Shown here: in pieces, positions 1-64,000 of the stretch
Layout of the letters: every line of letters begins with the position of its first letter
How positions within the stretch are numbered: the first letter of the stretch is position 1
Assembly: GCA_021778845.1 (NCBI GenBank)
Contig: JAJYBU010000013.1
Location: forward strand, 1 to 64,000
Direction: 5' to 3'
DNA from: Acidobacteriota bacterium
GTDB lineage: Bacteria > Acidobacteriota > Terriglobia > Terriglobales > Acidobacteriaceae
DNA: 64,000 bases
Notes under the pieces: generated by a model
The model's input: the letters and a program-made list of their open reading frames with translations, nothing else
Databases searched by the model: none
Told to the model about the DNA's origin: nothing
Translations under genes and position numbers: made by a program

Positions 1-1413
1 CATCGTGAACGCATACCGAACCAGTTGCGAGCGTCCAGACTGGATCGTGTTGTTATACGCAAGCACGTGGTTATCCCACACCTGATGCAGGTCGTTGAGT
101 TGGCCGTGCTTGTTGATCAGCCGGTTCGTAAAGCTGTGCGCTGCCGGATCGAGCGATCCGTTCGGCTCGATGTATCCGCTCCTCGCAATGATCTTGCCGT
201 CCGCGTCCTTTACCGTGAAGGCCACCCAGGCCTCATAGAAATCGCGTTGCTCGGGCACGAGCGAATGCCCCGTGCCCTTGTTCTGGATCACCACCGAAAC
301 TGTAACGCGTTGTCCTGGGTTCAGCGAAAACGGCGCTGTCCCCAGCGGTGCGGTCAGGCTTGCCTGGCCTGGCGTTGGCGCGTCCGGCTCCACGGCAAAG
401 AGATCAATATTCACGACGCCATTCTTGAGAAATGCAGCCACGCGCCTGGACTGTTCTTCAAAGTGGTAGTAGGCGGGGATCAGCGAATTTGCAGCCGCCC
501 AGCGGTGCGATGCCAGCTTCCCATCCTTCGCGCCGGGATCGGATAGTGCGGTCAACTCTTCACGTTGCATGTGGCAGGTCTGGCAGGTTGAGACCGCCGG
601 CTTCTTATAGAAGGGAAGCGGCGACTGCTGCGAAAACGACGAGTTCTGCCACTCGTCATAGACCGCAAACGCGCGTAGCCACTTGTAGCCATCCAGCATC
701 CCGGGCAGCGCCGCCTTGTGGCATGACTCGCAGAACTCCGGCGTCTTGTAAAACGGCTTCATCACGGCTGCAGAATGCCGGTCCAGATGCGCCAGAATCT
801 CCGCGTCCGATACCGGCCCATGGATCGGCTTGCCATTTGCATCCAGCATCACCGCCGGCTCGGCCAGCACGTAGCTTCCGGTGCCGTACCTGCTCACCGA
901 CTGGATGGAGTGGCACACCATGCACGTAATCCCATCCGCATCATAGGGCCGCATGCGCGCAGCCCCATCGGTCAGCGCTCCCGCGGCCACCGCCGTCGGA
1001 TTATGGCAGCCCTCGCAGTGCCGCGAAAAACTGATCCCCTTCGCATCGTTCAGCGTGTTCACATTGCGCTGATACCATACCGGCCGAACCGAGTTCGAGT
1101 GTGCCGACTGCCTCCACTCCGCATGAGCTTCCTTGTGGCAGTGGCCGCAGTACTCCGCCGTCGGATAGCTCTGCGGGTCAATGAACTCGCCATTGTCCGT
1201 TGTCATGTTCGACGGCAGAAAGGGATGTCCCGCGCTGAAGTGATCGCTGTACCCCTTCGCAATCTTCTGGCTGTATGCCGTGCGTGCCTGGTTGGCAGCG
1301 TCCGCATTCCCGGCAGTCTGCGCAGATGCTGGCATCGCCAGCAGAAGGGAAGCCGCAATCACACCGGCCAGCATGCGTGGGATGTGCTCGTGGGAGAGCC
1401 GGCAAATCGACAT
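1..1413 (-). CDS. secreted five-heme cytochrome c family protein (partial, runs off left edge)
   Basis: An open frame of 471 codons runs from an ATG at 1413 to the window edge without a stop, so the C-terminus is missing. The N-terminus has a signal peptide (hydrophobic stretch at residues 14-30 ending in ASAQ), and GAGG about 8 bases upstream of the ATG supports the start. Five CxxCH heme-c motifs are visible: CGHCH (89), CEGCH (133), CMVCH (164), CESCH (228) and CQTCH (277). The layout resembles the cytochrome c554/c'-like multiheme family, which passes electrons in the periplasm. The region after residue 300 has no heme motif and looks beta-rich. It lies 154 bp downstream of a broken CRTAC1 gene on the same strand, so it may belong to the same operon. 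The heme count is read directly. The redox partner is unknown. Confidence 0.88.
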   Translation of the reverse strand, partial: MSICRLSHEHIPRMLAGVIAASLLLAMPASAQTAGNADAANQARTAYSQKIAKGYSDHFSAGHPFLPSNMTTDNGEFIDPQSYPTAEYCGHCHKEAHAEWRQSAHSNSVRPVWYQRNVNTLNDAKGISFSRHCEGCHNPTAVAAGALTDGAARMRPYDADGITCMVCHSIQSVSRYGTGSYVLAEPAVMLDANGKPIHGPVSDAEILAHLDRHSAAVMKPFYKTPEFCESCHKAALPGMLDGYKWLRAFAVYDEWQNSSFSQQSPLPFYKKPAVSTCQTCHMQREELTALSDPGAKDGKLASHRWAAANSLIPAYYHFEEQSRRVAAFLKNGVVNIDLFAVEPDAPTPGQASLTAPLGTAPFSLNPGQRVTVSVVIQNKGTGHSLVPEQRDFYEAWVAFTVKDADGKIIARSGYIEPNGSLDPAAHSFTNRLINKHGQLNDLHQVWDNHVLAYNNTIQSGRSQLVRYAFTM

Positions 1414-1567
1414 CGCAAATCCTCTACAACGTTCCGTTAATACAGCAAAGTATGATCGAGCCTACAGCACGGATTCCACCGTTGTCAGTAGACCAGGTGA
1501 TAGAGAAGCGCATCCATCAAAGGTTGTAGATCGTGCCGCATTTCGCACGACTGCAGACCTCCGGCAT

Positions 1568-3436
1568 TCACGGCTTTGTCGCCACGGCCGGCTTTCCCTG
1601 ACCCTCCGTAAGCGTCACAATCCGATCGATCTGCGGCACCGCAAACTGTTCCACCGCTCCACTGGGCCAGTGCACCTCAAGCCCATCCACCTTCGTTGCC
1701 GCTCCCAGCCCGAAGTGCGGCCTCATCTCCGACGTGGAGGCAAAGCTTCCGCCCGAGAATACGTCGGCGCGCTGCCGCATCCCATTCGCGGTCAGCCACA
1801 GCGTCGCTCCAATCGCATCCCGCGGACTCCGTGGGCCGCCCACCAGCCTGAACGCCACCCAGTGATTGCTGTTCGCATCCACATCCACCAGCAGCGCCGG
1901 CACCGAGTCCATGTTGTTCACTACCGCATCCATCCGCCCATCGTTGAACAGGTCGCCTACAGCCAGCCCGCGCGATGCCATCGCCTCGGCCAGCCCAGTG
2001 CCCTCCACGGCTGCGACCGGCTCCAACCGCTTGCCCTCAAGGTTATGAAACAACAGCGGCCGCTCCGCCCAGCTCGTTCCCCAGTTGTTGGTGTCGGCGT
2101 TGCGATACACGTGCCCGTTCACCTCCAGCAGGTCCTTCCATCCATCGTTGTCGTAGTCCAGGAACGCTGTGCCCCATCCAAGGAAGGGAATCGTCATATC
2201 CGCGATGTGGGTGTCGTTGCTGACGTCGGTAAAGTTCGCCTCGCCATCATTGCGATACAGCACCTTGTAGTCGTCCGAAAAGGTCGTATTGAAGATGTCG
2301 ATCAGCCCGTTGTTCCGATAGTCTCCCACCGCGATTCCCATCGACGCTGTCTCGCGACCCTCCTTATTCAGCGCATACCCCGACGCATAACTCTGGTCCT
2401 CGAACGTTCCATCTCCCTTGTTGATGTACAGGTAGTTCGGTGTCGAGTCATTGGCCACGAGCAGATCCAGCTTGCCATCATCGTTGACATCGATGAACAC
2501 CGACGAAAGTCCATAGTAGCCTGCCTTATCGCTCACTCCCGCCTTTTCGCTAACGTCGGTAAACGTGCCATCGCCATTGTTGTGGAACAGATGATCGCTC
2601 TCGCCCGGCAGCCCACGCGGGCCGCAGTACGTCCGCACTCCGCGATAGCTGCAGAACGACAGAGGCAGCGCGTCGGTGTCGCTCATCTGCGACTTCAGAT
2701 CGTAGTGAACGTAGCCAGGCACGAACAGATCCAGCCTTCCATCCCCGTCATAATCTCCCCATGTCGCGCCCGTCGACCAGTTCCCCAGCGCCACTCCCGC
2801 CTTCTCCGCCACATCCGTGAACGTACCATCGTGATTGTTGTGGTACAGCCGGTTCTTGCCGAAGTTCGTCACATAAAGGTCGGGCCAGCCATCGTTGTCG
2901 TAGTCGCCCACCGCCACGCCGAACCCCCAGCGGTCGTTGCCCACCCCCGCCTTCGCCGTCACGTCCGTAAACGTACCATCGTGGTTGTTGTGGAACAGCG
3001 CCGCATGCGGTGGCATCGCCTTCCCGTCCACCGCCGCCTGCGTACTCCCGTTCACCAGGTAGATGTCCAGCCACCCGTCGTTGTCGTAGTCCAGCAGCGC
3101 CACCCCGGAGCCGATGCTCTACAGAATGTACCGCTTGTCGGGCGTACCCATTACGTGGTGCCACTTCGTCAGGCCGGCCTTTGCCGCCATGTCCTGATAC
3201 ACGATCGGCCCGGTCTTTACCGTCCCTCCCTGCGTGATGGGAAGATGATGCGCATCCAGCTCCGGCGCAAATACGCCCGCCGTGCTCGAGCCTCCATGCG
3301 CCGCCGGCTGCGCACCCTCCTGCGCCTTCTCCGTCTGCGACTCCAGCGGTGTCTGCGCTGCGAGCGGCACGGTGCTCAACATCAACCATGCGGCAAAGAC
3401 GAGAATGCGGTGTGCAATCGTACGTAAACGTGCCAT
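1568..3436 (-). pseudogene. CRTAC1/ASPIC-UnbV family protein interrupted by an in-frame amber codon
   Basis: Secreted repeat protein with a signal peptide (MARLRTIAHRILVF...), many DYDNDG and HNNxDGTFTDV FG-GAP/VCBS calcium-binding repeats and a C-terminal ASPIC/UnbV segment ending near VHWPSGAVEQF. A TAG at 3119-3121 splits it into 105 and 514 codons in the same frame. It falls between DKRYIL and SIGSGVALLDYD. The four intact CRTAC1 proteins in the window have Glu at this site or one position away (for example FIIETNGSG at the 19911 locus), so one change, GAG to TAG, explains it. A GTG at 3103 could restart translation, but the product would lack a signal peptide. The paralogue at 19911-21848 is very similar along its length. 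A larger start at 3469 is possible; 3436 gives the cleaner signal peptide. A sequencing error cannot be excluded. Confidence 0.82.
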
Positions 3437-3618
3437 CTCTTCGAAGGTGTTCCTTTCTCTGACGCCCAATCACCGCCATCCTATCTCATCGACAACAGGC
3501 CTTGATCGCTCTCCAAAATACCCTCAAAACTCAATATGCGAATCATCCTTTCGATGGAAACAACACGGTTCCTCCTTCTTTCGTCGCCTATTGCACGTAA
3601 CGCCCTGCTAATTTTGCA

Positions 3619-5196
3619 TCAGTTCGATTTAGCCGTTGGCGCTGGTTCTTCTTCTACGAGTTTGAATCTCTTTCGGTTGGTCTCCTTCTGTCGACCAACC
3701 TTCTGCAACTCCGATAGACGCTGCACAAGCTTAGCCGCCTCTGCGCGATCCTGCGGCTTCTGAGAGTGTCGCAGACCAAGGATCAGATGATAAATCGCCG
3801 TCTGATCATCTGGATTTGACTTCAACGCCAGCCGACACTGCTCCATGGCAGGTCCAAATTGATTTTTATCTGTATACATAATCGCCAGAAGATCTCTGGC
3901 TTCGGTCATATCCGGCTTGATCTTCACCGCCAGCAATGCAGACTGGAGCGCCTCTCCAGACAACTTCGAATCCGAATCCGTTCCCTGCCCGACAACCAGC
4001 TTCGCGAAGAGATAGTGCAGCAACGCACTGTTTGGATGAGCTTTCAGTTGTTCGCGAATATTGGCAATCGTCTCTTCCGAATGATTCTTCTGGATCTCCG
4101 TAAGATCGAGCGCGTAGGAACTTACGCTCTGCCTGGAGTCAATCTGTCCGGCCGTCTTGAATGCAGCTTCTGCTTCGTCATATTTCGCCAGTTGCGCATA
4201 CAAAAGCCCCAATGAAAGATACAGCGAAGGATCGTTCGGGATGCGCTGCAGGCCTGCATGAATCATATCGATCCCCACCTGATACGACTCGTGGTCCAAA
4301 CAGAGCGCGGCAAAGGACGTATAGTAACCCGTGTCCATCGGGCTCAGGATGATTGCCTGTCGCAGCAGCGCGACAGCCTTCGGAGTATTGCCCACGGCCT
4401 CATATGCGTCCGAAGCCAGGCTCAGCATATCCGGATCCGAAGGATCCGCCACAAGCAGCGGATCAAGCACCTTAATCGCTGCTTCGCTCTGCCTGGACTC
4501 CACCAGAACCACGGCAAGATCATAGCGAGGATAAACAGCCGTGGGAAGCAGGTCAGCCAGTTGCTGGAACAACGGCACGGCCTTCTCTGCCTGCCCCGTC
4601 TGCACCAGGCAATTGCCATAGGCTTCGAGGGATTCAGGATGGGTGCTGATCGGCGCGTCCATCAAGGAAAACTGACGATCCGCCGCCTCGCAGCCTCCCG
4701 TGCTTGCCTCAAGCAACGCCAGCATCTCGCGCGCCGTGTCGTCCTTCGGGTTCGTCTTCAGGATCTCTTCAAGAAGCGGAATCGCGCGCTTGTCCCTGGA
4801 TTTGGAGTACAGTTGAACCTCGCCTCGCAGCGCGGCAGCATTCGCAGGAGATATCTTCAGCGCCTTCCCAAAGGCGGCTAATGCATCCTGATCCTTGCCT
4901 CTGAGCGAATACGCGATTCCCTCCAGCGCCCACAGTCGAGCGTCGTTGGGTGTAAGCCGCAATGCAGCCGAAGCCATTCCGAGAGCGTCATCATATTGCC
5001 GATCACGGATGGCAGATTCTATGGCTTGAATCTTCTCCGACGAAGCAACAGGGCGATTGCGCATCGTCACTTGTTGCCCATTCATGCCGAGCGCGCAGTG
5101 GCCGATGCATATGCCTGAGATCAGCAAGGCTCGCCACATGTTCTGACGCATTGGAATACGGCTCCCAGTTGCATGAGGATCAACTTCGAATGACAT
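3619..5196 (-). CDS. exported TPR-repeat protein
   Basis: A 525-residue protein, almost entirely tetratricopeptide repeats after an N-terminal hydrophobic export segment (ALLISGICIGHCALG). Typical 34-residue repeats are visible, such as DARLWALEGIAYSLRGKD and DPSLYLSLGLLYAQLAKYDE, with aligned A/L/Y/G positions. TPR arrays bind peptides or partner proteins; no enzymatic motif is present. The start was moved inward from a longer frame because the longer form overlaps the upstream CRTAC1 gene by 70 bases. The ATG at 5196 lies 17 bases after that gene's stop, and another ATG at 5151 is also possible. Sandwiched between two CRTAC1 genes on the same strand, it is probably co-transcribed and acts at the cell surface or in the periplasm with them (inference). 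Confidence 0.8.
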   Translation of the reverse strand: MSFEVDPHATGSRIPMRQNMWRALLISGICIGHCALGMNGQQVTMRNRPVASSEKIQAIESAIRDRQYDDALGMASAALRLTPNDARLWALEGIAYSLRGKDQDALAAFGKALKISPANAAALRGEVQLYSKSRDKRAIPLLEEILKTNPKDDTAREMLALLEASTGGCEAADRQFSLMDAPISTHPESLEAYGNCLVQTGQAEKAVPLFQQLADLLPTAVYPRYDLAVVLVESRQSEAAIKVLDPLLVADPSDPDMLSLASDAYEAVGNTPKAVALLRQAIILSPMDTGYYTSFAALCLDHESYQVGIDMIHAGLQRIPNDPSLYLSLGLLYAQLAKYDEAEAAFKTAGQIDSRQSVSSYALDLTEIQKNHSEETIANIREQLKAHPNSALLHYLFAKLVVGQGTDSDSKLSGEALQSALLAVKIKPDMTEARDLLAIMYTDKNQFGPAMEQCRLALKSNPDDQTAIYHLILGLRHSQKPQDRAEAAKLVQRLSELQKVGRQKETNRKRFKLVEEEPAPTAKSN

Positions 5197-5213
5197 ATCA
5201 GCACCAAAACGCC

Positions 5214-6986
5214 TTAGGAACGTGCCCACCCGAGATTTGGCACCACGCCGTGAGACTCCTTGATGGTGACGAGTTGATTGCACTTCACGGCATGATATTG
5301 CTCGACAACCCCACTCGGCCAGTGAATTGTCAGGTCTGCATCGGCCGCCTGACCCAACCCAAAATGTAACCGGGAGTCATTGCAGGAATAGTAGCTCGAC
5401 TGACTGGTGACCTCCTGCGCCTGCACGTGGCCTGAATACCGCGCCAGAACCCGCGCTCCAATCGCGCTGCGATTCGACTTTGTGCCAACCAGCTTGACCT
5501 TCAGCCAATGTTGCTTCGCATCGACATCGTTGCGCAGCAGGGAGGGCGGTTCGTTCATATTGAGAATCAGGATGTCCATATCCCCATCATTGTCGAAGTC
5601 CCCAAACGCACAACCGCGGCTGGAATGCCGCGCCGTGACGCCAGGTCCAGCATCTGCGATTTCTTCAAAGGTTCCGTTCCCCAGATTTCGGAACAGAATG
5701 CGAGGACTTTTGTCGGGATACTGCGGCAGGAGCTTTCCAACATTGGGATACACACTGCCGGTTACAAAGAAGATGTCGGGCCAGCCATCATTATCCAGAT
5801 CCACGATGCCCGTTCCCCAACTTACGAAACGCGTCTCCACACCAATCTTCGATTGCAGGGTCACATCGTCAAAATTACCCGTGCCGTCATTGTGATACAG
5901 CACGTCGGTATCGTCCGAAAAGTGCGTTTTGAAGATGTCAATGTGTCCATCCAGGTCATAATCGCCCACCCCGACCCCCATGCCGGCCTCTTCGCCTCCG
6001 TCGCTTCCCAGAGCCACGCCGCTCTCTATCCCCTGCTCCTTGAAGGTCCCGTCGTGCTGATTAATAAACAGCAGGCTCGGAGTTGAATCCGAAGCGACAT
6101 AGATATCAGGCCACCCATCTTCGTTGAAGTCGGCAGAAACCACGGTCATCCCATAACTGGCCCAAGGCTGCCCAATCCCAGATTCCTTGGAAACATCGGT
6201 AAATGTTCCGTCCCCATTATTGCGATACAGCGAGTGCTTTCCGAACGGAAGGCCACGAGGGCCGCATTCAATCGGAATCCCCTTGAAGTTGCAGTTAGCG
6301 CCGGCTCCAGGACCTGGTACTTTGCTGAAATCGAACTCCAGATAGTTGGAGACGAACAGGTCAAGATGACCATCCCGGTTGTAGTCCACGAATGAGCACC
6401 CCGCTCCCCATCGCACCTCCGAGTCAATCAGGCCAGCCTCTTTGGTGACGTCTCGAAACGTTCCATCTCCCATATTCCGGTACAGTCGATTTTGTCCAAA
6501 GTATGTACAAAACAGGTCCTCATAACCGTCATTGTTATAGTCGCCGACGCAAACTGAGTTGGCCCATCCTACCGCTTCCAGCCCTGCCTGCCTGGTTACA
6601 TCGGTAAACGTTCCATCGCGATTGTTCCTATATAGGCGGTTACCCGCACCCGGCGGAGCACCGCTCAGCCGGGTGCCACTGAGCAGAAAGATATCCATCC
6701 ATCCATCGTTGTCGTAATCCACGAATGCGCAGCCACAACCGTTCGCTTCGATGATGTATTTGTCGTCATCAACGCCGCCGTAGATGACCGGAGCAAGCAA
6801 GCCGGCCGATGCTGCAACATCAACAAATCTGGCATTGAAGGGGCGATTCGATGTGGCTGGCTTCTTCTGGGCTGCAACCACCCGCCCCCCCATGCCTCCC
6901 GCCTGTTGAGCAAAAGCTCGCCCTGTCAATACTCCAGCCATCGTGGCGCACGACAACTTGAGAAACTCCCTCCGGGCCGTAAACAT
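5214..6986 (-). CDS. TAT-exported CRTAC1/ASPIC-UnbV family protein
   Basis: About 590 residues. The N-terminus carries a twin-arginine signal (RREFLKLS) followed by a hydrophobic stretch and AFAQQ, so the protein is predicted to be exported folded. The body has repeated DYDNDGxxDIF and YRNNxDGTFTDV motifs (FG-GAP/VCBS beta-propeller with calcium sites) and a conserved Cys pair around CNFKG and CGPRGLP. The last ~90 residues form an ASPIC/UnbV-like region (SAIGARV, YYSCNDSRLHFGLG, IHWPSGVVEQY). The family is named after human cartilage acidic protein 1; the bacterial function is not established. ATG 6986 is preferred; an in-frame TTG at 6998 lies only two bases from an AGGAGG. It leads the minus-strand unit CRTAC1-TPR-CRTAC1-cytochrome and is divergent from the TonB receptor at 7278. 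Confidence 0.85.
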   Translation of the reverse strand: MFTARREFLKLSCATMAGVLTGRAFAQQAGGMGGRVVAAQKKPATSNRPFNARFVDVAASAGLLAPVIYGGVDDDKYIIEANGCGCAFVDYDNDGWMDIFLLSGTRLSGAPPGAGNRLYRNNRDGTFTDVTRQAGLEAVGWANSVCVGDYNNDGYEDLFCTYFGQNRLYRNMGDGTFRDVTKEAGLIDSEVRWGAGCSFVDYNRDGHLDLFVSNYLEFDFSKVPGPGAGANCNFKGIPIECGPRGLPFGKHSLYRNNGDGTFTDVSKESGIGQPWASYGMTVVSADFNEDGWPDIYVASDSTPSLLFINQHDGTFKEQGIESGVALGSDGGEEAGMGVGVGDYDLDGHIDIFKTHFSDDTDVLYHNDGTGNFDDVTLQSKIGVETRFVSWGTGIVDLDNDGWPDIFFVTGSVYPNVGKLLPQYPDKSPRILFRNLGNGTFEEIADAGPGVTARHSSRGCAFGDFDNDGDMDILILNMNEPPSLLRNDVDAKQHWLKVKLVGTKSNRSAIGARVLARYSGHVQAQEVTSQSSYYSCNDSRLHFGLGQAADADLTIHWPSGVVEQYHAVKCNQLVTIKESHGVVPNLGWARS

Positions 6987-7103
6987 TTTCGCGGTCAACG
7001 CCTCCTGCCTTCTTCTCCATTCACCATATCTCGATTATCGCCTCCTCGCCCTTACAACATCCCGAAGCCTGAATATCTGCCCCTACGCGGCCTCCATATT
7101 TTT

Positions 7104-7121
7104 GCGCTTTTATTAAAGCGC
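7104..7121. repeat. inverted repeat abutting the -35 of the TonB receptor promoter
   Basis: GCGCTTT (7104-7110), spacer TATT, AAAGCGC (7115-7121). The right arm runs into the -35 TTGACA and creates an AAGCGCTT core like those of LacI-family operators. It could equally be a hairpin ending minus-strand readthrough. Confidence 0.5.
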
Positions 7122-7178
7122 TTGACAACCAACCTGCCACCCCACGATACTTCATCGTCTTTATGAGTAAACGTTCTC
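7122..7178 (+). promoter_or_regulatory. sigma70-like promoter with LacI-type operator before the TonB receptor
   Basis: TTGACA at 7122-7127, an 18-bp spacer and GATACT at 7146-7151 form a good vegetative promoter reading into the receptor gene. An imperfect palindrome GTAAACGTTCTC (7167-7178) follows immediately, about +10, where a repressor would block initiation. The same layout recurs at 23124, 29506, 32453, 60318 and, with a different spacing, at 15251. Confidence 0.65.
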
Positions 7179-7277
7179 GCGACGTGAAAGACGACTTTGC
7201 ACTACGCCATACGGATGAACGACGACTGCATCTTATGGTCGATCTTGAACATATAGGGATTTTGAGGGGAACCATCA

Positions 7278-10200
7278 ATGATCAAATTTGAAAGTGCGAA
7301 CAGGGTTTGGCTTGTCTTGCTGTTGCTTATGAGCTTCGGTGGTGTCAAGGCGCTTGCGCAGTTTTCGAGTGGTGTTCAGGGTAGTGCGAAAGATCAATCC
7401 GGCGCTGTGGTTGCAGGAGCGAAGGTGACGCTTACTGACACACGGCTTGGGGTATCAAAAACCACTAAGACGAATCAAGATGGTTATTTCAGTTTTGACA
7501 GCATCGGTGCGTCCACCTATTCGTTGCAGGTCCAAATGGCTGGCTTCAAAACTTACACACAGAAGGATCTTACGCTTCAAGTTGGCGAGATCAGGACAAT
7601 CGCTCCAATACTCGAAATTGGGTCCGTATCCGCAGCTGTAACGGTATCCGCCAGTGTCGGGGCGCTCAATACTGAGTCGGCAACGACGGGTGCTGTCATC
7701 TCAGAGAAGACTGTGGAGCAGACACCGCTTCCTGGCCAGAACGTGTATGGCCTCTCTGCCTTGACTCCTGGAATGACGGGAAGCGCGGTCACCTCGGGTG
7801 ACAACTACACGAATGAATACGCCATCAACATCAACGCTGCCGGCCTCCGGCAGGAACAAAATGGATTTCAGATTGATGGTGCCTACACCAACACGCCGTC
7901 CCGCGGCGGCGGAACCTCCATCTCTCCCAATCCGGAGATTGTGCAATCCATGGACGTCCGGACAAATGATTTCGACGCGCAGAAGGGCAGGAACGCTGGA
8001 GCCACGGTCGACGTGTACACCAAATCTGGAACGAACCAGTTCCATGGAACAGTGGACTATTACTTCACCGGCAATTCGCTGACTGGGCTCACTCATTTCG
8101 AGTCCACAGTACCGACCTTCCAGCGCAATGAGATGGGGGCAACCTTCGGTGGCCCGATTATCAAAAACAAGTTCTTCATCTTCGGTGCGATCGATGTGCT
8201 TCGGTCCAGTACCACAAGCGCAGGACAGTACACTGTAGAAACACAGGCTCTAGAGAACTGGGTTTCGGCCAATCGCCCAAACAGCGTTGCAAATCAGGTG
8301 CTCAAAGCTGCTCCTCCGCAGGATTTTCCCACTTCCGGTATTCAAACCGTAAGCCAGCTTGAAGCGTCCACCCCAGGCTATTTCGCTCCACCTGCTGGCA
8401 TTCCTGCGAACCTGGATGCAGTTGGGTTGGCCAATATCAGTTTCTCCGTACCTAAGAACGGCTACCAGTGGGATGTGCGAGGCGATTATTATGCCGGTAA
8501 TAGCGATCGCTTCTACCTCACCACGATTCGAACCTATGACACCTCCGCGGGCGCGACGCCTCGGCCTGCGCTAAACATTCCACAGGCCAACAGTTCTGAC
8601 TTCGCCAGCTTCGACTGGACCCACACCTTTTCTCCGCGATTGCTCAACGAAGGTGGCGCAAACATCATCCGTCCGTATGGCGCTGATCTGCCCACCGCGA
8701 CAGAGAGTATCCCTTATATCAATGTCACTGGACTTCAGGGATTTTCAAACTGGGGGCCTGGCAACTTTACGCAAACTACTCTTGGCTGGCGCGATGTGAT
8801 GACCGCAACGGTCAAGACGCATACGCTCAAATTCGGCTTTGACCAATTCAATATTCGCGAGGCGGATTCGCAGTCTGGAGCCTTCGATCGTCCCACCTAC
8901 AACTTCAATAACCTTCTCGACTTTGTGCAGGATCAAGCCGTGAGTGAAAGCGCTACACCCGTCAACCTCACCACTCATCTCGAGGCGCCCTATAGCCGGC
9001 GCTACCGCGCACTCTACACTGGAATCTACATCCAGGATGACTGGAAGATTTTGCCAAACCTCACGGTCAATGCTGGCATCCGCTATGACTCAATGGCTAA
9101 TTTCTTCTCTATTCTGTCTCCCCAACTCACCAATTTCACCTTCGGTCAGGGATCAACACTCGACACTCAAGTCGCGAGTGGCATCACCAGCCTGGCAAAA
9201 AATGATCATGTCCTGGACCACAGCCTCTGGGGTATTAATCCGCGCGTAGGCTTTTCGTGGCAGCCCTTCCAATCTGGAAAGACAGCCGTTCGCGGCGGCA
9301 TCGGGCTCTTCTCTGATCAGCCTCCGTACATCCACATCACGGACATTACCGCAGGCAATCTTCCGAACTTCTTCACCCCATCCCTGAATGTCCAACAGGG
9401 AACCACTCCAGTCTTCCAGCTTTGCAGCGCGCCCAACGGCTTCACAGAGCAATGCCCGGTGGTGAGCACCAGCAATGTTGTACTGAACTCCAGCGGCGGT
9501 ATCGTCGGCCAAAGAGCAAATCTTGGTGGCTACTCTCCCAATTACAACCTCACGCAGGTGGAAGACTGGACTTTTAGCATCCAGCAGGAACTACCCGGTC
9601 ACCTAACAGCCGAACTCAACTACTCCGGCTCGGCGGCGCATCATCTGCCGGTTTTCAATCAGGACATAAACCGGTTTGCAGGTGATCTGATTCAGAACAA
9701 TGGAACCCTCACCCGACTCAATCCCAACTTCGGCGCGATCAACTATGCAACATCCGACGCCAATTCGATTGGCAACTACGGTAGCGCACTGTTACAGCGC
9801 AGCCTGTCCAAAGGCCTGGCACTGCGCGGTATCTATACCATCGGTAAGGCGTTGGATACCTTCAGTACTTCCGGCTCTCTAGATGGTGGAGAGGCCACGC
9901 AGTTCCTCGACAGTATTATCCAGAATGGTAATCTCCAGGCTCAGCGCGGGCGCTCTGACTTTGACATCCATCAACAATTCTCAGCGGATGGCACTTGGCT
10001 CGTTCCCAACAACTATCGCTCGGCCATCACGCGGAACATTCTTGGTGGATGGGAACTTGGCGGTGTGTGGATCATGCAGACCGGCCTTCCATTCTCCGTC
10101 TATACCTCCGCCAGTTTCAACCCGGTCTATAACTCACAAGGTAAGCTCATCGGAAACAAGGGAGGAGACTATAACGCAGATGGATCCAACTACGACGTGC

Positions 10201-10559
10201 CCAACGCACCGCTATTTGGTAACCATCTCAACGGCATGAAGAAGGCGAACTACCTCAATGGCATCTTTACCGTGGCCGACTTCCCTGTTCCGTCACTTGG
10301 TACCGAAGGGAATCTGGGCCGCAACACATTCGATGGCCCTGGCTACAATAACCTCGACTTCACCTTCGTGAAGTACTTCACTACTCCGTTCTTTTTCGGG
10401 GATAAGCTAAAGATCGAACTGAGAGGAGAGACGTTCAATCTGTTCAATCGCAGCAACCTCACCTCGGTGGTCTCGGACCTTTCTAACGGTTCCTTCGGCA
10501 AGGCAACCAATCAACGGCCTCCACGGAGTCTACAACTGCATATTCGCGCCAGCTTCTAA
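7278..10559 (+). CDS. Oar-like TonB-dependent receptor with carboxypeptidase-regulatory-like domain
   Basis: Outer-membrane protein of 1093 residues. Order of parts: signal peptide (to about residue 28, ALAQ); a carboxypeptidase-regulatory-like beta-sandwich at roughly residues 30-115 (QGSAKDQSGAVVAGAKVTLT, DGYFSFDSI); a plug-like region at about 130-240 (QNVYGLSALTPGM, GFQIDGAYTN, GATVDVYTKSGTNQFHG); then a long beta-barrel ending in a terminal Phe (LQLHIRASF), the usual outer-membrane assembly signal. Receptors of this type are expanded in Acidobacteria and are presumed to import oligosaccharides or other large ligands using TonB energy. GAGGGG before the ATG is a good ribosome-binding site. 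GH127, GH31 and GH43 genes follow, which points to arabinose- or xylose-containing glycans as ligands (inference). Confidence 0.92.
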   Translation: MIKFESANRVWLVLLLLMSFGGVKALAQFSSGVQGSAKDQSGAVVAGAKVTLTDTRLGVSKTTKTNQDGYFSFDSIGASTYSLQVQMAGFKTYTQKDLTLQVGEIRTIAPILEIGSVSAAVTVSASVGALNTESATTGAVISEKTVEQTPLPGQNVYGLSALTPGMTGSAVTSGDNYTNEYAININAAGLRQEQNGFQIDGAYTNTPSRGGGTSISPNPEIVQSMDVRTNDFDAQKGRNAGATVDVYTKSGTNQFHGTVDYYFTGNSLTGLTHFESTVPTFQRNEMGATFGGPIIKNKFFIFGAIDVLRSSTTSAGQYTVETQALENWVSANRPNSVANQVLKAAPPQDFPTSGIQTVSQLEASTPGYFAPPAGIPANLDAVGLANISFSVPKNGYQWDVRGDYYAGNSDRFYLTTIRTYDTSAGATPRPALNIPQANSSDFASFDWTHTFSPRLLNEGGANIIRPYGADLPTATESIPYINVTGLQGFSNWGPGNFTQTTLGWRDVMTATVKTHTLKFGFDQFNIREADSQSGAFDRPTYNFNNLLDFVQDQAVSESATPVNLTTHLEAPYSRRYRALYTGIYIQDDWKILPNLTVNAGIRYDSMANFFSILSPQLTNFTFGQGSTLDTQVASGITSLAKNDHVLDHSLWGINPRVGFSWQPFQSGKTAVRGGIGLFSDQPPYIHITDITAGNLPNFFTPSLNVQQGTTPVFQLCSAPNGFTEQCPVVSTSNVVLNSSGGIVGQRANLGGYSPNYNLTQVEDWTFSIQQELPGHLTAELNYSGSAAHHLPVFNQDINRFAGDLIQNNGTLTRLNPNFGAINYATSDANSIGNYGSALLQRSLSKGLALRGIYTIGKALDTFSTSGSLDGGEATQFLDSIIQNGNLQAQRGRSDFDIHQQFSADGTWLVPNNYRSAITRNILGGWELGGVWIMQTGLPFSVYTSASFNPVYNSQGKLIGNKGGDYNADGSNYDVPNAPLFGNHLNGMKKANYLNGIFTVADFPVPSLGTEGNLGRNTFDGPGYNNLDFTFVKYFTTPFFFGDKLKIELRGETFNLFNRSNLTSVVSDLSNGSFGKATNQRPPRSLQLHIRASF

Positions 10560-10579
10560 TGCAAATGAAATAATTGTGG

Positions 10580-10620
10580 GCCAGCGTGTTCTTAATGGAG
10601 CATGCTGGCTCATACTTTTT
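10580..10620 (+). terminator. rho-independent terminator after the TonB receptor
   Basis: GCCAGCGTG (10580-10588) pairs with CATGCTGGC (10601-10609) with one G-T wobble, followed by CATACTTTTT. It separates the receptor transcript from the GH127 gene. Confidence 0.75.
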
Positions 10621-10746
10621 CCATCTGTTCGGATTGCCAAATCATCCGTCTAACATAACGTAGCGTCCGTCAGATTCGCTGGCCTGTGCAGCATCGGGCG
10701 AAAGTGAGCGGCCGCAAACTCGATCCTGCAAAAAGATCATTAGGAG

Positions 10747-12597
10747 ATGCAAGTGAAGCACAATTCCCGTCGACATTTCTTGAAGGCCAGCGCGGCTCTA
10801 GCGGCGGGAACCGCCGTACTGCGCGGAACGCCCGTCTTCGCCCTGACAGATAAACCGATCGTCACGCTTGTTCCCACGCAACTTATGCAATTCGCATACG
10901 CTGACGTGCAGTTGCTCGACGGACCCATGCTCGAGCAGTTTCACCACAACGTCGATCTGTTTCTGAATCTTCCCGACGATAATCTCCTCAAGCCGTTCCG
11001 GCAACTGGCAGGCCAGCCTGCACCCGGTGAAGACATGGGCGGATGGTACTCCCCGTCACCCGATTTCGATCCACCTCACAACATGACTGGATATGTTCCC
11101 GGTCACAGCTTCGGGCAATATCTATCCGGTCTGGCGCGCGCCTATGCGGTCACCGGAAATATGGCGGTGCAGCACAAGGTGCAAGCTCTGGTGGCAGGTT
11201 TCGCACCGACGATCACGACAAAGTTCTACGATGGCTATTGCCTCCCAGCTTATACCTTCGATAAGACCAACTGCGGACTCATCGATGCTCACCAATTCGC
11301 TGGCGATCCGATCGCACTTGCTGTACTAAACAAGGCGACTGATGCTGTATTGCCATGGCTTCCGCCTAAAGCGCTCAACCGCGAGCAAATGATGGCGCGT
11401 CCGCACAAAAATATTGCCTTCACCTGGGACGAAAGCTACACCCTGCCCGAAAACTTTTATCTTGGTTATCAGCGTGGCGCTGGCTCCCGTTATCGCCAGT
11501 TAGCGCAACGCTTTCTCGAAGACGATACCTACTTTGGACCGCTCTCCGAGAATCATAATGTTCTTCCAGGGCAGCATGCCTATAGCCATGTGAATGCCCT
11601 TAGTTCTGCGATGCAGGCGTATCTTACAGATAGCAGCACCATGCATCTTGACGCGGCGCGCAATGGATTTCGTTTCGTTCTCGAGCAAAGCTTTGCCACC
11701 GGTGGATGGGGTCCGGATGAAAGCTTCCGCCAGCCGGATACGGATCAACTGGTAAACACACTGCACACATCGCATAGCAGCTTCGAGACTCCCTGCGGTG
11801 CCTACGGCCACTTCAAAATTGCACGCTACCTCATGCGCGTTACCGGCGATAGTTCTTATGGCGACAGCATGGAGGCCATTCTCTACAACACGATATTGGG
11901 AGCCAGGCCCATTCGCGCTGATGGCATTAGCTATTACTACTCTGACTACAACATGAATGCCAAGAAGGTGGACTACCCGGAGCAATGGCCGTGCTGCTCG
12001 GGAACCTTCCCTCAGCTTACCGCCGACTATGGCATCAGCTCCTATTTTCATAATCCGAAGGGAATTTATATCAACCTCTACGTTCCCTCGCGCGTCACTT
12101 GGCGACAGGGCAACGCACGCGTCATCATTACTCAGTTGACGAGCTACCCCAATAGCGGAGAAAGTGCTTTGCACTTGAATATGGACCGCGCAGAACGCTT
12201 CTCCATCGCCCTGCGTATACCTGCCTGGGCGGGTAAGCACACTTGTATCCGAGTCAATGGCAAGCTCACTCCAGTGGCTCTCCAACCAGGAACATGGGCT
12301 CATCTCGATCGCGAGTGGAAGAATGATGATCGCGTAGAACTATCAATAGACATGCCGCTGCGCCTCGTTCCAATCGACCCGCAACACCCCGACACAGTCG
12401 CTTTACTCCACGGCCCTGTAGCGTTGTTTGCAATTGATCCCGGCGCAGCAAACATGACCCGGCAACAACTGCTTGCCGCTCAGAAAGTCAGCTCCACCTC
12501 ACCAGATTGGGAGGTGGCCACCGATCAAGGCAAAGTACGAATGAAGTCCTTTCCTGAGATCACCAACGAAACCTATCGGCTCTACCAGAACACGTAG
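10747..12597 (+). CDS. glycoside hydrolase family 127 (DUF1680) protein, probable beta-L-arabinofuranosidase
   Basis: A 616-residue protein with a twin-arginine signal (SRRHFLKASAALAAG). The body matches the GH127/DUF1680 (alpha/alpha)6-barrel family. This includes the vicinal cysteine motif WPCCSGT (C416, C417), in which the first Cys is the nucleophile in the characterised bifidobacterial enzyme HypBA1, and the earlier zinc-site region SFETPCGAYG (E347, C350). In HypBA1 the Glu and Cys ligands are separated by one residue. Here they are separated by two, so activity should not be assumed. The family removes beta-linked L-arabinofuranose. TAGGAG lies directly against the ATG, and a GTG six bases further (10753) has better spacing and may be the true start. 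No promoter was identified; it ends at a convergent terminator shared with the GH31 gene. Confidence 0.85.
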   Translation: MQVKHNSRRHFLKASAALAAGTAVLRGTPVFALTDKPIVTLVPTQLMQFAYADVQLLDGPMLEQFHHNVDLFLNLPDDNLLKPFRQLAGQPAPGEDMGGWYSPSPDFDPPHNMTGYVPGHSFGQYLSGLARAYAVTGNMAVQHKVQALVAGFAPTITTKFYDGYCLPAYTFDKTNCGLIDAHQFAGDPIALAVLNKATDAVLPWLPPKALNREQMMARPHKNIAFTWDESYTLPENFYLGYQRGAGSRYRQLAQRFLEDDTYFGPLSENHNVLPGQHAYSHVNALSSAMQAYLTDSSTMHLDAARNGFRFVLEQSFATGGWGPDESFRQPDTDQLVNTLHTSHSSFETPCGAYGHFKIARYLMRVTGDSSYGDSMEAILYNTILGARPIRADGISYYYSDYNMNAKKVDYPEQWPCCSGTFPQLTADYGISSYFHNPKGIYINLYVPSRVTWRQGNARVIITQLTSYPNSGESALHLNMDRAERFSIALRIPAWAGKHTCIRVNGKLTPVALQPGTWAHLDREWKNDDRVELSIDMPLRLVPIDPQHPDTVALLHGPVALFAIDPGAANMTRQQLLAAQKVSSTSPDWEVATDQGKVRMKSFPEITNETYRLYQNT

Positions 12598-12671
12598 CCT
12601 TCACCGCTTCCGAGTCCCTGCTGATGCTGCGGTCAGCACAATTCAGAACTTGCGTGCCTGTAAATTGCATG

Positions 12672-12704
12672 GGCGCGAGAACAGCACACAAATGTTCTCG
12701 CGCC
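12672..12704. terminator. bidirectional terminator between convergent GH127 and GH31 genes
   Basis: GGCGCGAGAACA (12672-12683) and TGTTCTCGCGCC (12693-12704) form a perfect 12-bp stem around a 9-nt loop. It lies in the 111-bp gap between two convergent stop codons, with only short T runs. Confidence 0.75.
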
Positions 12705-12708
12705 GTGC

Positions 12709-15135
12709 CTAATGCCCTACCACCTTCACGATGGATTGATCCGCTCCGCTCCATGCGGAAGCCCCGTCATGCTTGAACTGGTGCGTCGCCTCATTCCACG
12801 ATAGCTTCGTGATCGAGTCCACACCCTTCTCGTACCCGTACGTAGTGCCATCATCGGAGAAGAGTGTAAAGCTCGCATCAGCTCCCGGATACACCCGTAC
12901 CGAAGCAATGGTCTGCTTGTCCTTCGTGCTCTCAATCTCTGATCCAAGCGGCACAATCGAACCTGCCCGCACAAATAAAGGAAGAGTATCGATCGGAGCC
13001 TTCGCCGTGATCGTCTGGCCGCCCTTGATCCGCTCGTTCGTCCAGTAGTTATACCAATCGCAACCCGCGGGTAGATATACCTTGCGTTCCGTAGCTCCCT
13101 GCTCCGTCACCGGAGCCACGAGGAACGCGGGCCCAAACATATATTCATCCGGAATATCCGCAATGTTCGGATCATTCGGGAAATCCATGAACAAGGCTCG
13201 CATATACGGAGCGCCTGTTTGATAGCTCCGATACCCAAGCGAGTAGGTGTACGGCAACAGTTGATAGCGCAAACGAAGGTACTTCGCGAGGATAGGCTCG
13301 GCCTCTTTGCCATAAGCCCAAACCTCGTTATGTTCCCTCTCGCCATGCGCCCGCATCACAGGTTGGAACGCTCCCCACTCAAACCAGCGCACAAACAACT
13401 CCGGATAGTCGGAGTAGTTACCGACATTCGCACGTGCATCGGAAGGATTGACCAACGGCGTATGCTCTGGCTTATAGCTCGCAGGCAGCGATGGCGAGAA
13501 GAAGCCCGCAATATCTGTGTCCCAGTACGGCATACCTGTCGCCGTAAAGTTCAAACCTGCAGGAATGGAGCGCTTCAGCATGTCCCATGTCGAGATAATG
13601 TCGCTCGACCAGAAGACGGTCCCGTTGCGTTGTGCGCCAAGATATGCTGCGCGCGCCAGGATCATCACCCTGCGACTATCTCCGAAGTCTCGCCTGAATC
13701 CCTCGTACACGGAGGCCGTGTGGAACAGCGGATACACGTTGTAATACCGCGCGCCAGAGCCTACATAGAAGAAGTCCTTTGCCGGATCAATATCCGGCTC
13801 CGTCTCGTCAAGCCAGATATAGTCGAAATGATCTGGCTTGATGTATCGGTCACGGATCTGCTCCCAGAACCACTTTGCTGCTGCCGGATTTGTCGTGTCG
13901 ATGTTGGGTCCGATGACATTTTTGAAACCGCCGGAGTCCGGCACACCGGCTGCATCATGAACGAGCCAGCCATTATCGCGCAGCATGTCGTAAAACTGCG
14001 TGCCCTGGGCATAATGCGGCCATACGCTCAGCAGCGTTCGTATCCCCATGGCATGAAGTTGATCGTTCATTGCTGCAGGATCAGGCCACCGTGCGGGATC
14101 AAGATCCATCTCGCCCTGCCTGGTCATATTGAGGAAGTCCACAACCAGAACATCCAGCGGCAGATGGCGATCGCGATATCCCTTCGCTACAGCCAGCAGT
14201 TGCTCCTGCGTGGGATAGATCGCCTTGCTCTGAATGTAGCCATACGTCGCCTTTGGCAGCATGTGTGTGATGCCGGTCAGCTGTCGATATCCTTCATAGA
14301 TCTCATCCGTATTCTGGCCTGCGATCACGAAGAACGAAACCCGATCGCCGATCTGCGACGACCACACATTCTGCTGGTTGAATCCCAGATCCACCGTAGT
14401 CTTCGACGGATTATCCCAGACCAGACCGTAGCCACGGCTCGACACCATGAACGGAACGCAGACGTCTTCCCCGCCAATGTCCGTGTAGTTGTGCCAGCAG
14501 TCAATCCGATGATCCCGCAGGTCGAGAAACCCTTTCTGCTGTTGCCCAAGCCCGTAGTAGTGTTCATCCGTCGGAGAATCGAATGTCGCGGTCACACGAT
14601 ACCCCGGATCGTCTTTCACCCCCTTTTGCTCTGCTGCGCCTGCATCGTTGGGAACCATTCTCCAGTTCCGCATATGCAGCAGCATCTTCCCTGAAGCCGT
14701 TGTTATTGTGAGTGAGTCGTCGGCCGGCCCTTTCCCGTCATGGCCAAAGTAGTGGTCTCTCAGCGATTGATTGATCTCGTCGAGCGGCATGCGATGCGCT
14801 TGCAGTTCCTCCGGTAGATCTTCCGGAGACAGCTTCACGACCATCCGTGCTGAGCGAAAAACCTTACTCCCATCCGCTTCCTTCTGCTCCGTCCAGCCCG
14901 TCATCGCCGGCGTTCCCACAAAACCATACCCTGGGGCCGCCGTCGCCATCGCGTTGGTCTTGCTCAGCGTCACCCACAGAATATTGGGTGCGTAGGGCTC
15001 GAGCACGATCGTTCTGCCCTCACGGCTAAGCACAAAGCTGCTCTGTTGCGCGAGTACATTCACACTTCCAGCCAAACCAACCGCAATCGGCAGCAGTGCC
15101 GCAGTTCGAGCCACCGTGCGCACCCTGGTCGCCAT
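12709..15135 (-). CDS. glycoside hydrolase family 31, probable secreted alpha-xylosidase
   Basis: About 808 residues with a signal peptide (TAALLPIAVGLAGSVNVLAQ). GH31 (beta/alpha)8-barrel landmarks are present. IWLDETEPD contains the catalytic nucleophile Asp443 and resembles the WLDxTEP form of bacterial xyloglucan alpha-xylosidases more than the WxDMNE form of alpha-glucosidases. YWDTDIAGFF carries the probable acid/base Asp541, and RWFEWGAFQPVMRAHG follows. A beta-sandwich C-terminal domain covers the last ~150 residues. The family releases alpha-xylose or alpha-glucose from non-reducing ends; xyloglucan oligosaccharides are the favoured substrate (inference from motif and neighbours). 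ATG 15135 was preferred to a start 84 bases upstream because it gives a direct signal peptide. Transcription starts in the divergent region shared with the GH43 gene. Confidence 0.87.
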   Translation of the reverse strand: MATRVRTVARTAALLPIAVGLAGSVNVLAQQSSFVLSREGRTIVLEPYAPNILWVTLSKTNAMATAAPGYGFVGTPAMTGWTEQKEADGSKVFRSARMVVKLSPEDLPEELQAHRMPLDEINQSLRDHYFGHDGKGPADDSLTITTASGKMLLHMRNWRMVPNDAGAAEQKGVKDDPGYRVTATFDSPTDEHYYGLGQQQKGFLDLRDHRIDCWHNYTDIGGEDVCVPFMVSSRGYGLVWDNPSKTTVDLGFNQQNVWSSQIGDRVSFFVIAGQNTDEIYEGYRQLTGITHMLPKATYGYIQSKAIYPTQEQLLAVAKGYRDRHLPLDVLVVDFLNMTRQGEMDLDPARWPDPAAMNDQLHAMGIRTLLSVWPHYAQGTQFYDMLRDNGWLVHDAAGVPDSGGFKNVIGPNIDTTNPAAAKWFWEQIRDRYIKPDHFDYIWLDETEPDIDPAKDFFYVGSGARYYNVYPLFHTASVYEGFRRDFGDSRRVMILARAAYLGAQRNGTVFWSSDIISTWDMLKRSIPAGLNFTATGMPYWDTDIAGFFSPSLPASYKPEHTPLVNPSDARANVGNYSDYPELFVRWFEWGAFQPVMRAHGEREHNEVWAYGKEAEPILAKYLRLRYQLLPYTYSLGYRSYQTGAPYMRALFMDFPNDPNIADIPDEYMFGPAFLVAPVTEQGATERKVYLPAGCDWYNYWTNERIKGGQTITAKAPIDTLPLFVRAGSIVPLGSEIESTKDKQTIASVRVYPGADASFTLFSDDGTTYGYEKGVDSITKLSWNEATHQFKHDGASAWSGADQSIVKVVGH

Positions 15136-15250
15136 GAGCTGATTGTCTCTGAAGTTCTGAAAGTTCTCGAAAACGCGGCAAAGGGCAGCGACCCTGAGCA
15201 GAAGGGAGGGGCTTAGCATTCGTATTCACCAGCAAGCGTCTATTCGGAAA

Positions 15251-15314
15251 ACGCTTTCTTTCCTGTGATAATGAAAGCGTCCGAAGTGTACGGGGCCGCC
15301 GTTGACTGTGTCAA
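15251..15314 (-). promoter_or_regulatory. promoter and LacI-type inverted repeat in the GH31/GH43 divergent region
   Basis: On the minus strand, TTGACA (15314-15309), an 18-bp spacer and TACACT (15290-15285) read towards GH31. The predicted start lies within the inverted repeat ACGCTTTC (15251-15258) ... GAAAGCGT (15273-15280). The left arm also sits inside the near-palindrome GAAAACGCTTTC (15247-15258). This fits repression by a LacI-family protein that could control both divergent genes. Confidence 0.55.
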
Positions 15315-15483
15315 TCCTTTGTCTACTAACTTGCTATAGCGCACTAGAAATGTCCCCTGCTTCTGGTCGTTATAAACAGTGCTGCTGCTCCTATACACTC
15401 GATCTCGCTGACTACGCCAGCTTCATGGAGTCTTTGGGTTGCATGCGGTCACGAAAACATTCCACTGTAAGGGAGACGTAGTC

Positions 15484-17103
15484 ATGTCCAGGTCGACGCT
15501 GAACACCAGCGCACACTACATCACACAAGCGATGGTAAGGGGCTGCTTGGCGCTCCTTGCCGTCGGGCTGCTTGTCGCACTCTGCGGACGGGCTGCCATA
15601 GGCCAGATTGATGGTACTCTCGATAATCCTATAGTCCCTGGCGATCACCCAGATCCAACGATCATTCGAGTCGGCGCGATGTACTGGACGGCGAGTACTT
15701 CTGGCGATTGGGCACCAGTCTTTGCACTCTATCGTTCTAAAGATCTTCATCGTTGGACTGCAGAGGGCTCTATCTTTCCCGATGCGCCAGCATGGGCCCA
15801 GGGAAGCTTCTGGGCTCCAGAGATGGTTGTCGATCATGGCAGAATTCTTGTGTATTACGTGGGACGGAAGCGCGGAGGCCCACTTTGCGTCGCCGTTGCA
15901 ACGGCAGTGCAGCCAGAGGGACCGTACACGGATCATGGTCCTATCGTTTGCCAAAAGGATGGGTCAATCGATCCATCATTCGCTCGTAATAAGCGGGGTG
16001 AGCCCTTTCTGATATGGAAAGAGGACGGCAACTCGCAGCGCATGCCGACTACGATCTGGGCACAACGCCTGACATCCAATCTGCTCAACGTGTCGGGAGA
16101 AAAGGTTCCGCTGCTGATCAATGATCCTGCAAGCTGGGAGGGCGGAGTTGTCGAAGCACCGTACGTCATGCAGCATGCTGATCGCTTCTATCTTTTCTAC
16201 GCAGGCAATGCATGCTGCGGGGTGAATTGCAACTACGCCGAAGGCGTGGCGCGTGCGGATCATCTCTTAGGTCCATGGACCCGAGACCCTGCAAATCCGA
16301 TCATCCGTCCCAACGCTGCATGGCGCTGTCCGGGTCACGGAACTGCCGTCGAAACGCCAGCGGGCAAGGACTTTTTTATCTATCACGCATATCCCGTGGC
16401 GGGGAGCGTCTATCTTGGCCGCGAGTCGGTTCTCGACTCGATTACGTGGACTGACGACGGCTGGCCGTTGATCAATGGTGGACGCGGTCCTGGCGCGGGT
16501 AAACACCTGGGCGCAGATTCGATGCAGTTCTCCGATGAGTTTGAGGGGGCATCGCTCAATCCTGAGTGGAGATGGCCAGTCGGCCACGCTCCCGAATTTC
16601 TTGCCTCTGGTGGAATCCTTACGCTCGTCGCGCTGCCGAACGATAAGGAGACGTTCATTGCACGATCGCCCTTGAGCGCAGATTATACGGCGGTGGTGGG
16701 CGTGCTCTCTGGTGACACTGCCTCAGGTGGCATAGCGATCGTCGGTGATGCTCGAAACGCTATCGGCTTTTCGCGCCGCACGGACCACCTCGAAGTGTGG
16801 AGGCTCGATGAGAGTGGACGCCATATCTTGTGGTCGGGGAAAGCTCCAGTCGCCAAATTGTTGTGGTTGCGTGTGGCAACGTCCAGTCATGAAGGAGCCG
16901 AGTTCAGCTTCAGCACAGACCGCAAAACATGGTCGACTACAGCCGGCAGCTTCAGCTTGGCAAGCCTCCTGCCGTGGGACCAGGGACTGCGCGTCGGCCT
17001 GGTTGCCAACGGTGCTCAAGGGACGCGTGCGAGATTCATCCATTTTTCAGTGGTTACCCACTCAACTGAGCCAGCTACTTTGAGCTCATCTCTGAAAAGA
17101 TAA
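15484..17103 (+). CDS. secreted glycoside hydrolase family 43 enzyme with C-terminal beta-sandwich
   Basis: A 539-residue secreted enzyme. The N-terminal five-bladed propeller has the GH43 catalytic set: Asp57 in GDHPDPT (general base), Asp163 in SIDPSF (pKa modulator) and Glu224 in VVEAPYV (general acid). From about residue 345 (SDEFEGASLNPEWRW) a concanavalin-like GH43 C-terminal domain follows, typical of beta-xylosidase/alpha-L-arabinofuranosidase types. A hydrophobic signal segment (LALLAVGLLVALCG) is near the N-terminus. GGGAGA upstream of ATG 15484 supports this start over one 45 bases earlier. Likely activity is exo-removal of xylose or arabinose from plant hemicellulose or pectin; the exact specificity cannot be read. 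It is divergent from GH31 across a shared regulatory region. Confidence 0.87.
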   Translation: MSRSTLNTSAHYITQAMVRGCLALLAVGLLVALCGRAAIGQIDGTLDNPIVPGDHPDPTIIRVGAMYWTASTSGDWAPVFALYRSKDLHRWTAEGSIFPDAPAWAQGSFWAPEMVVDHGRILVYYVGRKRGGPLCVAVATAVQPEGPYTDHGPIVCQKDGSIDPSFARNKRGEPFLIWKEDGNSQRMPTTIWAQRLTSNLLNVSGEKVPLLINDPASWEGGVVEAPYVMQHADRFYLFYAGNACCGVNCNYAEGVARADHLLGPWTRDPANPIIRPNAAWRCPGHGTAVETPAGKDFFIYHAYPVAGSVYLGRESVLDSITWTDDGWPLINGGRGPGAGKHLGADSMQFSDEFEGASLNPEWRWPVGHAPEFLASGGILTLVALPNDKETFIARSPLSADYTAVVGVLSGDTASGGIAIVGDARNAIGFSRRTDHLEVWRLDESGRHILWSGKAPVAKLLWLRVATSSHEGAEFSFSTDRKTWSTTAGSFSLASLLPWDQGLRVGLVANGAQGTRARFIHFSVVTHSTEPATLSSSLKR

Positions 17104-17130
17104 GGTGAAGCCCTGCCTCAGGGCTTCACC
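17104..17130. terminator. bidirectional hairpin between GH43 and CRTAC1, overlapping a stop codon
   Basis: GGTGAAGCCCTG (17104-17115) and CAGGGCTTCACC (17119-17130) form a perfect 12-bp stem with a 3-nt loop. The stop codon of the minus-strand CRTAC1 gene (17118-17120) lies in the loop and first base pairs, so the hairpin encodes that protein's last residues. Confidence 0.75.
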
Positions 17131-18857
17131 GTTGCTCCCGTTGGCTCATGGACGGTGAGTACCTGGTCCGCCTGTACATGGCTTAGTGTCTGCACAACGC
17201 CACTTGGCCAGCGGATCTCGACCGATTGTGCAACCTTCGCCGCACCGAGCCCAAAGTGCGCCCGCTTGTCACTCGACGAAAGGTAACTGCCTCCCGTGGT
17301 GACCGTGACCCACTGCGATCCCGCCGCAGTGGTTAACTTGACCACTGCACCAATTCCATCGCGATTACTTCGGTGCCCCACCAGCAATAGCGTCAGCCAG
17401 TGGTTGGTGGTCGTCGTCTCGTTGCGCAGCACATATGCTGGGCCGCCATTGGTGGTGATCACCGCATCCACACGGCCATCATTATCGATATCCCCAACGG
17501 CCAATCCGCGCCCTACCCACGCCTCGTGAAAGACCGCGCCAGAATCTGCTGACACATCGACGAAGCCCTTTCCTGAGTTGTACGCAAGCAGTGGCGGCTC
17601 TTTATAACGTAGTTGCGGATAATTCAGCTCAACCGTATCCAGGTCGTGGCCCTGCGCGATCAGCAGGTCCTTGCGGCCGTCGTTGTCATAATCGAAAAAG
17701 TGAAGGCCCCAGCCTGAGTGCAGCAGCGTCATTCCACCAATTCCGCTGATGTAGCTGTCATACGAGAAGCTACCGTCTCCGCTATTACGATAGAGAGCAT
17801 ACTTCTGGTTCGCCAGGTTCGTGATGATCAGATCCGGAAGTCCATCATTATCGAAGTCCTGCAAGTCGATGCCCATGCCGGCATAGGTGCGGCCGTCTCC
17901 GTCTACCGCGATTTCTGCAGGCATCCCTACCTCTTCGAACGTGCCGTCTCCCTTGCCTCGATACAGGTATTCGAGCATCGAGTCATTCGCTACCACGACA
18001 TCTACCTTGCCATCTCCATCGAAGTCGCCGATGGCAACTCCAAGGCCCTTCCCTGGTCTGTCCAGCCCAATCTTCGCGGAGACCTCTGTAAAGTGACCGT
18101 TGCCGTCGTTGTGGTAAACCAGAGGTGTTATTGGCTTGAACACATCAGGATGGCAGTAGGCTCGATAGCCCTCGCGATGCTCACCACACCAGATATCATC
18201 GAAGTCCCATTTTACGTAACGCAACACGACGAGATCGAGAAGGCCATCATTGTCCAGGTCCACCCATGTTGCCGAGGTAGACCATCCACTGCCTCCCGTG
18301 CCGGAACTCTGCGTAACGTCTGTGAAGGTTCCGTTACCGTTGTTGTGATACAGGTGGTTTCCGCCGTAGCCTGTCACATAGAGGTCATCGTATCCATCGT
18401 TGTCATAATCACCGACAGCCACCCCCATGTCGTATCCGGTTCCTTGCAGTCCAGCTTTTTCGGTTACGTCTTCAAAGGTTCCGTCGGCTTTCTGATGATA
18501 GAGACGGTTCCAGTACTTAGGTCCGGTCTTCTGCGGAATCGTTCCCTTGGCGGTGGGGTCACTGAGCGGCGCACCATTCGCAAAGAAGATATCGAGACGA
18601 CCATCGTTGTCATAGTCGAAGAGCGCAACACCCGACCCCATTGTTTCGATCAGATATTTCTTCGTGGTGTGCGACGCCTGGCCGACGAAGTTCACATGGC
18701 TCTGTTGCGATATATCCACGAAATTACCCGGCACAACCTTCGCAGCAGAGGCCGTTGCTGCGGGCGGCAACAATGGCCTTGTGGGCATTGTCTGTCCGCC
18801 CATGCAGGGAGCAAATGCAGCGCACAGCAGCAAGGCGACTACAACAGAACTGCGCAT
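17118..18857 (-). CDS. secreted CRTAC1/ASPIC-UnbV family protein
   Basis: A 579-residue protein with a signal peptide (VVVALLLCAAFAPCMGG). VCBS/FG-GAP repeats are frequent (FDYDNDGRLDIFF, YHNNGNGTFTDV, GDFDGDGKVDVVV), each with a DxDxDGxxD calcium loop. A Cys pair (WCGEHREGYRAYC) takes the place of the CxxxG...CGPRG motif of the other copies. The last ~100 residues are ASPIC/UnbV-like (RAHFGLGAAK, IRWPSGVVQTL). GAGAGGAAG before the ATG is a good ribosome-binding site. It is the third gene of a minus-strand operon after a TPR gene and a cytochrome-like gene, starting 3 bases after the latter's stop. It is the most divergent of the short CRTAC1 copies here. Function unknown; surface binding or scaffolding is the usual guess. 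Confidence 0.85.
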   Translation of the reverse strand: MRSSVVVALLLCAAFAPCMGGQTMPTRPLLPPAATASAAKVVPGNFVDISQQSHVNFVGQASHTTKKYLIETMGSGVALFDYDNDGRLDIFFANGAPLSDPTAKGTIPQKTGPKYWNRLYHQKADGTFEDVTEKAGLQGTGYDMGVAVGDYDNDGYDDLYVTGYGGNHLYHNNGNGTFTDVTQSSGTGGSGWSTSATWVDLDNDGLLDLVVLRYVKWDFDDIWCGEHREGYRAYCHPDVFKPITPLVYHNDGNGHFTEVSAKIGLDRPGKGLGVAIGDFDGDGKVDVVVANDSMLEYLYRGKGDGTFEEVGMPAEIAVDGDGRTYAGMGIDLQDFDNDGLPDLIITNLANQKYALYRNSGDGSFSYDSYISGIGGMTLLHSGWGLHFFDYDNDGRKDLLIAQGHDLDTVELNYPQLRYKEPPLLAYNSGKGFVDVSADSGAVFHEAWVGRGLAVGDIDNDGRVDAVITTNGGPAYVLRNETTTTNHWLTLLLVGHRSNRDGIGAVVKLTTAAGSQWVTVTTGGSYLSSSDKRAHFGLGAAKVAQSVEIRWPSGVVQTLSHVQADQVLTVHEPTGATVKP

Positions 18858-18860
18858 AAG

Positions 18861-19181
18861 TTATCTTCCTCTCCTATCGTGGCAGGAATGCAGATAGGCG
18901 ATCATATCTTTGAGTTCCGGCTTCTCCAGAATATTGGCGAAGGCAGGCATCTCCGCGCTTCTGGAGGTAATTTGCCGACGCATCCCGGCCTTTGACAGCC
19001 TTTGCCCTACGCCAGACAAGGCAGGCTCTCTCTTGCCACCAACACCCTGAATCGTGAGGCAGTGAAGACCGCCGCTTTCTGTGAAAATATTCGTGCCACA
19101 CTGTACCTTTATTTGTGCTTTTACGATCAACAAGATCGCAGAAGTGAGCATTAAAGCAAGCATAGTCAATCGTTGCTTCAT
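18861..19181 (-). CDS. small secreted cytochrome c-like protein with a degenerate heme motif
   Basis: A 106-residue protein with a hydrophobic N-terminal export segment. From residue 25 onward it reads like a single-heme class I cytochrome: NIFTESG, then GVGGKREPALSGVGQRLSK, SAEMPAFANIL with a plausible axial Met, and ELKDMIAYLHS. However, the place where CxxCH should be reads G38-L-H-C41-L42. The first Cys and the axial His are both lost and only the second Cys remains. Covalent heme attachment by the normal pathway is therefore unlikely. It overlaps the upstream TPR gene by ATGA and ends 3 bases before the CRTAC1 start, so it is translated as part of that operon. It may be a decaying cytochrome or one reused without heme; the rest of the frame is intact. 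Confidence 0.75.
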   Translation of the reverse strand: MKQRLTMLALMLTSAILLIVKAQIKVQCGTNIFTESGGLHCLTIQGVGGKREPALSGVGQRLSKAGMRRQITSRSAEMPAFANILEKPELKDMIAYLHSCHDRRGR

Positions 19182-19822
19182 CGGCCAGAAACTCCTGCAG
19201 TTACTGACGCCTGGCCAGTACGATCCGTGTGAGGATGCACGGGGATACTCTCTGATGTGATCTCTGGATGGGCGCGCAGAAACTTGAGAGCGCAGGTGCT
19301 GGCAGTAAGATCGTCTTTTTGATCTGCAGATGCGGCAGACTCTACGGTAGCCTTCGCCTTCATTTCGGGTCTGCGATAGATGATTGAATCAACGTAATGC
19401 GTGGCCAGATCATCGGGATCAATGGCTTGGAGCGTCTTGTATCCTGTGCGTGCCTGGCCATACTGGTGCTCCTGATAAAGCGAAAAACCGAGTCCATAAT
19501 GAGCATCCCGCGAGCGAGGGAACCTGGCTGTAACTTCCTGTAGATTCTTGCTCGCTGCATCAACGCGACCCTGGTTGTGTTCCTCCAGCGCTAGATAATA
19601 GAGCGCGCTCGACGGTAGAGAGGGCTTATTCGTCCCGAAGCGAAAGTTGTAATGTTCGGATACGTTCTTGAAGTACGCCGACTGCAGCTCCGTCGGATTC
19701 GTAGGGTTATCCCCTTGGAGACCTGCGTTGTATTGAGCTCGAAGAGGATATGCCAATGCGCCGAGCGCCAGCATACTGGAGATCGTGCGGAAGGCTCGCT
19801 TCAGGGAGATGGGAGATTGCAT
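19178..19822 (-). CDS. small secreted TPR-repeat protein
   Basis: About 214 residues. A signal peptide (MLALGALAYPLRAQ) is followed by three or four tetratricopeptide-like helical repeats (SSALYYLALEEHNQGRVDAA, DAHYGLGFSLYQEHQYGQAR, DDLATHYVDSIIYRRPEM). The tail after residue 165 is polar and low in structure. It opens a three-gene minus operon (TPR, cytochrome-like, CRTAC1), with an ATGA overlap to the next gene. The same TPR-with-CRTAC1 pairing is seen at 3619-6986 and 19911-23000, and as a single polypeptide at 34289. ATG 19822 is preferred to a TTG nine bases upstream; no strong ribosome-binding site is visible. Confidence 0.75.
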   Translation of the reverse strand: MQSPISLKRAFRTISSMLALGALAYPLRAQYNAGLQGDNPTNPTELQSAYFKNVSEHYNFRFGTNKPSLPSSALYYLALEEHNQGRVDAASKNLQEVTARFPRSRDAHYGLGFSLYQEHQYGQARTGYKTLQAIDPDDLATHYVDSIIYRRPEMKAKATVESAASADQKDDLTASTCALKFLRAHPEITSESIPVHPHTDRTGQASVTAGVSGR

Positions 19823-19910
19823 GGTCAGCAAATTCTAGTGAACCGAGAATGCGTCTATTTCAATCATGTGATTATGGAATCTATCGGATGTCGGAGATAC
19901 TGTATCCGCT

Positions 19911-21848
19911 CTAAAACTTCTCTCCCTTTCCCTCGGCCAGAGTAATGATTCGGTCCACTTGCGTCACAGAGAATCGCTCCTTCGCGCCACTAGGCCAGTG
20001 CACCTCCACAGCGTCAACCACGGTGCTATCGCCGAGCCCGAAGTGCACGCGAGGGTCGCTGGTAGATTCGTAGCTTCCGCCAGAGACAACATCGCCACGC
20101 TGTCGCATCTTGTCCGCTGTCAGATACACCGTGGCTCCAACGGCATCGCGTGGGCTCTTCGGACCGCCGACCAACTTGAACTCAACCCAATGGTTCTTGT
20201 CTGACGAGACATTTCGCAGCAGAGCAGGAACTCCATCAAGCGCGTTGATCACTACATCTAACTTGCCGTCATTGAACAGGTCTCCCACCGCCAATCCCCG
20301 CCCCACATAGGTCTTGGCGAGCGCTGTCCCTTCCACTGCGGGCATCAGTGTAAATTGCTTTCCGTCAACGTTATGAAACAGCAGCGGCCGTTGCGCCCAT
20401 GTCGTTCCCCATGGCATCTGATCGACAGCCGGGTACACATGACCATTGGCCACGATCAAGTCTTTCCAGCCGTCATTGTCGTAGTCGAAGAACGCGGCGC
20501 CCCAGCCAAGGAAGGGAATCGTTGGTTCGGCAATCCCTATTTGATAACTGATATCTGTAAAGTTCGCGTCTCCATCATTGCGATAAAGTGGGTTGTAATC
20601 ATCGGAGAAGGTCGTGTTGTAGATATCGATGAGTCCATTATTTCGGTAGTCGCCCGTAGCGATTCCCATCGATGCCGTCTCCCGCCCATTCTCGTTCAGT
20701 GCATAGCCCGAGGCATAGCTGTCATCCTCAAACGTCCCATCCCCTTTATTGAGATAGAGGTAGTTCGGTGTTGAATCGTTGGAAACCAGAAGGTCCTGTT
20801 TGCCATCGTTGTTTAGGTCGATAAAGACCGAAGACATCCCATAGTAGTGATTTTTGTCGGAGACGCCAGCCTTCTCGCTCACGTCCGTGAACGTCCCATC
20901 CCCATTGTTGTGGAACAGGTGATCCGGCTCCCCCTTCAGACCCCGGGGGCCGCACATCACATTCACTCCGCGAAACTGGCAGAAGCTGTAAGCGACTGCT
21001 TTGGATCCGGAAACAGGTGGATTGGCCAGGTCATAATGCACATAACCCGGCACAAAGAGGTCCAGACGCCCGTCGCCGTCGTAATCACCCCACGTACCCC
21101 CGGTCGACCAGTTGCCCAGCTCTACACCGGCCTTCTCGGCGACATCCGTAAACGTGCCGTCATGATTGTTGTGGTACAGCCGGTTTTTTCCAAAGTTGGA
21201 TACATAGATATCAGGCCAGCCATCATTATCGAAATCGGCAATCGCAACGCCGGTTCCCCAGCGGCCATTGGTCACTCCCGCTTGCTCTGCAACGTTGGTA
21301 AACGTGCCATCGTGATTGTTGTGGAACAGCGCAGCCTTAGGTGGTATAGCCTTTCCGGACAGGGCATCGTAGGTCGATCCATTTACCAGATAAATATCCA
21401 GCCATCCGTCGTTGTCATAGTCCAGCAGACCTACGCCGGATCCATTCGTTTCAATGATGAATTGCTTCTCCGGCGTTCCCATTACGTGTTTCCAGGTTGT
21501 AAGCTCTGCCTGGCGTGCGACGTCCTCGAACAACACAGGCCCTGTCTTCGTGAAGCCACCGGCCGTAATTGGCCTATGCTCAGCATCCAGTACCGCAGCG
21601 TGCGGCGCCCCCGTATTGGATCCTCCCATAGCCGTCACTTGCGCGCCTTCATTCGACGTATTGGCCTGCGAATCCGGTGCATGGGGCCCTGGTGCCGTCG
21701 ACTGGGCTCGGCCATACGTCACCGGCGATCCCAACGCGAGCCCTAGGGCTAATCCAAAGCAAAACCGTTGCACACCGGAATGTGTGCCTGCAGTCGAAAT
21801 CGAGAGCAGATGATTCCGGGACATGAAGAAATTCAGCGACAATTTCAT
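19911..21848 (-). CDS. secreted CRTAC1/ASPIC-UnbV family protein
   Basis: About 645 residues with a long signal region (CFGLALGLALGSPVTYGRAQ). A low-complexity linker leads to FTKTGPVLFEDVARQAEL and then a dense series of VCBS/FG-GAP repeats (LDYDNDGWLDIYL, HNNHDGTFTNV, GDYDGDGRLDLFV). A Cys pair lies at CQFRG and CGPRGLK, and the C-terminus is ASPIC/UnbV (RVHFGLGDSTVV, VHWPSGAKERF). GGGGGTGC before ATG 21848 supports this start. It is the intact, very similar counterpart of the amber-interrupted gene at 1568-3436. It is divergent from the TPR gene at 22011; the ~160 bp between them contain a weak AGTAAACAATTTC element but no clear promoter. Calcium-dependent extracellular binding is likely; the ligand is unknown. 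Confidence 0.87.
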   Translation of the reverse strand: MKLSLNFFMSRNHLLSISTAGTHSGVQRFCFGLALGLALGSPVTYGRAQSTAPGPHAPDSQANTSNEGAQVTAMGGSNTGAPHAAVLDAEHRPITAGGFTKTGPVLFEDVARQAELTTWKHVMGTPEKQFIIETNGSGVGLLDYDNDGWLDIYLVNGSTYDALSGKAIPPKAALFHNNHDGTFTNVAEQAGVTNGRWGTGVAIADFDNDGWPDIYVSNFGKNRLYHNNHDGTFTDVAEKAGVELGNWSTGGTWGDYDGDGRLDLFVPGYVHYDLANPPVSGSKAVAYSFCQFRGVNVMCGPRGLKGEPDHLFHNNGDGTFTDVSEKAGVSDKNHYYGMSSVFIDLNNDGKQDLLVSNDSTPNYLYLNKGDGTFEDDSYASGYALNENGRETASMGIATGDYRNNGLIDIYNTTFSDDYNPLYRNDGDANFTDISYQIGIAEPTIPFLGWGAAFFDYDNDGWKDLIVANGHVYPAVDQMPWGTTWAQRPLLFHNVDGKQFTLMPAVEGTALAKTYVGRGLAVGDLFNDGKLDVVINALDGVPALLRNVSSDKNHWVEFKLVGGPKSPRDAVGATVYLTADKMRQRGDVVSGGSYESTSDPRVHFGLGDSTVVDAVEVHWPSGAKERFSVTQVDRIITLAEGKGEKF

Positions 21849-22010
21849 GCACCCCCACTCGTCTCTAACCACGATATCCGGTTAAGTAAACAATTTCTAC
21901 ACGATTCCATTTGCTGACTTCTACCCCTCTATAATCCATCCTGACCGCTTGTAAACTCGGCGGACGGGCTTCATTCTCCGCCGTTGGAAACAATTAGGAG
22001 GACCGACCAT

Positions 22011-23000
22011 TTGAAACGCTTCACCACCATTGTTGGCATCCACTGCCGGTTCGGGTGCGCATCTGCGGCTATTGCGCTGGTCCTCGCCATGTGCTGTACG
22101 AGCCCTGTGCTTCCACAAGGCCTAGATGCTCCCTTACCCCAGGGACAGGCGAATGAAAGCGCACTGCAAGCGGCAAAGAAGCTCATGGATGCTGACCAGT
22201 TCACACAGGCGTCCGCGGCGCTGCGGCTTTTCCTCCAGACGGAGCAGCACTCGGCCACTGCTCACACCATGCTGGCCTACTGCTTGCTTCGCATGGATGA
22301 TCCGAAAAACTCCCTGGCGGAGTACACACGCGCGGCATCCATCGAGCGTCCCAGCGCAGTGGATCTACAGAATGTTGCCAAGGATTACGCCCTGTTAAGC
22401 GATCTCGCGGATGCCGATCACTGGATGATGCTCGCAGTGCAGATGAACCAGAGCGATCCCGAAGGGTGGTATGGCCTTGGCCGTATCCGATACTCGCAGC
22501 AACGCTTTCAGGATGCCGCGGACTGCTTCCAGCGTGCTCTGGTGCTATCTCCGCGAAGCGTTAAAGCGGAAAACAACCTGGGATTAGCCTACGAAGGGCT
22601 CAACCGTACTGCAGATGCAGCCGCTGCTTACCGAAAGGCCATCGCCTGGCAGCAAGACAGCCTGCACCCCAGCGAGCAGCCGTTGCTCAATCTCGGCATT
22701 GCGCTCTTGCATCAAGGGAAGTTGCCCGAAGCCGCGGATCTGTTAACTCGGGCCGCTGCGATTGCACCACGCGACCCAGCGATAAGGGAGCAACTCGGTC
22801 ATCTCTACCTGCAACTCAATCAGCTTGGGAACGCACAGCAACAGTTTGAGCAGGCCATTGCTTTGAGCCCGCAGAATCCAGCCCTGCATTTCCTTCTGGG
22901 AAGGGTTTACCGAGCGGAGGGCGAAGACCAAAAGGCCAAGGCTGAGTTCGCCCGTTCGGCTGCACTGAGCGGATATCATTCCACACCATCAGCAAACTAA
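22011..23000 (+). CDS. exported TPR-repeat protein (TTG start)
   Basis: About 329 residues. A start at TTG 22011 is chosen because AGGAGG (21996-22001) lies nine bases upstream; an in-frame TTG at 21984 would place this site inside the gene. The N-terminus is an export signal (AIALVLAMCCTSPVLPQG). The first Cys is not in a clean lipobox, so soluble periplasmic and lipoprotein forms are both possible. Six or more TPR units follow, with consensus-like GWYGLGRIRYSQQRFQDAADCFQRAL and LNLGIALLHQGKLPEAADL. No catalytic motif is visible. It is divergent from a CRTAC1 gene and upstream of a TonB receptor, so it is probably part of the same surface system. A hairpin at 23046-23065 follows. Confidence 0.82.
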   Translation: MKRFTTIVGIHCRFGCASAAIALVLAMCCTSPVLPQGLDAPLPQGQANESALQAAKKLMDADQFTQASAALRLFLQTEQHSATAHTMLAYCLLRMDDPKNSLAEYTRAASIERPSAVDLQNVAKDYALLSDLADADHWMMLAVQMNQSDPEGWYGLGRIRYSQQRFQDAADCFQRALVLSPRSVKAENNLGLAYEGLNRTADAAAAYRKAIAWQQDSLHPSEQPLLNLGIALLHQGKLPEAADLLTRAAAIAPRDPAIREQLGHLYLQLNQLGNAQQQFEQAIALSPQNPALHFLLGRVYRAEGEDQKAKAEFARSAALSGYHSTPSAN

Positions 23001-23045
23001 ATTAGCCTCTCGGCGCAGAGCATTTGACCTTCGATGCTTTCGGGA

Positions 23046-23065
23046 AAGCACCTCAGAGGAGGTGC
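23046..23065 (+). terminator. possible terminator hairpin after TPR gene
   Basis: AGCACCTC and GAGGTGCT form an 8-bp stem with a 4-nt loop 46 bases after the TPR stop. There is no T run, so termination is uncertain. The rest of the 356-bp gap to 23357 holds the promoter and operator of the next gene. Confidence 0.45.
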
Positions 23066-23123
23066 TCATGCCTAACCGCTCCACGTGATTGAGGGTAGGG
23101 TCAATCTTTAGGCTGAGTTTTCC

Positions 23124-23203
23124 TTGACAGAGCTCTTTCGCGTAAGATATGCTTCACCACGATTTCAAGAAGGGTATTTGGTCGTAATTGAGTAAACGCT
23201 TCC
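23124..23203 (+). promoter_or_regulatory. promoter and LacI-type element before second TonB receptor
   Basis: TTGACA (23124-23129), a 16-bp spacer and GATATG (23146-23151) match the promoter at 29506 (TTGACA, 16 bp, GATATC) closely. GAGTAAACGCTTCC follows, with the 12-bp imperfect palindrome at 23192-23203, sharing the GAGTAAACG half-site with the elements at 7165 and 29543. Confidence 0.6.
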
Positions 23204-23356
23204 CCGGTTAACTCAAGATCTGTTTCCTCGATGCCAGATGTTTTGTGTTCGAAGGACCGGTTTTTGCTTTCCACGGTTGTACACGTGGAGGCGTCCGGTT
23301 CCGGGTCGCAGAAGGCAGTATTCATTGCAATTCCGTATCACTTTCAGGAGCGCCTC

Positions 23357-26300
23357 ATGAAGAGTTTTGGAAAAATCTGTAGTCTGATGCTGGCAGTCGT
23401 CTTCGCACTGGCCTCAACCGCCTATGCGCAATCGACCCGTGGTGCCTTGGGCGGCACAATTGCCGACCCAACAGGGGCGGTCGTTCCTGGCGCCAAGATC
23501 CTCGTTGTGAACTCGGCGACGGGGGCGAAGAGCCAGACAGTGTCCACCTCTTCGGGCGACTACAAGTTCACTGAGCTTTCCGTAGGAGCCTACACGGTGA
23601 CTACTACCGCTCCCGGTTTTGCTTCGGCTGTCGATACCGGCGTGCAAGTAACAATTAACAGCACAACGGCGCTCAATATCACGCTCAAGGTCGGTACGGA
23701 ATCCGAGAATGTGACTGTCGACGCCAGCGGCCTGCGGCTTGAAACAGAGACTTCTGACATCGGTGGAACGGTCTCGAACAAGCAGATCGAAGACCTGCCG
23801 CTGTCACTGGCATCCGGTGTAGGCGGCCTGCGCTCGCCGGAAACATTCGTCTTCCTGTTGCCGGGTACGACGGGGCCAGGCACTGGTACCTCGGGAAATA
23901 CCGGCAACGGCGTGTTCTTCTCCCGGCTGAGTGGCGGGCAGGCCTACGGCGCTGAGGTTCTCCTCGACGGAGCCAGCATCCAGCGCAGTGAGAATGGGTC
24001 GTCGTTCGACGAAACCTCGCCTTCCATTGAGGCGCTGCAGGAGTTCAAAGTCACAACGTCCACGCCGTCGGCGGAATTTGGGCGTACAACTTCCGGCATT
24101 GAGAGCTTCACGGTGAAGTCCGGCACGAACGTGTATCACGGAACCGGGTACGCGATTATCAAGAACAGAGTGTTCGACGCGAACAGTTGGTTCAACGACG
24201 CCTACAAAGCCCAGAACTGCGTTGGCGTCCCTGAAGTTAATTGCGCCTACAGCAAGCCGCAGGACAGTAAGTACGACTACGGCGGAACATTCGGCGGACC
24301 GGTTCGCATTCCGTTCCTTTACAACGGCAAAGACCGTACCTTCTTCTTCTTCGCCTGGGAAAAGTATCAATTGCATCTTGGTCAGGTCATCGTCTCCACA
24401 GTGCCAACCGCGGCTGAGCGCACGGGCAACTTCAACGATATTCTCGGGGGGCCTGTCCCGGGCGGAACATCGGTGCCGGGAATCCCCTATAACGTCCTGG
24501 TCGATCCCTGCACCGGCCAACCGATCCTGTACAACCAGGTCTTTGACCCCACAACAGGCGTTCAAAGCAGTCCCGGAGTTTTCTGCCGTACGCCTTACCA
24601 GAATGACACGATTCCAAATACCAGCTTCAGTGCGGCGGCGCAAAAGTTGTTTGCGGGATTACCGCTTCCCAACCAGACCCCTTTGTCCACGGACGTATTT
24701 GGCTATACGGGCAACTATTCCTACGCAGCGGTCGCACCGAACACCAACACGACCTATACCATCCGCATCGATCAAAACTTCTCCGATAAGAGCAAAGTCT
24801 TTGCCACCTACAGCACGCGGCAAAACTACAAGTTGACGGCTGCTCCCGATTTTCCTGAGCCGTTCAATAACAGCGGCTTCATCCAGACCTTTACCACTCA
24901 CTACTCTCGTGCTGGATGGGACTATAGTTTTACACCCACGCTCTTGAACCACGTGAATCTCGGTTATAACCGCACCAACAGTGTGAATCTAGGTCAGACG
25001 CTGGGATCGTCGTTGACGGCGACTTCCGCGGGTGTTGCGAACGATCACTCGACCTTCTTCCCGGTCATCGTCTTTCCAAGCCCTGACGCACCTTCCTCCT
25101 GGGGCCAACAGCAAAATGGCGACAATATCGACAATGGTATTCGTGTCAATGACATCGTGAGCTGGGAGAAGGGCAGGAACAGCATCAAGGTCGGCGTGGA
25201 TGTCCGCTTCCAGCAATATTCCGTCATCAACTACAACCAGGACACGTTGAATTTTTACCGCGACCAGACGGCCGGCATGGGCAATGCCTGTTGTGGTTCC
25301 GGCAATCCGTTCGCCAGCTATCTATTGGGTGAAGTGGGCAACGGCTTCCAGTCTGTCTTCAATGATCGTCCTCGCTGGAACTCGCACTATGTCGCAGGTT
25401 TCTTTGAAGATGACATGAAATTTGGCAACAACCTTACCCTTAACCTTGGTGTGCGCTACGATGTCGATGCACCTCGCCACGAAGCTCGTAACAGGACCTC
25501 AGAACTGAGCCTTACGGCACCTGATGCTGCCGCGGGCGGGCTGCCTGGGGCACTTGTATTCGGTACAAATTGCAACTGCAACACGGCTTGGGCTGACACC
25601 TGGTACAAGGACGTCGCACCTCGCATCGGCTTCTCCTATGTGCTTCCGGGCACCAACAACAGACTCGTGCTCCGCGGCGGTGGGGCCATCATCTATGGCC
25701 CGCTCCAATACAACGACTTTGGCGGCGCCATGTCCTTCGGTTTCAACCAGTCTCGTGACTTCTTTCTGGGTCAGACAGCGACTACCGGCGGAGCCTTTAC
25801 TCCCGCCTTTCGCCTGGACGCTACTTCTGCCGCGGATCCCACTAACTCCAGCATCGGTTTTCCAAGCGTTAGTTACGCCCCCAGCACAGATCCGACCCAA
25901 CTGACCGCTCCCAACGGACCGGGCAGCTTCGACGCCGTGGGCGGCGAGGTGATCCTACCCAAGGACGGCAGGCCTTCGATGACCAGCAACTGGAGCCTTC
26001 AGCTTCAGGATCAGTTGGCGCAGGATCTGATCTTGAGCATCGGGTATATCGGTCAGGCAGCGCAGAATCTGCGCAGCGGAGACCTTTCAAACATCAATAA
26101 TATTGATCCCAAGTATTTCAGCATGGGCGATCACCTGAACAACTCTTCCTACTTCATTCCGCTCGGAGGTTCGAACTCTGGTGTGAATGCTCCCTATACA
26201 AGCTTCGAGGGCGAAGTTGGACAGGCGCTGCGACCCTTCCCTCAGTACGACTACATTCAGGGGGATTGCTGCCTGGAGAATCTCGGTCACTCCACCTATG

Positions 26301-27220
26301 AAGCAATGGTCGTGTCCCTGGAGCGGCGATTCCGTCAGGGCTTCAATCTGCAAGCCTCCTATACCTGGTCCAAGGCGATCACCGATGCGGACTCCACCAT
26401 TCCGTTCAGCTATGTGTCTGGTAATCAGTTGGAACAGGGACAGGGCTCAGGCAACTTGAAGCTGGATAAGGCGGTCAGTGCGCAGAATACTCCACAACAG
26501 TTCTCTCTGAGTTATCTGTATGAGCTGCCTTTCGGCAAAGGACGAAGGTTCTTGAACAACAGCAGTATGCTCGATCTCTTGATCGGAGGATGGCAGGTGG
26601 GAGCGATTCAACGCTACCAGAGTGGTCAACCTATTGGCTTCGGCTGCGCTTCCGGAATTCCCTATTATCAAAATTGCATGACCTATGATGCAGGGCCTGC
26701 CTCCAACGGCGGTAGATCCTTCGCTAGCGCTGCCTACAAGAAAAACAAAAATGGCCCCAGCGTCTTCAACGGAGAATCATGGTTCAAGCCAGCCTATCGG
26801 GTTGCTGGAACCAATGGCCCCACCGATCCTGGTGTGTCCATGGAGAATGCAGCCTTTGTTGATCAAAACCGCGAGGGTCCTGGCTGGGCACGGCCTTACA
26901 CGCTGGATTGCGGCAACCAGTCAGTAGGGAATTTCTGCTCTTCAGCGCCCTTCCACTTTGGCAATCTTCCCCGTGAGACGGAGGCAGTAACAGGCCCCCG
27001 TTACAACGCAGAAGACGTAAGTCTCATCAAGAACTTCGCTCTTCCGAAGAAGTTGAGTTTCCAACTGAAGCTTGAGGCCTTTGATGTTCTCAATCGGCAT
27101 CGCATGGCCCTGCCCGATTTCCAGCCCGGCGATTCGTCGGAGAAGACGGGATTCGGAATTCCCACTGGCACGGATTACGGTCCAAGAAACATGCAGGTCA
27201 CTGGGAGGATCAACTTCTAG
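23357..27220 (+). CDS. Oar-like TonB-dependent receptor with carboxypeptidase-regulatory-like domain
   Basis: A 1287-residue outer-membrane receptor. The signal peptide ends at STAYAQ (about residue 23), followed by a carboxypeptidase-regulatory-like domain (GGTIADPTGAVVPGAKILVV, GDYKFTELSVGAYTVT), a plug-like region (AYGAEVLLDGASIQRSENG, SGIESFTVKSGTNVYHGTG) and a long barrel ending in VTGRINF. Extracellular loops contain Cys pairs (CVGVPEVNC, NACCGSG, CNCN), suggesting disulfides. CAGGAG six bases before ATG 23357 supports this start rather than an upstream extension of 42 codons. Two TPR genes and an arabinan-type GH43 follow, so it probably imports arabino-oligosaccharides or a related pectic ligand (inference). 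A very strong terminator ends the gene. Confidence 0.92.
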   Translation: MKSFGKICSLMLAVVFALASTAYAQSTRGALGGTIADPTGAVVPGAKILVVNSATGAKSQTVSTSSGDYKFTELSVGAYTVTTTAPGFASAVDTGVQVTINSTTALNITLKVGTESENVTVDASGLRLETETSDIGGTVSNKQIEDLPLSLASGVGGLRSPETFVFLLPGTTGPGTGTSGNTGNGVFFSRLSGGQAYGAEVLLDGASIQRSENGSSFDETSPSIEALQEFKVTTSTPSAEFGRTTSGIESFTVKSGTNVYHGTGYAIIKNRVFDANSWFNDAYKAQNCVGVPEVNCAYSKPQDSKYDYGGTFGGPVRIPFLYNGKDRTFFFFAWEKYQLHLGQVIVSTVPTAAERTGNFNDILGGPVPGGTSVPGIPYNVLVDPCTGQPILYNQVFDPTTGVQSSPGVFCRTPYQNDTIPNTSFSAAAQKLFAGLPLPNQTPLSTDVFGYTGNYSYAAVAPNTNTTYTIRIDQNFSDKSKVFATYSTRQNYKLTAAPDFPEPFNNSGFIQTFTTHYSRAGWDYSFTPTLLNHVNLGYNRTNSVNLGQTLGSSLTATSAGVANDHSTFFPVIVFPSPDAPSSWGQQQNGDNIDNGIRVNDIVSWEKGRNSIKVGVDVRFQQYSVINYNQDTLNFYRDQTAGMGNACCGSGNPFASYLLGEVGNGFQSVFNDRPRWNSHYVAGFFEDDMKFGNNLTLNLGVRYDVDAPRHEARNRTSELSLTAPDAAAGGLPGALVFGTNCNCNTAWADTWYKDVAPRIGFSYVLPGTNNRLVLRGGGAIIYGPLQYNDFGGAMSFGFNQSRDFFLGQTATTGGAFTPAFRLDATSAADPTNSSIGFPSVSYAPSTDPTQLTAPNGPGSFDAVGGEVILPKDGRPSMTSNWSLQLQDQLAQDLILSIGYIGQAAQNLRSGDLSNINNIDPKYFSMGDHLNNSSYFIPLGGSNSGVNAPYTSFEGEVGQALRPFPQYDYIQGDCCLENLGHSTYEAMVVSLERRFRQGFNLQASYTWSKAITDADSTIPFSYVSGNQLEQGQGSGNLKLDKAVSAQNTPQQFSLSYLYELPFGKGRRFLNNSSMLDLLIGGWQVGAIQRYQSGQPIGFGCASGIPYYQNCMTYDAGPASNGGRSFASAAYKKNKNGPSVFNGESWFKPAYRVAGTNGPTDPGVSMENAAFVDQNREGPGWARPYTLDCGNQSVGNFCSSAPFHFGNLPRETEAVTGPRYNAEDVSLIKNFALPKKLSFQLKLEAFDVLNRHRMALPDFQPGDSSEKTGFGIPTGTDYGPRNMQVTGRINF

Positions 27221-27245
27221 CTATCTGTAAGGGCCTTCTTTCCTG

Positions 27246-27285
27246 AACAACGAAAGGCCAAGCGCAAGCTTGGCCTTTCGTTGTT
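27246..27285 (+). terminator. strong terminator hairpin after second TonB receptor
   Basis: AACAACGAAAGGCCAAG (27246-27262) and its exact complement at 27269-27285 make a perfect 17-bp stem with a 6-nt loop. It reaches into the 5' end of the next open frame, so that gene's start must lie inside or after it. Confidence 0.85.
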
Positions 27286-27296
27286 CCAACGCTTCA

Positions 27297-28304
27297 TTGG
27301 GTTGCCCTCGGAATGCAGGCATCGTTAGAATCGGACTCGCAGGTGCTATTTTGCTTGGAACTTTATTCTTGATTGCAGTGGTCGCAAGCGGTCAGTCCGC
27401 GCAAACCTTGCCACTACAGGATCGCCTGGCAGAAGCCCAACGGTTGCAAACTGCTGGAGACTTCGGCCAGGCCTGCGACCTCTACGAACAAATCCTCCAG
27501 ATCGATCCTTCCGACGGCGTTGCAAGGGAAGGCATGTCCACAAGCACGGAGCATCTTGCTCTAAGTGCCCGGGCTGTCGGCAACATGGATGAAGCTCTCG
27601 AAGACCTATTGCGTGCGAAAAAAGTCGAGCCGAACGACGCCCGCGTGCTCTACGATCTCGGCATCCTCGAAGATGAGATGCATCTATTTAAAGACGCCGA
27701 TAAAGTGCTCGATCAACTAGTGGCGGTCGAGCCGAACGAGCCTAATGTCCTCTACGCCCGAGCCCGCGTCAAGCTGGATCTGGGGCAACTCGAAGTTGCA
27801 CAACAAGACATGCAGGCCTATCTAAAAGCTCGCCCACTGGACGCCTCAGCACACTATGGATTGGGACGGATCTATCTCCAGGGTTTGCAATTCGATAAGG
27901 CTCACGCGGAATTTCAGCAGTCCATCACAATCCAACCACAACAGACCGAAGCGTATTATCAACTTGGCCAGACTGATCTTGACCAGAACAACTACCCCGA
28001 CGCCATCAAACTCTTTCAGAAAACCCTTGAGCGCGCTCCGCAACACGGCGGTGCACTCGCAGGACTGGGCATAGCTTACTTCAAACTTAAGCAGTACAAC
28101 AACGCCGATCTGTGGCTGACCAAAGCAATCCAGGTCGCACCGGACTATCAACCCGCCCATTACTATCTAGGGCTAACTCTCGCTCGCCTCAACAAGGCTG
28201 ATGAGTCAACGCGCGAACTACAAACGGCTGCTGCGCTAGCGGATAAAGATAATAAGCAATCAGCGTCCGGCCTGCAGATAATAAGCCCAGGGGACCATCC
28301 TTGA
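27297..28304 (+). CDS. exported TPR-repeat protein, start uncertain
   Basis: About 335 residues, with an N-terminal transmembrane or signal segment (LAGAILLGTLFLIAVVASG) and then eight or so TPR units (ARVLYDLGILEDEMHLFKDA, SAHYGLGRIYLQGLQFDKAH, EAYYQLGQTDLDQNNYPDAI). No ATG precedes the signal segment in this frame. The nearest in-frame codons are TTG at 27270, which lies inside the terminator stem, and TTG at 27297, which was chosen. No ribosome-binding site is obvious, so the gene may be read by terminator readthrough or from an unseen promoter. It ends 28 bases before another TPR gene and the two are probably co-expressed. A role as a periplasmic partner of the TonB receptor is inferred from position. 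Confidence 0.75.
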   Translation: MGCPRNAGIVRIGLAGAILLGTLFLIAVVASGQSAQTLPLQDRLAEAQRLQTAGDFGQACDLYEQILQIDPSDGVAREGMSTSTEHLALSARAVGNMDEALEDLLRAKKVEPNDARVLYDLGILEDEMHLFKDADKVLDQLVAVEPNEPNVLYARARVKLDLGQLEVAQQDMQAYLKARPLDASAHYGLGRIYLQGLQFDKAHAEFQQSITIQPQQTEAYYQLGQTDLDQNNYPDAIKLFQKTLERAPQHGGALAGLGIAYFKLKQYNNADLWLTKAIQVAPDYQPAHYYLGLTLARLNKADESTRELQTAAALADKDNKQSASGLQIISPGDHP

Positions 28305-28332
28305 TTCTTCCACTGCTCGAGGCTTGTACAAC

Positions 28333-29475
28333 ATGCTGAATTTTCATGGGAGCCGCAGCCATCTCTCCATAACTCCGCTTCTAGTCTTCGGGTTGATTCT
28401 CGCCAATCCCCAACCTGCTGCCTCGCAAACCTCGACACAGAGCGCGCACTGGATGGACCAGGGAGCACTCGCGATGCGGCAGGGCAACGCCCCCGAGGCA
28501 GAGCAGGATTTTCAGCATGTGATTACTCTCGCTCCGCGATCTGCCGACGCCTACCTCGGCCTCGGCATGGCGCAGCTCCGCCAAGGCAAGCTAGATCAGG
28601 CTGCGCAGTCTCTCGCCAAGGCAAGTGAGTTGAAGCCGAAGATTCGCAGCGCTCACATGTTTCGTGGTATCGCCCTCTTCCAGATGAATGCCCTCGACCC
28701 CGCCATCGTTCAACTCAAGGAGGAGATCGGGCTCCAGCCTAAGAACATTGAGGCTCTCACGTGGCTAGGCATCATCGAACTACAGGCCGGCAAGCCCGAG
28801 GACGCATGCGCTCCTCTCGATGAGGCTGCCACCCTCAGCCCGTCCGATCCCAACGTTCTCTTCTACCAGGTGCGCGCCCACACTCTCGCAGCACAGCAGG
28901 CCTTCCGAACTCTCTACAAGATTGATCCCAATTCCTGGTATGTCCATCGCGCCCAGGCTGAGATCGATGCCGAAGCCAACGAGCCCGACAAGGCGATCGA
29001 AGAGTATAAGGCTGCGATCAAGGCAAAGCCTGGGGATCCCGACCTCTATGAGGCTCTGGCTGATGAAGAGCAGAAGATTGGGAATCCACTTGAAGCGACG
29101 AGCGCCTATCAAACCGAACTCACGCTTCATCCCAATGACCCGATAGCGCTCTTCAATCTTGGCAAAATTCAGGTAGAGACCGGAGACCCGCAGCAGGGAA
29201 TAGTCTTCCTGCGCCATGCTGTGGATGCACATGCCGCTCCAGCCCCCACCGATTTTTATCTTGGTCTCGGCCTCTCCAAGCTAGGCGAAAATGATGAGGC
29301 CGCCGTCTGGTTAGAGCGAGTCCTCAGTAACTCGCCCTCCGAATTTATTCTCCAAAGCGACTATTATGAACTCGTTCGCGTCTATCAGAAGCTTAATCGC
29401 AAAGCTGATTCCCAGCGGGCCCTCGAAGAACTGAAGAAGCTGAAGGCACAATCGTCTCCAAGCAATAATCCTTAG
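28333..29475 (+). CDS. secreted TPR-repeat protein
   Basis: About 380 residues. A signal peptide (PLLVFGLILANPQPAASQ) is followed by TPR repeats throughout (ADAYLGLGMAQLRQGKLDQAA, EALTWLGIIELQAGKPEDA, PDLYEALADEEQKIGNPLEA, TDFYLGLGLSKLGENDEAA). ATG 28333 is preferred to a TTG nine bases upstream. It lies directly after another TPR gene and before a GH43 lipoprotein that has its own promoter and operator. A GC-rich stretch followed by GTTTTTCG after the stop may slow transcription, but no clean hairpin was found. Nothing enzymatic is visible. Confidence 0.8.
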   Translation: MLNFHGSRSHLSITPLLVFGLILANPQPAASQTSTQSAHWMDQGALAMRQGNAPEAEQDFQHVITLAPRSADAYLGLGMAQLRQGKLDQAAQSLAKASELKPKIRSAHMFRGIALFQMNALDPAIVQLKEEIGLQPKNIEALTWLGIIELQAGKPEDACAPLDEAATLSPSDPNVLFYQVRAHTLAAQQAFRTLYKIDPNSWYVHRAQAEIDAEANEPDKAIEEYKAAIKAKPGDPDLYEALADEEQKIGNPLEATSAYQTELTLHPNDPIALFNLGKIQVETGDPQQGIVFLRHAVDAHAAPAPTDFYLGLGLSKLGENDEAAVWLERVLSNSPSEFILQSDYYELVRVYQKLNRKADSQRALEELKKLKAQSSPSNNP

Positions 29476-29505
29476 TTCCCAGTAGCACCCGCTCCGAGTT
29501 TTTCG

Positions 29506-29556
29506 TTGACAGTTCTTCAGTGTAGAAGATATCGTTCCTATCGAGTAAACGTTTGC
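29506..29556 (+). promoter_or_regulatory. promoter and LacI-type operator before GH43 lipoprotein
   Basis: TTGACA (29506-29511), a 16-bp spacer and GATATC (29528-29533). GTAAACGTTTGC (29545-29556) follows about 11 bases after the -10. It is an 10-of-12 match to a perfect palindrome centred on CG, within GAGTAAACG as at 7165 and 23191. Confidence 0.68.
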
Positions 29557-29659
29557 TGTATCGAGTGCTGCGAGTCCCTTTGATCGAATGCTGTTATGGG
29601 ACTCCGCGTTAGCTCAATCATTCTGCTCCACCCTTATTCCGCATAGAGGAAGAATCCGC

Positions 29660-31333
29660 ATGTCGCTTCAGCCGAAAAATTCTGGACCCCTGCCCTCAGC
29701 TCTCGCCCTCACCATCTTCAGCGTTGCGCTCCTTGCCGGGTGCGGCGGCGGCAGTGCCGGCAGCAGCGGCGGCGGCAATCAAAACTCCGGAACACCCGAC
29801 AACGGGCAGGTAGCATCTATCAGCGACGCCTATGGCTTCACACTCACCAATGCCAGCAGCGGCCTGGTGCTCGGCATCGCGGGCCAGAGCCAGGTCGCCG
29901 GAACGGCTCTTGCGCAAGAGACCAACGCAGGCTCCGCAACCACCGACGATATGTGGCACGCCATGCCTATGGGCACCAGTCAGCTCCAATATAACGTGGA
30001 AAACCTTCTGACCCATCAGGTGATGGGCATTATGAACGCCTCCGTCGACGCTGGTGCTGTGGCGCTCCAATATGCAGATAACGGCACCAACGACCACCTC
30101 TGGCAGTTCTATCTCCTCACCGATGGCAACTATCTCATCCAGAACGTAAACAGCAATCTCTATCTCGAAGACAGCAACTCCGGCACCACCTCCTCTGCAG
30201 TCATCGACCAGGGAGCGCGCGCCACCACCGGCACCGGTTGCTCATGTCAGGAGTGGAAGCTTACCCTCTCCACCACGCCTGCGTACCCAGCTCCGCGCAC
30301 CGTCTCTGGGACCGGCATCTTCGTGCATGACCCCTACATGCTCAAAGACCCCAGCGGCACCTATTGGCTTTATGGCACGCACCAGACGATGGCCTACTCC
30401 ACCGATCTGACAACGTTTACTTACACCACCCTTAACACCCCCTACGGAGCCTGCACAGCCACGCAGGGCGGTGCCTGGATCACTACTGACCAGCGTTGTC
30501 CCATCATTGGGCCGGACTTCACCTCATGGTCCGGTCTGCAAACACCACCCTCCGACAACAACGGCAAAAACATTGACACCTGGGCTCCCAGTCTCTTGAC
30601 CGCGGGCGGTACGTATTACCTCTACTATGCCGTTCCGTACGCGCCCTCCACAGGCGCAGAGGCCGTCATCGGTCTCGCGACCAGCACCACTCCCTCTGGC
30701 CCCTGGACCGATAAGGGATACGTAGTCTCTTCATGGACAGCCGCCACCACCGCTCCACCTTCCAGCAGCAGTTGGAACTTCAGCTCTACCACGAAATGGA
30801 ACGCGATCGATCCTGATCCCTTCATCGACGCCAACGGCAACTGGTGGCTCTCATTCGGATCCTGGCAGGACGGAATTCATATCATGCAGCTGAATCCGGC
30901 CACGGGCCTTCCCTTGTCACCGTGGTCCTTGACCTATCCCATTATCGCAGCGCGTAGTGCAGGGGAAGAGGGATCCTTCATCTATCCTTACATCTTCAAT
31001 GGAACGCAGTACTACTACTACTTCGCTCCCATTAATGCCTGCTGCAGTGCAACCAGTCCCTACCGGATTATCGTCGGCCGTTCCACGAATCCGCAGGGCC
31101 CCTATGTGGATCGCGGCGGCCTCAACCTCACTGCAGGCGGAGGCACCATTCTGCTCAGCACCCATAGCAACATCGTCGGCCCCGGCGGCCAGAGCGTGTT
31201 CACTGACACCGTCAACGGCGTCGATACGCCAACCCTTGTCTACCACTACTACGATGGCAACAACAACGGAACGCCCACGCTCGGCATCAACCGCCTCGGC
31301 TTCACCTCCGATGGTTGGCCCTACGTCGAGTAG
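29660..31333 (+). CDS. lipoprotein GH43 enzyme with N-terminal ricin-type beta-trefoil, arabinanase-like
   Basis: About 557 residues. The lipobox LLAGC (Cys28) is followed by a Gly/Ser-rich linker, so the enzyme should be lipid-anchored. Residues ~55-205 resemble a ricin-type/CBM13 beta-trefoil (TNASSGLVLGIAGQS, NVENLLTHQVMGIMN, LIQNVNSNLYLED, QEWKL). The catalytic GH43 propeller runs from about residue 220: Asp224 in VHDPYM, Asp384 in NAIDPDPF and Glu437 in EEGSFIYP are the likely base, modulator and acid. The architecture fits endo-1,5-alpha-L-arabinanases and related GH43 enzymes. GAGGAAG upstream of ATG 29660 supports the start. It is convergent with a second GH43; a secreted and a surface-anchored arabinanase acting together is a reasonable inference. 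Confidence 0.87.
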   Translation: MSLQPKNSGPLPSALALTIFSVALLAGCGGGSAGSSGGGNQNSGTPDNGQVASISDAYGFTLTNASSGLVLGIAGQSQVAGTALAQETNAGSATTDDMWHAMPMGTSQLQYNVENLLTHQVMGIMNASVDAGAVALQYADNGTNDHLWQFYLLTDGNYLIQNVNSNLYLEDSNSGTTSSAVIDQGARATTGTGCSCQEWKLTLSTTPAYPAPRTVSGTGIFVHDPYMLKDPSGTYWLYGTHQTMAYSTDLTTFTYTTLNTPYGACTATQGGAWITTDQRCPIIGPDFTSWSGLQTPPSDNNGKNIDTWAPSLLTAGGTYYLYYAVPYAPSTGAEAVIGLATSTTPSGPWTDKGYVVSSWTAATTAPPSSSSWNFSSTTKWNAIDPDPFIDANGNWWLSFGSWQDGIHIMQLNPATGLPLSPWSLTYPIIAARSAGEEGSFIYPYIFNGTQYYYYFAPINACCSATSPYRIIVGRSTNPQGPYVDRGGLNLTAGGGTILLSTHSNIVGPGGQSVFTDTVNGVDTPTLVYHYYDGNNNGTPTLGINRLGFTSDGWPYVE

Positions 31334-31360
31334 CCCGCGTCACCTAATAGCACCCCGTCA

Positions 31361-31394
31361 CTGGCCTCACTGCGCTAACTGCGCATGAGGCCAG
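31361..31394. terminator. shared terminator between convergent GH43 genes
   Basis: CTGGCCTCA (31361-31369) pairs with TGAGGCCAG (31386-31394), and the inner GCGC pair extends it. It lies between the two convergent stops and overlaps the last codons of the minus-strand gene. Confidence 0.6.
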
Positions 31395-32407
31395 CCGCCC
31401 TTCCAGTCGATCGTCGAAAGCTGCATCGATGGTCTTCCGGTCTTTGCATCATAGGCATGAAAGACAATCAGGTCTTTGCCCTTCGGCCCCACCAGTACGC
31501 TCTCGCCGCCCGGCCCTAGCCAGCGGGCATTTCCGACGAGCAGGCCCGTGCCGCCACCCTCAAGAAGCGGCTTCCCCAACTCATCGACGTACGGCCCTGT
31601 CACGAACCTGGACCGTCCTACCATCGTTTTATAGGTGCTCTTCACTCCGCGGCAGCAGAGGTCCCAGGACGTTAACAGGTAGTAGTAACCCCCATGAAAT
31701 ACGATGAACGGTGCCTCGACGGCCTCCCAATCGGGGGGCAATCCTGGAGGTGCCTGAGCTGCATCCGTAGGTTTCGCACGCCGTGCCAGCGAGTAGAGTT
31801 TCGTATCCTCAGCCGATAGCAGTCCCGTCGCGGTATCGAGCCTTCGCATCTTGATCCCGTCCCAGAAGCTGCCAAATGCAAGCCAATCGTGACCCTCGCG
31901 GTCGCGTACGAAGTTGGGATCGATTGCGTTGAAGTTATCCTGTGCCGTTGACTCCAGAACCAATCCTTTGTCGATCCACCTGAAATCCGGCGAGGAAGGA
32001 TCAAGCGTCTTGTTCACCGCCAACGCAATTCCTGAAGTGTTCTTCCCAAACAATGAGTACGCGTAATATAGCCGATACTCATGGTTCTCGTAGGAGACAT
32101 CGGGTGCCCACAGATCCTTCGTTCCAGGACTGCGCCTCTGAATCCAGGTGGGAATCGCATCGAAGACCTGTCCGCACAGCTTCCAATGGGATAGATCGGT
32201 TGAGCAGCGCACGGCAAACTGGCCTCCAGCGGGAGTCCTGCCGGTGGCGAAGACGTACCAGGTATTTCCGTCCTTTGCGATCGAGGGGTCGTGCGTCCCT
32301 GCGACGTCTCCCGAGAGATCAAAAGCGTGCGGCCTTTGCGGCGAAGCGTTACTTACTTCCAGCAGAACGGCGGCGAAAGTTAGAAGGGCTTTCCATCGAA
32401 GTGACAT
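31367..32407 (-). CDS. secreted GH43 enzyme, probable arabinan endo-1,5-alpha-L-arabinosidase
   Basis: A 346-residue single-domain enzyme with a signal peptide (LLTFAAVLLEVSNA). The GH43 catalytic residues are clear: Asp40 in GTHDPSI, Asp163 in NAIDPNF and Glu231 in AVEAPFI. DLWAPDVSY and SFWDGIKM are typical of arabinanases, and the protein ends soon after the fifth blade without an accessory domain. It probably cuts alpha-1,5-arabinan or trims arabinose side chains in pectin. Its upstream region has a TTGACA promoter and a LacI-type palindrome on the minus strand, as for the GH43 lipoprotein it converges with. The two enzymes are therefore likely to be co-regulated although not in one operon. 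Confidence 0.88.
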   Translation of the reverse strand: MSLRWKALLTFAAVLLEVSNASPQRPHAFDLSGDVAGTHDPSIAKDGNTWYVFATGRTPAGGQFAVRCSTDLSHWKLCGQVFDAIPTWIQRRSPGTKDLWAPDVSYENHEYRLYYAYSLFGKNTSGIALAVNKTLDPSSPDFRWIDKGLVLESTAQDNFNAIDPNFVRDREGHDWLAFGSFWDGIKMRRLDTATGLLSAEDTKLYSLARRAKPTDAAQAPPGLPPDWEAVEAPFIVFHGGYYYLLTSWDLCCRGVKSTYKTMVGRSRFVTGPYVDELGKPLLEGGGTGLLVGNARWLGPGGESVLVGPKGKDLIVFHAYDAKTGRPSMQLSTIDWKGGWPHAQLAQ

Positions 32408-32452
32408 CGGAAACTCCTGACGAGGCGGATTGGGGGTATTGGTAGATTGCCG

Positions 32453-32502
32453 GAAATCGTTTACTGCACACCCTTTCTATGACAGCGAATGGTCTATGTC
32501 AA
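32453..32502 (-). promoter_or_regulatory. promoter and LacI-type operator for the minus-strand GH43
   Basis: Minus strand: TTGACA (32502-32497), a 16-bp spacer and ATAGAA (32480-32475). The element reading GTAAACGATTTC on the minus strand (32464-32453) follows at about +5. This repeats the layout seen on the plus strand at 29506. Confidence 0.58.
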
Positions 32503-32800
32503 TGAATAGATTGTGGACGACCCAACCTTCCAAGGTGCGAAAAGCCATGGCGTCATCAATGTACTGAGCCCGGGCCTGGAACGGCATTATCGGACAAGTT
32601 CGGAAGCGCATGAGTGAGCCGTCTTAATTGCCAAGGCCGGGGTTTCCTTCAGCTTATACGTGACGCTCGACCGACTGTCGCTTATCTGATCGTTAGGATC
32701 TTCTATCTGAGCCCCCAAAGGCCGGGACAAACGGATCCGGCATTCAACTGCTTATCCATATTTCTATCCACCGATCGGTCAGCGAACAAAGCATAGTTCG
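32503..32800. other. non-coding gap between GH43 promoter and amidase gene
   Basis: About 300 bases without a convincing gene. A 60-codon plus-strand frame (32614-32796) has no ribosome-binding site or family resemblance. A 10-bp palindrome ACCGATCGGT lies near 32770, just past the amidase stop. No terminator with a T run was found. Confidence 0.5.
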
Positions 32801-34237
32801 TCAGCCGTTGAGTGCTGCAGGCAGTGTGTAACCGAAGTCTTGCTCCAGCGCAGCGGCGATGCTCAGGACAAGCTCGTCGGCGAAGGGACGGCCTGCGAGC
32901 TGGATGCCGATAGGCAAGCCTTCGGATGAGCGGCCGACAGGGACGACGGCAGCGGGAGAGCCCAGGAGGTTGAACCACTGGGTGAAACGCATGGCATCGA
33001 GATAGTCGAGGGCATGGGGTGCGCCGGTGCTATCCTGTAGCGTCCACTCGCGCTCCCCATGGAGAAAGGCGGGGATGGAGCAGACAGGCGAGAGGAGGAT
33101 GGGGAAGTCACGCATTTCAGTGAGAAGTTGGGAGCGTAGGAGGTCGGTCTCGCACCAGGCGGCGAGCATCTGGTCGCCGGTGAGAGGCGGATGTGCATGG
33201 GCGATGGAGAGGAAGTCGAGAAAGGTAGGGCTGAGGTCAGATTCGCGGCCGCTGGTGGCTGGTTCGAGGAGCATTGCACCGCAGCGGACGAAGAAGGTGT
33301 ACCAGAGTTGACGGGCTCGCTCCAAGGATTGGGGTCGGAAGGGTTCGACGTGGAAGCCGTGGCGGCGGAGAGAGTGGACAGCGTCCTGGACGGCGTGACG
33401 GGTTTCGGCGGTCACGGGGACGATCCCATCGTCTTCGAAGTAGCCGATGCGGGTCTGCTTGATGGATTCACGCGAGAGCGGTAGAACGTGAACCGGTGCT
33501 CCGATAGGGTCGATGTCGAGTGCGCCAGAGAGGACGTGAAAGAGCAACGTGACATCTGCTATGGTGCGTGCCATAGGTCCGACGGTACCAAGGAGGGCGA
33601 AGGGGCCGGTGTTGTCGGGGAGGTGGCCTGCCGTGGGAATGCGACCGGGGGTGGGTTTTAGGGCGCAGATACCGGTGAAGTGGGCGGGGGTACGGACCGA
33701 GCCGCCACCGTCCGAGCCGAGACCGCAGGCGGAGAGACCGGCTGCGATCGCTGCAGATTCCCCGCCGCTGGAGCCGCCCGCTGTACGCTTAAGATCCCAG
33801 GGGTTTGAGGTGCGGCCGTAGAGTCGGTTGTCGGTCTCGTAGGCCATCAAAAATTCGGGGCAGTTTGTAGTTCCGAGTATGATGGCGCCGGCGTTGCGAA
33901 GACGCTTGACGGCCTCGGCGTCGTCGGTGGGGCGTCGTCCTTTGTTGAGTAGACTGCCGGTTTCGCAGTGATAGTCTGCGACGGAGATGGAGCTTTTGAT
34001 GGTGAGGGGAAGGCCATGCAGCGGGCCTCGGGGGGTGGTCTGGTTGGCTGCAGATTCGTCGAGGGCGCGAGCTTGCTGGCGAATGCGCCCGGGGTCGAAG
34101 TCGACGATGGCGTTGAGCAACGGGTTTAGCTGCTCGATGCGGGCGATGTGGAGGTCGACGAGCTCCATCGCGGAGAGCTTGTTCGCCGAGAGCAAGGCGA
34201 GGAGATCGACGGCGGGTTGGGTAAGGAGGTCAGACAT
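32801..34237 (-). CDS. amidase signature family enzyme
   Basis: A 478-residue cytoplasmic protein with no signal peptide. The amidase signature triad is visible: Lys81 in PLTIKSS, the cis-Ser at about 156 in AGGSSGGES, and the nucleophile Ser180 in GSDGGGSVRTP. It is close to the length of typical AmiE/GatA-like amidases, but no GatB or GatC neighbour is present, so a stand-alone amide hydrolase is more likely than a tRNA amidotransferase subunit. The substrate cannot be told from sequence. It is the last gene of a minus-strand run starting with nonulosonate-type sugar enzymes. The gap to the giant TPR-VCBS gene upstream is 51 bases, so co-transcription is likely, though a functional link is unproven. 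Confidence 0.85.
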   Translation of the reverse strand: MSDLLTQPAVDLLALLSANKLSAMELVDLHIARIEQLNPLLNAIVDFDPGRIRQQARALDESAANQTTPRGPLHGLPLTIKSSISVADYHCETGSLLNKGRRPTDDAEAVKRLRNAGAIILGTTNCPEFLMAYETDNRLYGRTSNPWDLKRTAGGSSGGESAAIAAGLSACGLGSDGGGSVRTPAHFTGICALKPTPGRIPTAGHLPDNTGPFALLGTVGPMARTIADVTLLFHVLSGALDIDPIGAPVHVLPLSRESIKQTRIGYFEDDGIVPVTAETRHAVQDAVHSLRRHGFHVEPFRPQSLERARQLWYTFFVRCGAMLLEPATSGRESDLSPTFLDFLSIAHAHPPLTGDQMLAAWCETDLLRSQLLTEMRDFPILLSPVCSIPAFLHGEREWTLQDSTGAPHALDYLDAMRFTQWFNLLGSPAAVVPVGRSSEGLPIGIQLAGRPFADELVLSIAAALEQDFGYTLPAALNG

Positions 34238-34288
34238 GAGGCCGGTTCTATGTAAATGTTCTATATTGTCCGTGATTCGCTGGCGTGA

Positions 34289-37200
34289 TCATTGGCTGTC
34301 GGGTGTTGAGATGTGGGGGACGTAGTCGAATCGGTAGGAGCGGTCGGTCGTGCCGGATTCGAAGCGGGTGTTGTAGTCGAGTTGGTAGGCGGTGTGTGCG
34401 CTGTCGTTAGGGTAGTGCTCGTTGGCTGGGTAGGGGTAGGTGCTCATTCCGTGGAAGGGTAGTGCGCCTACGCTGAAGGGCTTGGCCTCGTAAAAGTCCA
34501 TGTCCTTGACGAAGCCGTCAGCGTAAAAGAAATAGTCGCGCGACCAGCCTTTGGGTAGTACGGGGAGGTTGGCAGCACCGAACTCGAGATCCATGTCTTC
34601 GCCGGTGCCGAAGATGACGAACTCGTCGTCGATGGTGCGGAGGAGCGGCGTGACATCACCGTAGTGGGTGTAGGCTCCCCGATGGGGGACAAAGGGGCCC
34701 GTGGCGCTTACCCTTTGGTAGTTGTAGGTCAGATCTCCAGGAGTGTGACCGTCGATTTGGCGTGGATAGCCACGGAAAGCGAGCGTGGCGTGGGCCAGGG
34801 GTAGCTCCGTCGTGTGGATCGTCTCCGCGCGCTGCCTGGCGGAGTTGGGTTCGTTGTCAACAAGTGCTTGATCCCAGTAGATCTGGAGATTGGTTGTGAT
34901 GCGCAGCAGGGTGACTCCGGCGGGCAGTTTACCGGTGAGGTCGACGATGACCGTGCGCGGAAGTCCTGCGGGGAAGCCCATGTCGGCGACGACTTTGTGC
35001 CAGGTGCCGTCGGGCAGTTGAGCCTCGATATAGGGTGGAATGGGGGCCAGCCCGGCCTGCCACGCGGAGTACATCGAACTGGCGGAGAAGTACTCGATGA
35101 AGCCATGGAGGAGTAGGCGGAGAGGACGCTTGGGTGACCAGGGGCCGATGTCAATGGTGAGGGAGTGGAGATTCGCAAAGCCTGCGAAGGGAAGGTTGTT
35201 GAAGTCGCGAACGTAGGTCGGTGCCGGAGGGTTCGCCATTCCACTCGGAGTGGATGGTGCAACCTGATCGGTAAGAGGGGCGCTGAGGATGGGGAGGACG
35301 TCCGTGCCGTGGTCGTCCCAGGCGCCAGCTAGCGAGTGTGCAGCGGACGCAAGGATGATCTTTTGCTGCGCGAAGGGAGGCTCCGAGAGAAAGCCTTCGT
35401 TGGGGTAGACGGAACTGTTGGACGGGTGGTCGATGGCGATGAGGCGGACCTGATCGACGAAGTTGACCTCTTCCATGGGTTCGCCAAAGCGGAGGCTGAA
35501 GAAACCGTTGCGTTGATGGAGTTGTGAGCCGTAGACTTTGATCCATTCGTCGGGGTCGGGGATGTTGTGCTTGGTGGGCGAAACCCAGTGGCCGATGACG
35601 GCGGCACCGATTACGTCGGAGATGAAGGCGTAGCGGCTACCGTTCCAGGCGAAGAGGGTGGGGCAAGAGCTGCCGCGACGGTCGATTTCGGTGATGGTTT
35701 TGTCGTCGGTGGCGGCAACATCGATCTCATCTTGCGGGACGCCGGTAGGCCAGAGCAGGCGGACGAGGTCGGCTTTGTCCGCGCTGCCGAGACCGGCGAG
35801 AATCTCTGGCTGACCGGTGTCTTCCCACTTTTGCCAGAGGCCATTGGCGAAGACTTCGACCTTCGTTCCGATGGCGCTCTTGTTGTCGGCGAGACCGCGC
35901 AGGGCTATGTGCAGTACATGATTGCGGTTACCACCCTTGTTGGTGAGGACTACTGCGGAGCCGTCGCTTTGGGTGACGATGAGGCTGGCCGCGCCCGTGT
36001 GATCGATGTCGGCTGCAATGAGCGAGATCGGGGAGCGGAGGTGCAGGTCATTGAGGCGGAGTTGAGCGCTGACATCGGCGAAGCCAGCGGGGCCGAGATT
36101 GCGGAGGAGGCGAAGTTCGGAGCCGTGAGTGGTCTTGACGAGGGCTGCAATGTCGATCCAGCCATCATTGTCGAAGTCGATGGGGATGGCAGCGGTGGCG
36201 CTGAGCACACCGGAGAGCGGTATAGGGACTGGCTCGAAAACCTTTCCGTCGATGTTGCGCCAGAGCGTGACCCCAGGTGCTCCAGTGTGGGAGAGCAGGA
36301 CATCCATCCAACCATCTTTATTGAAGTCGAGCGTAGTTACAGAGACAGTTGGTGGAAGGGTGGCGGTGAAGAGCGGTGTAAAGCCGAAGGGGCCCTCCCG
36401 ACGATTGGAGAAGAAGGAGGGAGCGGGGCTGTCGCCAGCAACGACTAAATCAACGGCGCGGTCATTATTGAGGTCGGTAAGCATGGCGGCGGTGGTAGGT
36501 GTGCTGCCGCCGAGGGCTGCTTCTTTGGTCCAGTTGCTGAAGGTCTTGTTGCCGTTGTTGCGCCAGAGGGTATTGGGCGAGGCAGCAATGGATAGCGGTC
36601 TGCCGGTGATGAAGAGGTCGAGGTCGCCGTCGTGGTCGTAGTCAACGAAGGTGAGGCTGCTCGGATGGTTGGTGGTGATGATGCCGGAGGACGCGGTCAC
36701 GTCTTCAAATTTGCCGCTGCCGAGGTTGCGATAGAGGAGGATGCGATCCTGGCCGTCAGGTGAGGTAACAGCAAGGGCGAGATCGGGAAGCCCATCATTG
36801 TCGAAGTCGCCGACAGCGCAGGCGATACCGGTTCCGGGGATATGGAGGCCGGTGCTCGCGGAGGGAAGCTCAGCGAAGCGAGTGGTACCGACACGATCGT
36901 AAAGGTGAACGGCGTCGTCTCCGGCGCCCAGCACGAGAAGCGCAGGCTCCTCCTTTCCAGAGAGATCGATGAGGCAGGCGGCGCCTAAGGCAGAGGATTT
37001 AGAGGCCGGTGAGTGCCAGAATTCGGTGAAGGTTACGGGGATCATCGGTTCTACGCTGATGGGGGCAAGCACTGCGTCTTCGACGCGGCCGTAGCGGCCC
37101 TCATCGCCGTAGGTGTGGGAGAGCGGCGTGCCGATCTTTGAGGCGCTGATGTGTTGGAACTCTACGAGGGCTTGCTTGGCACCGGCGCTGTCACCTTGGC

Positions 37201-37777
37201 GATGAAGGACGCGGGCAAGGCCGAAGATCGAGGAGGCATGATGCGGATTGAGCGCGATGGCCTTCCGGAACTCGGCGGCGGCGGCGGGCATATCCTCAAG
37301 TTCGAGATCGAGAGACGCGACCATGTAATGTGTGTCGGGGTCAGCGGGCCGGAGTGCGAGAGCCTTGCTGAAGGCGTCCAGAGACTGTTTTGGCTTGTTC
37401 TGGTTGCGATAGAGCAGACCGAGTGCGTACCAGGCGTGCGGGTCTTTGGGGTTGGCGCGCGCAGCGGCATTGAGGATCTGTTCGGCCTCAGCTAAGCGCT
37501 GGAGATAGAGGAGCGCGATGCCTTCGTTGACTTGGGCGAGTGCAAGATGTGGGTCAGCCTGGGCAGCTTCCGCGAAGGTGGTTGCAGCGCGATCGAGAAG
37601 TTGTTGGCCCATCAGCGCGGTACCGATATTGTTGAGGCGCGCAGCTTCGAATTCGGGAGTATGCGTTGGTACTGCAGGATGCTGACCGGCTAGCTCAACG
37701 GTATACGCGGTGAACAAGCAGATGGCTAGTGCGGTGAGGCTGAGTCTGTTGGGAATGAGGTGCATAGTTGCTCGCAT
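34289..37777 (-). CDS. giant exported TPR + FG-GAP/VCBS + ASPIC protein with extra C-terminal domain
   Basis: A 1162-residue exported protein; the signal segment is LTALAICLFTAYTVELAG. Residues ~45-210 are TPR repeats (NNIGTALMGQQLLDRAATTF, PHAWYALGLLYRNQNKPKQS). Residues ~255-610 hold VCBS/FG-GAP blades (VGDFDNDGLPDLAL, FVDYDHDGDLDLFI, LDFNKDGWMDVLL). About 620-700 is ASPIC-like (NKSAIGTKVEVF, VRLLWPTGVPQDE). The last ~450 residues have no family I recognise; they include FAWNGSRYAFISDVIGA and a Trp/Tyr-rich region. Elsewhere in this window TPR and CRTAC1 modules are separate neighbouring genes, and here they are fused. A second in-frame ATG lies at 37765. It starts 17 bases after the aminotransferase stop and is therefore in the sugar-biosynthesis operon. 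Confidence 0.85.
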   Translation of the reverse strand: MRATMHLIPNRLSLTALAICLFTAYTVELAGQHPAVPTHTPEFEAARLNNIGTALMGQQLLDRAATTFAEAAQADPHLALAQVNEGIALLYLQRLAEAEQILNAAARANPKDPHAWYALGLLYRNQNKPKQSLDAFSKALALRPADPDTHYMVASLDLELEDMPAAAAEFRKAIALNPHHASSIFGLARVLHRQGDSAGAKQALVEFQHISASKIGTPLSHTYGDEGRYGRVEDAVLAPISVEPMIPVTFTEFWHSPASKSSALGAACLIDLSGKEEPALLVLGAGDDAVHLYDRVGTTRFAELPSASTGLHIPGTGIACAVGDFDNDGLPDLALAVTSPDGQDRILLYRNLGSGKFEDVTASSGIITTNHPSSLTFVDYDHDGDLDLFITGRPLSIAASPNTLWRNNGNKTFSNWTKEAALGGSTPTTAAMLTDLNNDRAVDLVVAGDSPAPSFFSNRREGPFGFTPLFTATLPPTVSVTTLDFNKDGWMDVLLSHTGAPGVTLWRNIDGKVFEPVPIPLSGVLSATAAIPIDFDNDGWIDIAALVKTTHGSELRLLRNLGPAGFADVSAQLRLNDLHLRSPISLIAADIDHTGAASLIVTQSDGSAVVLTNKGGNRNHVLHIALRGLADNKSAIGTKVEVFANGLWQKWEDTGQPEILAGLGSADKADLVRLLWPTGVPQDEIDVAATDDKTITEIDRRGSSCPTLFAWNGSRYAFISDVIGAAVIGHWVSPTKHNIPDPDEWIKVYGSQLHQRNGFFSLRFGEPMEEVNFVDQVRLIAIDHPSNSSVYPNEGFLSEPPFAQQKIILASAAHSLAGAWDDHGTDVLPILSAPLTDQVAPSTPSGMANPPAPTYVRDFNNLPFAGFANLHSLTIDIGPWSPKRPLRLLLHGFIEYFSASSMYSAWQAGLAPIPPYIEAQLPDGTWHKVVADMGFPAGLPRTVIVDLTGKLPAGVTLLRITTNLQIYWDQALVDNEPNSARQRAETIHTTELPLAHATLAFRGYPRQIDGHTPGDLTYNYQRVSATGPFVPHRGAYTHYGDVTPLLRTIDDEFVIFGTGEDMDLEFGAANLPVLPKGWSRDYFFYADGFVKDMDFYEAKPFSVGALPFHGMSTYPYPANEHYPNDSAHTAYQLDYNTRFESGTTDRSYRFDYVPHISTPDSQ

Positions 37778-37794
37778 GGAGGATGCTGACTTGT

Positions 37795-38934
37795 TTAACT
37801 TATACGCTGGATCGCGAGCTTGAGAGCATCGCAGACAGTGGCGATCTGGGATTCATGGATACGATTGAAGAAGGGCAGCGCAATGGTTCGACCTGCAACA
37901 AATTCCGTGACCGGAAGAAATGCGCTTTGGAGTAAATAGGTATAGGCGGGTTGTAGATGGATCGGTGCGAAGTAGCACCCACAACCGATGCCGGCCTGCT
38001 CCAGGTTCTGAAGAATGAGGTCGCGGTCAGATGAGGTGAAGCTCTTGGCGAGGCGAACCACATAGACAAACCAGCTAATGCGAGCGTTGCGAATCTCTAG
38101 CGATGGAAGAATGAGTTCCGTCACGGAGGCTAGCTCCCGGTGATAGTGCCGCGCGATTTGCTCACGTCGTGTGAGAATCTCCGGAAGCCGTTTCATCTGG
38201 CCGATGCCTAGGGTGCAGGCGATCTCGGAGAGACGGTAGTTATAGCCAAGTTCGGTGTGTTGGAGCCAGGTATCGGAGGACGAACGGCCTTGATTGCGGA
38301 GGCTGCGCATGTGTGCTGCGAGTTCGGCGCTACGAGTGACGATCACGCCGCCTTCGCCGGTGGTGATCTGTTTGTTGGGATAGAAGGCAAACACGGCAAT
38401 GTCGCCAAACCCGCCGACTGCACGTATGCCGCTCGTGGTGCGGATGGTGCCGCCCAGGGCTTCGCAGGCGTCTTCTATAAGCGCAAGGTTGTTGCGTTTT
38501 GCGATGGCTGCGAGGGCGGGCATATCGGCTGGAACGCCGAAGGTGTGGACCGCAAGGATGGCGCGAGTGCGTCGTGTGATGGTTTGCTCGACGGCAGCAG
38601 GCGAGAGATTGAGGGTGATTGGATCGATGTCGACGAAAACGGGCGTTGCTCCCACGTAGCGAATGGCGTTGGCTGTCGCGATGAAAGTGAAGGATGGGAC
38701 GATCACTTCGTGGGCTGGGCCGATGCCGAGTGCGAGCATGGCGAGATGTAGACCAGCGGTTCCGGAGCTCACGGCAACCGCGTGTTCGACGCCGGTGAGG
38801 TGCGTAAATGTTGCTTCGAACTCGGTCAGCCGAGGGCCAAGGCTGAGATGGGGAGAACGCAGGGTTGCAACAACAGCCTCGATTTCAGGCTCGGTGATAT
38901 CTGGCGACGAAAGGGGGATCTGGGGAATTTTCAT
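37795..38934 (-). CDS. DegT/DnrJ/EryC1/StrS family PLP-dependent sugar aminotransferase
   Basis: About 379 residues, the usual length for nucleotide-sugar aminotransferases. The PLP lysine is Lys188 in FYPNKQITTGEGG, and the cofactor-binding SSGTAGLHLAML and EDACEALGG motifs are present. These enzymes transfer an amino group from glutamate to a keto-sugar. After a UDP-GlcNAc 4,6-dehydratase the expected product is a UDP-4-amino-6-deoxy-HexNAc, as in legionaminic/pseudaminic or bacillosamine pathways. The start at ATG 38934 gives a 4-base ATGA overlap with the epimerase gene; a TTG six bases upstream is possible. It is gene three of the dehydratase-epimerase-aminotransferase set. The stereochemistry of the product cannot be deduced. 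Confidence 0.88.
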   Translation of the reverse strand: MKIPQIPLSSPDITEPEIEAVVATLRSPHLSLGPRLTEFEATFTHLTGVEHAVAVSSGTAGLHLAMLALGIGPAHEVIVPSFTFIATANAIRYVGATPVFVDIDPITLNLSPAAVEQTITRRTRAILAVHTFGVPADMPALAAIAKRNNLALIEDACEALGGTIRTTSGIRAVGGFGDIAVFAFYPNKQITTGEGGVIVTRSAELAAHMRSLRNQGRSSSDTWLQHTELGYNYRLSEIACTLGIGQMKRLPEILTRREQIARHYHRELASVTELILPSLEIRNARISWFVYVVRLAKSFTSSDRDLILQNLEQAGIGCGCYFAPIHLQPAYTYLLQSAFLPVTEFVAGRTIALPFFNRIHESQIATVCDALKLAIQRIS

Positions 38935-40100
38935 CGCCAAAAAAGTTCCGTTGGAATGGGCTGAGCGCGCTTGCGGAGCAGACCTTCTAGGGGCATCTTG
39001 ATCAGGGTGTTGACGATGCGCTCGGCGGCGTGGCCGTCACCATATATGTTCTTCATGGAGCGCAGGCTCTTGAGGAAGTCGGGCTGGTGAGCCAGTTCGA
39101 GTTGAGCGCGGATGGAGTCGACGGTGGGATCGGCGTCGAGGATATTGGGACCGCGCTCGCGCCCCTGCTGACGCATGCCGACGTTGACGACGGGGCACGC
39201 GAAGGAGGCCGCCTCCATGATGCCACTGCTGGAGTTGCCAACGAGTGCGGTGGCCTCACGAAGCAGGCTCCAGTAGGTGATGGCAGGAAGATTGACGAAG
39301 AGATGTGCGTCTGGATGCGTGTCGCAGAAGGCCTGGATGCGAACCATCAGACCATGGCTACCAGCATCGGCGTTGGGAAAGCAAAAGATGATCTGGCTGG
39401 GGAGGGTTTCCAGTGCTGTGAACATCGCGTCGGCTTCGTCGGTGGAGTTCTTGAGGAGGGTAACGGGATGGTAGGCGACGACGGTGATTGTCCTCGCTAG
39501 AGTCGTGCGGAGTTCGTGCTCGAGTTGCTCGCGCGTGAGTAGCGTGCTCCGTCGGAGATGGTCCAGCGAAGGCGCTCCCGCGCGATGTACACGCCATGGT
39601 TCTTCGCCCATAGAGATGACCCGAGCGCGTGCAGTATCGGTGGAAGTGAAGTGAATGTGGGCCATCTTGGTAAGGGCATTGCGCACCGCGTCGTCGATTG
39701 CGCCTTCGCTAATCTCGCCGCCTTCGATGTGGGCCATGGGTATGCGCAGGGTTAGAGCGACGCTTGCAGGTGCAAGCATCTCGTATCGGTCTGCGATAAG
39801 CAGCAGAATATCGGGACGCATCTGAGCGAGCGTGTCGGTGAGGCCGAGCACCGCGAGGCCGAGGGTCTTGGCCATACCAACGTCACTGTCGGAGCTAAGG
39901 AGACATTCGATACAGGAGGCGATGTGGAAGCCGTCGCTCTCGATCTCGCGGATGGTCATGCCGTACTCGGGCGAAAGATGTGCGGCGAGGACGATGAGTT
40001 TGAGATCGACGTCGGGATGTGCGGCGAGATCTTTGAGAGGCCAGTAAAGGTGGCTGTAGTCAGCGCGGGAACTAGTGACTACGGCGATGGTTCGCTTCAT
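38931..40100 (-). CDS. UDP-N-acetylglucosamine 2-epimerase (hydrolysing), NeuC/LegG-like
   Basis: A 389-residue cytoplasmic enzyme of the NeuC/LegG branch of the 2-epimerase family. Landmarks are TSSRADYSHLYWPL at the N-terminus, ADRYEML, HIEGGEISEGAIDDAVRNALTKMAHIHF with the substrate-contacting region, and the late VGNSSSGIMEA loop that binds UDP. The hydrolysing members release UDP and give a 2-epimerised free sugar, the step before condensation with phosphoenolpyruvate by a NeuB-type synthase. It overlaps its upstream neighbour (40100/40097) and its downstream neighbour by ATGA. The neighbouring dehydratase and aminotransferase favour a LegG-type di-amino substrate over plain UDP-GlcNAc (inference). 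No NeuB-type synthase or CMP-transferase gene is in the window. Confidence 0.88.
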   Translation of the reverse strand: MKRTIAVVTSSRADYSHLYWPLKDLAAHPDVDLKLIVLAAHLSPEYGMTIREIESDGFHIASCIECLLSSDSDVGMAKTLGLAVLGLTDTLAQMRPDILLLIADRYEMLAPASVALTLRIPMAHIEGGEISEGAIDDAVRNALTKMAHIHFTSTDTARARVISMGEEPWRVHRAGAPSLDHLRRSTLLTREQLEHELRTTLARTITVVAYHPVTLLKNSTDEADAMFTALETLPSQIIFCFPNADAGSHGLMVRIQAFCDTHPDAHLFVNLPAITYWSLLREATALVGNSSSGIMEAASFACPVVNVGMRQQGRERGPNILDADPTVDSIRAQLELAHQPDFLKSLRSMKNIYGDGHAAERIVNTLIKMPLEGLLRKRAQPIPTELFWR

Positions 40101-41239
40101 ACGAGCACTTCCGGAGAGGCTTCGAGATCGATGAGACTTGCGTCGATGTGAGCACTGGGCTGGTACTCAGGAACGAGCACGCGGACGGCGCGAATGAGTT
40201 GGCGCAGATTATGCTTTTGTGTGGCTTCGCGGAGGTCTGACAGCGCGGTGTAGAGTGTACTGGCGCAGGATGCAGGGCTCTTGATGGCACGGAGAATGGA
40301 GCTATCGAGGGTGGATCGCGAAACCAGGCATTCACGGCTTGATAGTAAACATTCTGTTAGCTTATCCCCGGGACGCAGTCCGGTGAATTCGATGGCTGCC
40401 GTGCTCGCTTGAGCAAGAAGCAGATGTTGGGCGAGATCGAGGATGCGGACGGATGCAACTGGACCGGGAATGAGAACTGCGGGGCTGGATCGTGATTGGA
40501 GAGCGTCGAAGAGAGCTTCGATGGCGCGGTCCAGTGTGATGAAGTAGCGGTGGGCGTCGCGATGCGTGACGGTAAGCGGGCCGCCGCGCGCAATTTGATC
40601 GAGGAAGAGAGGAAGAACGCTGCCTTGCGACCCGATAACGTTGCAGAGGCGCACCGCGGTCATGTGGGTATCGCCTGAGTCGAGCGTGAGCAGGATGAGT
40701 TCGCCGATGCGCTTGGACGCGCCCATGATGCTGAGCGGATCGACCGCCTTGTCGGTGGAGACGAGGACGAACTGCTCGACGCCATGAGAGATGGCGGCCT
40801 GAGTAAGTGCGAGCGTGCCGAGGGCGTTATTCTCGATGGCGGCAAAGGGATTCTGCTCCATCAATGGAACGTGTTTGAGGGCTGCGGCGTGGAAGATGAT
40901 CTGCGGCTGATGCTTCTCTAGCAAGTGCGAGATCGCAGGTTGATTGGAGATGCTGGAGAGAAATGCGATGTGCCTGTGCGAGCCAGCTTCGTGGAGGCTG
41001 CGATCTACCTGGTAGAGGCCGTTTTCTGAAGTGTCAAGAAGGATGAGGCTGGCCGGCGCCGCAGCCCAGACTGCACGTGCTAACGCAGATCCAATGGATC
41101 CACCTGCCCCTGTTATGAGGACTCGCTTGCCGGAGAGTTGTTTCGAAGCCCATCGGCTATCGCTGTCCTCGCACCGTGGGGCGATGAAGTCCGCCAAGGA
41201 GTTTGTGCTGCGAGGGTACGTTGAAGCTGCGTTCTGCAT
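40097..41239 (-). CDS. UDP-GlcNAc 4,6-dehydratase, soluble CapD/LegB-like
   Basis: A 380-residue short-chain dehydrogenase-type enzyme. The NAD(P)-binding GAGGSIG is at residues 44-50 and HAAALKHVPLMEQNPF follows. The catalytic segment STDKAVDPLSIMGASKRIGE has Met at the usual Tyr position, as in CapD/FlaA1-type inverting or retaining dehydratases. There are no membrane helices, unlike the long PglF/CapD forms. The reaction converts UDP-GlcNAc to a UDP-4-keto-6-deoxy sugar. It is the first gene of a five-gene minus-strand operon and overlaps the epimerase by ATGA. The last ~100 residues (RPGDKLTECLLSS onward) fit the substrate-binding domain. No promoter with good -35/-10 boxes was found in the 331-bp upstream gap. 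Confidence 0.87.
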   Translation of the reverse strand: MQNAASTYPRSTNSLADFIAPRCEDSDSRWASKQLSGKRVLITGAGGSIGSALARAVWAAAPASLILLDTSENGLYQVDRSLHEAGSHRHIAFLSSISNQPAISHLLEKHQPQIIFHAAALKHVPLMEQNPFAAIENNALGTLALTQAAISHGVEQFVLVSTDKAVDPLSIMGASKRIGELILLTLDSGDTHMTAVRLCNVIGSQGSVLPLFLDQIARGGPLTVTHRDAHRYFITLDRAIEALFDALQSRSSPAVLIPGPVASVRILDLAQHLLLAQASTAAIEFTGLRPGDKLTECLLSSRECLVSRSTLDSSILRAIKSPASCASTLYTALSDLREATQKHNLRQLIRAVRVLVPEYQPSAHIDASLIDLEASPEVLV

Positions 41240-41570
41240 GGCATATCCAGTCTAGAGGCTCTGTCGCGGGATCGTACAATCGGTTCCCACTAAGGCCGCC
41301 TCGGCGTACATCTCGTCGATCGATCTCTGGCGACCGTACTGCAGGGTGCACCAAGCCATCATCGGAAGCTCCAAACAATTATTCCGTCGACATTGCTCTC
41401 ACGCGTGTCTTTGAGGACGTTGCAACACGTAGAAACCCATTTCAGGGTTAGCATCGTGAGTCATTACACTGTTACTTTGCAGCATGCTTCTGACGGTGAG
41501 ACCGCATCAGCCCGCTCTTTGCTGGAAGTGTCACCGCCGGTTTTCCTAATGCCGGGCTCGATTTCTCTGG
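41240..41570. other. non-coding gap between two minus-strand operons
   Basis: 331 bases between the end of the ten-gene operon and the start of the dehydratase gene. No gene, tRNA or convincing terminator was recognised. It should hold the promoter of the sugar operon, but only a weak TTGTAC/TAGACT pair near 41260-41285 was seen. Confidence 0.5.
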
Positions 41571-42209
41571 CTACACTCCCAGCTTTGCTAGAACTTCAGA
41601 TGGACAGCCCTGCCACTGATTCTGCGGTTCGTTGCCCACATAGGGCAGGCTATGAATTCCCATCTGGCTCGTATAGAAGCCACTGAGCACCAGATCGCGC
41701 ATCTGGCTGAAGAACGCAACGCCCACAGCGTTGCTCGGTGTGGCTTTCTCTGGGTAGGCAATGCGGTCGAGCATCTCCCGTTGCCAATCCTCCGTGCTGC
41801 CGACAAACTCCTTCTGACAGCCACGCTTGCATTCAGTATCCAGCCACGCTAACCCTGCACGAATCTCCGCGAGAAGACCACCACCCTCAAACGCAAGCCA
41901 GTCGTCGATAAACTCGGGCACGCCCGCATCGTTAGCGCTACCCGACGTCTCATCCGCTGGCACTATCCAATCGCATAGTACGCAAACTGTCTTCCACTCG
42001 TGCAGCGTAAGAACCCTGAGTCGCCACGTGTCTGGATCTCCGGTTGCCAGGGCCACTCCCGTGGGAGAACCCGGAAAGCTTATGCCGATCTGCGCCGCTA
42101 GCGCAGACAGCGGCATCAGCTCCATCATCGGTAGAACCATCATCATCTTCAACATCGAGCGTCGGTGAAAACGTAGCGTTCGGTTCGGGAGAACTGCTTC
42201 TTCTTCCAT
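41571..42209 (-). CDS. gluconate 2-dehydrogenase subunit 3 family protein with TAT-like signal
   Basis: About 212 residues. The N-terminus has RFHRRSMLKMMMVLPMM, a twin-arginine-like signal, ending near ALAA. The body shows the short helical fold typical of the small (subunit 3) partner of GMC dehydrogenases: LTLHEWKTVCVLCDWIVPADETS, GVPEFIDDWLAF and VAFFSQMRDLVLSGFYTS. In characterised gluconate and fructose dehydrogenases this subunit carries the export signal for the flavoprotein, which has none. ATG 42209, with AGAGAGG five bases upstream, was chosen because a longer frame would overlap the GMC gene. It lies 47 bases after the GMC stop and ends the ten-gene operon. Confidence 0.85.
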   Translation of the reverse strand: MEEEAVLPNRTLRFHRRSMLKMMMVLPMMELMPLSALAAQIGISFPGSPTGVALATGDPDTWRLRVLTLHEWKTVCVLCDWIVPADETSGSANDAGVPEFIDDWLAFEGGGLLAEIRAGLAWLDTECKRGCQKEFVGSTEDWQREMLDRIAYPEKATPSNAVGVAFFSQMRDLVLSGFYTSQMGIHSLPYVGNEPQNQWQGCPSEVLAKLGV

Positions 42210-42256
42210 AATGCCTCTCTTGGTTGTTATCGGAGCCAGAGCCAATGCCGCCTCCT

Positions 42257-43966
42257 CTATGTGCGCTGCGCCTGCATTTGCGTTGCGATGTGTTCGGAGG
42301 TGCGCCATGCAAGCGCCAAAATTGTCAGTGTCGGATTTTTGTCTGCGAGGCTGACAAACGGGGATCCATCCGCGACAAAAAGATTTTTACAATCCCATGC
42401 CTGGCAATGAGGGTTCAGTACCGATGTCTTCGGGTCGCTCCCCATACGCGCGCCGCCAACCTCGTGAATGCCTTGGCCACCATCGGATATTCCCCAGCGT
42501 TGCTCCGCACCATAGGACTCAATCACCTTGCCGCCAGCGGCCGTCACAATTTGCTGAAAGGTCTCCTGCATGTGCCGAGCCATCAGGATCTCGTCCTCGC
42601 TCCACTGGAAGTGAAACTTCAGCACCGGAATCCCCCACTGGTCTACGGCCTTCTCGTCGATCTCGCAATAACTCTGCTCATTCGGAATCATCTCGCCTCG
42701 CCCATGAAAACTCACGAACGCCCCATAGAGTTTACGGCTCTTTCTCTTTAATTCCACTCCGTATCCGCCGCCCAAGAGCCCCTCTGCTCCACTCAGCAGC
42801 CCCGGCGCGGGCATCCCGCTGCGTCCCCCACTAATCTCAATGTGATAGCCGCGTGAGAAGGGGAGTTCGCCTTGCGCCTGTTCCTTGTACTTCCACCACG
42901 GCATGAAAAGATGCATACCGCCCACACCGTCTTCGTTGTGGACCGGCAGATCCATCAGCGCAGGCAAGCATCCCGTCACGTCCGACATTACGGTATCCAT
43001 CAGGTATTTTCCGACCAGCCCGCTGGAGTTTGCCAATCCGTTCGGGTAGCGCTCGCTGCGCGAATTCAGCAGTAGTCGCACCGTTTCGCAGGCGCTCGCC
43101 GCAAGAACAACTGCCTTGCCGTCTACCTCTACCGTTTCGCCAGACTTCTTGTCGATATACGAAACACCGGTAGCCAGCCCATCCGGCGAGGTCCGTACCT
43201 TGGATACCATCGCATTGCAGCGGATCACCAGATTGCCGGTAAGCAGCGCCGGATACAGTAGGACGGCAGGCGACGAGAAGTTCGATCCCATACGGCAGCC
43301 GCGCTGGCACTGTGCAACATAATGACACGCAGGTCGCTCGCCCTTCGGCCGAGTGAGAATCGCCAACCGCGAGGGTATACACGGAATCTTCAATGCACCA
43401 CACGCCTTCTGCACCAATCGCTCATAACAGCGTGGAGCCGGAGGGGGCTGATACCTTCCGTCAGGAAGATTCTCCATGCCTTCCATTGAGCCAAACACGC
43501 CGATCAAATCTTCTGTCCGGTCGTAATATGGAGCTAATTCCTCGTAGCTGATCGGCCAGTCGAAGCCCTTTCCGTCGCGGCTGCGCGGCTTGAAATCGTA
43601 AGGTCCGTTGCGCAGAGAAATACGCCCCCATGTATTAGTGCGGCCCCCAAGCATCCGCGACCGATACCACTTCCAGTCGGTTCCCGCAGCGCAGGTATAC
43701 GGCTCGCCTTCGACCTTCCACCCTCCCACTGCCGCATCGAATCCACCCGAAGGATGCGTGTTGTTCATTGCTCCGCGATGCGGTGCGTCATACCCCCACT
43801 GTAGCCATTTGGAATCCTTGGAAGTGTCATACCAGTCGCCCGCCTCCAGCAGCAGGCACTTCATGCCCACCTTGGCCAGTTGATACGCGGCCATCCCCCC
43901 ACCAGCTCCAGAGCCTACGATGATCACATCGTATCCTTCATCATTTGCAAAATCGGCATCGCTCAT
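42257..43966 (-). CDS. GMC-family FAD-dependent oxidoreductase
   Basis: A 569-residue flavoprotein of the gluconate/fructose dehydrogenase large-subunit type. The FAD-binding VGSGAGGGMAAYQLA is at residues 17-31 and LLLEAGDWYD follows. GRTNTWGRISLR is the second FAD contact. The C-terminal GIHEVGGARMGSDP contains the catalytic His and FVADGSPFVSLADKNPT closes the FAD site. There is no signal peptide. Export together with the TAT-tagged subunit 3 encoded next is expected from known relatives. It oxidises an alcohol or sugar and passes electrons to a cytochrome; the substrate is unknown. Its ATG overlaps the upstream binding-protein stop (ATGA). Confidence 0.88.
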   Translation of the reverse strand: MSDADFANDEGYDVIIVGSGAGGGMAAYQLAKVGMKCLLLEAGDWYDTSKDSKWLQWGYDAPHRGAMNNTHPSGGFDAAVGGWKVEGEPYTCAAGTDWKWYRSRMLGGRTNTWGRISLRNGPYDFKPRSRDGKGFDWPISYEELAPYYDRTEDLIGVFGSMEGMENLPDGRYQPPPAPRCYERLVQKACGALKIPCIPSRLAILTRPKGERPACHYVAQCQRGCRMGSNFSSPAVLLYPALLTGNLVIRCNAMVSKVRTSPDGLATGVSYIDKKSGETVEVDGKAVVLAASACETVRLLLNSRSERYPNGLANSSGLVGKYLMDTVMSDVTGCLPALMDLPVHNEDGVGGMHLFMPWWKYKEQAQGELPFSRGYHIEISGGRSGMPAPGLLSGAEGLLGGGYGVELKRKSRKLYGAFVSFHGRGEMIPNEQSYCEIDEKAVDQWGIPVLKFHFQWSEDEILMARHMQETFQQIVTAAGGKVIESYGAEQRWGISDGGQGIHEVGGARMGSDPKTSVLNPHCQAWDCKNLFVADGSPFVSLADKNPTLTILALAWRTSEHIATQMQAQRT

Positions 43967-45195
43967 TCCTTCACCTCCGTCATCCGCACCAAATGCAGAG
44001 CTGCTCGGTCATTACCTTCGTGGTCGAAGGAGATTCGTCCGGAAGCTCCGTTGAAATTTTGTACCCCGACCAACACATCACGTACTCGCGCACGATTGGC
44101 TCCTGCAATGTGTACGGCTCGCACAGTGACCGCTACCGCGTCATACGTCTCGGCTGCGACTGCGCTCGGAAATATTCCCGTCGCTTGCCGGTAACGCATC
44201 GCGAAACGCTGCCTCACAACCGTATCCTCACCACCTGCGGCGACAGTCCAAACTTCGGGCACACTTGGACCACCCTCAGTAGTGCTCGTCATTCCGGAGC
44301 CTGTCTGCGCTGCTTGCTGCGAGAGGAAGTACGGCTCCTTTACCCTTGCACGTTTCAGCGCATGCAGCAGACGTCTCGCCGTCTCCGCCCCGGTCCAGAT
44401 CACTACAGCCTGTGGCGATACTGCCTGAATTCGCCTCATGACAGGTTGGAAATCCATGCTCAGCGGATCCAGCGCGACGCCATCAGGCGGACCAACTCCA
44501 AGCTCTCCCGCTGCCTGGTCCATTGCTTCGATGCCGCGCCGCCCGTCATGATCCTGCTCCGTGATCAGGAGCACCGTCTTCAGCCCCTTGTCGCGGTAGA
44601 TACCCTGCGCTATCGCCCGTGCTTCCGCAACATCGCTCGCGCCCATTCGGAAGATCCATGGTATGTCGATCTGTGTTGTCGTCGAATCGGCTGATAGCGT
44701 GAGCACGGGCACACCCATTCTGTTGCCCACCTGCTCGGTCAAATGTGTATCCACTCCGCTCGTTGACGTAATCACGGCGACAGCATCATCATCAAGAATC
44801 AGATGGATCACCGTGTCCGAAACTATACCCCACGATGGCCCGCTCTCATCCTGAATGTCCAGCACGACGCGCCGTCCACGAGGTAACACATTGCCACCGG
44901 CGTCCTGTAGCGCCATCTCGGCCGCCGAAACCATCGCGTCTCCTTCTGGCTTCTCCACACCGTGTAGCGGTACCAGCAGACCGATGTTGATAACCGATCC
45001 GGTCAAATCGTTGATCGTGTCCCGCCCAGGCCCCGCATAGCTCTCGCCCTCGGTCGCGATGGAGGCGTACGGAATCGGTGCACTGTTCCGGCTCTGCGCT
45101 CTCGCTCCCAACAAGAGAGAAGCCACAGCCACCGAGCACACGCTCACCAGCTTCCATCCCCACCTCCTCAGCAGCTCATCGCGTATATGCCGCAC
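43963..45195 (-). CDS. ABC-type branched-chain amino acid-like substrate-binding protein
   Basis: A 410-residue exported protein (signal LVSVCSVAVASLLLGARAQ). From residue ~60 it follows the LivJ/LivK (Peripla_BP_6) fold: INIGLLVPLHGVEKPEGDAM, AAEMALQDAGGNVLPRGRR, AVITSTSGVDTHLTEQV, MGVPVLTLSADSTT, and the C-terminal YDAVAVTVRAVHIAGANRARV. Such proteins bind amino acids, aromatic acids or alcohol-pathway intermediates. No permease or ATPase gene is near, so it may sense or buffer a ligand, or use distant transporter genes. It overlaps the next gene by ATGA and the previous binding protein by 20 bases. It is the second of two tandem, divergent binding proteins in the operon. Confidence 0.85.
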   Translation of the reverse strand: MRHIRDELLRRWGWKLVSVCSVAVASLLLGARAQSRNSAPIPYASIATEGESYAGPGRDTINDLTGSVINIGLLVPLHGVEKPEGDAMVSAAEMALQDAGGNVLPRGRRVVLDIQDESGPSWGIVSDTVIHLILDDDAVAVITSTSGVDTHLTEQVGNRMGVPVLTLSADSTTTQIDIPWIFRMGASDVAEARAIAQGIYRDKGLKTVLLITEQDHDGRRGIEAMDQAAGELGVGPPDGVALDPLSMDFQPVMRRIQAVSPQAVVIWTGAETARRLLHALKRARVKEPYFLSQQAAQTGSGMTSTTEGGPSVPEVWTVAAGGEDTVVRQRFAMRYRQATGIFPSAVAAETYDAVAVTVRAVHIAGANRARVRDVLVGVQNFNGASGRISFDHEGNDRAALHLVRMTEVKE

Positions 45196-46555
45196 GTGTT
45201 ACCTTCCAATCGGTGCGCTGCTCAGGCCAATACACAAACTTTCCGTCACGAATCTCCGCAAACGTCACAGGCGCAATGTTATTCAGCGTGTAATCGAAAT
45301 ACGCATTGCCCCCGACCCCAACATAGCCCTTCATCTCGTACTCGCGCAGGGCATCCATGATCCGCCCACGATTGAGTCCCGCCTTGTTGATTGCGGCCAT
45401 CAGCATGGTGGTGCCATCGTACGCATACGCTGCATACGCATCCGGTTCCGCATGAAAGCGGTCCATATATCGTTGCCGGAAGGTCTGCCACCGTGGATCG
45501 CTTCGTGTCGGATCGGTGGCGCTGACCGTGACCAGACCCTCCGCCGCCGCACCAGCGATCTTCACCACATCCGGATAGCAGATCCGACTGCTGCCAAACA
45601 CCGGTTCTTGCATACCCAGTGAGCGCATTTGCTTCAAAACGAGGCCAGCTTGTGCTGCGTTACCCCAAATCACCAGGCCATCGATTCTGGAAGCCTCGAG
45701 CGTGTGCAGTTGCGAGGAGAAATCTTTTGTGCTCGCTGCATACCAGACCTCCACAACTGGCTGATGGCCAATACGCCGCGCCGTGTCGGCAAATACCTCC
45801 TTGCCCGCTCGCCCATAGCGGTTATTGACCTGCAGGATACCGATCCGCTTTAACTTGCGTTGTAAAAAAATGTAGTCAGCCAGCGCATAACCCTGCTGCC
45901 GGTCGTCCGGAAAGTTATGCATCAGCCAGGGGATCGCAGTCTCGGTAACGGTGGGATCGTTCGTCGCAGTATCCATAATGGGCATTTCTAGCTTCAGTGT
46001 CGCGCGCAGTTCGATGTGCGTCGATGAGGAATCGACCGAGCCAATCATGGCCCACGCCTGATCCTGAAACCGCATATCCACGATCGCCATAGACGACGCT
46101 CCCCACAGCGGCAGGTCGTCATGCACCTTCAGCGCAAACGGCTTCCCCTTATAGCCGCCGTTCGAATTGCCATCGTCGACCGCCAACTGCGCACCATGAA
46201 GCATCGGTATTCCATAGAGAGAATCTTCATTCTCTGCATCCAGCGGCCCTAGAAACCCCAGATTGATCGCTGTCAGTGTTGCTAAGTCTCCGTCCGGTTC
46301 ACTCCGTGCCGCACCGTCGTACTCCAAACTGTTCGGCTCCACATACCACTCTTGGTAAGGCTTCTTAAACCCCGCATACGGCGCCGCTGCTGGAGGCATA
46401 TTAGCGTAAGGCATCGCCTTTCCCTCTGTAACACTCGACGGCCCAAACGGCTGCACAGTCGAGCTCTGCGCGCCGCTCATCTGAGCATTCGCACATGCCG
46501 CCAGCGCACCGCATACAGTCAGCAGCATAATCGCGACACCGCTTCGAGTTTTCAT
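45176..46555 (-). CDS. ABC-type branched-chain amino acid-like substrate-binding lipoprotein
   Basis: About 459 residues with a lipobox-like LAACAN at the N-terminus, so a lipid anchor is likely. The core has the Peripla_BP_6 pattern: NLGFLGPLDAENEDSLYG, GAQLAVDDGNSNGGYKG, WAMIGSVDSSSTHIELRA, PIMDTATNDPTVTE, KRIGILQVNNRYGRAGKE, YAAYAYDGTTMLMAAINKAG. AGGAGG about ten bases before ATG 46555 supports this start; a longer frame would run into the DAHP-synthase gene. No ABC permease or ATPase is encoded in the window. It and the next gene form a tandem pair, which could bind related ligands or act as one unit (inference). Confidence 0.86.
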   Translation of the reverse strand: MKTRSGVAIMLLTVCGALAACANAQMSGAQSSTVQPFGPSSVTEGKAMPYANMPPAAAPYAGFKKPYQEWYVEPNSLEYDGAARSEPDGDLATLTAINLGFLGPLDAENEDSLYGIPMLHGAQLAVDDGNSNGGYKGKPFALKVHDDLPLWGASSMAIVDMRFQDQAWAMIGSVDSSSTHIELRATLKLEMPIMDTATNDPTVTETAIPWLMHNFPDDRQQGYALADYIFLQRKLKRIGILQVNNRYGRAGKEVFADTARRIGHQPVVEVWYAASTKDFSSQLHTLEASRIDGLVIWGNAAQAGLVLKQMRSLGMQEPVFGSSRICYPDVVKIAGAAAEGLVTVSATDPTRSDPRWQTFRQRYMDRFHAEPDAYAAYAYDGTTMLMAAINKAGLNRGRIMDALREYEMKGYVGVGGNAYFDYTLNNIAPVTFAEIRDGKFVYWPEQRTDWKVTRAAYTR

Positions 46556-46607
46556 AGTCCAGGTCCTCCTACTTTTCCCATGATCGGATCTGCGCCAAAT
46601 CACCCAG

Positions 46608-47510
46608 TTACGCCATGTCACTTACAGCCTCTGTTTCAGCTTCACGGTTTTGAATGAAGCGAATGATCCTGCCCAGTGTGCTTGGAGTGATCGCCTGGTC
46701 TGCGTCGCACATTGGCCGCTGTGCTTCAGGCTCCTCGCCCCAGTTCGATACTTCGATCATCAGTCCGCTGGCCCCAACCTCAATAGCGGCACGGCTGGCC
46801 CGTTCCACACTCGGCGCGGTGCCAGTTGCATGACTTGGGTCCACAATTACAGGTAGAAACGTCTCGGCATGGACCGCCGGGATAACATTCAGATCGAGCG
46901 AGTAACGCGAATACTCATTCGCCGCATGAGTTTTAATTCCACGCTCACAGAGAACGATATTCAGGTTTCCTTCGTTCGCAATATATTCGGCCGCGCCCAA
47001 CCACTCGCACAAGCTTGCAGCCATGCCGCGTTTCAGCAACACTGGTTTTCCGCTTCGGCCTACCTCCACCAGCAGCGGGTAGTTCTGCATGCTGCGCGAA
47101 CCGATCTGGAGCATGTCCGCATAGCGGCTGACGACATCGACAAGTCGCACATCCAGCACTTCGGTCACGACAGGAAGCCCTGTACGATCGCCTGCGTCCC
47201 GCAGCATCTTCAACCCCTCAACGCCGAGCCCCTGAAAATCATGCGGCGACGTCCGTGGCTTGAACGCTCCTCCGCGCAGCATATCTGCTCCCGCCGCTTT
47301 TACACGTCGCGCGACCTCTATCATCTGCTGAGCGCTCTCGACCGCGCAGGGCCCGGCAATCACCACCGGAAGCCCAACGCCAAATCGCACCATGCCTACC
47401 TCTACGACCAATCCGCCCTCAGCAAACTCTGGATGGTTTCGCCGGCTGAGGATGGGACAGAGTCGCGAGAGATCTTCAAGACCCACTCGTCCTGCAATGT
47501 TCCGTTCCAC
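46608..47510 (-). CDS. 3-deoxy-7-phosphoheptulonate (DAHP) synthase, type I-beta, without regulatory domain
   Basis: A 300-residue cytoplasmic enzyme. DAHP synthase I-beta motifs: IAGPCAVES (metal Cys55), [29 protein letters not shown] (usually IGARNMQN), [25 protein letters not shown] (metal His) and [12 protein letters not shown] with a later CDADQA supplying the Glu and Asp ligands. It condenses phosphoenolpyruvate with erythrose 4-phosphate at the head of the shikimate pathway. There is no N-terminal ACT or ferredoxin-like feedback domain, only about 40 extra residues, so it may escape aromatic feedback control. Its place in an operon of exported redox proteins is unusual and suggests a dedicated aromatic product (inference). 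The CERGIKT loop is followed by an atypical [10 protein letters not shown] segment. Confidence 0.87.
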
Positions 47511-47533
47511 GCGTACTCCTCTTCGTCTTGCGA

Positions 47534-48067
47534 CTACTTGCTGTCTGCCAATTCGGTAGCACCGCGTGTCTCAAAGATCGCCATCGCTTCCATCTCAAAC
47601 AACAAGCTAGGCCAGCACAGAATCGCCTGGATTCCGGTCGACGCCGGCAGCACATCCAGACCCTGCTCCTCAAAGAACTTTGTCCGAATTAAATTGAACT
47701 GCTCGTAATCCCGCTCGATATCGCGTAGATAGCACGTCGTCCGCACCACATCCTTCCACGTTGCGCCCTCAGACTTCAACAGTGCCGTCACGTTCTCATA
47801 CGCACGTCTCGTCTGCGCTCCAAAGTCTCCAGGATGTACCGTCTCGCCGTGCTCCCCAACGCTCGCGGTACCCGAAATCAGCAGGATCGTAATCCCCTTG
47901 ATATCCAGTCGCATTCCACGCGAAAACGACGATGGCTTCTGATACCGGTACGCCTCATTCAGCGCCTCCGGCGCCGACATCGCCTTTTTCCGCATCGCCT
48001 TCGGAGCCCCATTGCTCCCGTTCTTCATAGCCATGCCTGCTTCCGTTTCTGTCGAGATATTGCTCAT
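47534..48067 (-). CDS. Rid (YjgF/YER057c/UK114) superfamily protein lacking the deaminase arginine
   Basis: A 177-residue cytoplasmic protein of the Rid fold: [32 protein letters not shown], then [20 protein letters not shown] and FEMEAMAIF. In RidA enamine/imine deaminases the substrate-carboxylate arginine lies in PARSCV. Here the aligned segment reads PASTGIQ, so the arginine is replaced and RidA-type deamination is not expected. PASTGI is reminiscent of the C-terminal half of chorismatases, which share this fold, but at 177 residues this protein is only about half their length. It starts with an ATGA overlap with the propeller gene and is 23 bases upstream of the DAHP synthase, so a role in a chorismate-derived pathway is possible (inference). 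Confidence 0.82.
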
Positions 48068-49188
48068 TTTCCGTGCTCCTTATTCACCGCGCGCATCCCG
48101 TGGCTCAGGCCCTGCGCCGTTGCCACCCAGATGTCGTCGCCTTGAAAATCTGTGTTGAGAATGTAGGTGTGTGCCACGCTTGTCTGGGTGGCTATCCGCT
48201 CTTTGCTTCCATCCGCATGGGTCACAAGAATCTCTCCGTGCCCCGTCTTTGCATCCCGCCGATAGCTGACCCACGTATTCGTCCGCGTATCAAGCTCGCT
48301 CAGCCCTCCCTGCGTACTTGCCCACACCTCATCGCCGCGCGAGTGCACGGCATTAATAAAATTCGAAGCCAGCCCACTATCCTTTGTCAGATAGTTGTGC
48401 CAGTTCCGCCCGTCATATCCACTCAACCCAAAGTAAGTCGATGCCCAAAACGTCTTCGTGCTCTCGTTGTAAGACACGCTGCTCACAATGTTGTGGATCA
48501 ATCCCTGGTTGCGATACAGCACCAACTCCATCTCCCCATCCGGATCGTTGAATGGCTTCCATGTCTGCTTCGCAAGGTCATATGACAGCACGCCCCCACC
48601 CCACACCGCAAAATAAATCTTCTCCTTGCTCACCGAGATCCCATACCCCCAAGGCTCCGCAAACGGTGCATTGGTCTCATTGAAGATCGACCAACTCCCC
48701 GTCCTCGTATCCAGTCGATTCACTCCTGCGCCGGTCGCCACCCACACATTCTGTCCCTGCACCGCAACACCGTACACCAGATCATTCGCCAGCCCGCTGG
48801 TCATATTCGTATAGTTCGTAAACTTTCCGCCTGAGTAACGGCTGAGCCCGCCAAACGTCCCCACCCATACATCACCGTTCTCCGGGTCCACCGCAACCGA
48901 CATTACCGCGCGCCCCGCCAGTCCATCTTTTTGCGTGAACACTTTCTTCACGAGGCCATCCTCCAGCATCACCAACCCATGTGTCGTTCCCGCCCACACG
49001 CGCCCCCCATCCACCGTCACGCAGAACACCTCACCCGCAGGAAACCCATTCGCCGGCGTGTAGTTCGTCCACCTCGTGTACAGCGCCGGTGTTTGGATGG
49101 CACTCTGTGCGTTCCCACTCACCATCGCTGCAAACAAACATCCCGCAGCCACCAATACTCTTCGCATGATCCACGCACGCATCGTCAT
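48064..49188 (-). CDS. secreted two-component-regulator-propeller protein
   Basis: A 374-residue secreted protein, signal RRVLVAAGCLFAAMVSGNAQ. It is composed of Reg_prop-type propeller repeats: VWAGTTHGLVML, VWVGTFGGLSRYSGGKF, VWVATGAGVNRLDTRTG, EVWASTQGGLSELDTRT, IWVATAQGLSHG. In hybrid two-component sensors such repeats form the periplasmic sugar- or ligand-sensing domain, but this protein ends without a membrane helix, kinase or regulator domain. It may be a soluble binding protein working with another sensor or with the neighbouring propellers. Starts at 49188, 49182 or 49170 are possible. The gap to the YVTN-cytochrome gene is 8 bases, and the next gene overlaps by ATGA. Confidence 0.83.
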   Translation of the reverse strand: MTMRAWIMRRVLVAAGCLFAAMVSGNAQSAIQTPALYTRWTNYTPANGFPAGEVFCVTVDGGRVWAGTTHGLVMLEDGLVKKVFTQKDGLAGRAVMSVAVDPENGDVWVGTFGGLSRYSGGKFTNYTNMTSGLANDLVYGVAVQGQNVWVATGAGVNRLDTRTGSWSIFNETNAPFAEPWGYGISVSKEKIYFAVWGGGVLSYDLAKQTWKPFNDPDGEMELVLYRNQGLIHNIVSSVSYNESTKTFWASTYFGLSGYDGRNWHNYLTKDSGLASNFINAVHSRGDEVWASTQGGLSELDTRTNTWVSYRRDAKTGHGEILVTHADGSKERIATQTSVAHTYILNTDFQGDDIWVATAQGLSHGMRAVNKEHGK

Positions 49189-49196
49189 GATGATCC

Positions 49197-51185
49197 TTAT
49201 AACGTCTTCAGATACTCGATTAAATCGTTTAGCTGTGCCTTATTCATGTCGGAGGTCAATCCGTGTTTATCCTCTGGGTTATATGAGGTCCAGATATCTT
49301 CCAACTCCAGTGCCTCGCCATTATGCAGATACGGCGGCTTCATCGCGACACCTTCTAACTGCGGAACATCGAACGCGCTGATCGTGTCATACTTCGTCGC
49401 AGTTCCCACATTCAGTTGAACCCTGGAAGTAAAGTGTGTAAGTGGAGAATGACACGTATAACACCGTTGCATCGGAGGTATTATCGCGCCGCTATTGCTC
49501 TTGTCGCGAAAGAACATAGCTCGTCCACGCGCCTGCGCATCCGTCAACGTTCCGTCGCCAGCCAAGTGGGGGTTTTGCCTCAGATGCAGCGAGAAAATAT
49601 ACCCCACCAAATCTTCCACTTCCTTCGAATTGAATCCCTGCGACCGGAAGATGTACATCGCCGTCCTTGGCCCGTCCTGCGTCTCAAGATCCGGATTCTT
49701 TCCGTTCCACTTGAAAGGTTCAGTCCCCGCAATGCTGTACAGCGTGCGATTCTCCACTACATCGCGACCCAGTTGCGGGGTTTCCAGGCTCCACGCCAGC
49801 CCATCCGAAAGACCCTCGTGCGGATGGCACGTAGCGCACGCCATCTGCCCCTGGTAGCAATAACTCGCATCGTAAAATAGCCGCTCGCCGCGCCGCCTCT
49901 GCGTCAACTCCTTCGGGCCACCCAGATCAATCGTCGACACCATCTGTCTCCGAGTCATATCCATCACGCTGATCGTGTCGTCCATCCTGTTTGCGATATA
50001 TGCAAATTGTCCGTCCGCCGAAGCAATCACATCCGTCGGATTCCGTCCCGTTGCCACCCGTTCCGCGATAATCTCATTCGCTGAATCCAACCGGTTCGCT
50101 AACGCCAACCTTTGTGCTGCACTCCGCATCAGCAGCCTGCGCAGCTTCGTCGCATCTACAACCGACACCACATCCGCCCCCGACGCGGTCACCAGTGCCC
50201 ACCGCCCCTCCGGCGTCTCGGCCACCCCAAACCCGTCCGCGTAATAGTGGTCGATGTTATCCAGCAGCACCTCCGTCACCTGATAGCTCCCAGGCCCATC
50301 AGCACTCGAACTCGCCGGGCGAATCACCGCCATACCATGCGTCAAATACCCGCCCTGCGGAATCTGCACCAGAGGGTTCAAATTCTTCGGCCGCATAAAC
50401 GGCACCAGCACATATCCCCCAGCGCTCGAAGGTAACTCCGCAATATGCCGCATTTGGATCACGCCCGGCACATCAACTCGTGCTGCTATAACCTGTTTCG
50501 CGCAATCGATCACCGTCAACTCCGAAACCGGCGGCCGATCCGGTGGCGCCAATCGTGCCAGCAGATTCGCCACATACACACGTGTTCCATCGTTCGATAG
50601 CGCAACATACTCCGGATAGTGTCCTGCCTCCAGACGCTTCCGTTCCGTTCCCGTGCGCAGATCAATCACTGAGACGTCATTGCCCAACGTGTTCGCCACA
50701 TACAACACATCACCCGTGCGATCCGTCGTCAACCCCACAGGCCCCCATCCCACCTTCAGCGTTCGCCGCACCGCAAAGCTTTGCGCATCAATTTCCGTTA
50801 CCGCATCGCTCGTCTCATCCGACACGTACAGCGTCTTCCCATCCGGTGAAATCGCAATCCCCTTCGGGCGCGTACCCACCTTCACGCGTCGCAGCACACG
50901 CGCTGCCCGCGTGTCCACCACCAACATTACGTCGCTGTCTTCGCACACCACATACAACCACCGCCCATCGTGCGAGAGCTGCAGTGCCACCGGGCTCAGA
51001 TAGCGCACCTCAGCCTCCGGCCTCTCCACCTTCGTTCCAGGTCCGCGCCCCGCAGCCGAAGCAAGAATCGGCTGTTGCGCAAACATCAGCACAACCGCAA
51101 AAATCATCGCCAGGACTGCAACTCCAATAGCCCATTCTTCTCGATGCGTCAGTTTGTTGGACGAACTCTCACGGGGCCCACTCAT
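49197..51185 (-). CDS. membrane-anchored YVTN beta-propeller fused to diheme cytochrome c (MauG/CCP-like)
   Basis: A 662-residue protein. An N-terminal transmembrane anchor (WAIGVAVLAMIFAVVLMFA) is followed by YVTN-type propeller repeats at about residues 60-430: DGKTLYVSDETSDAVTEID, DVLYVANTLGNDVSVID, DGTRVYVANLLARL, QFAYIANRMDDTISVMD. The last ~230 residues carry two CxxCH motifs, CATCH at 450 and CYTCH at 575, in the spacing of MauG/cytochrome c peroxidase-type diheme proteins, with GMAVIRP-like loops between. Such proteins oxidise a partner or reduce peroxide; here the propeller may bind the partner. It sits between a CRTAC1 gene (ATGA overlap) and the two-component-propeller gene in the ten-gene operon. 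Confidence 0.86.
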   Translation of the reverse strand: MSGPRESSSNKLTHREEWAIGVAVLAMIFAVVLMFAQQPILASAAGRGPGTKVERPEAEVRYLSPVALQLSHDGRWLYVVCEDSDVMLVVDTRAARVLRRVKVGTRPKGIAISPDGKTLYVSDETSDAVTEIDAQSFAVRRTLKVGWGPVGLTTDRTGDVLYVANTLGNDVSVIDLRTGTERKRLEAGHYPEYVALSNDGTRVYVANLLARLAPPDRPPVSELTVIDCAKQVIAARVDVPGVIQMRHIAELPSSAGGYVLVPFMRPKNLNPLVQIPQGGYLTHGMAVIRPASSSADGPGSYQVTEVLLDNIDHYYADGFGVAETPEGRWALVTASGADVVSVVDATKLRRLLMRSAAQRLALANRLDSANEIIAERVATGRNPTDVIASADGQFAYIANRMDDTISVMDMTRRQMVSTIDLGGPKELTQRRRGERLFYDASYCYQGQMACATCHPHEGLSDGLAWSLETPQLGRDVVENRTLYSIAGTEPFKWNGKNPDLETQDGPRTAMYIFRSQGFNSKEVEDLVGYIFSLHLRQNPHLAGDGTLTDAQARGRAMFFRDKSNSGAIIPPMQRCYTCHSPLTHFTSRVQLNVGTATKYDTISAFDVPQLEGVAMKPPYLHNGEALELEDIWTSYNPEDKHGLTSDMNKAQLNDLIEYLKTL

Positions 51186-52894
51186 GGCGTCTTCCCCTTA
51201 ACTACAACCGGCTTGGTGACACTGGCCGCCGCAGGCTCTGTTACCGTCAGCACCTGGTCCGCCCTCACATCATTCAGCGTCTGTATCGTCCCGCTCGGCC
51301 AATGGATCGTCAGCTTATCCACCACCGCATGCTGTCCTAATCCAAAATGAGGCCGCGGATCATTCTGCGATAAATACCCGCTCTCCGAGGTGGCTTCCAC
51401 CCACTGGTGCAGGTCTCCAGCGACTGCCTCCAGACTTGCGCCAAAACCATCCCGGTTGCTCTGCGTTCCTACCAGCTTCACCGTCAGCCAGTGGTTTCTC
51501 GTTCCCGCAGGCGGCGTATTGTGCAACAGAATTCCTTTGCCTCCCAGTGTCATCACGAAGGCGTCAATATAGCCGTCGTTGTCGTAATCAGCGAAGCACG
51601 CTCCCCGGCTCACATTCTGTTTCTGAAAGAATTCCCCTGCTTGCAGCGACACATCCTTGAACGTTCCATCGCCATTATTGCGAAGCAACGAACTTTGCAT
51701 CGGAATCAGCCACACTAGGCCACCGTTCACAATGAACAGGTCTTTCCATCCATCATTATCGAAATCGAAAAGCCCATCCCCCCAACCCACAAATTGAGCA
51801 GAAACTGCGCCCACGCCGGACGTGTTCGTTACATCCTCAAACGACCCTCCGTCTTTTCCGTCGTTGCGCAGTAAGCGATGGTAGTGTGCATCGGAGACGA
51901 ACAACCCCTGATGCCCTTTGTTGTCGAAGTCGCCGAAGATCGGACCCATGGCTGTCGATGCTTCGCCGTTCTGCCCATAGGCAGCTCCCACTTCCGGCGC
52001 CACATCTGTAAATGTGCCGTTCCGGTTGTTACGATACAGAAAGCTTGCCATTGTGTCGTTTGCGACATAGATGTCCTGCCATCCATCGCCGTTATAATCT
52101 CCGACCGTCACCCCCATCGCACGCCCTGGCTGCGCGCTGATCCCGGAAGCTTTCGACACATCCGTGAAAGTTCCATCGCCGTTGTTATGAAACAGCCGGT
52201 TGGTCTCCGGCGCATACTCCAGCGGTCCTGGATACTGCTGCGCGGAATAATACTGACGGCTGCTCGGATCGAATTTCAAATAATTTCCAACGAACAAATC
52301 GAGTCGTCCATCGTGGTCATAGTCCAGAAATGCCGCGCCGGTCCCAAAAAATGGATTGTTCACCCCAGCCTTCGCCGTCACATCTGTAAACGTTCCATTC
52401 CCGTTGTTGTGATACAAAATTGCCGAGTTGTAATTCGTCACATACAGGTCTTCGTACCCGTCGTTATCGAAGTCCCCTGCCGTAACCCCTACTCCGATCC
52501 CTTTACCCGGCACCCCAGCCTTCGCCGTCACATCCGTAAAGGTTCCGTCGCCGTTATTGCGATACAGATGATTCGTAGCCCCCACTCCATCCGCCGCAGA
52601 GTGGTCCGCTAGTCCATCAACATGGCGCCCATTCACCACATACAAATCCATCAGACCATCGTTGTTGTAATCGATCCACGCGCACCCCGAACCCGTGCCC
52701 TCCTGGATCGAACTCAGCGCCTTCTCGCCAAACGAATGCTGAAAGCTAATTCCAGCCTTCGCCGTCACATCCTCAAACTGCGGGAGCGGCGTAGCATTCA
52801 CTACGCCAGTCGCTACCTGTGCTCCTGCCCCGAGCGCTACACTCAGCATCACACCTGTACACGCATATCGCATCTTCAAAGCTGAACTCCTCAC
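51182..52894 (-). CDS. secreted CRTAC1/ASPIC-UnbV family protein
   Basis: Up to 570 residues. A signal peptide (YACTGVMLSVALGAGAQ) is followed by VCBS/FG-GAP repeats (IDYNNDGLMDLYV, GDFDNDGYEDLYV, LDYDHDGRLDLFV, FDFDNDGWKDLFI), each next to a YRNNGDGTFTDV motif, and a terminal ASPIC/UnbV region (RPHFGLGQHAVV, IHWPSGTIQTL). Unlike the other short copies it lacks the CxxxG...CGPRGL cysteine pair; the equivalent region reads QYPGPLEYAPETN. The GTG at 52894 overlaps the HzsA-like stop (GTGA), while ATG 52873 gives a shorter signal peptide. The start is thus uncertain by seven codons. It is the second gene of the ten-gene redox operon, which sets it apart from the TPR- and TonB-linked copies. Confidence 0.85.
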   Translation of the reverse strand: MRSSALKMRYACTGVMLSVALGAGAQVATGVVNATPLPQFEDVTAKAGISFQHSFGEKALSSIQEGTGSGCAWIDYNNDGLMDLYVVNGRHVDGLADHSAADGVGATNHLYRNNGDGTFTDVTAKAGVPGKGIGVGVTAGDFDNDGYEDLYVTNYNSAILYHNNGNGTFTDVTAKAGVNNPFFGTGAAFLDYDHDGRLDLFVGNYLKFDPSSRQYYSAQQYPGPLEYAPETNRLFHNNGDGTFTDVSKASGISAQPGRAMGVTVGDYNGDGWQDIYVANDTMASFLYRNNRNGTFTDVAPEVGAAYGQNGEASTAMGPIFGDFDNKGHQGLFVSDAHYHRLLRNDGKDGGSFEDVTNTSGVGAVSAQFVGWGDGLFDFDNDGWKDLFIVNGGLVWLIPMQSSLLRNNGDGTFKDVSLQAGEFFQKQNVSRGACFADYDNDGYIDAFVMTLGGKGILLHNTPPAGTRNHWLTVKLVGTQSNRDGFGASLEAVAGDLHQWVEATSESGYLSQNDPRPHFGLGQHAVVDKLTIHWPSGTIQTLNDVRADQVLTVTEPAAASVTKPVVVKGKTP

Positions 52895-54297
52895 GGCCGC
52901 ACCGCCTTCCCCGCATTACCCACTAAAGAACTCGGAGTATCAAACCGCGTCAACGCCATCGGCGAACGATTCTCCGGAGCCAGTGCCTGGCTCTCATGGC
53001 AGCCCGAGCATCCGCGATCTTCTCCGCCGCGCACCCACATCCAACTCCGCTGCGCCTTCACCACTTCGCCCTTCTTCCCGATCAACTCCAGCCGTATCGG
53101 CACATCTGCCGGTACAGTCGCATAGAACGATCCATCCACTTCCACCGGAGCATCGCCCAACACAAGTTCTCCCGTCTGCTCCTTTGCCAGCACTCGTACA
53201 CGGGTAACATGCCCCGCAATCCGCCCACTCGCCACATCCTCGGTCGAAGACGCATCCAGGCAAAGCAGTCGCCCCGTCTTCCGCTCCGGATGCAAAATGC
53301 TTCGGTACGCCTCTACCGGGGCATGCGCGGCAATCGCCACCGCCTGCACGCCTGCCCCCTTCGCACTCCGATACACCAACTCCTGACGCCCGCTGAGTTG
53401 CAAATCCACACTGTACAAAGCCCCGCTGCGCGACACCATCAACTGTCCGTCGTCCAGCGTCGCCACCGAAGCATATCCAGACTCAGCACCACGAATCGTC
53501 ACCGCTCGCAATGCTCCTGGATGAAGCCACTCCAATGCTCCCGTCGTAGCATGCGACGTCGGTCGCTTCACGAAGATGATGGTCCCATCAGCCAACTCTT
53601 CCGCTGCACCACGAATCTCACCCGCTCCATCATCCTGACGCAGCAGCGCCAGCCCTGAGCCATCCGGATCGACTACAGACAGCGCGCGCGCATGCCCATC
53701 CACACCCGTGGACGACAGCAGCAACCGCCCACTGCGCAGCGCCGTCTCCACCTCAAACATCCCCGGTCCAAACGTAATCGCGTGCGCATCCGCGCCACTC
53801 TCCGCACTTACATATACATCCGAGGTGCGCGCAGCACCCACGCCCCGCAGCGACGTATACGCAATCTCGTGCGTCGGCAGATACACTGCCCTCACGCAGC
53901 CGACCGCACAATGCGTCACCTGTCGCGCAGTTCCGCCCGCCGCGGGTATCTCCCAGATCTGCCAGATTGAACCCTGCTGCTTTTGTCCAGCGAACAAAAG
54001 TTTGCTGCCATCAAAAGACACCCGTGGGTCTGCAACAGCGAAGAACTGCGGCGTCAGCACATCGGCAGTTTGCTGCGTTCCTGGGATCATGCGCACCAGC
54101 TGGCTTCCTTGCGGAAACCGCTGCGTCAAATCGCCCGATGCAACCACCGAAGCACGCACGATTGCAATCGCGCCGTGTCCATGGGTGGGAGGGGCCATGA
54201 CATTCGTGCTCGAATTCTGCATAGCCCCAACTTTTCCACTTACTGTACACAGAACTAGGGCAAGTCCCGTGCACGCACCTCTCCACGCTAATTTCAT
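52891..54297 (-). CDS. secreted TolB/HzsA-type beta-propeller with a C-terminal heme-c motif
   Basis: About 468 residues, with a signal peptide (ACTGLALVLCTVSGKVGAM). Propeller-type repeats run through the middle (DPRVSFDGSKLLFAGQK, IWQIWEIPAAGGTARQVTH, HEIAYTSLRGVG), resembling the middle domain of hydrazine-synthase alpha-like proteins. A later FYATVPADVPIRLELIGK sheet leads to one heme motif, GCSGCHES, starting at Cys430. Only one heme and no partner subunits are present, so hydrazine synthesis is not implied. This architecture is widespread in non-anammox bacteria. ATG 54297 is preferred to a GTG 15 bases upstream, though neither has a clear ribosome-binding site. It is the first gene of the operon, behind a promoter and palindrome at 54378-54437. 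Confidence 0.8.
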   Translation of the reverse strand: MKLAWRGACTGLALVLCTVSGKVGAMQNSSTNVMAPPTHGHGAIAIVRASVVASGDLTQRFPQGSQLVRMIPGTQQTADVLTPQFFAVADPRVSFDGSKLLFAGQKQQGSIWQIWEIPAAGGTARQVTHCAVGCVRAVYLPTHEIAYTSLRGVGAARTSDVYVSAESGADAHAITFGPGMFEVETALRSGRLLLSSTGVDGHARALSVVDPDGSGLALLRQDDGAGEIRGAAEELADGTIIFVKRPTSHATTGALEWLHPGALRAVTIRGAESGYASVATLDDGQLMVSRSGALYSVDLQLSGRQELVYRSAKGAGVQAVAIAAHAPVEAYRSILHPERKTGRLLCLDASSTEDVASGRIAGHVTRVRVLAKEQTGELVLGDAPVEVDGSFYATVPADVPIRLELIGKKGEVVKAQRSWMWVRGGEDRGCSGCHESQALAPENRSPMALTRFDTPSSLVGNAGKAVRP

Positions 54298-54377
54298 GTC
54301 TGTTTTTTGCACAGGGAAATACTGTGTTGGCCTGTGCGCCTACTTTCGGTCTCCTGATTGTGTAACGCTGCTAACGA

Positions 54378-54437
54378 TGTATACCCACCGCACATCACTG
54401 CTGTCATGGGCCAACCGATTGAGCCATATCTCAATCG
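54378..54437 (-). promoter_or_regulatory. putative promoter and upstream palindrome of the ten-gene redox operon
   Basis: Minus strand: ATGACA (54407-54402), an 18-bp spacer and TATACA (54383-54378), about 80 bases before the first start codon. Nine bases upstream of the -35 is CGATTGAG (54416-54423), spacer CCATAT, CTCAATCG (54430-54437). This perfect 8-6-8 inverted repeat is at a typical activator position and unlike the LacI-type elements elsewhere. Confidence 0.5.
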
Positions 54438-54574
54438 TTAGGTCGATATCGTGCTCACCATCAGGCGCGTGTCCGCTGCACGTCGCATACCCTCACGTCG
54501 ATGGCTGCCACTGATGGCATTCGATCAAACACCCTCGTTAACTCCCTGCCCGGCCATAATCTCCTCCCCATTAA

Positions 54575-55015
54575 GCATTGCAACACCATATAAGGCCTCC
54601 GGACCGAGACATCCAGCCCGCAACGGAACAATCGCTCGGCGATGGCGAACGATCGTGGTCGGCTATTACAGTCGTGCAATCGCTCGAAACTACTTGGGTT
54701 CTAACCTATCCTCTTGCGCGAGGACCTCGCTTGCCCTTCGTCAAGGCACCTGGGGCAAGGGGCATTCTCATTCGCATAAGTGTGGTATTCCGGAGATTGT
54801 TTACCCGGTCAATGGATCGGATCTCACATTGAACATTTGCTGCAAGTCGCCGCCGACCTTCTCGCTACCGGACAAGACACACTGAAGGGGCGTGGACGCG
54901 TCGAGCGCTTCTTAGGGACCTTCAAGCAAATGTTTCTCTGTGATTTGGACGGCGATACACGAGGTTGCAGAGGCGGAACGCAACGTCCGCTGCTAACAAG
55001 CTCACTTCTCCCGGC
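54575..55015 (+). pseudogene. rve integrase/transposase relic, frameshifted
   Basis: Two overlapping frames together recall an rve-fold (Mu/IS481-like) transposase. The first reads RRWRTIVVGYYSRAIARNYL ... LALRQGTWGK ... CGIPEIVYPVNGSDLTL. The next, one base earlier in phase, continues EHLLQVAADLLATG ... KGRGRVERFLGTFKQMFLCDLDG. The switch falls near 54827-54833 and fits a single-base deletion. The acidic motif usually seen as DHGSDF or DNGSDF reads VNGSDL, so a catalytic Asp is also lost. No N-terminal DNA-binding part or C-terminal end is recognisable, and sequence after 55015 drifts. It is a fragment of a long-dead element; the family assignment is from memory of the motif. Confidence 0.65.
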
Positions 55016-55215
55016 CTTTGTCGTAGCACGACGTCAAGTTTTGGTTGCTGGCCCAACTCCAATGATCGTTCTCAAAACGCGCCTCATGGCAACGAGCAAC
55101 TGCGGAAGAACAAGTCCGCCTCAGCTACCGGACTAACCGGGAGGGAGTACCAGGTTCCTGTGTGTGTCGGGCATAGATTTCTGACGGAGCGTACAAAGTG
55201 GGGGCAGGTTCTGTC

Positions 55216-56064
55216 TTAGGCTCGAGTCCTGGGCCAGAACTTCGTTCCTGACACGGTCAGCTTCAGCAGCCGTTCGCGCAGCGTCCATACCTGGGCTCGA
55301 GCATCGTGGGTGTCCGCGGCGCATAGGCGGTCCGACTGCATCAGCCCGTAGGCCGCGGCGGTCAGCAGCAGGCGAGACTGGTTGGCTCAGAAGCTGCTGC
55401 AACTGATGTCGATATCCAACGCGTGCAGTTCCTTGATCCGGTCCTCGATGTCGCCGCGCTGCCAGTAGACCTCTTCGTAGATCCACTGCGGACTCTGCTG
55501 CATGTTTCTGATGCCGAAGCACGGATTATCTTTCGGCACTTTGCCGTCGGCGCGGACCACCTCGGGCCTGCGGATCATACAGCGTTCGCGCGGCCACGTG
55601 CCGGCTGCGTAGCTTGTTTCGCTATAGATGTGTTCGGTCTTGCCTGTCACTTCGGCGAGCATGCCTGCAACCAGCACCCTCTCTTCTGCCTTGCGCTGCA
55701 GTACCGCGTTCTTAAAGTTCGACGGCGTGAGTTGCGAGGCCAGACCCAGTCCCGTCACCGGATCGTGGCCCATCAGCATCTTGTCCACCGGACCCGTGGC
55801 CAGTCGTGCCGAGTCGTTGGCGTCTGCATAGCCGCCCGCAATCGAGAAGACGAGCGGCGCCAGCAACCCGTTGAGCGAGTGCTCCACCTTGCCAGCCTGC
55901 CACTTGTCCTTCAGGCATCCGGCCAGGCCATCGATCAATTCAAAGCGCCGCCCGGCAGTCTTTACGAGTACCATTCAACCATCGGAGGAACCCTGCTGCT
56001 CGTTGAACTTCAACACCGTTGGCTTGGCAAACAGCTCTCGAAATAACAAACACTCTGACGTGAT
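55216..56064 (-). pseudogene. IS1380-family transposase relic with two nonsense codons and an internal deletion
   Basis: Read through stops, one frame gives an IS1380-like transposase: LKFNEQQGSSDG*MVLVKTAG, then RFELIDGLAGCLKDKWQAGKVEHSLNG and, near the end, YWQRGDIEDRIKEL and ISCSSF*ANQSRLLLTAAAYGLMQ. The stop at 55975-55977 probably replaces a Gly codon (GGA to TGA) and that at 55387-55389 a Trp codon (TGG to TGA). LASQLTPSNFKNAV passes almost directly into the late ERVLVAGMLAEVTGKTEHIYSE segment. A stretch of more than 100 residues that should hold the catalytic Asp residues therefore appears deleted. The upstream limit is approximate and no inverted repeats were recognised. Confidence 0.75.
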
Positions 56065-56259
56065 AAAGTCGACCACGCGATAGCCTCTTTTGTTGCCGCA
56101 AACGTTGTCTCCACGACATGTTTGTAGCACAAGAGGCCTCCGCTTTTTCAACCTTCACGAATTGTCCGGGGTAGACGCAATCCAGATCCATGGATTCATC
56201 ACTTTGAGAGGGTCACAAATAGAGACACGGTAAGATGCATCTTCTGGACGTCTAAGCGA
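56065..56259. other. non-coding flank of the IS1380 relic
   Basis: About 200 bases upstream of the relic with no intact gene. A minus-strand frame here (to 56191) is out of phase with the transposase and has no family resemblance. It may contain the remains of the element's end. Confidence 0.4.
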
Positions 56260-56493
56260 ATGAATACCACATCAAGCATGATCACATTTCTGCAGCATCT
56301 TCATTGGGACGAGATCAGCACCTTATCGGAACCTCATCACCCTGCAGGTAACACAGAGAAGATCATCACTAATCGCCCACCCCCGGAGCACTTGCGTGCA
56401 GCGTATCACAACCTACTCCAAATGGTTGGGCTTCAACAGGGCCATATAAACGACGTCCATTTGATGGCGCTCGATCTTGCAGTACCTTCTTAG
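56260..56493 (+). CDS. small hypothetical ORF, doubtful
   Basis: A 77-codon frame starting ATG-AAT-ACC, rich in His, Leu and Pro (LQHLHWDEISTL, PPPEHLRAAYHNLLQMVGLQ). It has no signal peptide, no recognised family and no clear ribosome-binding site. It lies between transposase relics and the GH92 gene. It may be a real small gene, a relic or chance. Confidence 0.25.
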   Translation: MNTTSSMITFLQHLHWDEISTLSEPHHPAGNTEKIITNRPPPEHLRAAYHNLLQMVGLQQGHINDVHLMALDLAVPS

Positions 56494-56586
56494 ACTGAAA
56501 GTCATGAATGATCTGTACCCTGCGCATAGTGGACTAATTGACTTTTGCAATCGGTTTATTTCAGAAAGTTGTGGTGACCCTGACAA

Positions 56587-58842
56587 ATGCTGATTCTTCC
56601 GCGACGGCGATGCCTTCGTAGTACTGCTGTATTCCTTCTATGCGCATACATGGCGCACGCCCAGAGTTCGCCCATCGATTCCGTCAATGTTTACATTGGA
56701 ACTGGCAGCGGCCCTATTGGTTATGGCGGTAGCATGCCCTTTGTTGCTGCTCCGTTTGGGATGACGGATTGGACGGCACAGACGCGTCAGAATAAGTTAG
56801 GTACGGTTTCCTATAAGTATCAGGACACGAGCATTTCAGGCTTCATGGGTACCCACCAGCCAGCGATATGGATGGGTGATTATGGCTATGTCACGCTGAT
56901 GCCTGAGGTCGATTCTCTCAAGACAAGCCCAGTCGAGCGCCAGCTACCCTTTCTTCACCGAGATGAGATAGCGCGGCCTGACTATTACTCAGTTCTACTC
57001 GACGCTCGGAAAGCGCGCACGCTCCGCACTGAGATGACGGCGACGGATCGCTGCGCCCTTCTGCGCTTTACCTTTCCAGCAAATGCATCGTCGACCATTC
57101 TTGTTGAAGCTTCCCGGCCTGGGGTTGAGGGATTCGTTCAGGTGCATTCGGAACGTAACGAAATCAGTGGTTACAATCCCGACCGCATGGATGCAAACCT
57201 CGGCCCGTTGCCTTTGAAGAACTTCAGAGGATATTTTGTCGTTCAGTTCAGTAAGAGCTTCGTAAGCTTCGGGACTTATGGGCCTTCGGCGAGCATCCAC
57301 CGTCCGGAGACGGGCGCCTTTGCGAGCTTTTCGACAAGACGGGATGAGGTGATCGAGGCACGGGTGGGAACATCGTTTATCAGCCTGGATCAGGCTCGTG
57401 CGAATCTAACCACCGAGATTCCTACCTGGAACTTCGATCACGTGAAGCACGATCTCACCAATCGGTGGAACGCGAAGCTACGTCAGGTAGATGTAAGGGG
57501 AGCGACAAACGATCAAAGAAAGATCCTTTATTCGGCTCTCTATCACGCGTTGCTTTATCCTCGGGAATTTTCTGAGTATGGGCGCTACTATAGCGCCTTC
57601 GATGACTCGATTCATGCAGGTGAATCGTATACGGCATATTCTATTTGGGATACGTTTCGAGCTGAATTCAGCCTCCAGACCCTCCTTGCTCCCGAGAGAA
57701 TCAATGGGATGATTACGGCTTTGCTGCAAAATTACCAGGAAGGTGGCTGGATGCCTAAGTGGCCGAATCCTTCTTACACCAACATTATGATTGGCACGCA
57801 CGCAGATTCATTGGTTGCCGAGGCCATCCAGAAGGGGTTTACCGGATTTAACTACAACATAGCATGGGACGCGGTATATAAAGACGCAATGACTCCTCCC
57901 GAAGGAGACGCGACCCGCCGCTGGTATGATCGAGAACCTCATACTCCTTATGAAGCGCGCGGTGGACTTAGCTATTCCAAGGTGCTGGGGTACGTGCCAG
58001 CAGATAGGACCGCAGAGGCTGCATCGAGAACGCTGGAAGACGCTTATGACGATTGGTGTGTTGCTCAAATAGCCAAAAATATGGGTAAGATGCGAGATTA
58101 CCGATTCTTTCTGAAGCGCTCACTGAATTACGAGCATGAATTCAACTCAGCTACCGGATTTATGCAGGCTAGAAATTTTGATGGATCATGGGCAGATCCA
58201 GAGGTTGGGTGGACAGAAGGCAATCATTGGGTCTACACATGGGCCGTTCTGCATGATATTCCAGGACTTCTTAAATTAATGGGCGGAAGAGCAGCATACA
58301 ACGCTCTGTTGGATCAGCACTTTATGGGTGGCCACAACGTCCATCGTAACGAGCCCAGCCATCATTATGGTTATCTGTATGATTACAGCGGAGAGCCGTG
58401 GAAGACTCAAGCCAAGGTACGCGAAATTGCAGCAGCAGAGTATGCGAATCTCCCATCAGGGCTTGATGGCGATGATGATTGTGGGCAAATGTCGGCGTGG
58501 TATATTTTCACCGCCCTTGGATTCTATCCGCTCAATCCAGCTTCGGGTGAATATCTGATTGGAAGCCCACTCTTCAGGACGATGACGCTGCGGATGGCAA
58601 GCGGGCACTCATTTACTGTGTCCGCCACGAATGCCTCCGCTACGAATATCTATATCCAAAGTGCTTCGCTTAATGGATCCCCGCTGAATATTCCGCTCAT
58701 TCACTATGCGGATATTGTAGGTGGAGGAGCGCTCAGATTTACGATGGGCCCGACCCCCTCAAGGTGGGGTGAGGAGTGGAATCCACCTACGCTGAGAGAA
58801 GAGATGGGACTACCTTCAAAGATCAGTCTACTCAGCAAATAG
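56587..58842 (+). CDS. secreted glycoside hydrolase family 92 alpha-mannosidase
   Basis: A 751-residue enzyme with a signal peptide (STAVFLLCAYMAHAQ). GH92 landmarks are strong: VNVYIGTGSGPIGYGGSMPF at the N-terminus, WDTFRAEFSLQTLLAP, GGWMPKWPNPSYTNIMIGTHADS, NEPSHHYGYLYDYSGEPWKT, and LDGDDDCGQMSAWYIFTALGFYPLNPA with the conserved Gly-Gln-Met-Ser-Ala-Trp-Tyr run. The family comprises calcium-dependent, inverting exo-alpha-mannosidases acting on alpha-1,2/1,3/1,4/1,6 linkages. Trimming of mannose from plant or fungal glycans is likely. The ribosome-binding site is weak. GH5 follows within 70 bases and a TonB receptor after it. Confidence 0.92.
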   Translation: MLILPRRRCLRSTAVFLLCAYMAHAQSSPIDSVNVYIGTGSGPIGYGGSMPFVAAPFGMTDWTAQTRQNKLGTVSYKYQDTSISGFMGTHQPAIWMGDYGYVTLMPEVDSLKTSPVERQLPFLHRDEIARPDYYSVLLDARKARTLRTEMTATDRCALLRFTFPANASSTILVEASRPGVEGFVQVHSERNEISGYNPDRMDANLGPLPLKNFRGYFVVQFSKSFVSFGTYGPSASIHRPETGAFASFSTRRDEVIEARVGTSFISLDQARANLTTEIPTWNFDHVKHDLTNRWNAKLRQVDVRGATNDQRKILYSALYHALLYPREFSEYGRYYSAFDDSIHAGESYTAYSIWDTFRAEFSLQTLLAPERINGMITALLQNYQEGGWMPKWPNPSYTNIMIGTHADSLVAEAIQKGFTGFNYNIAWDAVYKDAMTPPEGDATRRWYDREPHTPYEARGGLSYSKVLGYVPADRTAEAASRTLEDAYDDWCVAQIAKNMGKMRDYRFFLKRSLNYEHEFNSATGFMQARNFDGSWADPEVGWTEGNHWVYTWAVLHDIPGLLKLMGGRAAYNALLDQHFMGGHNVHRNEPSHHYGYLYDYSGEPWKTQAKVREIAAAEYANLPSGLDGDDDCGQMSAWYIFTALGFYPLNPASGEYLIGSPLFRTMTLRMASGHSFTVSATNASATNIYIQSASLNGSPLNIPLIHYADIVGGGALRFTMGPTPSRWGEEWNPPTLREEMGLPSKISLLSK

Positions 58843-58912
58843 GGGTGTGCATATGAACAATCGTTTGACTAAAGCATAAATGCAGTGGAATACTTCCACA
58901 GCCGGGTTCTCT

Positions 58913-60121
58913 ATGACGAAATGGCTTGCATTGCTCCTGTTCGGAGTCTCCTCCACGCTCTACTCGCAATCGGGATATGTTCATACCGATAGCCATAACC
59001 TCGTCGCGCCCGATGGTACGGAACTCCATCTTAAAGGAACCAACCTCGGCAACTGGTTTGAGCAGGAAGGCTACATGTTCGATCTCGACGGCGGTCCTCA
59101 GTCTCCGCGCGAGATCGAAGATCTGGTCAACCAACTGATTGGCCCCGAAGATGCGGCGAAGTTCTGGCAGCAATATCGAGACACGTATGTCACCGAAGAT
59201 GACATACGATTTCTTCACGAGGCGGGTCTTAACTCGATTCGGATCCCACTCCACTACAAATACTTCGTGTCTGGAGATGATGAAGGATTTCGTTTGCTGG
59301 ACCGTGTAGTCGGATGGGCGGCGAAGTACCACATGTATGTCGTGCTCGACCTGCACTGTGCTCCCGGTGGTCAGACGGGTACGAACATTGACGACAGTTG
59401 GGGGTATCCGTGGCTTTACGAGTCCCCTGCTGAGCAACAGTTGACTATCGACATCTGGCAGCGTATCGCAAAGCACTATCGTAAGAACTCCACCGTGCTT
59501 GGCTACGATCTGCTCAACGAACCCATCCCGCATTTTCCGCAGTTACGCCAGTACAACAAGGATCTCGAGCCTATGTACAAGCGCATCACCGCGGCCATTC
59601 GCAAGGTGGATTCGCATCACGTCATTATCCTCGGTGGGGCTCAGTGGGACTCAAACTTCGATGTCTTCGGCCCTCCCTTCGATAAGAACGTGATGTACAC
59701 CTTCCATAAATATTGGACTCCGCCCACGCAAGCCGTCATCCAGCCGTACCTGGATTACCGCGCGAAGTACAACGTTCCTATCTGGCTGGGCGAGTCTGGG
59801 GAGAACAACGATGCATGGATTCATGATTTCGTCGGCGTGCTTAACCAGAACGACGTCGGGTGGGCCTTCTGGACCTATAAACGCATGGACACCACAGCCA
59901 GCATGGTGTCTTTGCAGAAGCCTGTTTACTGGGATGAGATTGTCGCGTACGCAAAGCTCCATCGCACAACTGGCGATGCCGAGAAGCTTCTCTCCGTTCG
60001 CCCCTCACTCGAGCACTCCCGCGCAGCATTTCAGGATCTGCTCCAGGAGATCACCTTTGCAAGATGCCGCGTGAACAAGGGATATCTCTCGGCTCTGAAC
60101 CTGTCCGTACCGGCTCCGTAA
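58913..60121 (+). CDS. secreted glycoside hydrolase family 5 enzyme (cellulase/glucanase-type)
   Basis: About 402 residues with a signal peptide (WLALLLFGVSSTLYSQ). GH5 (beta/alpha)8 features: LKGTNLGNWFEQEGYMF at strand 1, NSIRIPLHYKYF, VVLDLHCAPGGQTGTN, the acid/base Glu203 in LLNEPIP, and the nucleophile Glu294 in WLGESGENN. Length and motifs fit endo-beta-glucanases or exo-1,3-glucanase/glucosylceramidase-like members; the subfamily cannot be fixed by eye. ATG 58913 was chosen over one 33 bases upstream because it begins the signal peptide directly. It is 70 bases after GH92 and probably in one transcript. ACAATCGTTTGA before the gene resembles the LacI-type half-site, but weakly. Confidence 0.87.
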   Translation: MTKWLALLLFGVSSTLYSQSGYVHTDSHNLVAPDGTELHLKGTNLGNWFEQEGYMFDLDGGPQSPREIEDLVNQLIGPEDAAKFWQQYRDTYVTEDDIRFLHEAGLNSIRIPLHYKYFVSGDDEGFRLLDRVVGWAAKYHMYVVLDLHCAPGGQTGTNIDDSWGYPWLYESPAEQQLTIDIWQRIAKHYRKNSTVLGYDLLNEPIPHFPQLRQYNKDLEPMYKRITAAIRKVDSHHVIILGGAQWDSNFDVFGPPFDKNVMYTFHKYWTPPTQAVIQPYLDYRAKYNVPIWLGESGENNDAWIHDFVGVLNQNDVGWAFWTYKRMDTTASMVSLQKPVYWDEIVAYAKLHRTTGDAEKLLSVRPSLEHSRAAFQDLLQEITFARCRVNKGYLSALNLSVPAP

Positions 60122-60202
60122 CAGCGCAGCGCCTTCGCATCCCAGAGGGCCGACGAAGATGCAGCACTTCGTACTCCGCCTGCACACACGGATGTAGATC
60201 GA

Positions 60203-60225
60203 GTGAAGCGGAAGCAGCGCTTCAC
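60203..60225 (+). terminator. possible terminator after GH5
   Basis: GTGAAGCG and CGCTTCAC form an 8-bp stem with a 7-nt loop, about 80 bases after the GH5 stop. It has no T run and so low confidence. The rest of the 320-bp gap to the receptor gene holds the promoter and operator described at 60318-60388. Confidence 0.4.
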
Positions 60226-60317
60226 CGGTTGGGGGTGTCGGCCCAACTCCAAGACGAGCGCCAAGCCTTGGCGCAAGGTAGTTCCAACGGCAGCTTTATC
60301 CGGGTGGGACATTTAGC

Positions 60318-60388
60318 TTGACAAGCATCAACCATTTGGATGACTATTATCTCCGATTTCCGATAGTCTCAAAGACAAACGTTTGTCT
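60318..60388 (+). promoter_or_regulatory. promoter and perfect LacI-type palindrome before third TonB receptor
   Basis: TTGACA (60318-60323), with GACTAT after 18 bases (60342-60347) or TATTAT after 21, reads towards the receptor. AGACAAAC|GTTTGTCT (60373-60388) is a perfect 16-bp palindrome with the AACGTT core shared by the elements at 7167 and 29545. It is the clearest operator in the window. Confidence 0.7.
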
Positions 60389-60440
60389 GATTCTAAAGAT
60401 CGACTGGATGCACTGAAAGACATAAGTTTTGGGAGGCTCT

Positions 60441-63400
60441 ATGAAGCTACGAAGTTCCATACGAAGAATTGCCGCTATCGCCATGGCCGGCATTCTGGGG
60501 TTGGGTATTGTCCATGCACAAAGTACAAACTCAGGTGATATCCGTGGCACCGTCACGGACTCATCCGGAGCACTCCTTCCAGGAGTCACCGTCACAGTAA
60601 CTAACAACAATACCGGTGTTACGAAGACGCTCGTCACCAACGGCGCTGGCTTGTACGACACCTCGTCGATTGTGGTGGGTAGCTACAGTGTCACCTTCGA
60701 ACATACAGGCTTCGCCAAGTATGAACGTTCCAATGTGACGTTGGAAGTTGGAACCTCCACTGTCAACGCCTCTCTCAAGGTTGGGTCGACGAATCAGGAA
60801 GTGGTCGTGAATACCGACATCCCCCTCCTGACGACAGAGACAGGCTCGCAATCGACGACGCTGGAAGCGAAGTCGATGGCGGTTCTTCCCAACGTGGGTC
60901 AGGACTGGGAAAACTTCGCGATTCTCATCCCTGGATCGTCTGGTGCGCCGGGTGGCTCGCAAGGCTCCACGAATCCTGGACAGGAGATCTCGGCCAACGG
61001 AAACCTGCCCTACAGCAACGTGCTCGCTGATGGTTCCACCACCACGTTGTCTCATAGCGCGAACTCAGACGTCAGCGTCTTTGAGGACGTGGCGGAACTT
61101 CAAATCTCGACGTCGTCTTTCTCGGCGCAGTACGGCATCGGCGGCATCATCTTCAACCAGATCAGCAAGGGCGGTACCAGTCAGTTTCACGGCAGCGCGT
61201 ACGAGTACATTCAGAACGACGCGTTCAATGGCAGTCCCTATGGGTTCTACGGGAACCAGTCAACCAAGACACGAATTCGCTTTGACAACTTTGGCGGAAC
61301 CATTGGCGGTCCCATCCTCAAGCAAAAAGCATTTTTCTTCTTCAACTACGACCAGACTGTAAACAAGGGAAGCAGCAGTGGAACGAATAGCATCCCGACC
61401 CCGCAGGTCATGGCGGGCGATTTCACGGGTCAGCCCCTCATCTACGATCCCACCACGCAGACTATTGCGCACGATGCCAAGGGGAATCCGTACCCTGTCC
61501 GGCGGTCCTTCCTCAGCGAGTACGGTACTAATGCCGTTCCCGCATTTCTTCAGGACAAAGTTGCGCAAAATTTCCAGAAGTTCTACCCAACGCCAACCAA
61601 CCACATTCCCGGTGGAATCTTTCTACCCGGAAGCGATAACAACGGCATCATCCAGAACAACTTCTTCGCCAAGGAGCCGAGCCCGAATCCATTCCGCAAG
61701 TACTTTGGGCGTCTGGACTACGACATCACGCATCACAACCGTCTGACCGCTTCCGTGACAAACCGTGATAACCCTGCGGTGTTTCCCAGCGTCGTATCTG
61801 CTTGCCCGATCGGCTGCCAGAATGGTGACGTCGAGAGCTACAACTCCCAGGTGTCCGACGTCTGGACGATCAGCGCCAGCGTTATCAACGAAGCTCGGAT
61901 GGGCTACACCTATCAGGGAAACTTCTACAGCGACCAGGCGCTCGGCAAAGGGTATGCGAGCGAACTTGGGTGGCAAGCTGCGAAAGCCGATGATTTTCCT
62001 GCTATCCAGTTCGTCACCAACTACCCCTATGCCTGGATTCAGCCAAGCGCCAACGCGGTCTACAAAGAGCACGTCTTCGATCCTTCCGACGTAGTGACCA
62101 TGATTATCGGGAAGCACGTTCTTCACTTCGGTGGCGAGCTGCAATTCTTCCGTGACGACTCTACCGCGTGGGGTAACACCAACGCTGGAACCTATCAGTT
62201 CTCAGGTCAGTACACGCAGAACTGGACAGTCAACGGTTCGGGAGTCGCTTCCCCCAATGGAGCCTCTGGCGCCGACTATGCAGACTTCCTGCTCGGCGAA
62301 GCGCAGAACTGGAACGCGAGTGTTTCTCCAGAATATGGTGCCCGCCTCAAGAGTCCTCAGATGTTCATTCAGGACGACTATAAGGTCAAGCCCAACCTCA
62401 CCCTGAACATTGGCCTCCGCTACCAAATCCGTCATGGATGGAGTGAAGTCCATGGCAATGAAGCTGTCTTCGATCCCACCGTGCTCAACCCAGCGACCAA
62501 CACTCTTGGAGCCTACTGGTATGGCGTCACGAAGGCGAATGGACGTGGTGCCCTGGAAGATACAACGTTCACGACCATTCTCCCGCGGTTCGGATTCTCG
62601 TATCTGCCCAATCCCACAATGACCATTCGTGGCGGCTTCGGTGTCTATGCCTATAACCTCAGCCTTGATACGTACGGTGGCGGTATGGGAGCAGCCATCA
62701 GCAGCTCTGGCAGCATCGCCGACCAGACCAATGGTATCCAGCCCATCACCATCCTTGATGGTACCGGGACGGACTTCCAGACGGGCGCACCTCTCCCGTA
62801 CACGGCAGCCTCAACCAGCCCAACCCGTTTCAACGGACAAGGCGTTACCTACACTCAGTACCACACGCCCGATCCTGAGATCTACCAGTGGAACCTGTCG
62901 ACACAAAATGAAATTGGACCCAACATGGAGGTCGAAATGGCCTATGTGGCAAGCCATGGCTTCAATTTGAACTTCCCAACGGATCTGAACCAGATCCCCC
63001 AGGCAGACTTGGCTCCGAACGATATCGCCTTCCGTCCCTATCCCAATTACCAGGGCATCGGTGGAAGCACCAATAATGCAATCTCCAACTACAACTCGTT
63101 GCAGGTGACAGTTCAGCGGCGTCTCTCGGCCGGCCTGGAGTTCAACTTCAATTACACGTGGTCTCACTTTCTTGATGATGCGGACTCTTCGGGATGGGGC
63201 AGCCGTGCTGGTGCCCAACCTTACCAGATTGCAAATAACCCTAGAGCCAATTACAGCAATTCGAACTTCGATGTCCGCAATGCTTTCAAGGGAAATGTGG
63301 TCTATGAATTGCCGTTTGGCAGAGGAAGAAAGTATCTGAACAATAGCCATTTTATCGATGAATTGGTTGGTGGCTATCAACTCTCCAGCACCATCCAACT

Positions 63401-63851
63401 TACCAGCGGCCAGCCGTTCACTGTTACCACCAGTGCTACCAGTTATGCCCAGGCTGGCTCGGTCTTCCCGAACTATTCGGGTATACCGGTGCGGCCCAGA
63501 AATGGACGTACGATTCAGGAATGGTATAACCCAGCTGCATTCACACTGCCGGCCAATGGAACCTTTGGAAACGTAAGAAGGAACAGTCTCTACGGGCCTG
63601 GCATCGAGTTGGTCAACATCTCAGCGGGCAAGCTCTTTGACATCTACAAAACCGTCAAACTACAGATCCGAGCCGATGCGACCAATGCTTTCAACCATGC
63701 CAACTTCGGCTTCCCTCAGACTAACCTCCCAACCGGCAATCTGCAGCCGGGACAAGCGTACCCAGAAAATGCGTTCTCTGGCGAACAGATCAACGGCAGT
63801 ATCCAAGGTGGGCCGCGTACCATTCAGTTAGGCGCACGGCTCCAGTTCTAA
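60441..63851 (+). CDS. Oar-like TonB-dependent receptor with carboxypeptidase-regulatory-like domain
   Basis: About 1136 residues. A signal peptide (AAIAMAGILGLGIVHAQ) is followed by a carboxypeptidase-regulatory-like domain (GDIRGTVTDSSGALLPGVTV, GLYDTSSIVVGSYSVTF), a plug-like region (GQEISANGNLPYSNVLADG, GIGGIIFNQISKGGTSQFHG) and a barrel with alternating aromatic strands ending in QLGARLQF. GGGAGG shortly before ATG 60441 supports the start; an upstream TTG (60429) is in frame. It belongs with GH92 and GH5 rather than with arabinose enzymes, so its ligand may be mannan-, glucan- or glycoprotein-derived (inference). A perfect LacI-type palindrome lies about 50 bases upstream. A good terminator follows the stop. 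Confidence 0.92.
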   Translation: MKLRSSIRRIAAIAMAGILGLGIVHAQSTNSGDIRGTVTDSSGALLPGVTVTVTNNNTGVTKTLVTNGAGLYDTSSIVVGSYSVTFEHTGFAKYERSNVTLEVGTSTVNASLKVGSTNQEVVVNTDIPLLTTETGSQSTTLEAKSMAVLPNVGQDWENFAILIPGSSGAPGGSQGSTNPGQEISANGNLPYSNVLADGSTTTLSHSANSDVSVFEDVAELQISTSSFSAQYGIGGIIFNQISKGGTSQFHGSAYEYIQNDAFNGSPYGFYGNQSTKTRIRFDNFGGTIGGPILKQKAFFFFNYDQTVNKGSSSGTNSIPTPQVMAGDFTGQPLIYDPTTQTIAHDAKGNPYPVRRSFLSEYGTNAVPAFLQDKVAQNFQKFYPTPTNHIPGGIFLPGSDNNGIIQNNFFAKEPSPNPFRKYFGRLDYDITHHNRLTASVTNRDNPAVFPSVVSACPIGCQNGDVESYNSQVSDVWTISASVINEARMGYTYQGNFYSDQALGKGYASELGWQAAKADDFPAIQFVTNYPYAWIQPSANAVYKEHVFDPSDVVTMIIGKHVLHFGGELQFFRDDSTAWGNTNAGTYQFSGQYTQNWTVNGSGVASPNGASGADYADFLLGEAQNWNASVSPEYGARLKSPQMFIQDDYKVKPNLTLNIGLRYQIRHGWSEVHGNEAVFDPTVLNPATNTLGAYWYGVTKANGRGALEDTTFTTILPRFGFSYLPNPTMTIRGGFGVYAYNLSLDTYGGGMGAAISSSGSIADQTNGIQPITILDGTGTDFQTGAPLPYTAASTSPTRFNGQGVTYTQYHTPDPEIYQWNLSTQNEIGPNMEVEMAYVASHGFNLNFPTDLNQIPQADLAPNDIAFRPYPNYQGIGGSTNNAISNYNSLQVTVQRRLSAGLEFNFNYTWSHFLDDADSSGWGSRAGAQPYQIANNPRANYSNSNFDVRNAFKGNVVYELPFGRGRKYLNNSHFIDELVGGYQLSSTIQLTSGQPFTVTTSATSYAQAGSVFPNYSGIPVRPRNGRTIQEWYNPAAFTLPANGTFGNVRRNSLYGPGIELVNISAGKLFDIYKTVKLQIRADATNAFNHANFGFPQTNLPTGNLQPGQAYPENAFSGEQINGSIQGGPRTIQLGARLQF

Positions 63852-63867
63852 GCTGCTTCTCTCAAAC

Positions 63868-63896
63868 CAAAGGGACGACCTCTGGTTGTCCCTTTG
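63868..63896 (+). terminator. rho-independent terminator after third TonB receptor
   Basis: CAAAGGGACGACC (63868-63880) and GGTTGTCCCTTTG (63884-63896) form a 13-bp stem with one G-T wobble and a 3-nt loop. TTCTTTAAG follows. Confidence 0.8.
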
Positions 63897-63937
63897 TTCT
63901 TTAAGCTCATCCACAAATGAGTATTATTCAAGGTGAC

Positions 63938-64000
63938 ATGCGCATCAGCAAGCCCGCCTATTTCGCGTTCGCTCTCTTGGTTATTTCTGCTCTCGGCCAG
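63938..64000 (+). CDS. start of a secreted protein gene (partial, runs off right edge)
   Basis: Twenty-one codons are visible from ATG 63938: a basic start (MRISK) followed by a hydrophobic stretch (FAFALLVISALGQ), as in a signal peptide. AAGGTG five bases before this ATG is a good ribosome-binding site, better than for the in-frame ATG at 63917. At 23357-29475 a TonB receptor is followed by TPR genes, so a TPR or CRTAC1 protein is the most likely continuation, but nothing beyond the signal is in the window. Confidence 0.6.
   Translation, partial: MRISKPAYFAFALLVISALGQ

Follow-up and report, generated by a model that had tools for sequence, protein, structure and literature searches.

Hydrazine-synthase-type exported heme proteins share an acidobacterial operon with a cytoplasmic gene set apparently capable of small aromatic acid synthesis

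A ten-gene operon was found on the minus strand of a 64,000-nt stretch of DNA from a soil member of the Acidobacteriota (here called the window), in which exported heme proteins of the hydrazine-synthase (HZS) type are combined with genes for cytoplasmic proteins that could apparently produce a small aromatic acid. The order HzsA-CRTAC-HzsBC-Prop2c-Rid-(DAHPS)-BP1-BP2 (names as in Table 1) is repeated in many acidobacterial loci, and such recurrence places the arrangement far outside what chance would produce. The gene combination that is kept hints at a previously undescribed redox molecule made by the bacteria themselves. Clusters of HZS alpha, CRTAC1 and beta-gamma homologues have already been published; the cytoplasmic half, comprising the Rid protein and the DAHP synthase (DAHPS), is new here.

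The ORF calls for the window placed all ten genes where the initial annotation had expected them, from 41571 to 54312, and the start-stop joins it had described agree, depending on the start codons. Overlaps of 4 bases were present at HzsA/CRTAC, CRTAC/HzsBC, Prop2c/Rid and BP2/GMC, and short gaps between HzsBC and Prop2c (8 bases) and between Rid and DAHPS (23 bases). The longest ORFs overlap by 14 (DAHPS/BP1), 20 (BP1/BP2) and 52 bases (GMC/GdhS3); upon choice of later start codons, some of these three become short gaps. Gene identities, originally read from motifs, concur with the Pfam and NCBIfam families: HZS_alpha, FG-GAP/ASPIC, YVTN propeller with CCP_MauG, Reg_prop and Ribonuc_L-PSP for the first five genes, and DAHP_synth_1, two Peripla_BP_6, GMC and Gluconate_2-dh3 for the last five. 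A promoter and terminator scan of the locus returned sites no more numerous than in shuffled sequence. The closest solved relatives of BP1 are binding proteins of the branched-chain-amino-acid type, those of GMC glucose and fructose dehydrogenases. With the FAD-dependent glucose/fructose dehydrogenases the operon shares a GMC catalytic subunit, a small subunit of the Gluconate_2-dh3 type and a TAT-like leader, but no dedicated cytochrome subunit gene adjoins; the HZS-like diheme protein is a possible partner.

Table 1. Genes of the operon, with window coordinates and family evidence.
Feature	Coordinates	Strand	Evidence
HzsA-like exported protein	52891..54312	-	propeller and HZS alpha middle domain; one CxxCH (residues 435-439); PF18582 64.8 bits (cut-off 26.6)
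CRTAC1-like FG-GAP/ASPIC-UnbV exported protein	51182..52894	-	PF13517, PF07593
HzsBC-like fusion	49197..51185	-	YVTN propeller (HZS beta-like) and MauG/CCP-like diheme domain (HZS gamma-like); NF052342 165 bits (cut-off 1250); CCP_MauG 47.6 bits
Prop2c, exported two-component-regulator-type propeller	48064..49188	-	Reg_prop PF07494 30.9 bits (cut-off 20.4)
Rid-fold protein, distinct family	47534..48067	-	Ribonuc_L-PSP 62.2 bits; chorismatase-type residues C151, E158, PSSFSR 45-50, SGTAS 65-69
DAHP synthase (DAHPS), type I-beta core	46608..47510	-	TIGR01361 320.4 bits (cut-off 267.75); without N-terminal regulatory domain
Periplasmic binding protein 1 (BP1, Peripla_BP_6)	45176..46621	-	PF13458 145.3 bits
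Periplasmic binding protein 2 (BP2, Peripla_BP_6)	43963..45195	-	PF13458 118.2 bits
GMC-family FAD dehydrogenase, accessory	42257..43966	-	PF05199/PF00732
Gluconate_2-dh3 small subunit (GdhS3), accessory	41571..42308	-	PF13618 89.5 bits; twin-arginine-like leader RRSMLK read from sequence

Conservation was assessed on 113 distinct Rid-family loci, 77 of which contain HZS-like genes. In 68 of these 77, Prop2c is the gene immediately upstream of Rid. With cut contigs counted, DAHPS was found on the same strand in 39 (and not in the other 38) and GMC in 16, and therefore neither belongs to the core. Amidase (11 loci) and Crp regulator genes (10 loci) are the commonest extra neighbours of the HZS-linked loci. 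Loci without HzsBC/Prop2c number 36 out of 113, some adjoining 2OG-oxygenase or PSCyt/DUF1501 genes, and at five loci, of which two are truncated by a contig end, Rid-DAHPS pairs occur with neither HzsBC nor Prop2c nearby. In a survey of 396 Acidobacteriota genomes, Rid was present in 22, HzsA in 21 and both in 15 (Fisher p 1.5e-17, kinship ignored); outside the family of the window organism these numbers are 14, 15 and 9. Seven of the 22 Rid genomes gave no HzsA match and six of the 21 HzsA genomes no Rid match. The cytoplasmic and exported genes thus do occur together; the rare co-occurrence that the initial annotation had named as a refutation is not what is seen.

The HzsA-like protein matches chain A of the anammox hydrazine synthase (PDB 5c2v_A) in sequence, and the same chain is the top fold match (E 1e-19, TMq 0.69); the HzsBC-like protein was aligned with chains B and C. 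Neither reaches the cut-off of its curated model (68.5 of 800 bits for HZS alpha; for beta-gamma see Table 1). Homology to the alpha (N-terminal and middle parts), beta and gamma modules is shared with 5c2v, but beta and gamma are fused in the window and the C-terminal heme domain of alpha is absent. All 15 HzsA-like proteins contain one CxxCH, hence no heme alphaII, and when these rows were read by eye, the CxxCH of the heme alphaI motif was followed by no Tyr within the next ten residues that could stand for the Tyr591 ligand (15/15). In the HzsBC-like protein of the window, CxxCH motifs are located at residues 450 and 575; two are present in 13 of 14 rows and three in one. Gamma His144 is replaced by Trp493, a MauG/cytochrome-c-peroxidase (CCP) position, invariant in all 14 rows. 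Gamma Cys165 aligns with Gly505, with no Cys at or beside this position in the window protein; the residue directly before it is Asp in eight rows (window included), Cys in five and Gly in one, and by this alignment Cys165 may be kept in some relatives. Since Tyr591, heme alphaII, His144 and Cys165 are absent, the window proteins were rejected as a hydrazine synthase. The same genome also encodes two cytochromes with eight CxxCH.

Judged by sequence, the HzsA-like, CRTAC1 and fused HzsBC-like proteins are members of the HZS homologue clusters of clades I-III (Hagglund et al. 2025, PMC12758564), described in the relevant passages as an alpha homologue with CRTAC1/FG-GAP and a fused beta-gamma homologue, some with two ABC binding-protein genes downstream. 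According to these passages the homologues have lost key HZS residues and clade II is without heme alphaII and extra hemes; the window operon, with its alpha-CRTAC1-betagamma order, no alphaII and no extra hemes, fits this clade. The claim that no pathway with this gene set had been described was thereby narrowed to the cytoplasmic genes: the full text of PMC12758564 makes no mention of 'dahp synthase', 'rida' or 'acidobacteri'. For hzs-like genes of Planctomycetota and KSB1 MAGs, distant HZS relatives proposed to form a broader family with other substrates, the pertinent parts of PMC10732223 describe no DAHPS or Rid partners. The window operon has both. Paludibaculum fermentans, a species named in the paper on the HZS homologue clusters, is an acidobacterium.

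The Rid protein consists of 177 aa with a single Rid domain. Its model (mean pLDDT 76) has the Rid fold, and the best 50 of 154 PDB matches at E up to 0.001 belonged, by title, to the Rid family or were known relatives, with no chorismatase among them. In the corresponding profile search, ordinary Rid proteins matched best (E 2.8e-15), and the solved chorismatase chains 5ag3, 5a3k (both of which we take to be Hyg5) and 4bps were matched at E 2.9e-7 to 3.9e-5. By hhalign, the whole profile of the cluster Rids scored 188 against other Rids versus 120 against chorismatases. Chorismatase model TIGR04444 gave 30 of 325 bits for the window Rid, under its cut-off, and was matched by 20/20 members of the Rid family with E no higher than 0.001, the lowest being 1.8e-10. 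Phylogenetically, the chorismatase rows form one group (support 100/100), with the cluster Rids outside it, between chorismatases and other Rids.

Residues were compared between 34 cluster Rids, ten chorismatase-like C-domains and 20 other Rids. The cluster Rids have the chorismatase-like majority residue at positions 42, 47, 48, 68, 69, 78, 115, 151 and 152, at which the other Rids mostly differ; the window protein matches at eight of the nine, the exception being Trp at 152. The Hyg5-type Cys151 is present in 34/34 cluster Rids and 10/10 chorismatase-like rows versus 0/20 other Rids. Glu158 is not specific (34/34 cluster Rids and all 20 others), and Gly66 is common to all Rids compared. Cys151 and Glu158 are the equivalents of chorismatase Cys327 and Glu334, and their spacing equals that in Nat-hyg5, where Glu325 corresponds to the catalytic Glu334 and Cys318, seven residues earlier, is a mark of CH-Hyg5 (relevant section of PMC7170507). 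Besides these two residues, a C-terminal Rid-like domain and the motifs PSFxR, SGTAS and H.GD are shared with the FkbO/Hyg5 chorismatases, but these have two domains and the window Rid, far under the family cut-off, has one. With the RidA imine deaminases it shares fold and overall profile, and differs in the specific Cys, the N-terminal motif and the RidA arginine. The cluster Rids thus form, on these alignments, a conserved family of their own, with residues in common with chorismatases but nearer to ordinary Rids in overall profile.

Residues 29-288 of the DAHP synthase match positions 76-328 of PRK08673, and the motifs GPC, KPRTSP, LLKRG and DPSH are retained in the alignment to 1vs1. Only some type I-beta members possess the N-terminal regulatory domain, for which the cluster copies are mostly too short: at most 99 residues precede GPC in 21 of the 26 cluster loci measured, against 103-194 in 24 non-cluster rows. 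Copies upstream in the loci group with four paralogues found elsewhere (support 100/99), and downstream copies, including that of the window, form a clade of 16 (100/100). A single clade for all 27 copies was rejected, not strongly (p-AU 0.034). This favours at least two recruitments into HZS-linked loci, mostly of enzymes without the regulatory domain. The earlier idea of a small aromatic compound made by DAHPS and Rid gains from this tree and from the chorismatase-like Rid residues.

From gene set and order, homologies, conservation, co-occurrence, residue signatures and the DAHPS positions and tree, a two-compartment redox system is tentatively proposed, with a probability of about 35%. In the cytoplasm, the DAHP synthase, free of a regulatory domain, would draw on PEP and erythrose 4-phosphate to feed the shikimate pathway. 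From chorismate or a closely related compound, the single-domain Rid, as a putative chorismatase, would then form pyruvate and a small acid, presumably of the hydroxybenzoate type. This acid would move to the periplasm (no exporter was found among the ten operon genes) and be held there by the two binding proteins. A complex on the HZS scaffold, possibly formed by the HzsA-like, fused HzsBC-like, CRTAC1 and Prop2c proteins, would use it as substrate, mediator or cofactor at the MauG/CCP-like diheme centre. In some lineages, including that of the window, electrons might be supplied by the GMC sugar dehydrogenase and its TAT-tagged subunit. Phenazine-type biosynthesis operons also place a DAHP synthase beside a chorismate-using enzyme. 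The window operon resembles them in its DAHPS with a partner that may use chorismate; their chorismate enzyme is of another class and they have no HZS-like heme complex. It is doubtful whether the fuller statement applies, namely that Acidobacteriota secrete an HZS-scaffold oxidase dependent on an aromatic redox molecule, that this molecule comes from a shikimate branch dedicated to it and free of feedback, that the last enzyme of the branch is a single-domain chorismatase not recognised before, and that DAHPS was drafted at least twice.

The Rid could instead be a metabolite-repair or imine/enamine-handling enzyme and the DAHPS one more isozyme serving aromatic amino acid synthesis, both co-regulated with a periplasmic oxidative system and with no dedicated product. 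Its profile, its top NCBIfam matches (Rid and RutC models, all under cut-offs) and its presence in other gene contexts agree with this. The equivalent of RidA Arg105, however, is Ser143 in 34/34 cluster Rids; according to the part of PMC4433059 concerned, change of this arginine almost abolishes imine hydrolysis, yet Ser occupies this position in about 10% of RidA proteins, and the absence of the arginine is a weak mark, Arg being found in only 4/20 comparison Rids. A sharp identity gap (29 of 150 genomes with a Rid match of at least 55%, other matches listed at most 42%) and the separate placement of the two DAHPS positions in the tree also argue against repair, which is considered unlikely. 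Lower still is the probability of an aminoshikimate-type route in which DAHPS and Rid would lead from imino-erythrose 4-phosphate to an aminohydroxybenzoate. Such routes are started by DAHPS-like enzymes and Rid-fold proteins handle imines, but the annotated neighbour families of the HZS-linked loci (rarer ones partly annotated) include no aminotransferase of the route, and this origin is highly improbable.

Two further explanations concern the exported half. The complex could act on external nitrogen or another inorganic substrate, as hydrazine synthase does, with the cytoplasmic genes as unrelated support. The likeness to HZS alpha, beta and gamma points this way, as do the two eight-CxxCH cytochromes and a Crp/FNR-type regulator with CxxC near its N-terminus, immediately upstream of HzsA in 10/113 loci. 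The altered HZS residues make it quite unlikely, and PMC12758564, in the passages concerned, takes the same view of its homologues. Alternatively, a MauG-like complex could mature a cluster protein, CRTAC1 or one of the binding proteins for instance, through oxidation of aromatic side chains, the shikimate gene only covering the need for aromatic amino acids. This is consistent with the invariant Trp493 and with the CRTAC1 gene, which usually sits between the two heme-subunit genes, but it leaves the Rid family and its chorismatase-type residues unexplained and is rated equally improbable.

For HZS relatives outside anammox bacteria no function is known in the published accounts, as far as their relevant passages go. 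The recurring and apparently re-acquired gene company offers a clue to the target of the complex, a chorismate-derived small molecule. A testable function is also proposed for a Rid family in which the RidA arginine is missing; the roles of such subfamilies are called unknown in the section of PMC4433059 that deals with them. If the two-compartment system is true, it would connect the shikimate pathway with heme chemistry in the periplasm of soil Acidobacteriota.

The ten open reading frames on the minus strand were located at exactly the positions of the initial annotation, and its gene names match the Pfam and NCBIfam assignments. In 5' to 3' order they encode an HzsA-like protein, CRTAC1, an HzsBC-like protein (fused beta-gamma homologue of hydrazine synthase, HZS), a two-component-regulator-type propeller (Prop2c), a Rid protein, a DAHP synthase (DAHPS), two periplasmic binding proteins (BP1 and BP2), a GMC dehydrogenase and GdhS3. 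The contig belongs to a genome of 3.77 Mb in 79 contigs (this one is C32) with 89% completeness; the nearest named loci to the operon, among the best 80 of 458 relatives, were from Granulicella. A gap of 331 bases separates the operon from the end of the next downstream gene, where a run of putative sugar-nucleotide genes starts. Scanning the operon for promoters and terminators yielded sites no more numerous than in shuffled sequence. Elsewhere in the genome, two ORFs of 415 and 462 aa on contigs C14 and C52 (L229 and L230), with eight CxxCH motifs each, match PF13447 (multi-haem cytochrome).

Positions of the operon, of features in its surroundings and of Rid family genes in other fetched loci (L-numbers).
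Feature	Sequence	Position	Strand	Remark
Operon	window	41571-54312	minus	ten genes
DDE_Tnp_1_4 transposase remnant	window	55387-55974		between operon (upstream of HzsA) and GH92 gene
GH92, GH5 and GH43 glycoside hydrolases	window	56587-60121 and 31367-32407		flank the operon
Amidase PF01425	window	32801-34237		family near HZS-like cluster in 11 of 113 distinct Rid loci
Three large ORFs (1093-1329 aa)	window	7278-10559, 23231-27220, 60429-63851		all one family
Rid family gene near 2OG-Fe(II) oxygenase gene	L044	8820-10162		one of nine such loci without HZS-like genes
Rid-DAHPS pair, then TPR/PD40-propeller gene	L071	9536-13220		distant Acidobacteriota, no HZS-like genes nearby
Rid-DAHPS pair, then TPR/PD40-propeller gene	L079	6235-10273		distant Acidobacteriota, no HZS-like genes nearby

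The HzsA-like protein carries an HZS_alpha domain (64.8 bits, cut-off 26.6), is the single match to PF18582 in its genome and matches chain A of 5c2v in sequence. Its predicted model (mean pLDDT 76) had 5c2v_A as best PDB match with E 1e-19 and TMq 0.69, the next different PDB protein following at 1.7e-9. The alignment of the HzsBC-like protein covers almost all of HZS beta and both halves of HZS gamma. Both proteins scored far beneath the HZS cut-offs. At the position of gamma His144, counted on the alignment, the HzsBC-like protein has Trp493, and a Trp was present in 14/14 rows. The position of gamma Cys165 is Gly505, preceded by Asp in the window and by Cys in 5/14 rows. All 15 HzsA-like proteins contain one CxxCH, and no Tyr was found within ten residues after it. 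Hydrazine synthesis by the exported proteins was rejected on these residues (HZS alpha Tyr, gamma His144 and Cys165 positions, heme motifs).

Hagglund et al. 2025 (PMC12758564) describe non-anammox homologues whose alpha, fused beta-gamma and CRTAC1 genes stand together, with a pair of ABC binding-protein genes close by; these proteins have lost key HZS residues and carry a Trp like that of MauG and cytochrome c peroxidase. PMC12607021 describes HZS gamma as homologous to MauG and bacterial peroxidases, and PMC10732223 likewise proposes that HZS-like proteins form a broader family acting on other substrates. The exported genes of the window agree with the homologues of PMC12758564 in gene set, binding-protein genes, residue losses and Trp, and its clade II is the closest by heme content. 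Given this agreement in residues, gene set and heme, the exported half is a member of the described group of HZS homologues and not a hydrazine synthase.

The Rid protein (177 aa) belongs to a distinct family ('cluster Rids'), of which 34 rows were compared (L062 omitted) with 20 Rids from the search of 150 relatives. In alignment A1, 20/20 members matched NCBIfam Rid, RutC and chorismatase models with E up to 0.001; the window protein is beneath the cut-off of every one of these models. A function as RidA imine deaminase would fit the profile score of the cluster Rids, 188 to the comparison Rids against 120 to chorismatase-like proteins, a difference that speaks against a chorismatase-like function. 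In a fold search with the Rid model the best matches were likewise Rid proteins, but this search did not separate RidA from chorismatase. The RidA arginine position is Ser in 34/34 cluster rows, which says little alone, since the Arg is found in just 4/20 comparison Rids and these are thus not a pure RidA set. Cys151 is present in 34/34 cluster rows and 10/10 two-domain chorismatase-like proteins, but in 0/20 comparison Rids. At nine positions, Cys151 among them, the cluster Rids share the majority residue of these ten proteins (the window protein at eight of the nine), while the comparison Rids mostly differ; the ten are from other Acidobacteriota and are themselves beneath the TIGR04444 cut-off. 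The imine deaminase is considered less likely.

The residue after Cys151 is Arg in 29/34 cluster rows and Trp in 5/34, window included. By match end coordinates, and not by residue alignment, Cys151 and Glu158 correspond to residues 327 and 334 of the Hyg5 chain 5ag3. PMC7170507 names the Glu334 equivalent as proton donor; in Nat-hyg5 this is Glu325, and Cys318, seven positions earlier, marks the CH-Hyg5 type of chorismatases, a spacing equal to that of Cys151 and Glu158. A formal chorismatase was rejected by cut-off, number of domains and tree, the cluster family (20 of the 34 rows) being placed between comparison Rids and chorismatases; a protein that works like a chorismatase is the reading kept. 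Acidobacteriota two-domain chorismatase-like proteins scoring beneath the TIGR04444 cut-off lie at L169-L178, and TIGR04444 matches were seen with E up to 1e-12 in 24/247 genomes, some partial and one being the Rid family gene of genome G319 itself.

The DAHPS of the window is above the TIGR01361 cut-off and retains the metal and substrate motifs; NeuB and KDO8P synthase were rejected as identity, with scores far beneath those cut-offs. A tree of 47 rows was made by dropping KDO8P-synthase-like deep rows, near copies and one truncated row from a 65-row tree, in which HK_L223, labelled housekeeping, is the cluster copy of L056. The DAHPS copies downstream of Rid form one clade of 16, window included (100/100), nine copies upstream of HzsA group with four paralogues from elsewhere in the genomes (100/99) and those of L081 and L082 are a third group. 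A single clade for all 27 cluster copies was rejected (p-AU 0.034). Counted from the upstream stop, and therefore as upper bounds, 36-99 residues precede the GPC motif in 21/26 cluster loci and 100-139 in 5/26, the motif being located in 26 of 32 cluster loci. The 24 non-cluster rows, two of which (L001 and L219) are the same gene, have 103-194. Three of the four paralogues joining the upstream copies have 105, 106 and 126 (L227 left out). The simplest reading is that a DAHPS without regulatory domain was recruited repeatedly.

In the search of 150 relatives, Rid identity was at least 55% in 29 genomes and at most 42% among the other matches listed, and the same gene order was repeated across 34 larger fetched loci. 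Profile searches of 134 fetched loci left 113 distinct Rid loci once those with identical Rid stretches had been merged and those lacking a Rid hit above 200 bits dropped, so that HZS-like clusters without such a hit (L074, L076, L077, L082-L085) are outside this set. The loci were picked by Rid similarity, and the genome scan covered the best 80 of 458 relatives, so that frequencies within the 113 do not estimate those in all relatives. The cluster is also present in the cultured strains Granulicella sp. L46 (L091) and Occallatibacter savannae AB23 (L142). Any match to HzsBC or Prop2c was present in 77/113, including L129 and L159 (HZS genes on the other strand) and L148 (Prop2c fragment only). 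In 68 of these 77 Prop2c immediately precedes Rid, and in 67 Rid is immediately followed by BP1 (44) or DAHPS (23). A same-strand DAHPS occurs in 44/113 loci and in 39/77 HZS-linked ones, 25 downstream of Rid and 14 upstream of HzsA, the partly readable DAHPS of L035 being counted as missing. Same-strand GMC was found in 16/77 (17 with L130, on the other strand). Because many contigs stop inside the cluster, these order, DAHPS and GMC counts are lower bounds. A Crp/FNR-type regulator with N-terminal CxxC, absent from the window, lies directly upstream of HzsA in 10/113 loci.

A sample of 396 Acidobacteriota genomes, not selected by Rid and with only three first-look candidates per genome scored at one step, contained the Rid family in 22, HzsA-like in 21 and both in 15 (Fisher p 1.5e-17, kinship ignored); outside the window's family, these numbers were 14, 15 and 9. 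At the thresholds used, 7/22 Rid genomes gave no HzsA match and 6/21 HzsA genomes no Rid match. Co-occurrence needs no adjacency: the Rid-DAHPS pair of G319 is on a different contig from its exported genes, and G299, whose genome is a single contig, carries Rid far away from HzsA. From the gene set of the initial annotation, the association of Rid with the exported genes is thus conserved in other Acidobacteriota, while DAHPS and GMC accompany it in part of the loci, and GMC was rejected as a core component on its same-strand count. Rid family genes also occur beside PSCyt/DUF1501 genes in some loci. Locus L155, titled Arcobacter, shares its gene order with L145 and with two loci titled Bryobacteraceae, L132 and L147; this contig is probably misassigned.

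The initial annotation knew of no described pathway with this gene set. This does not apply to the exported half, already known as a homologue group; for its union with DAHPS and Rid, searches of open-licence papers listed none linking HZS homologues with either, and the terms DAHP synthase and RidA are not in the text of PMC12758564. BP1 and BP2 resemble branched-chain-amino-acid-type binding proteins, BP1 being longer in the upstream-DAHPS group with a weak BP2-like stretch, and the nearest proteins to the GMC protein are glucose and fructose dehydrogenases. The anatomy of the cluster and its conservation are established by these results; for its chemistry we tentatively propose one system, with a probability of about 0.35, supported by the Cys151 signature, the co-occurrence and the DAHPS tree. 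A cytoplasmic branch would lead from DAHPS through the shikimate pathway to the chorismatase-like Rid and would supply a periplasmic MauG/peroxidase-like complex built on the HZS scaffold. The two binding proteins would take the product of the Rid branch, and the sugar dehydrogenase would be an optional electron source. Many clusters, several Bryobacterales loci included, have no DAHPS nearby, and these may rely on the ordinary enzyme.
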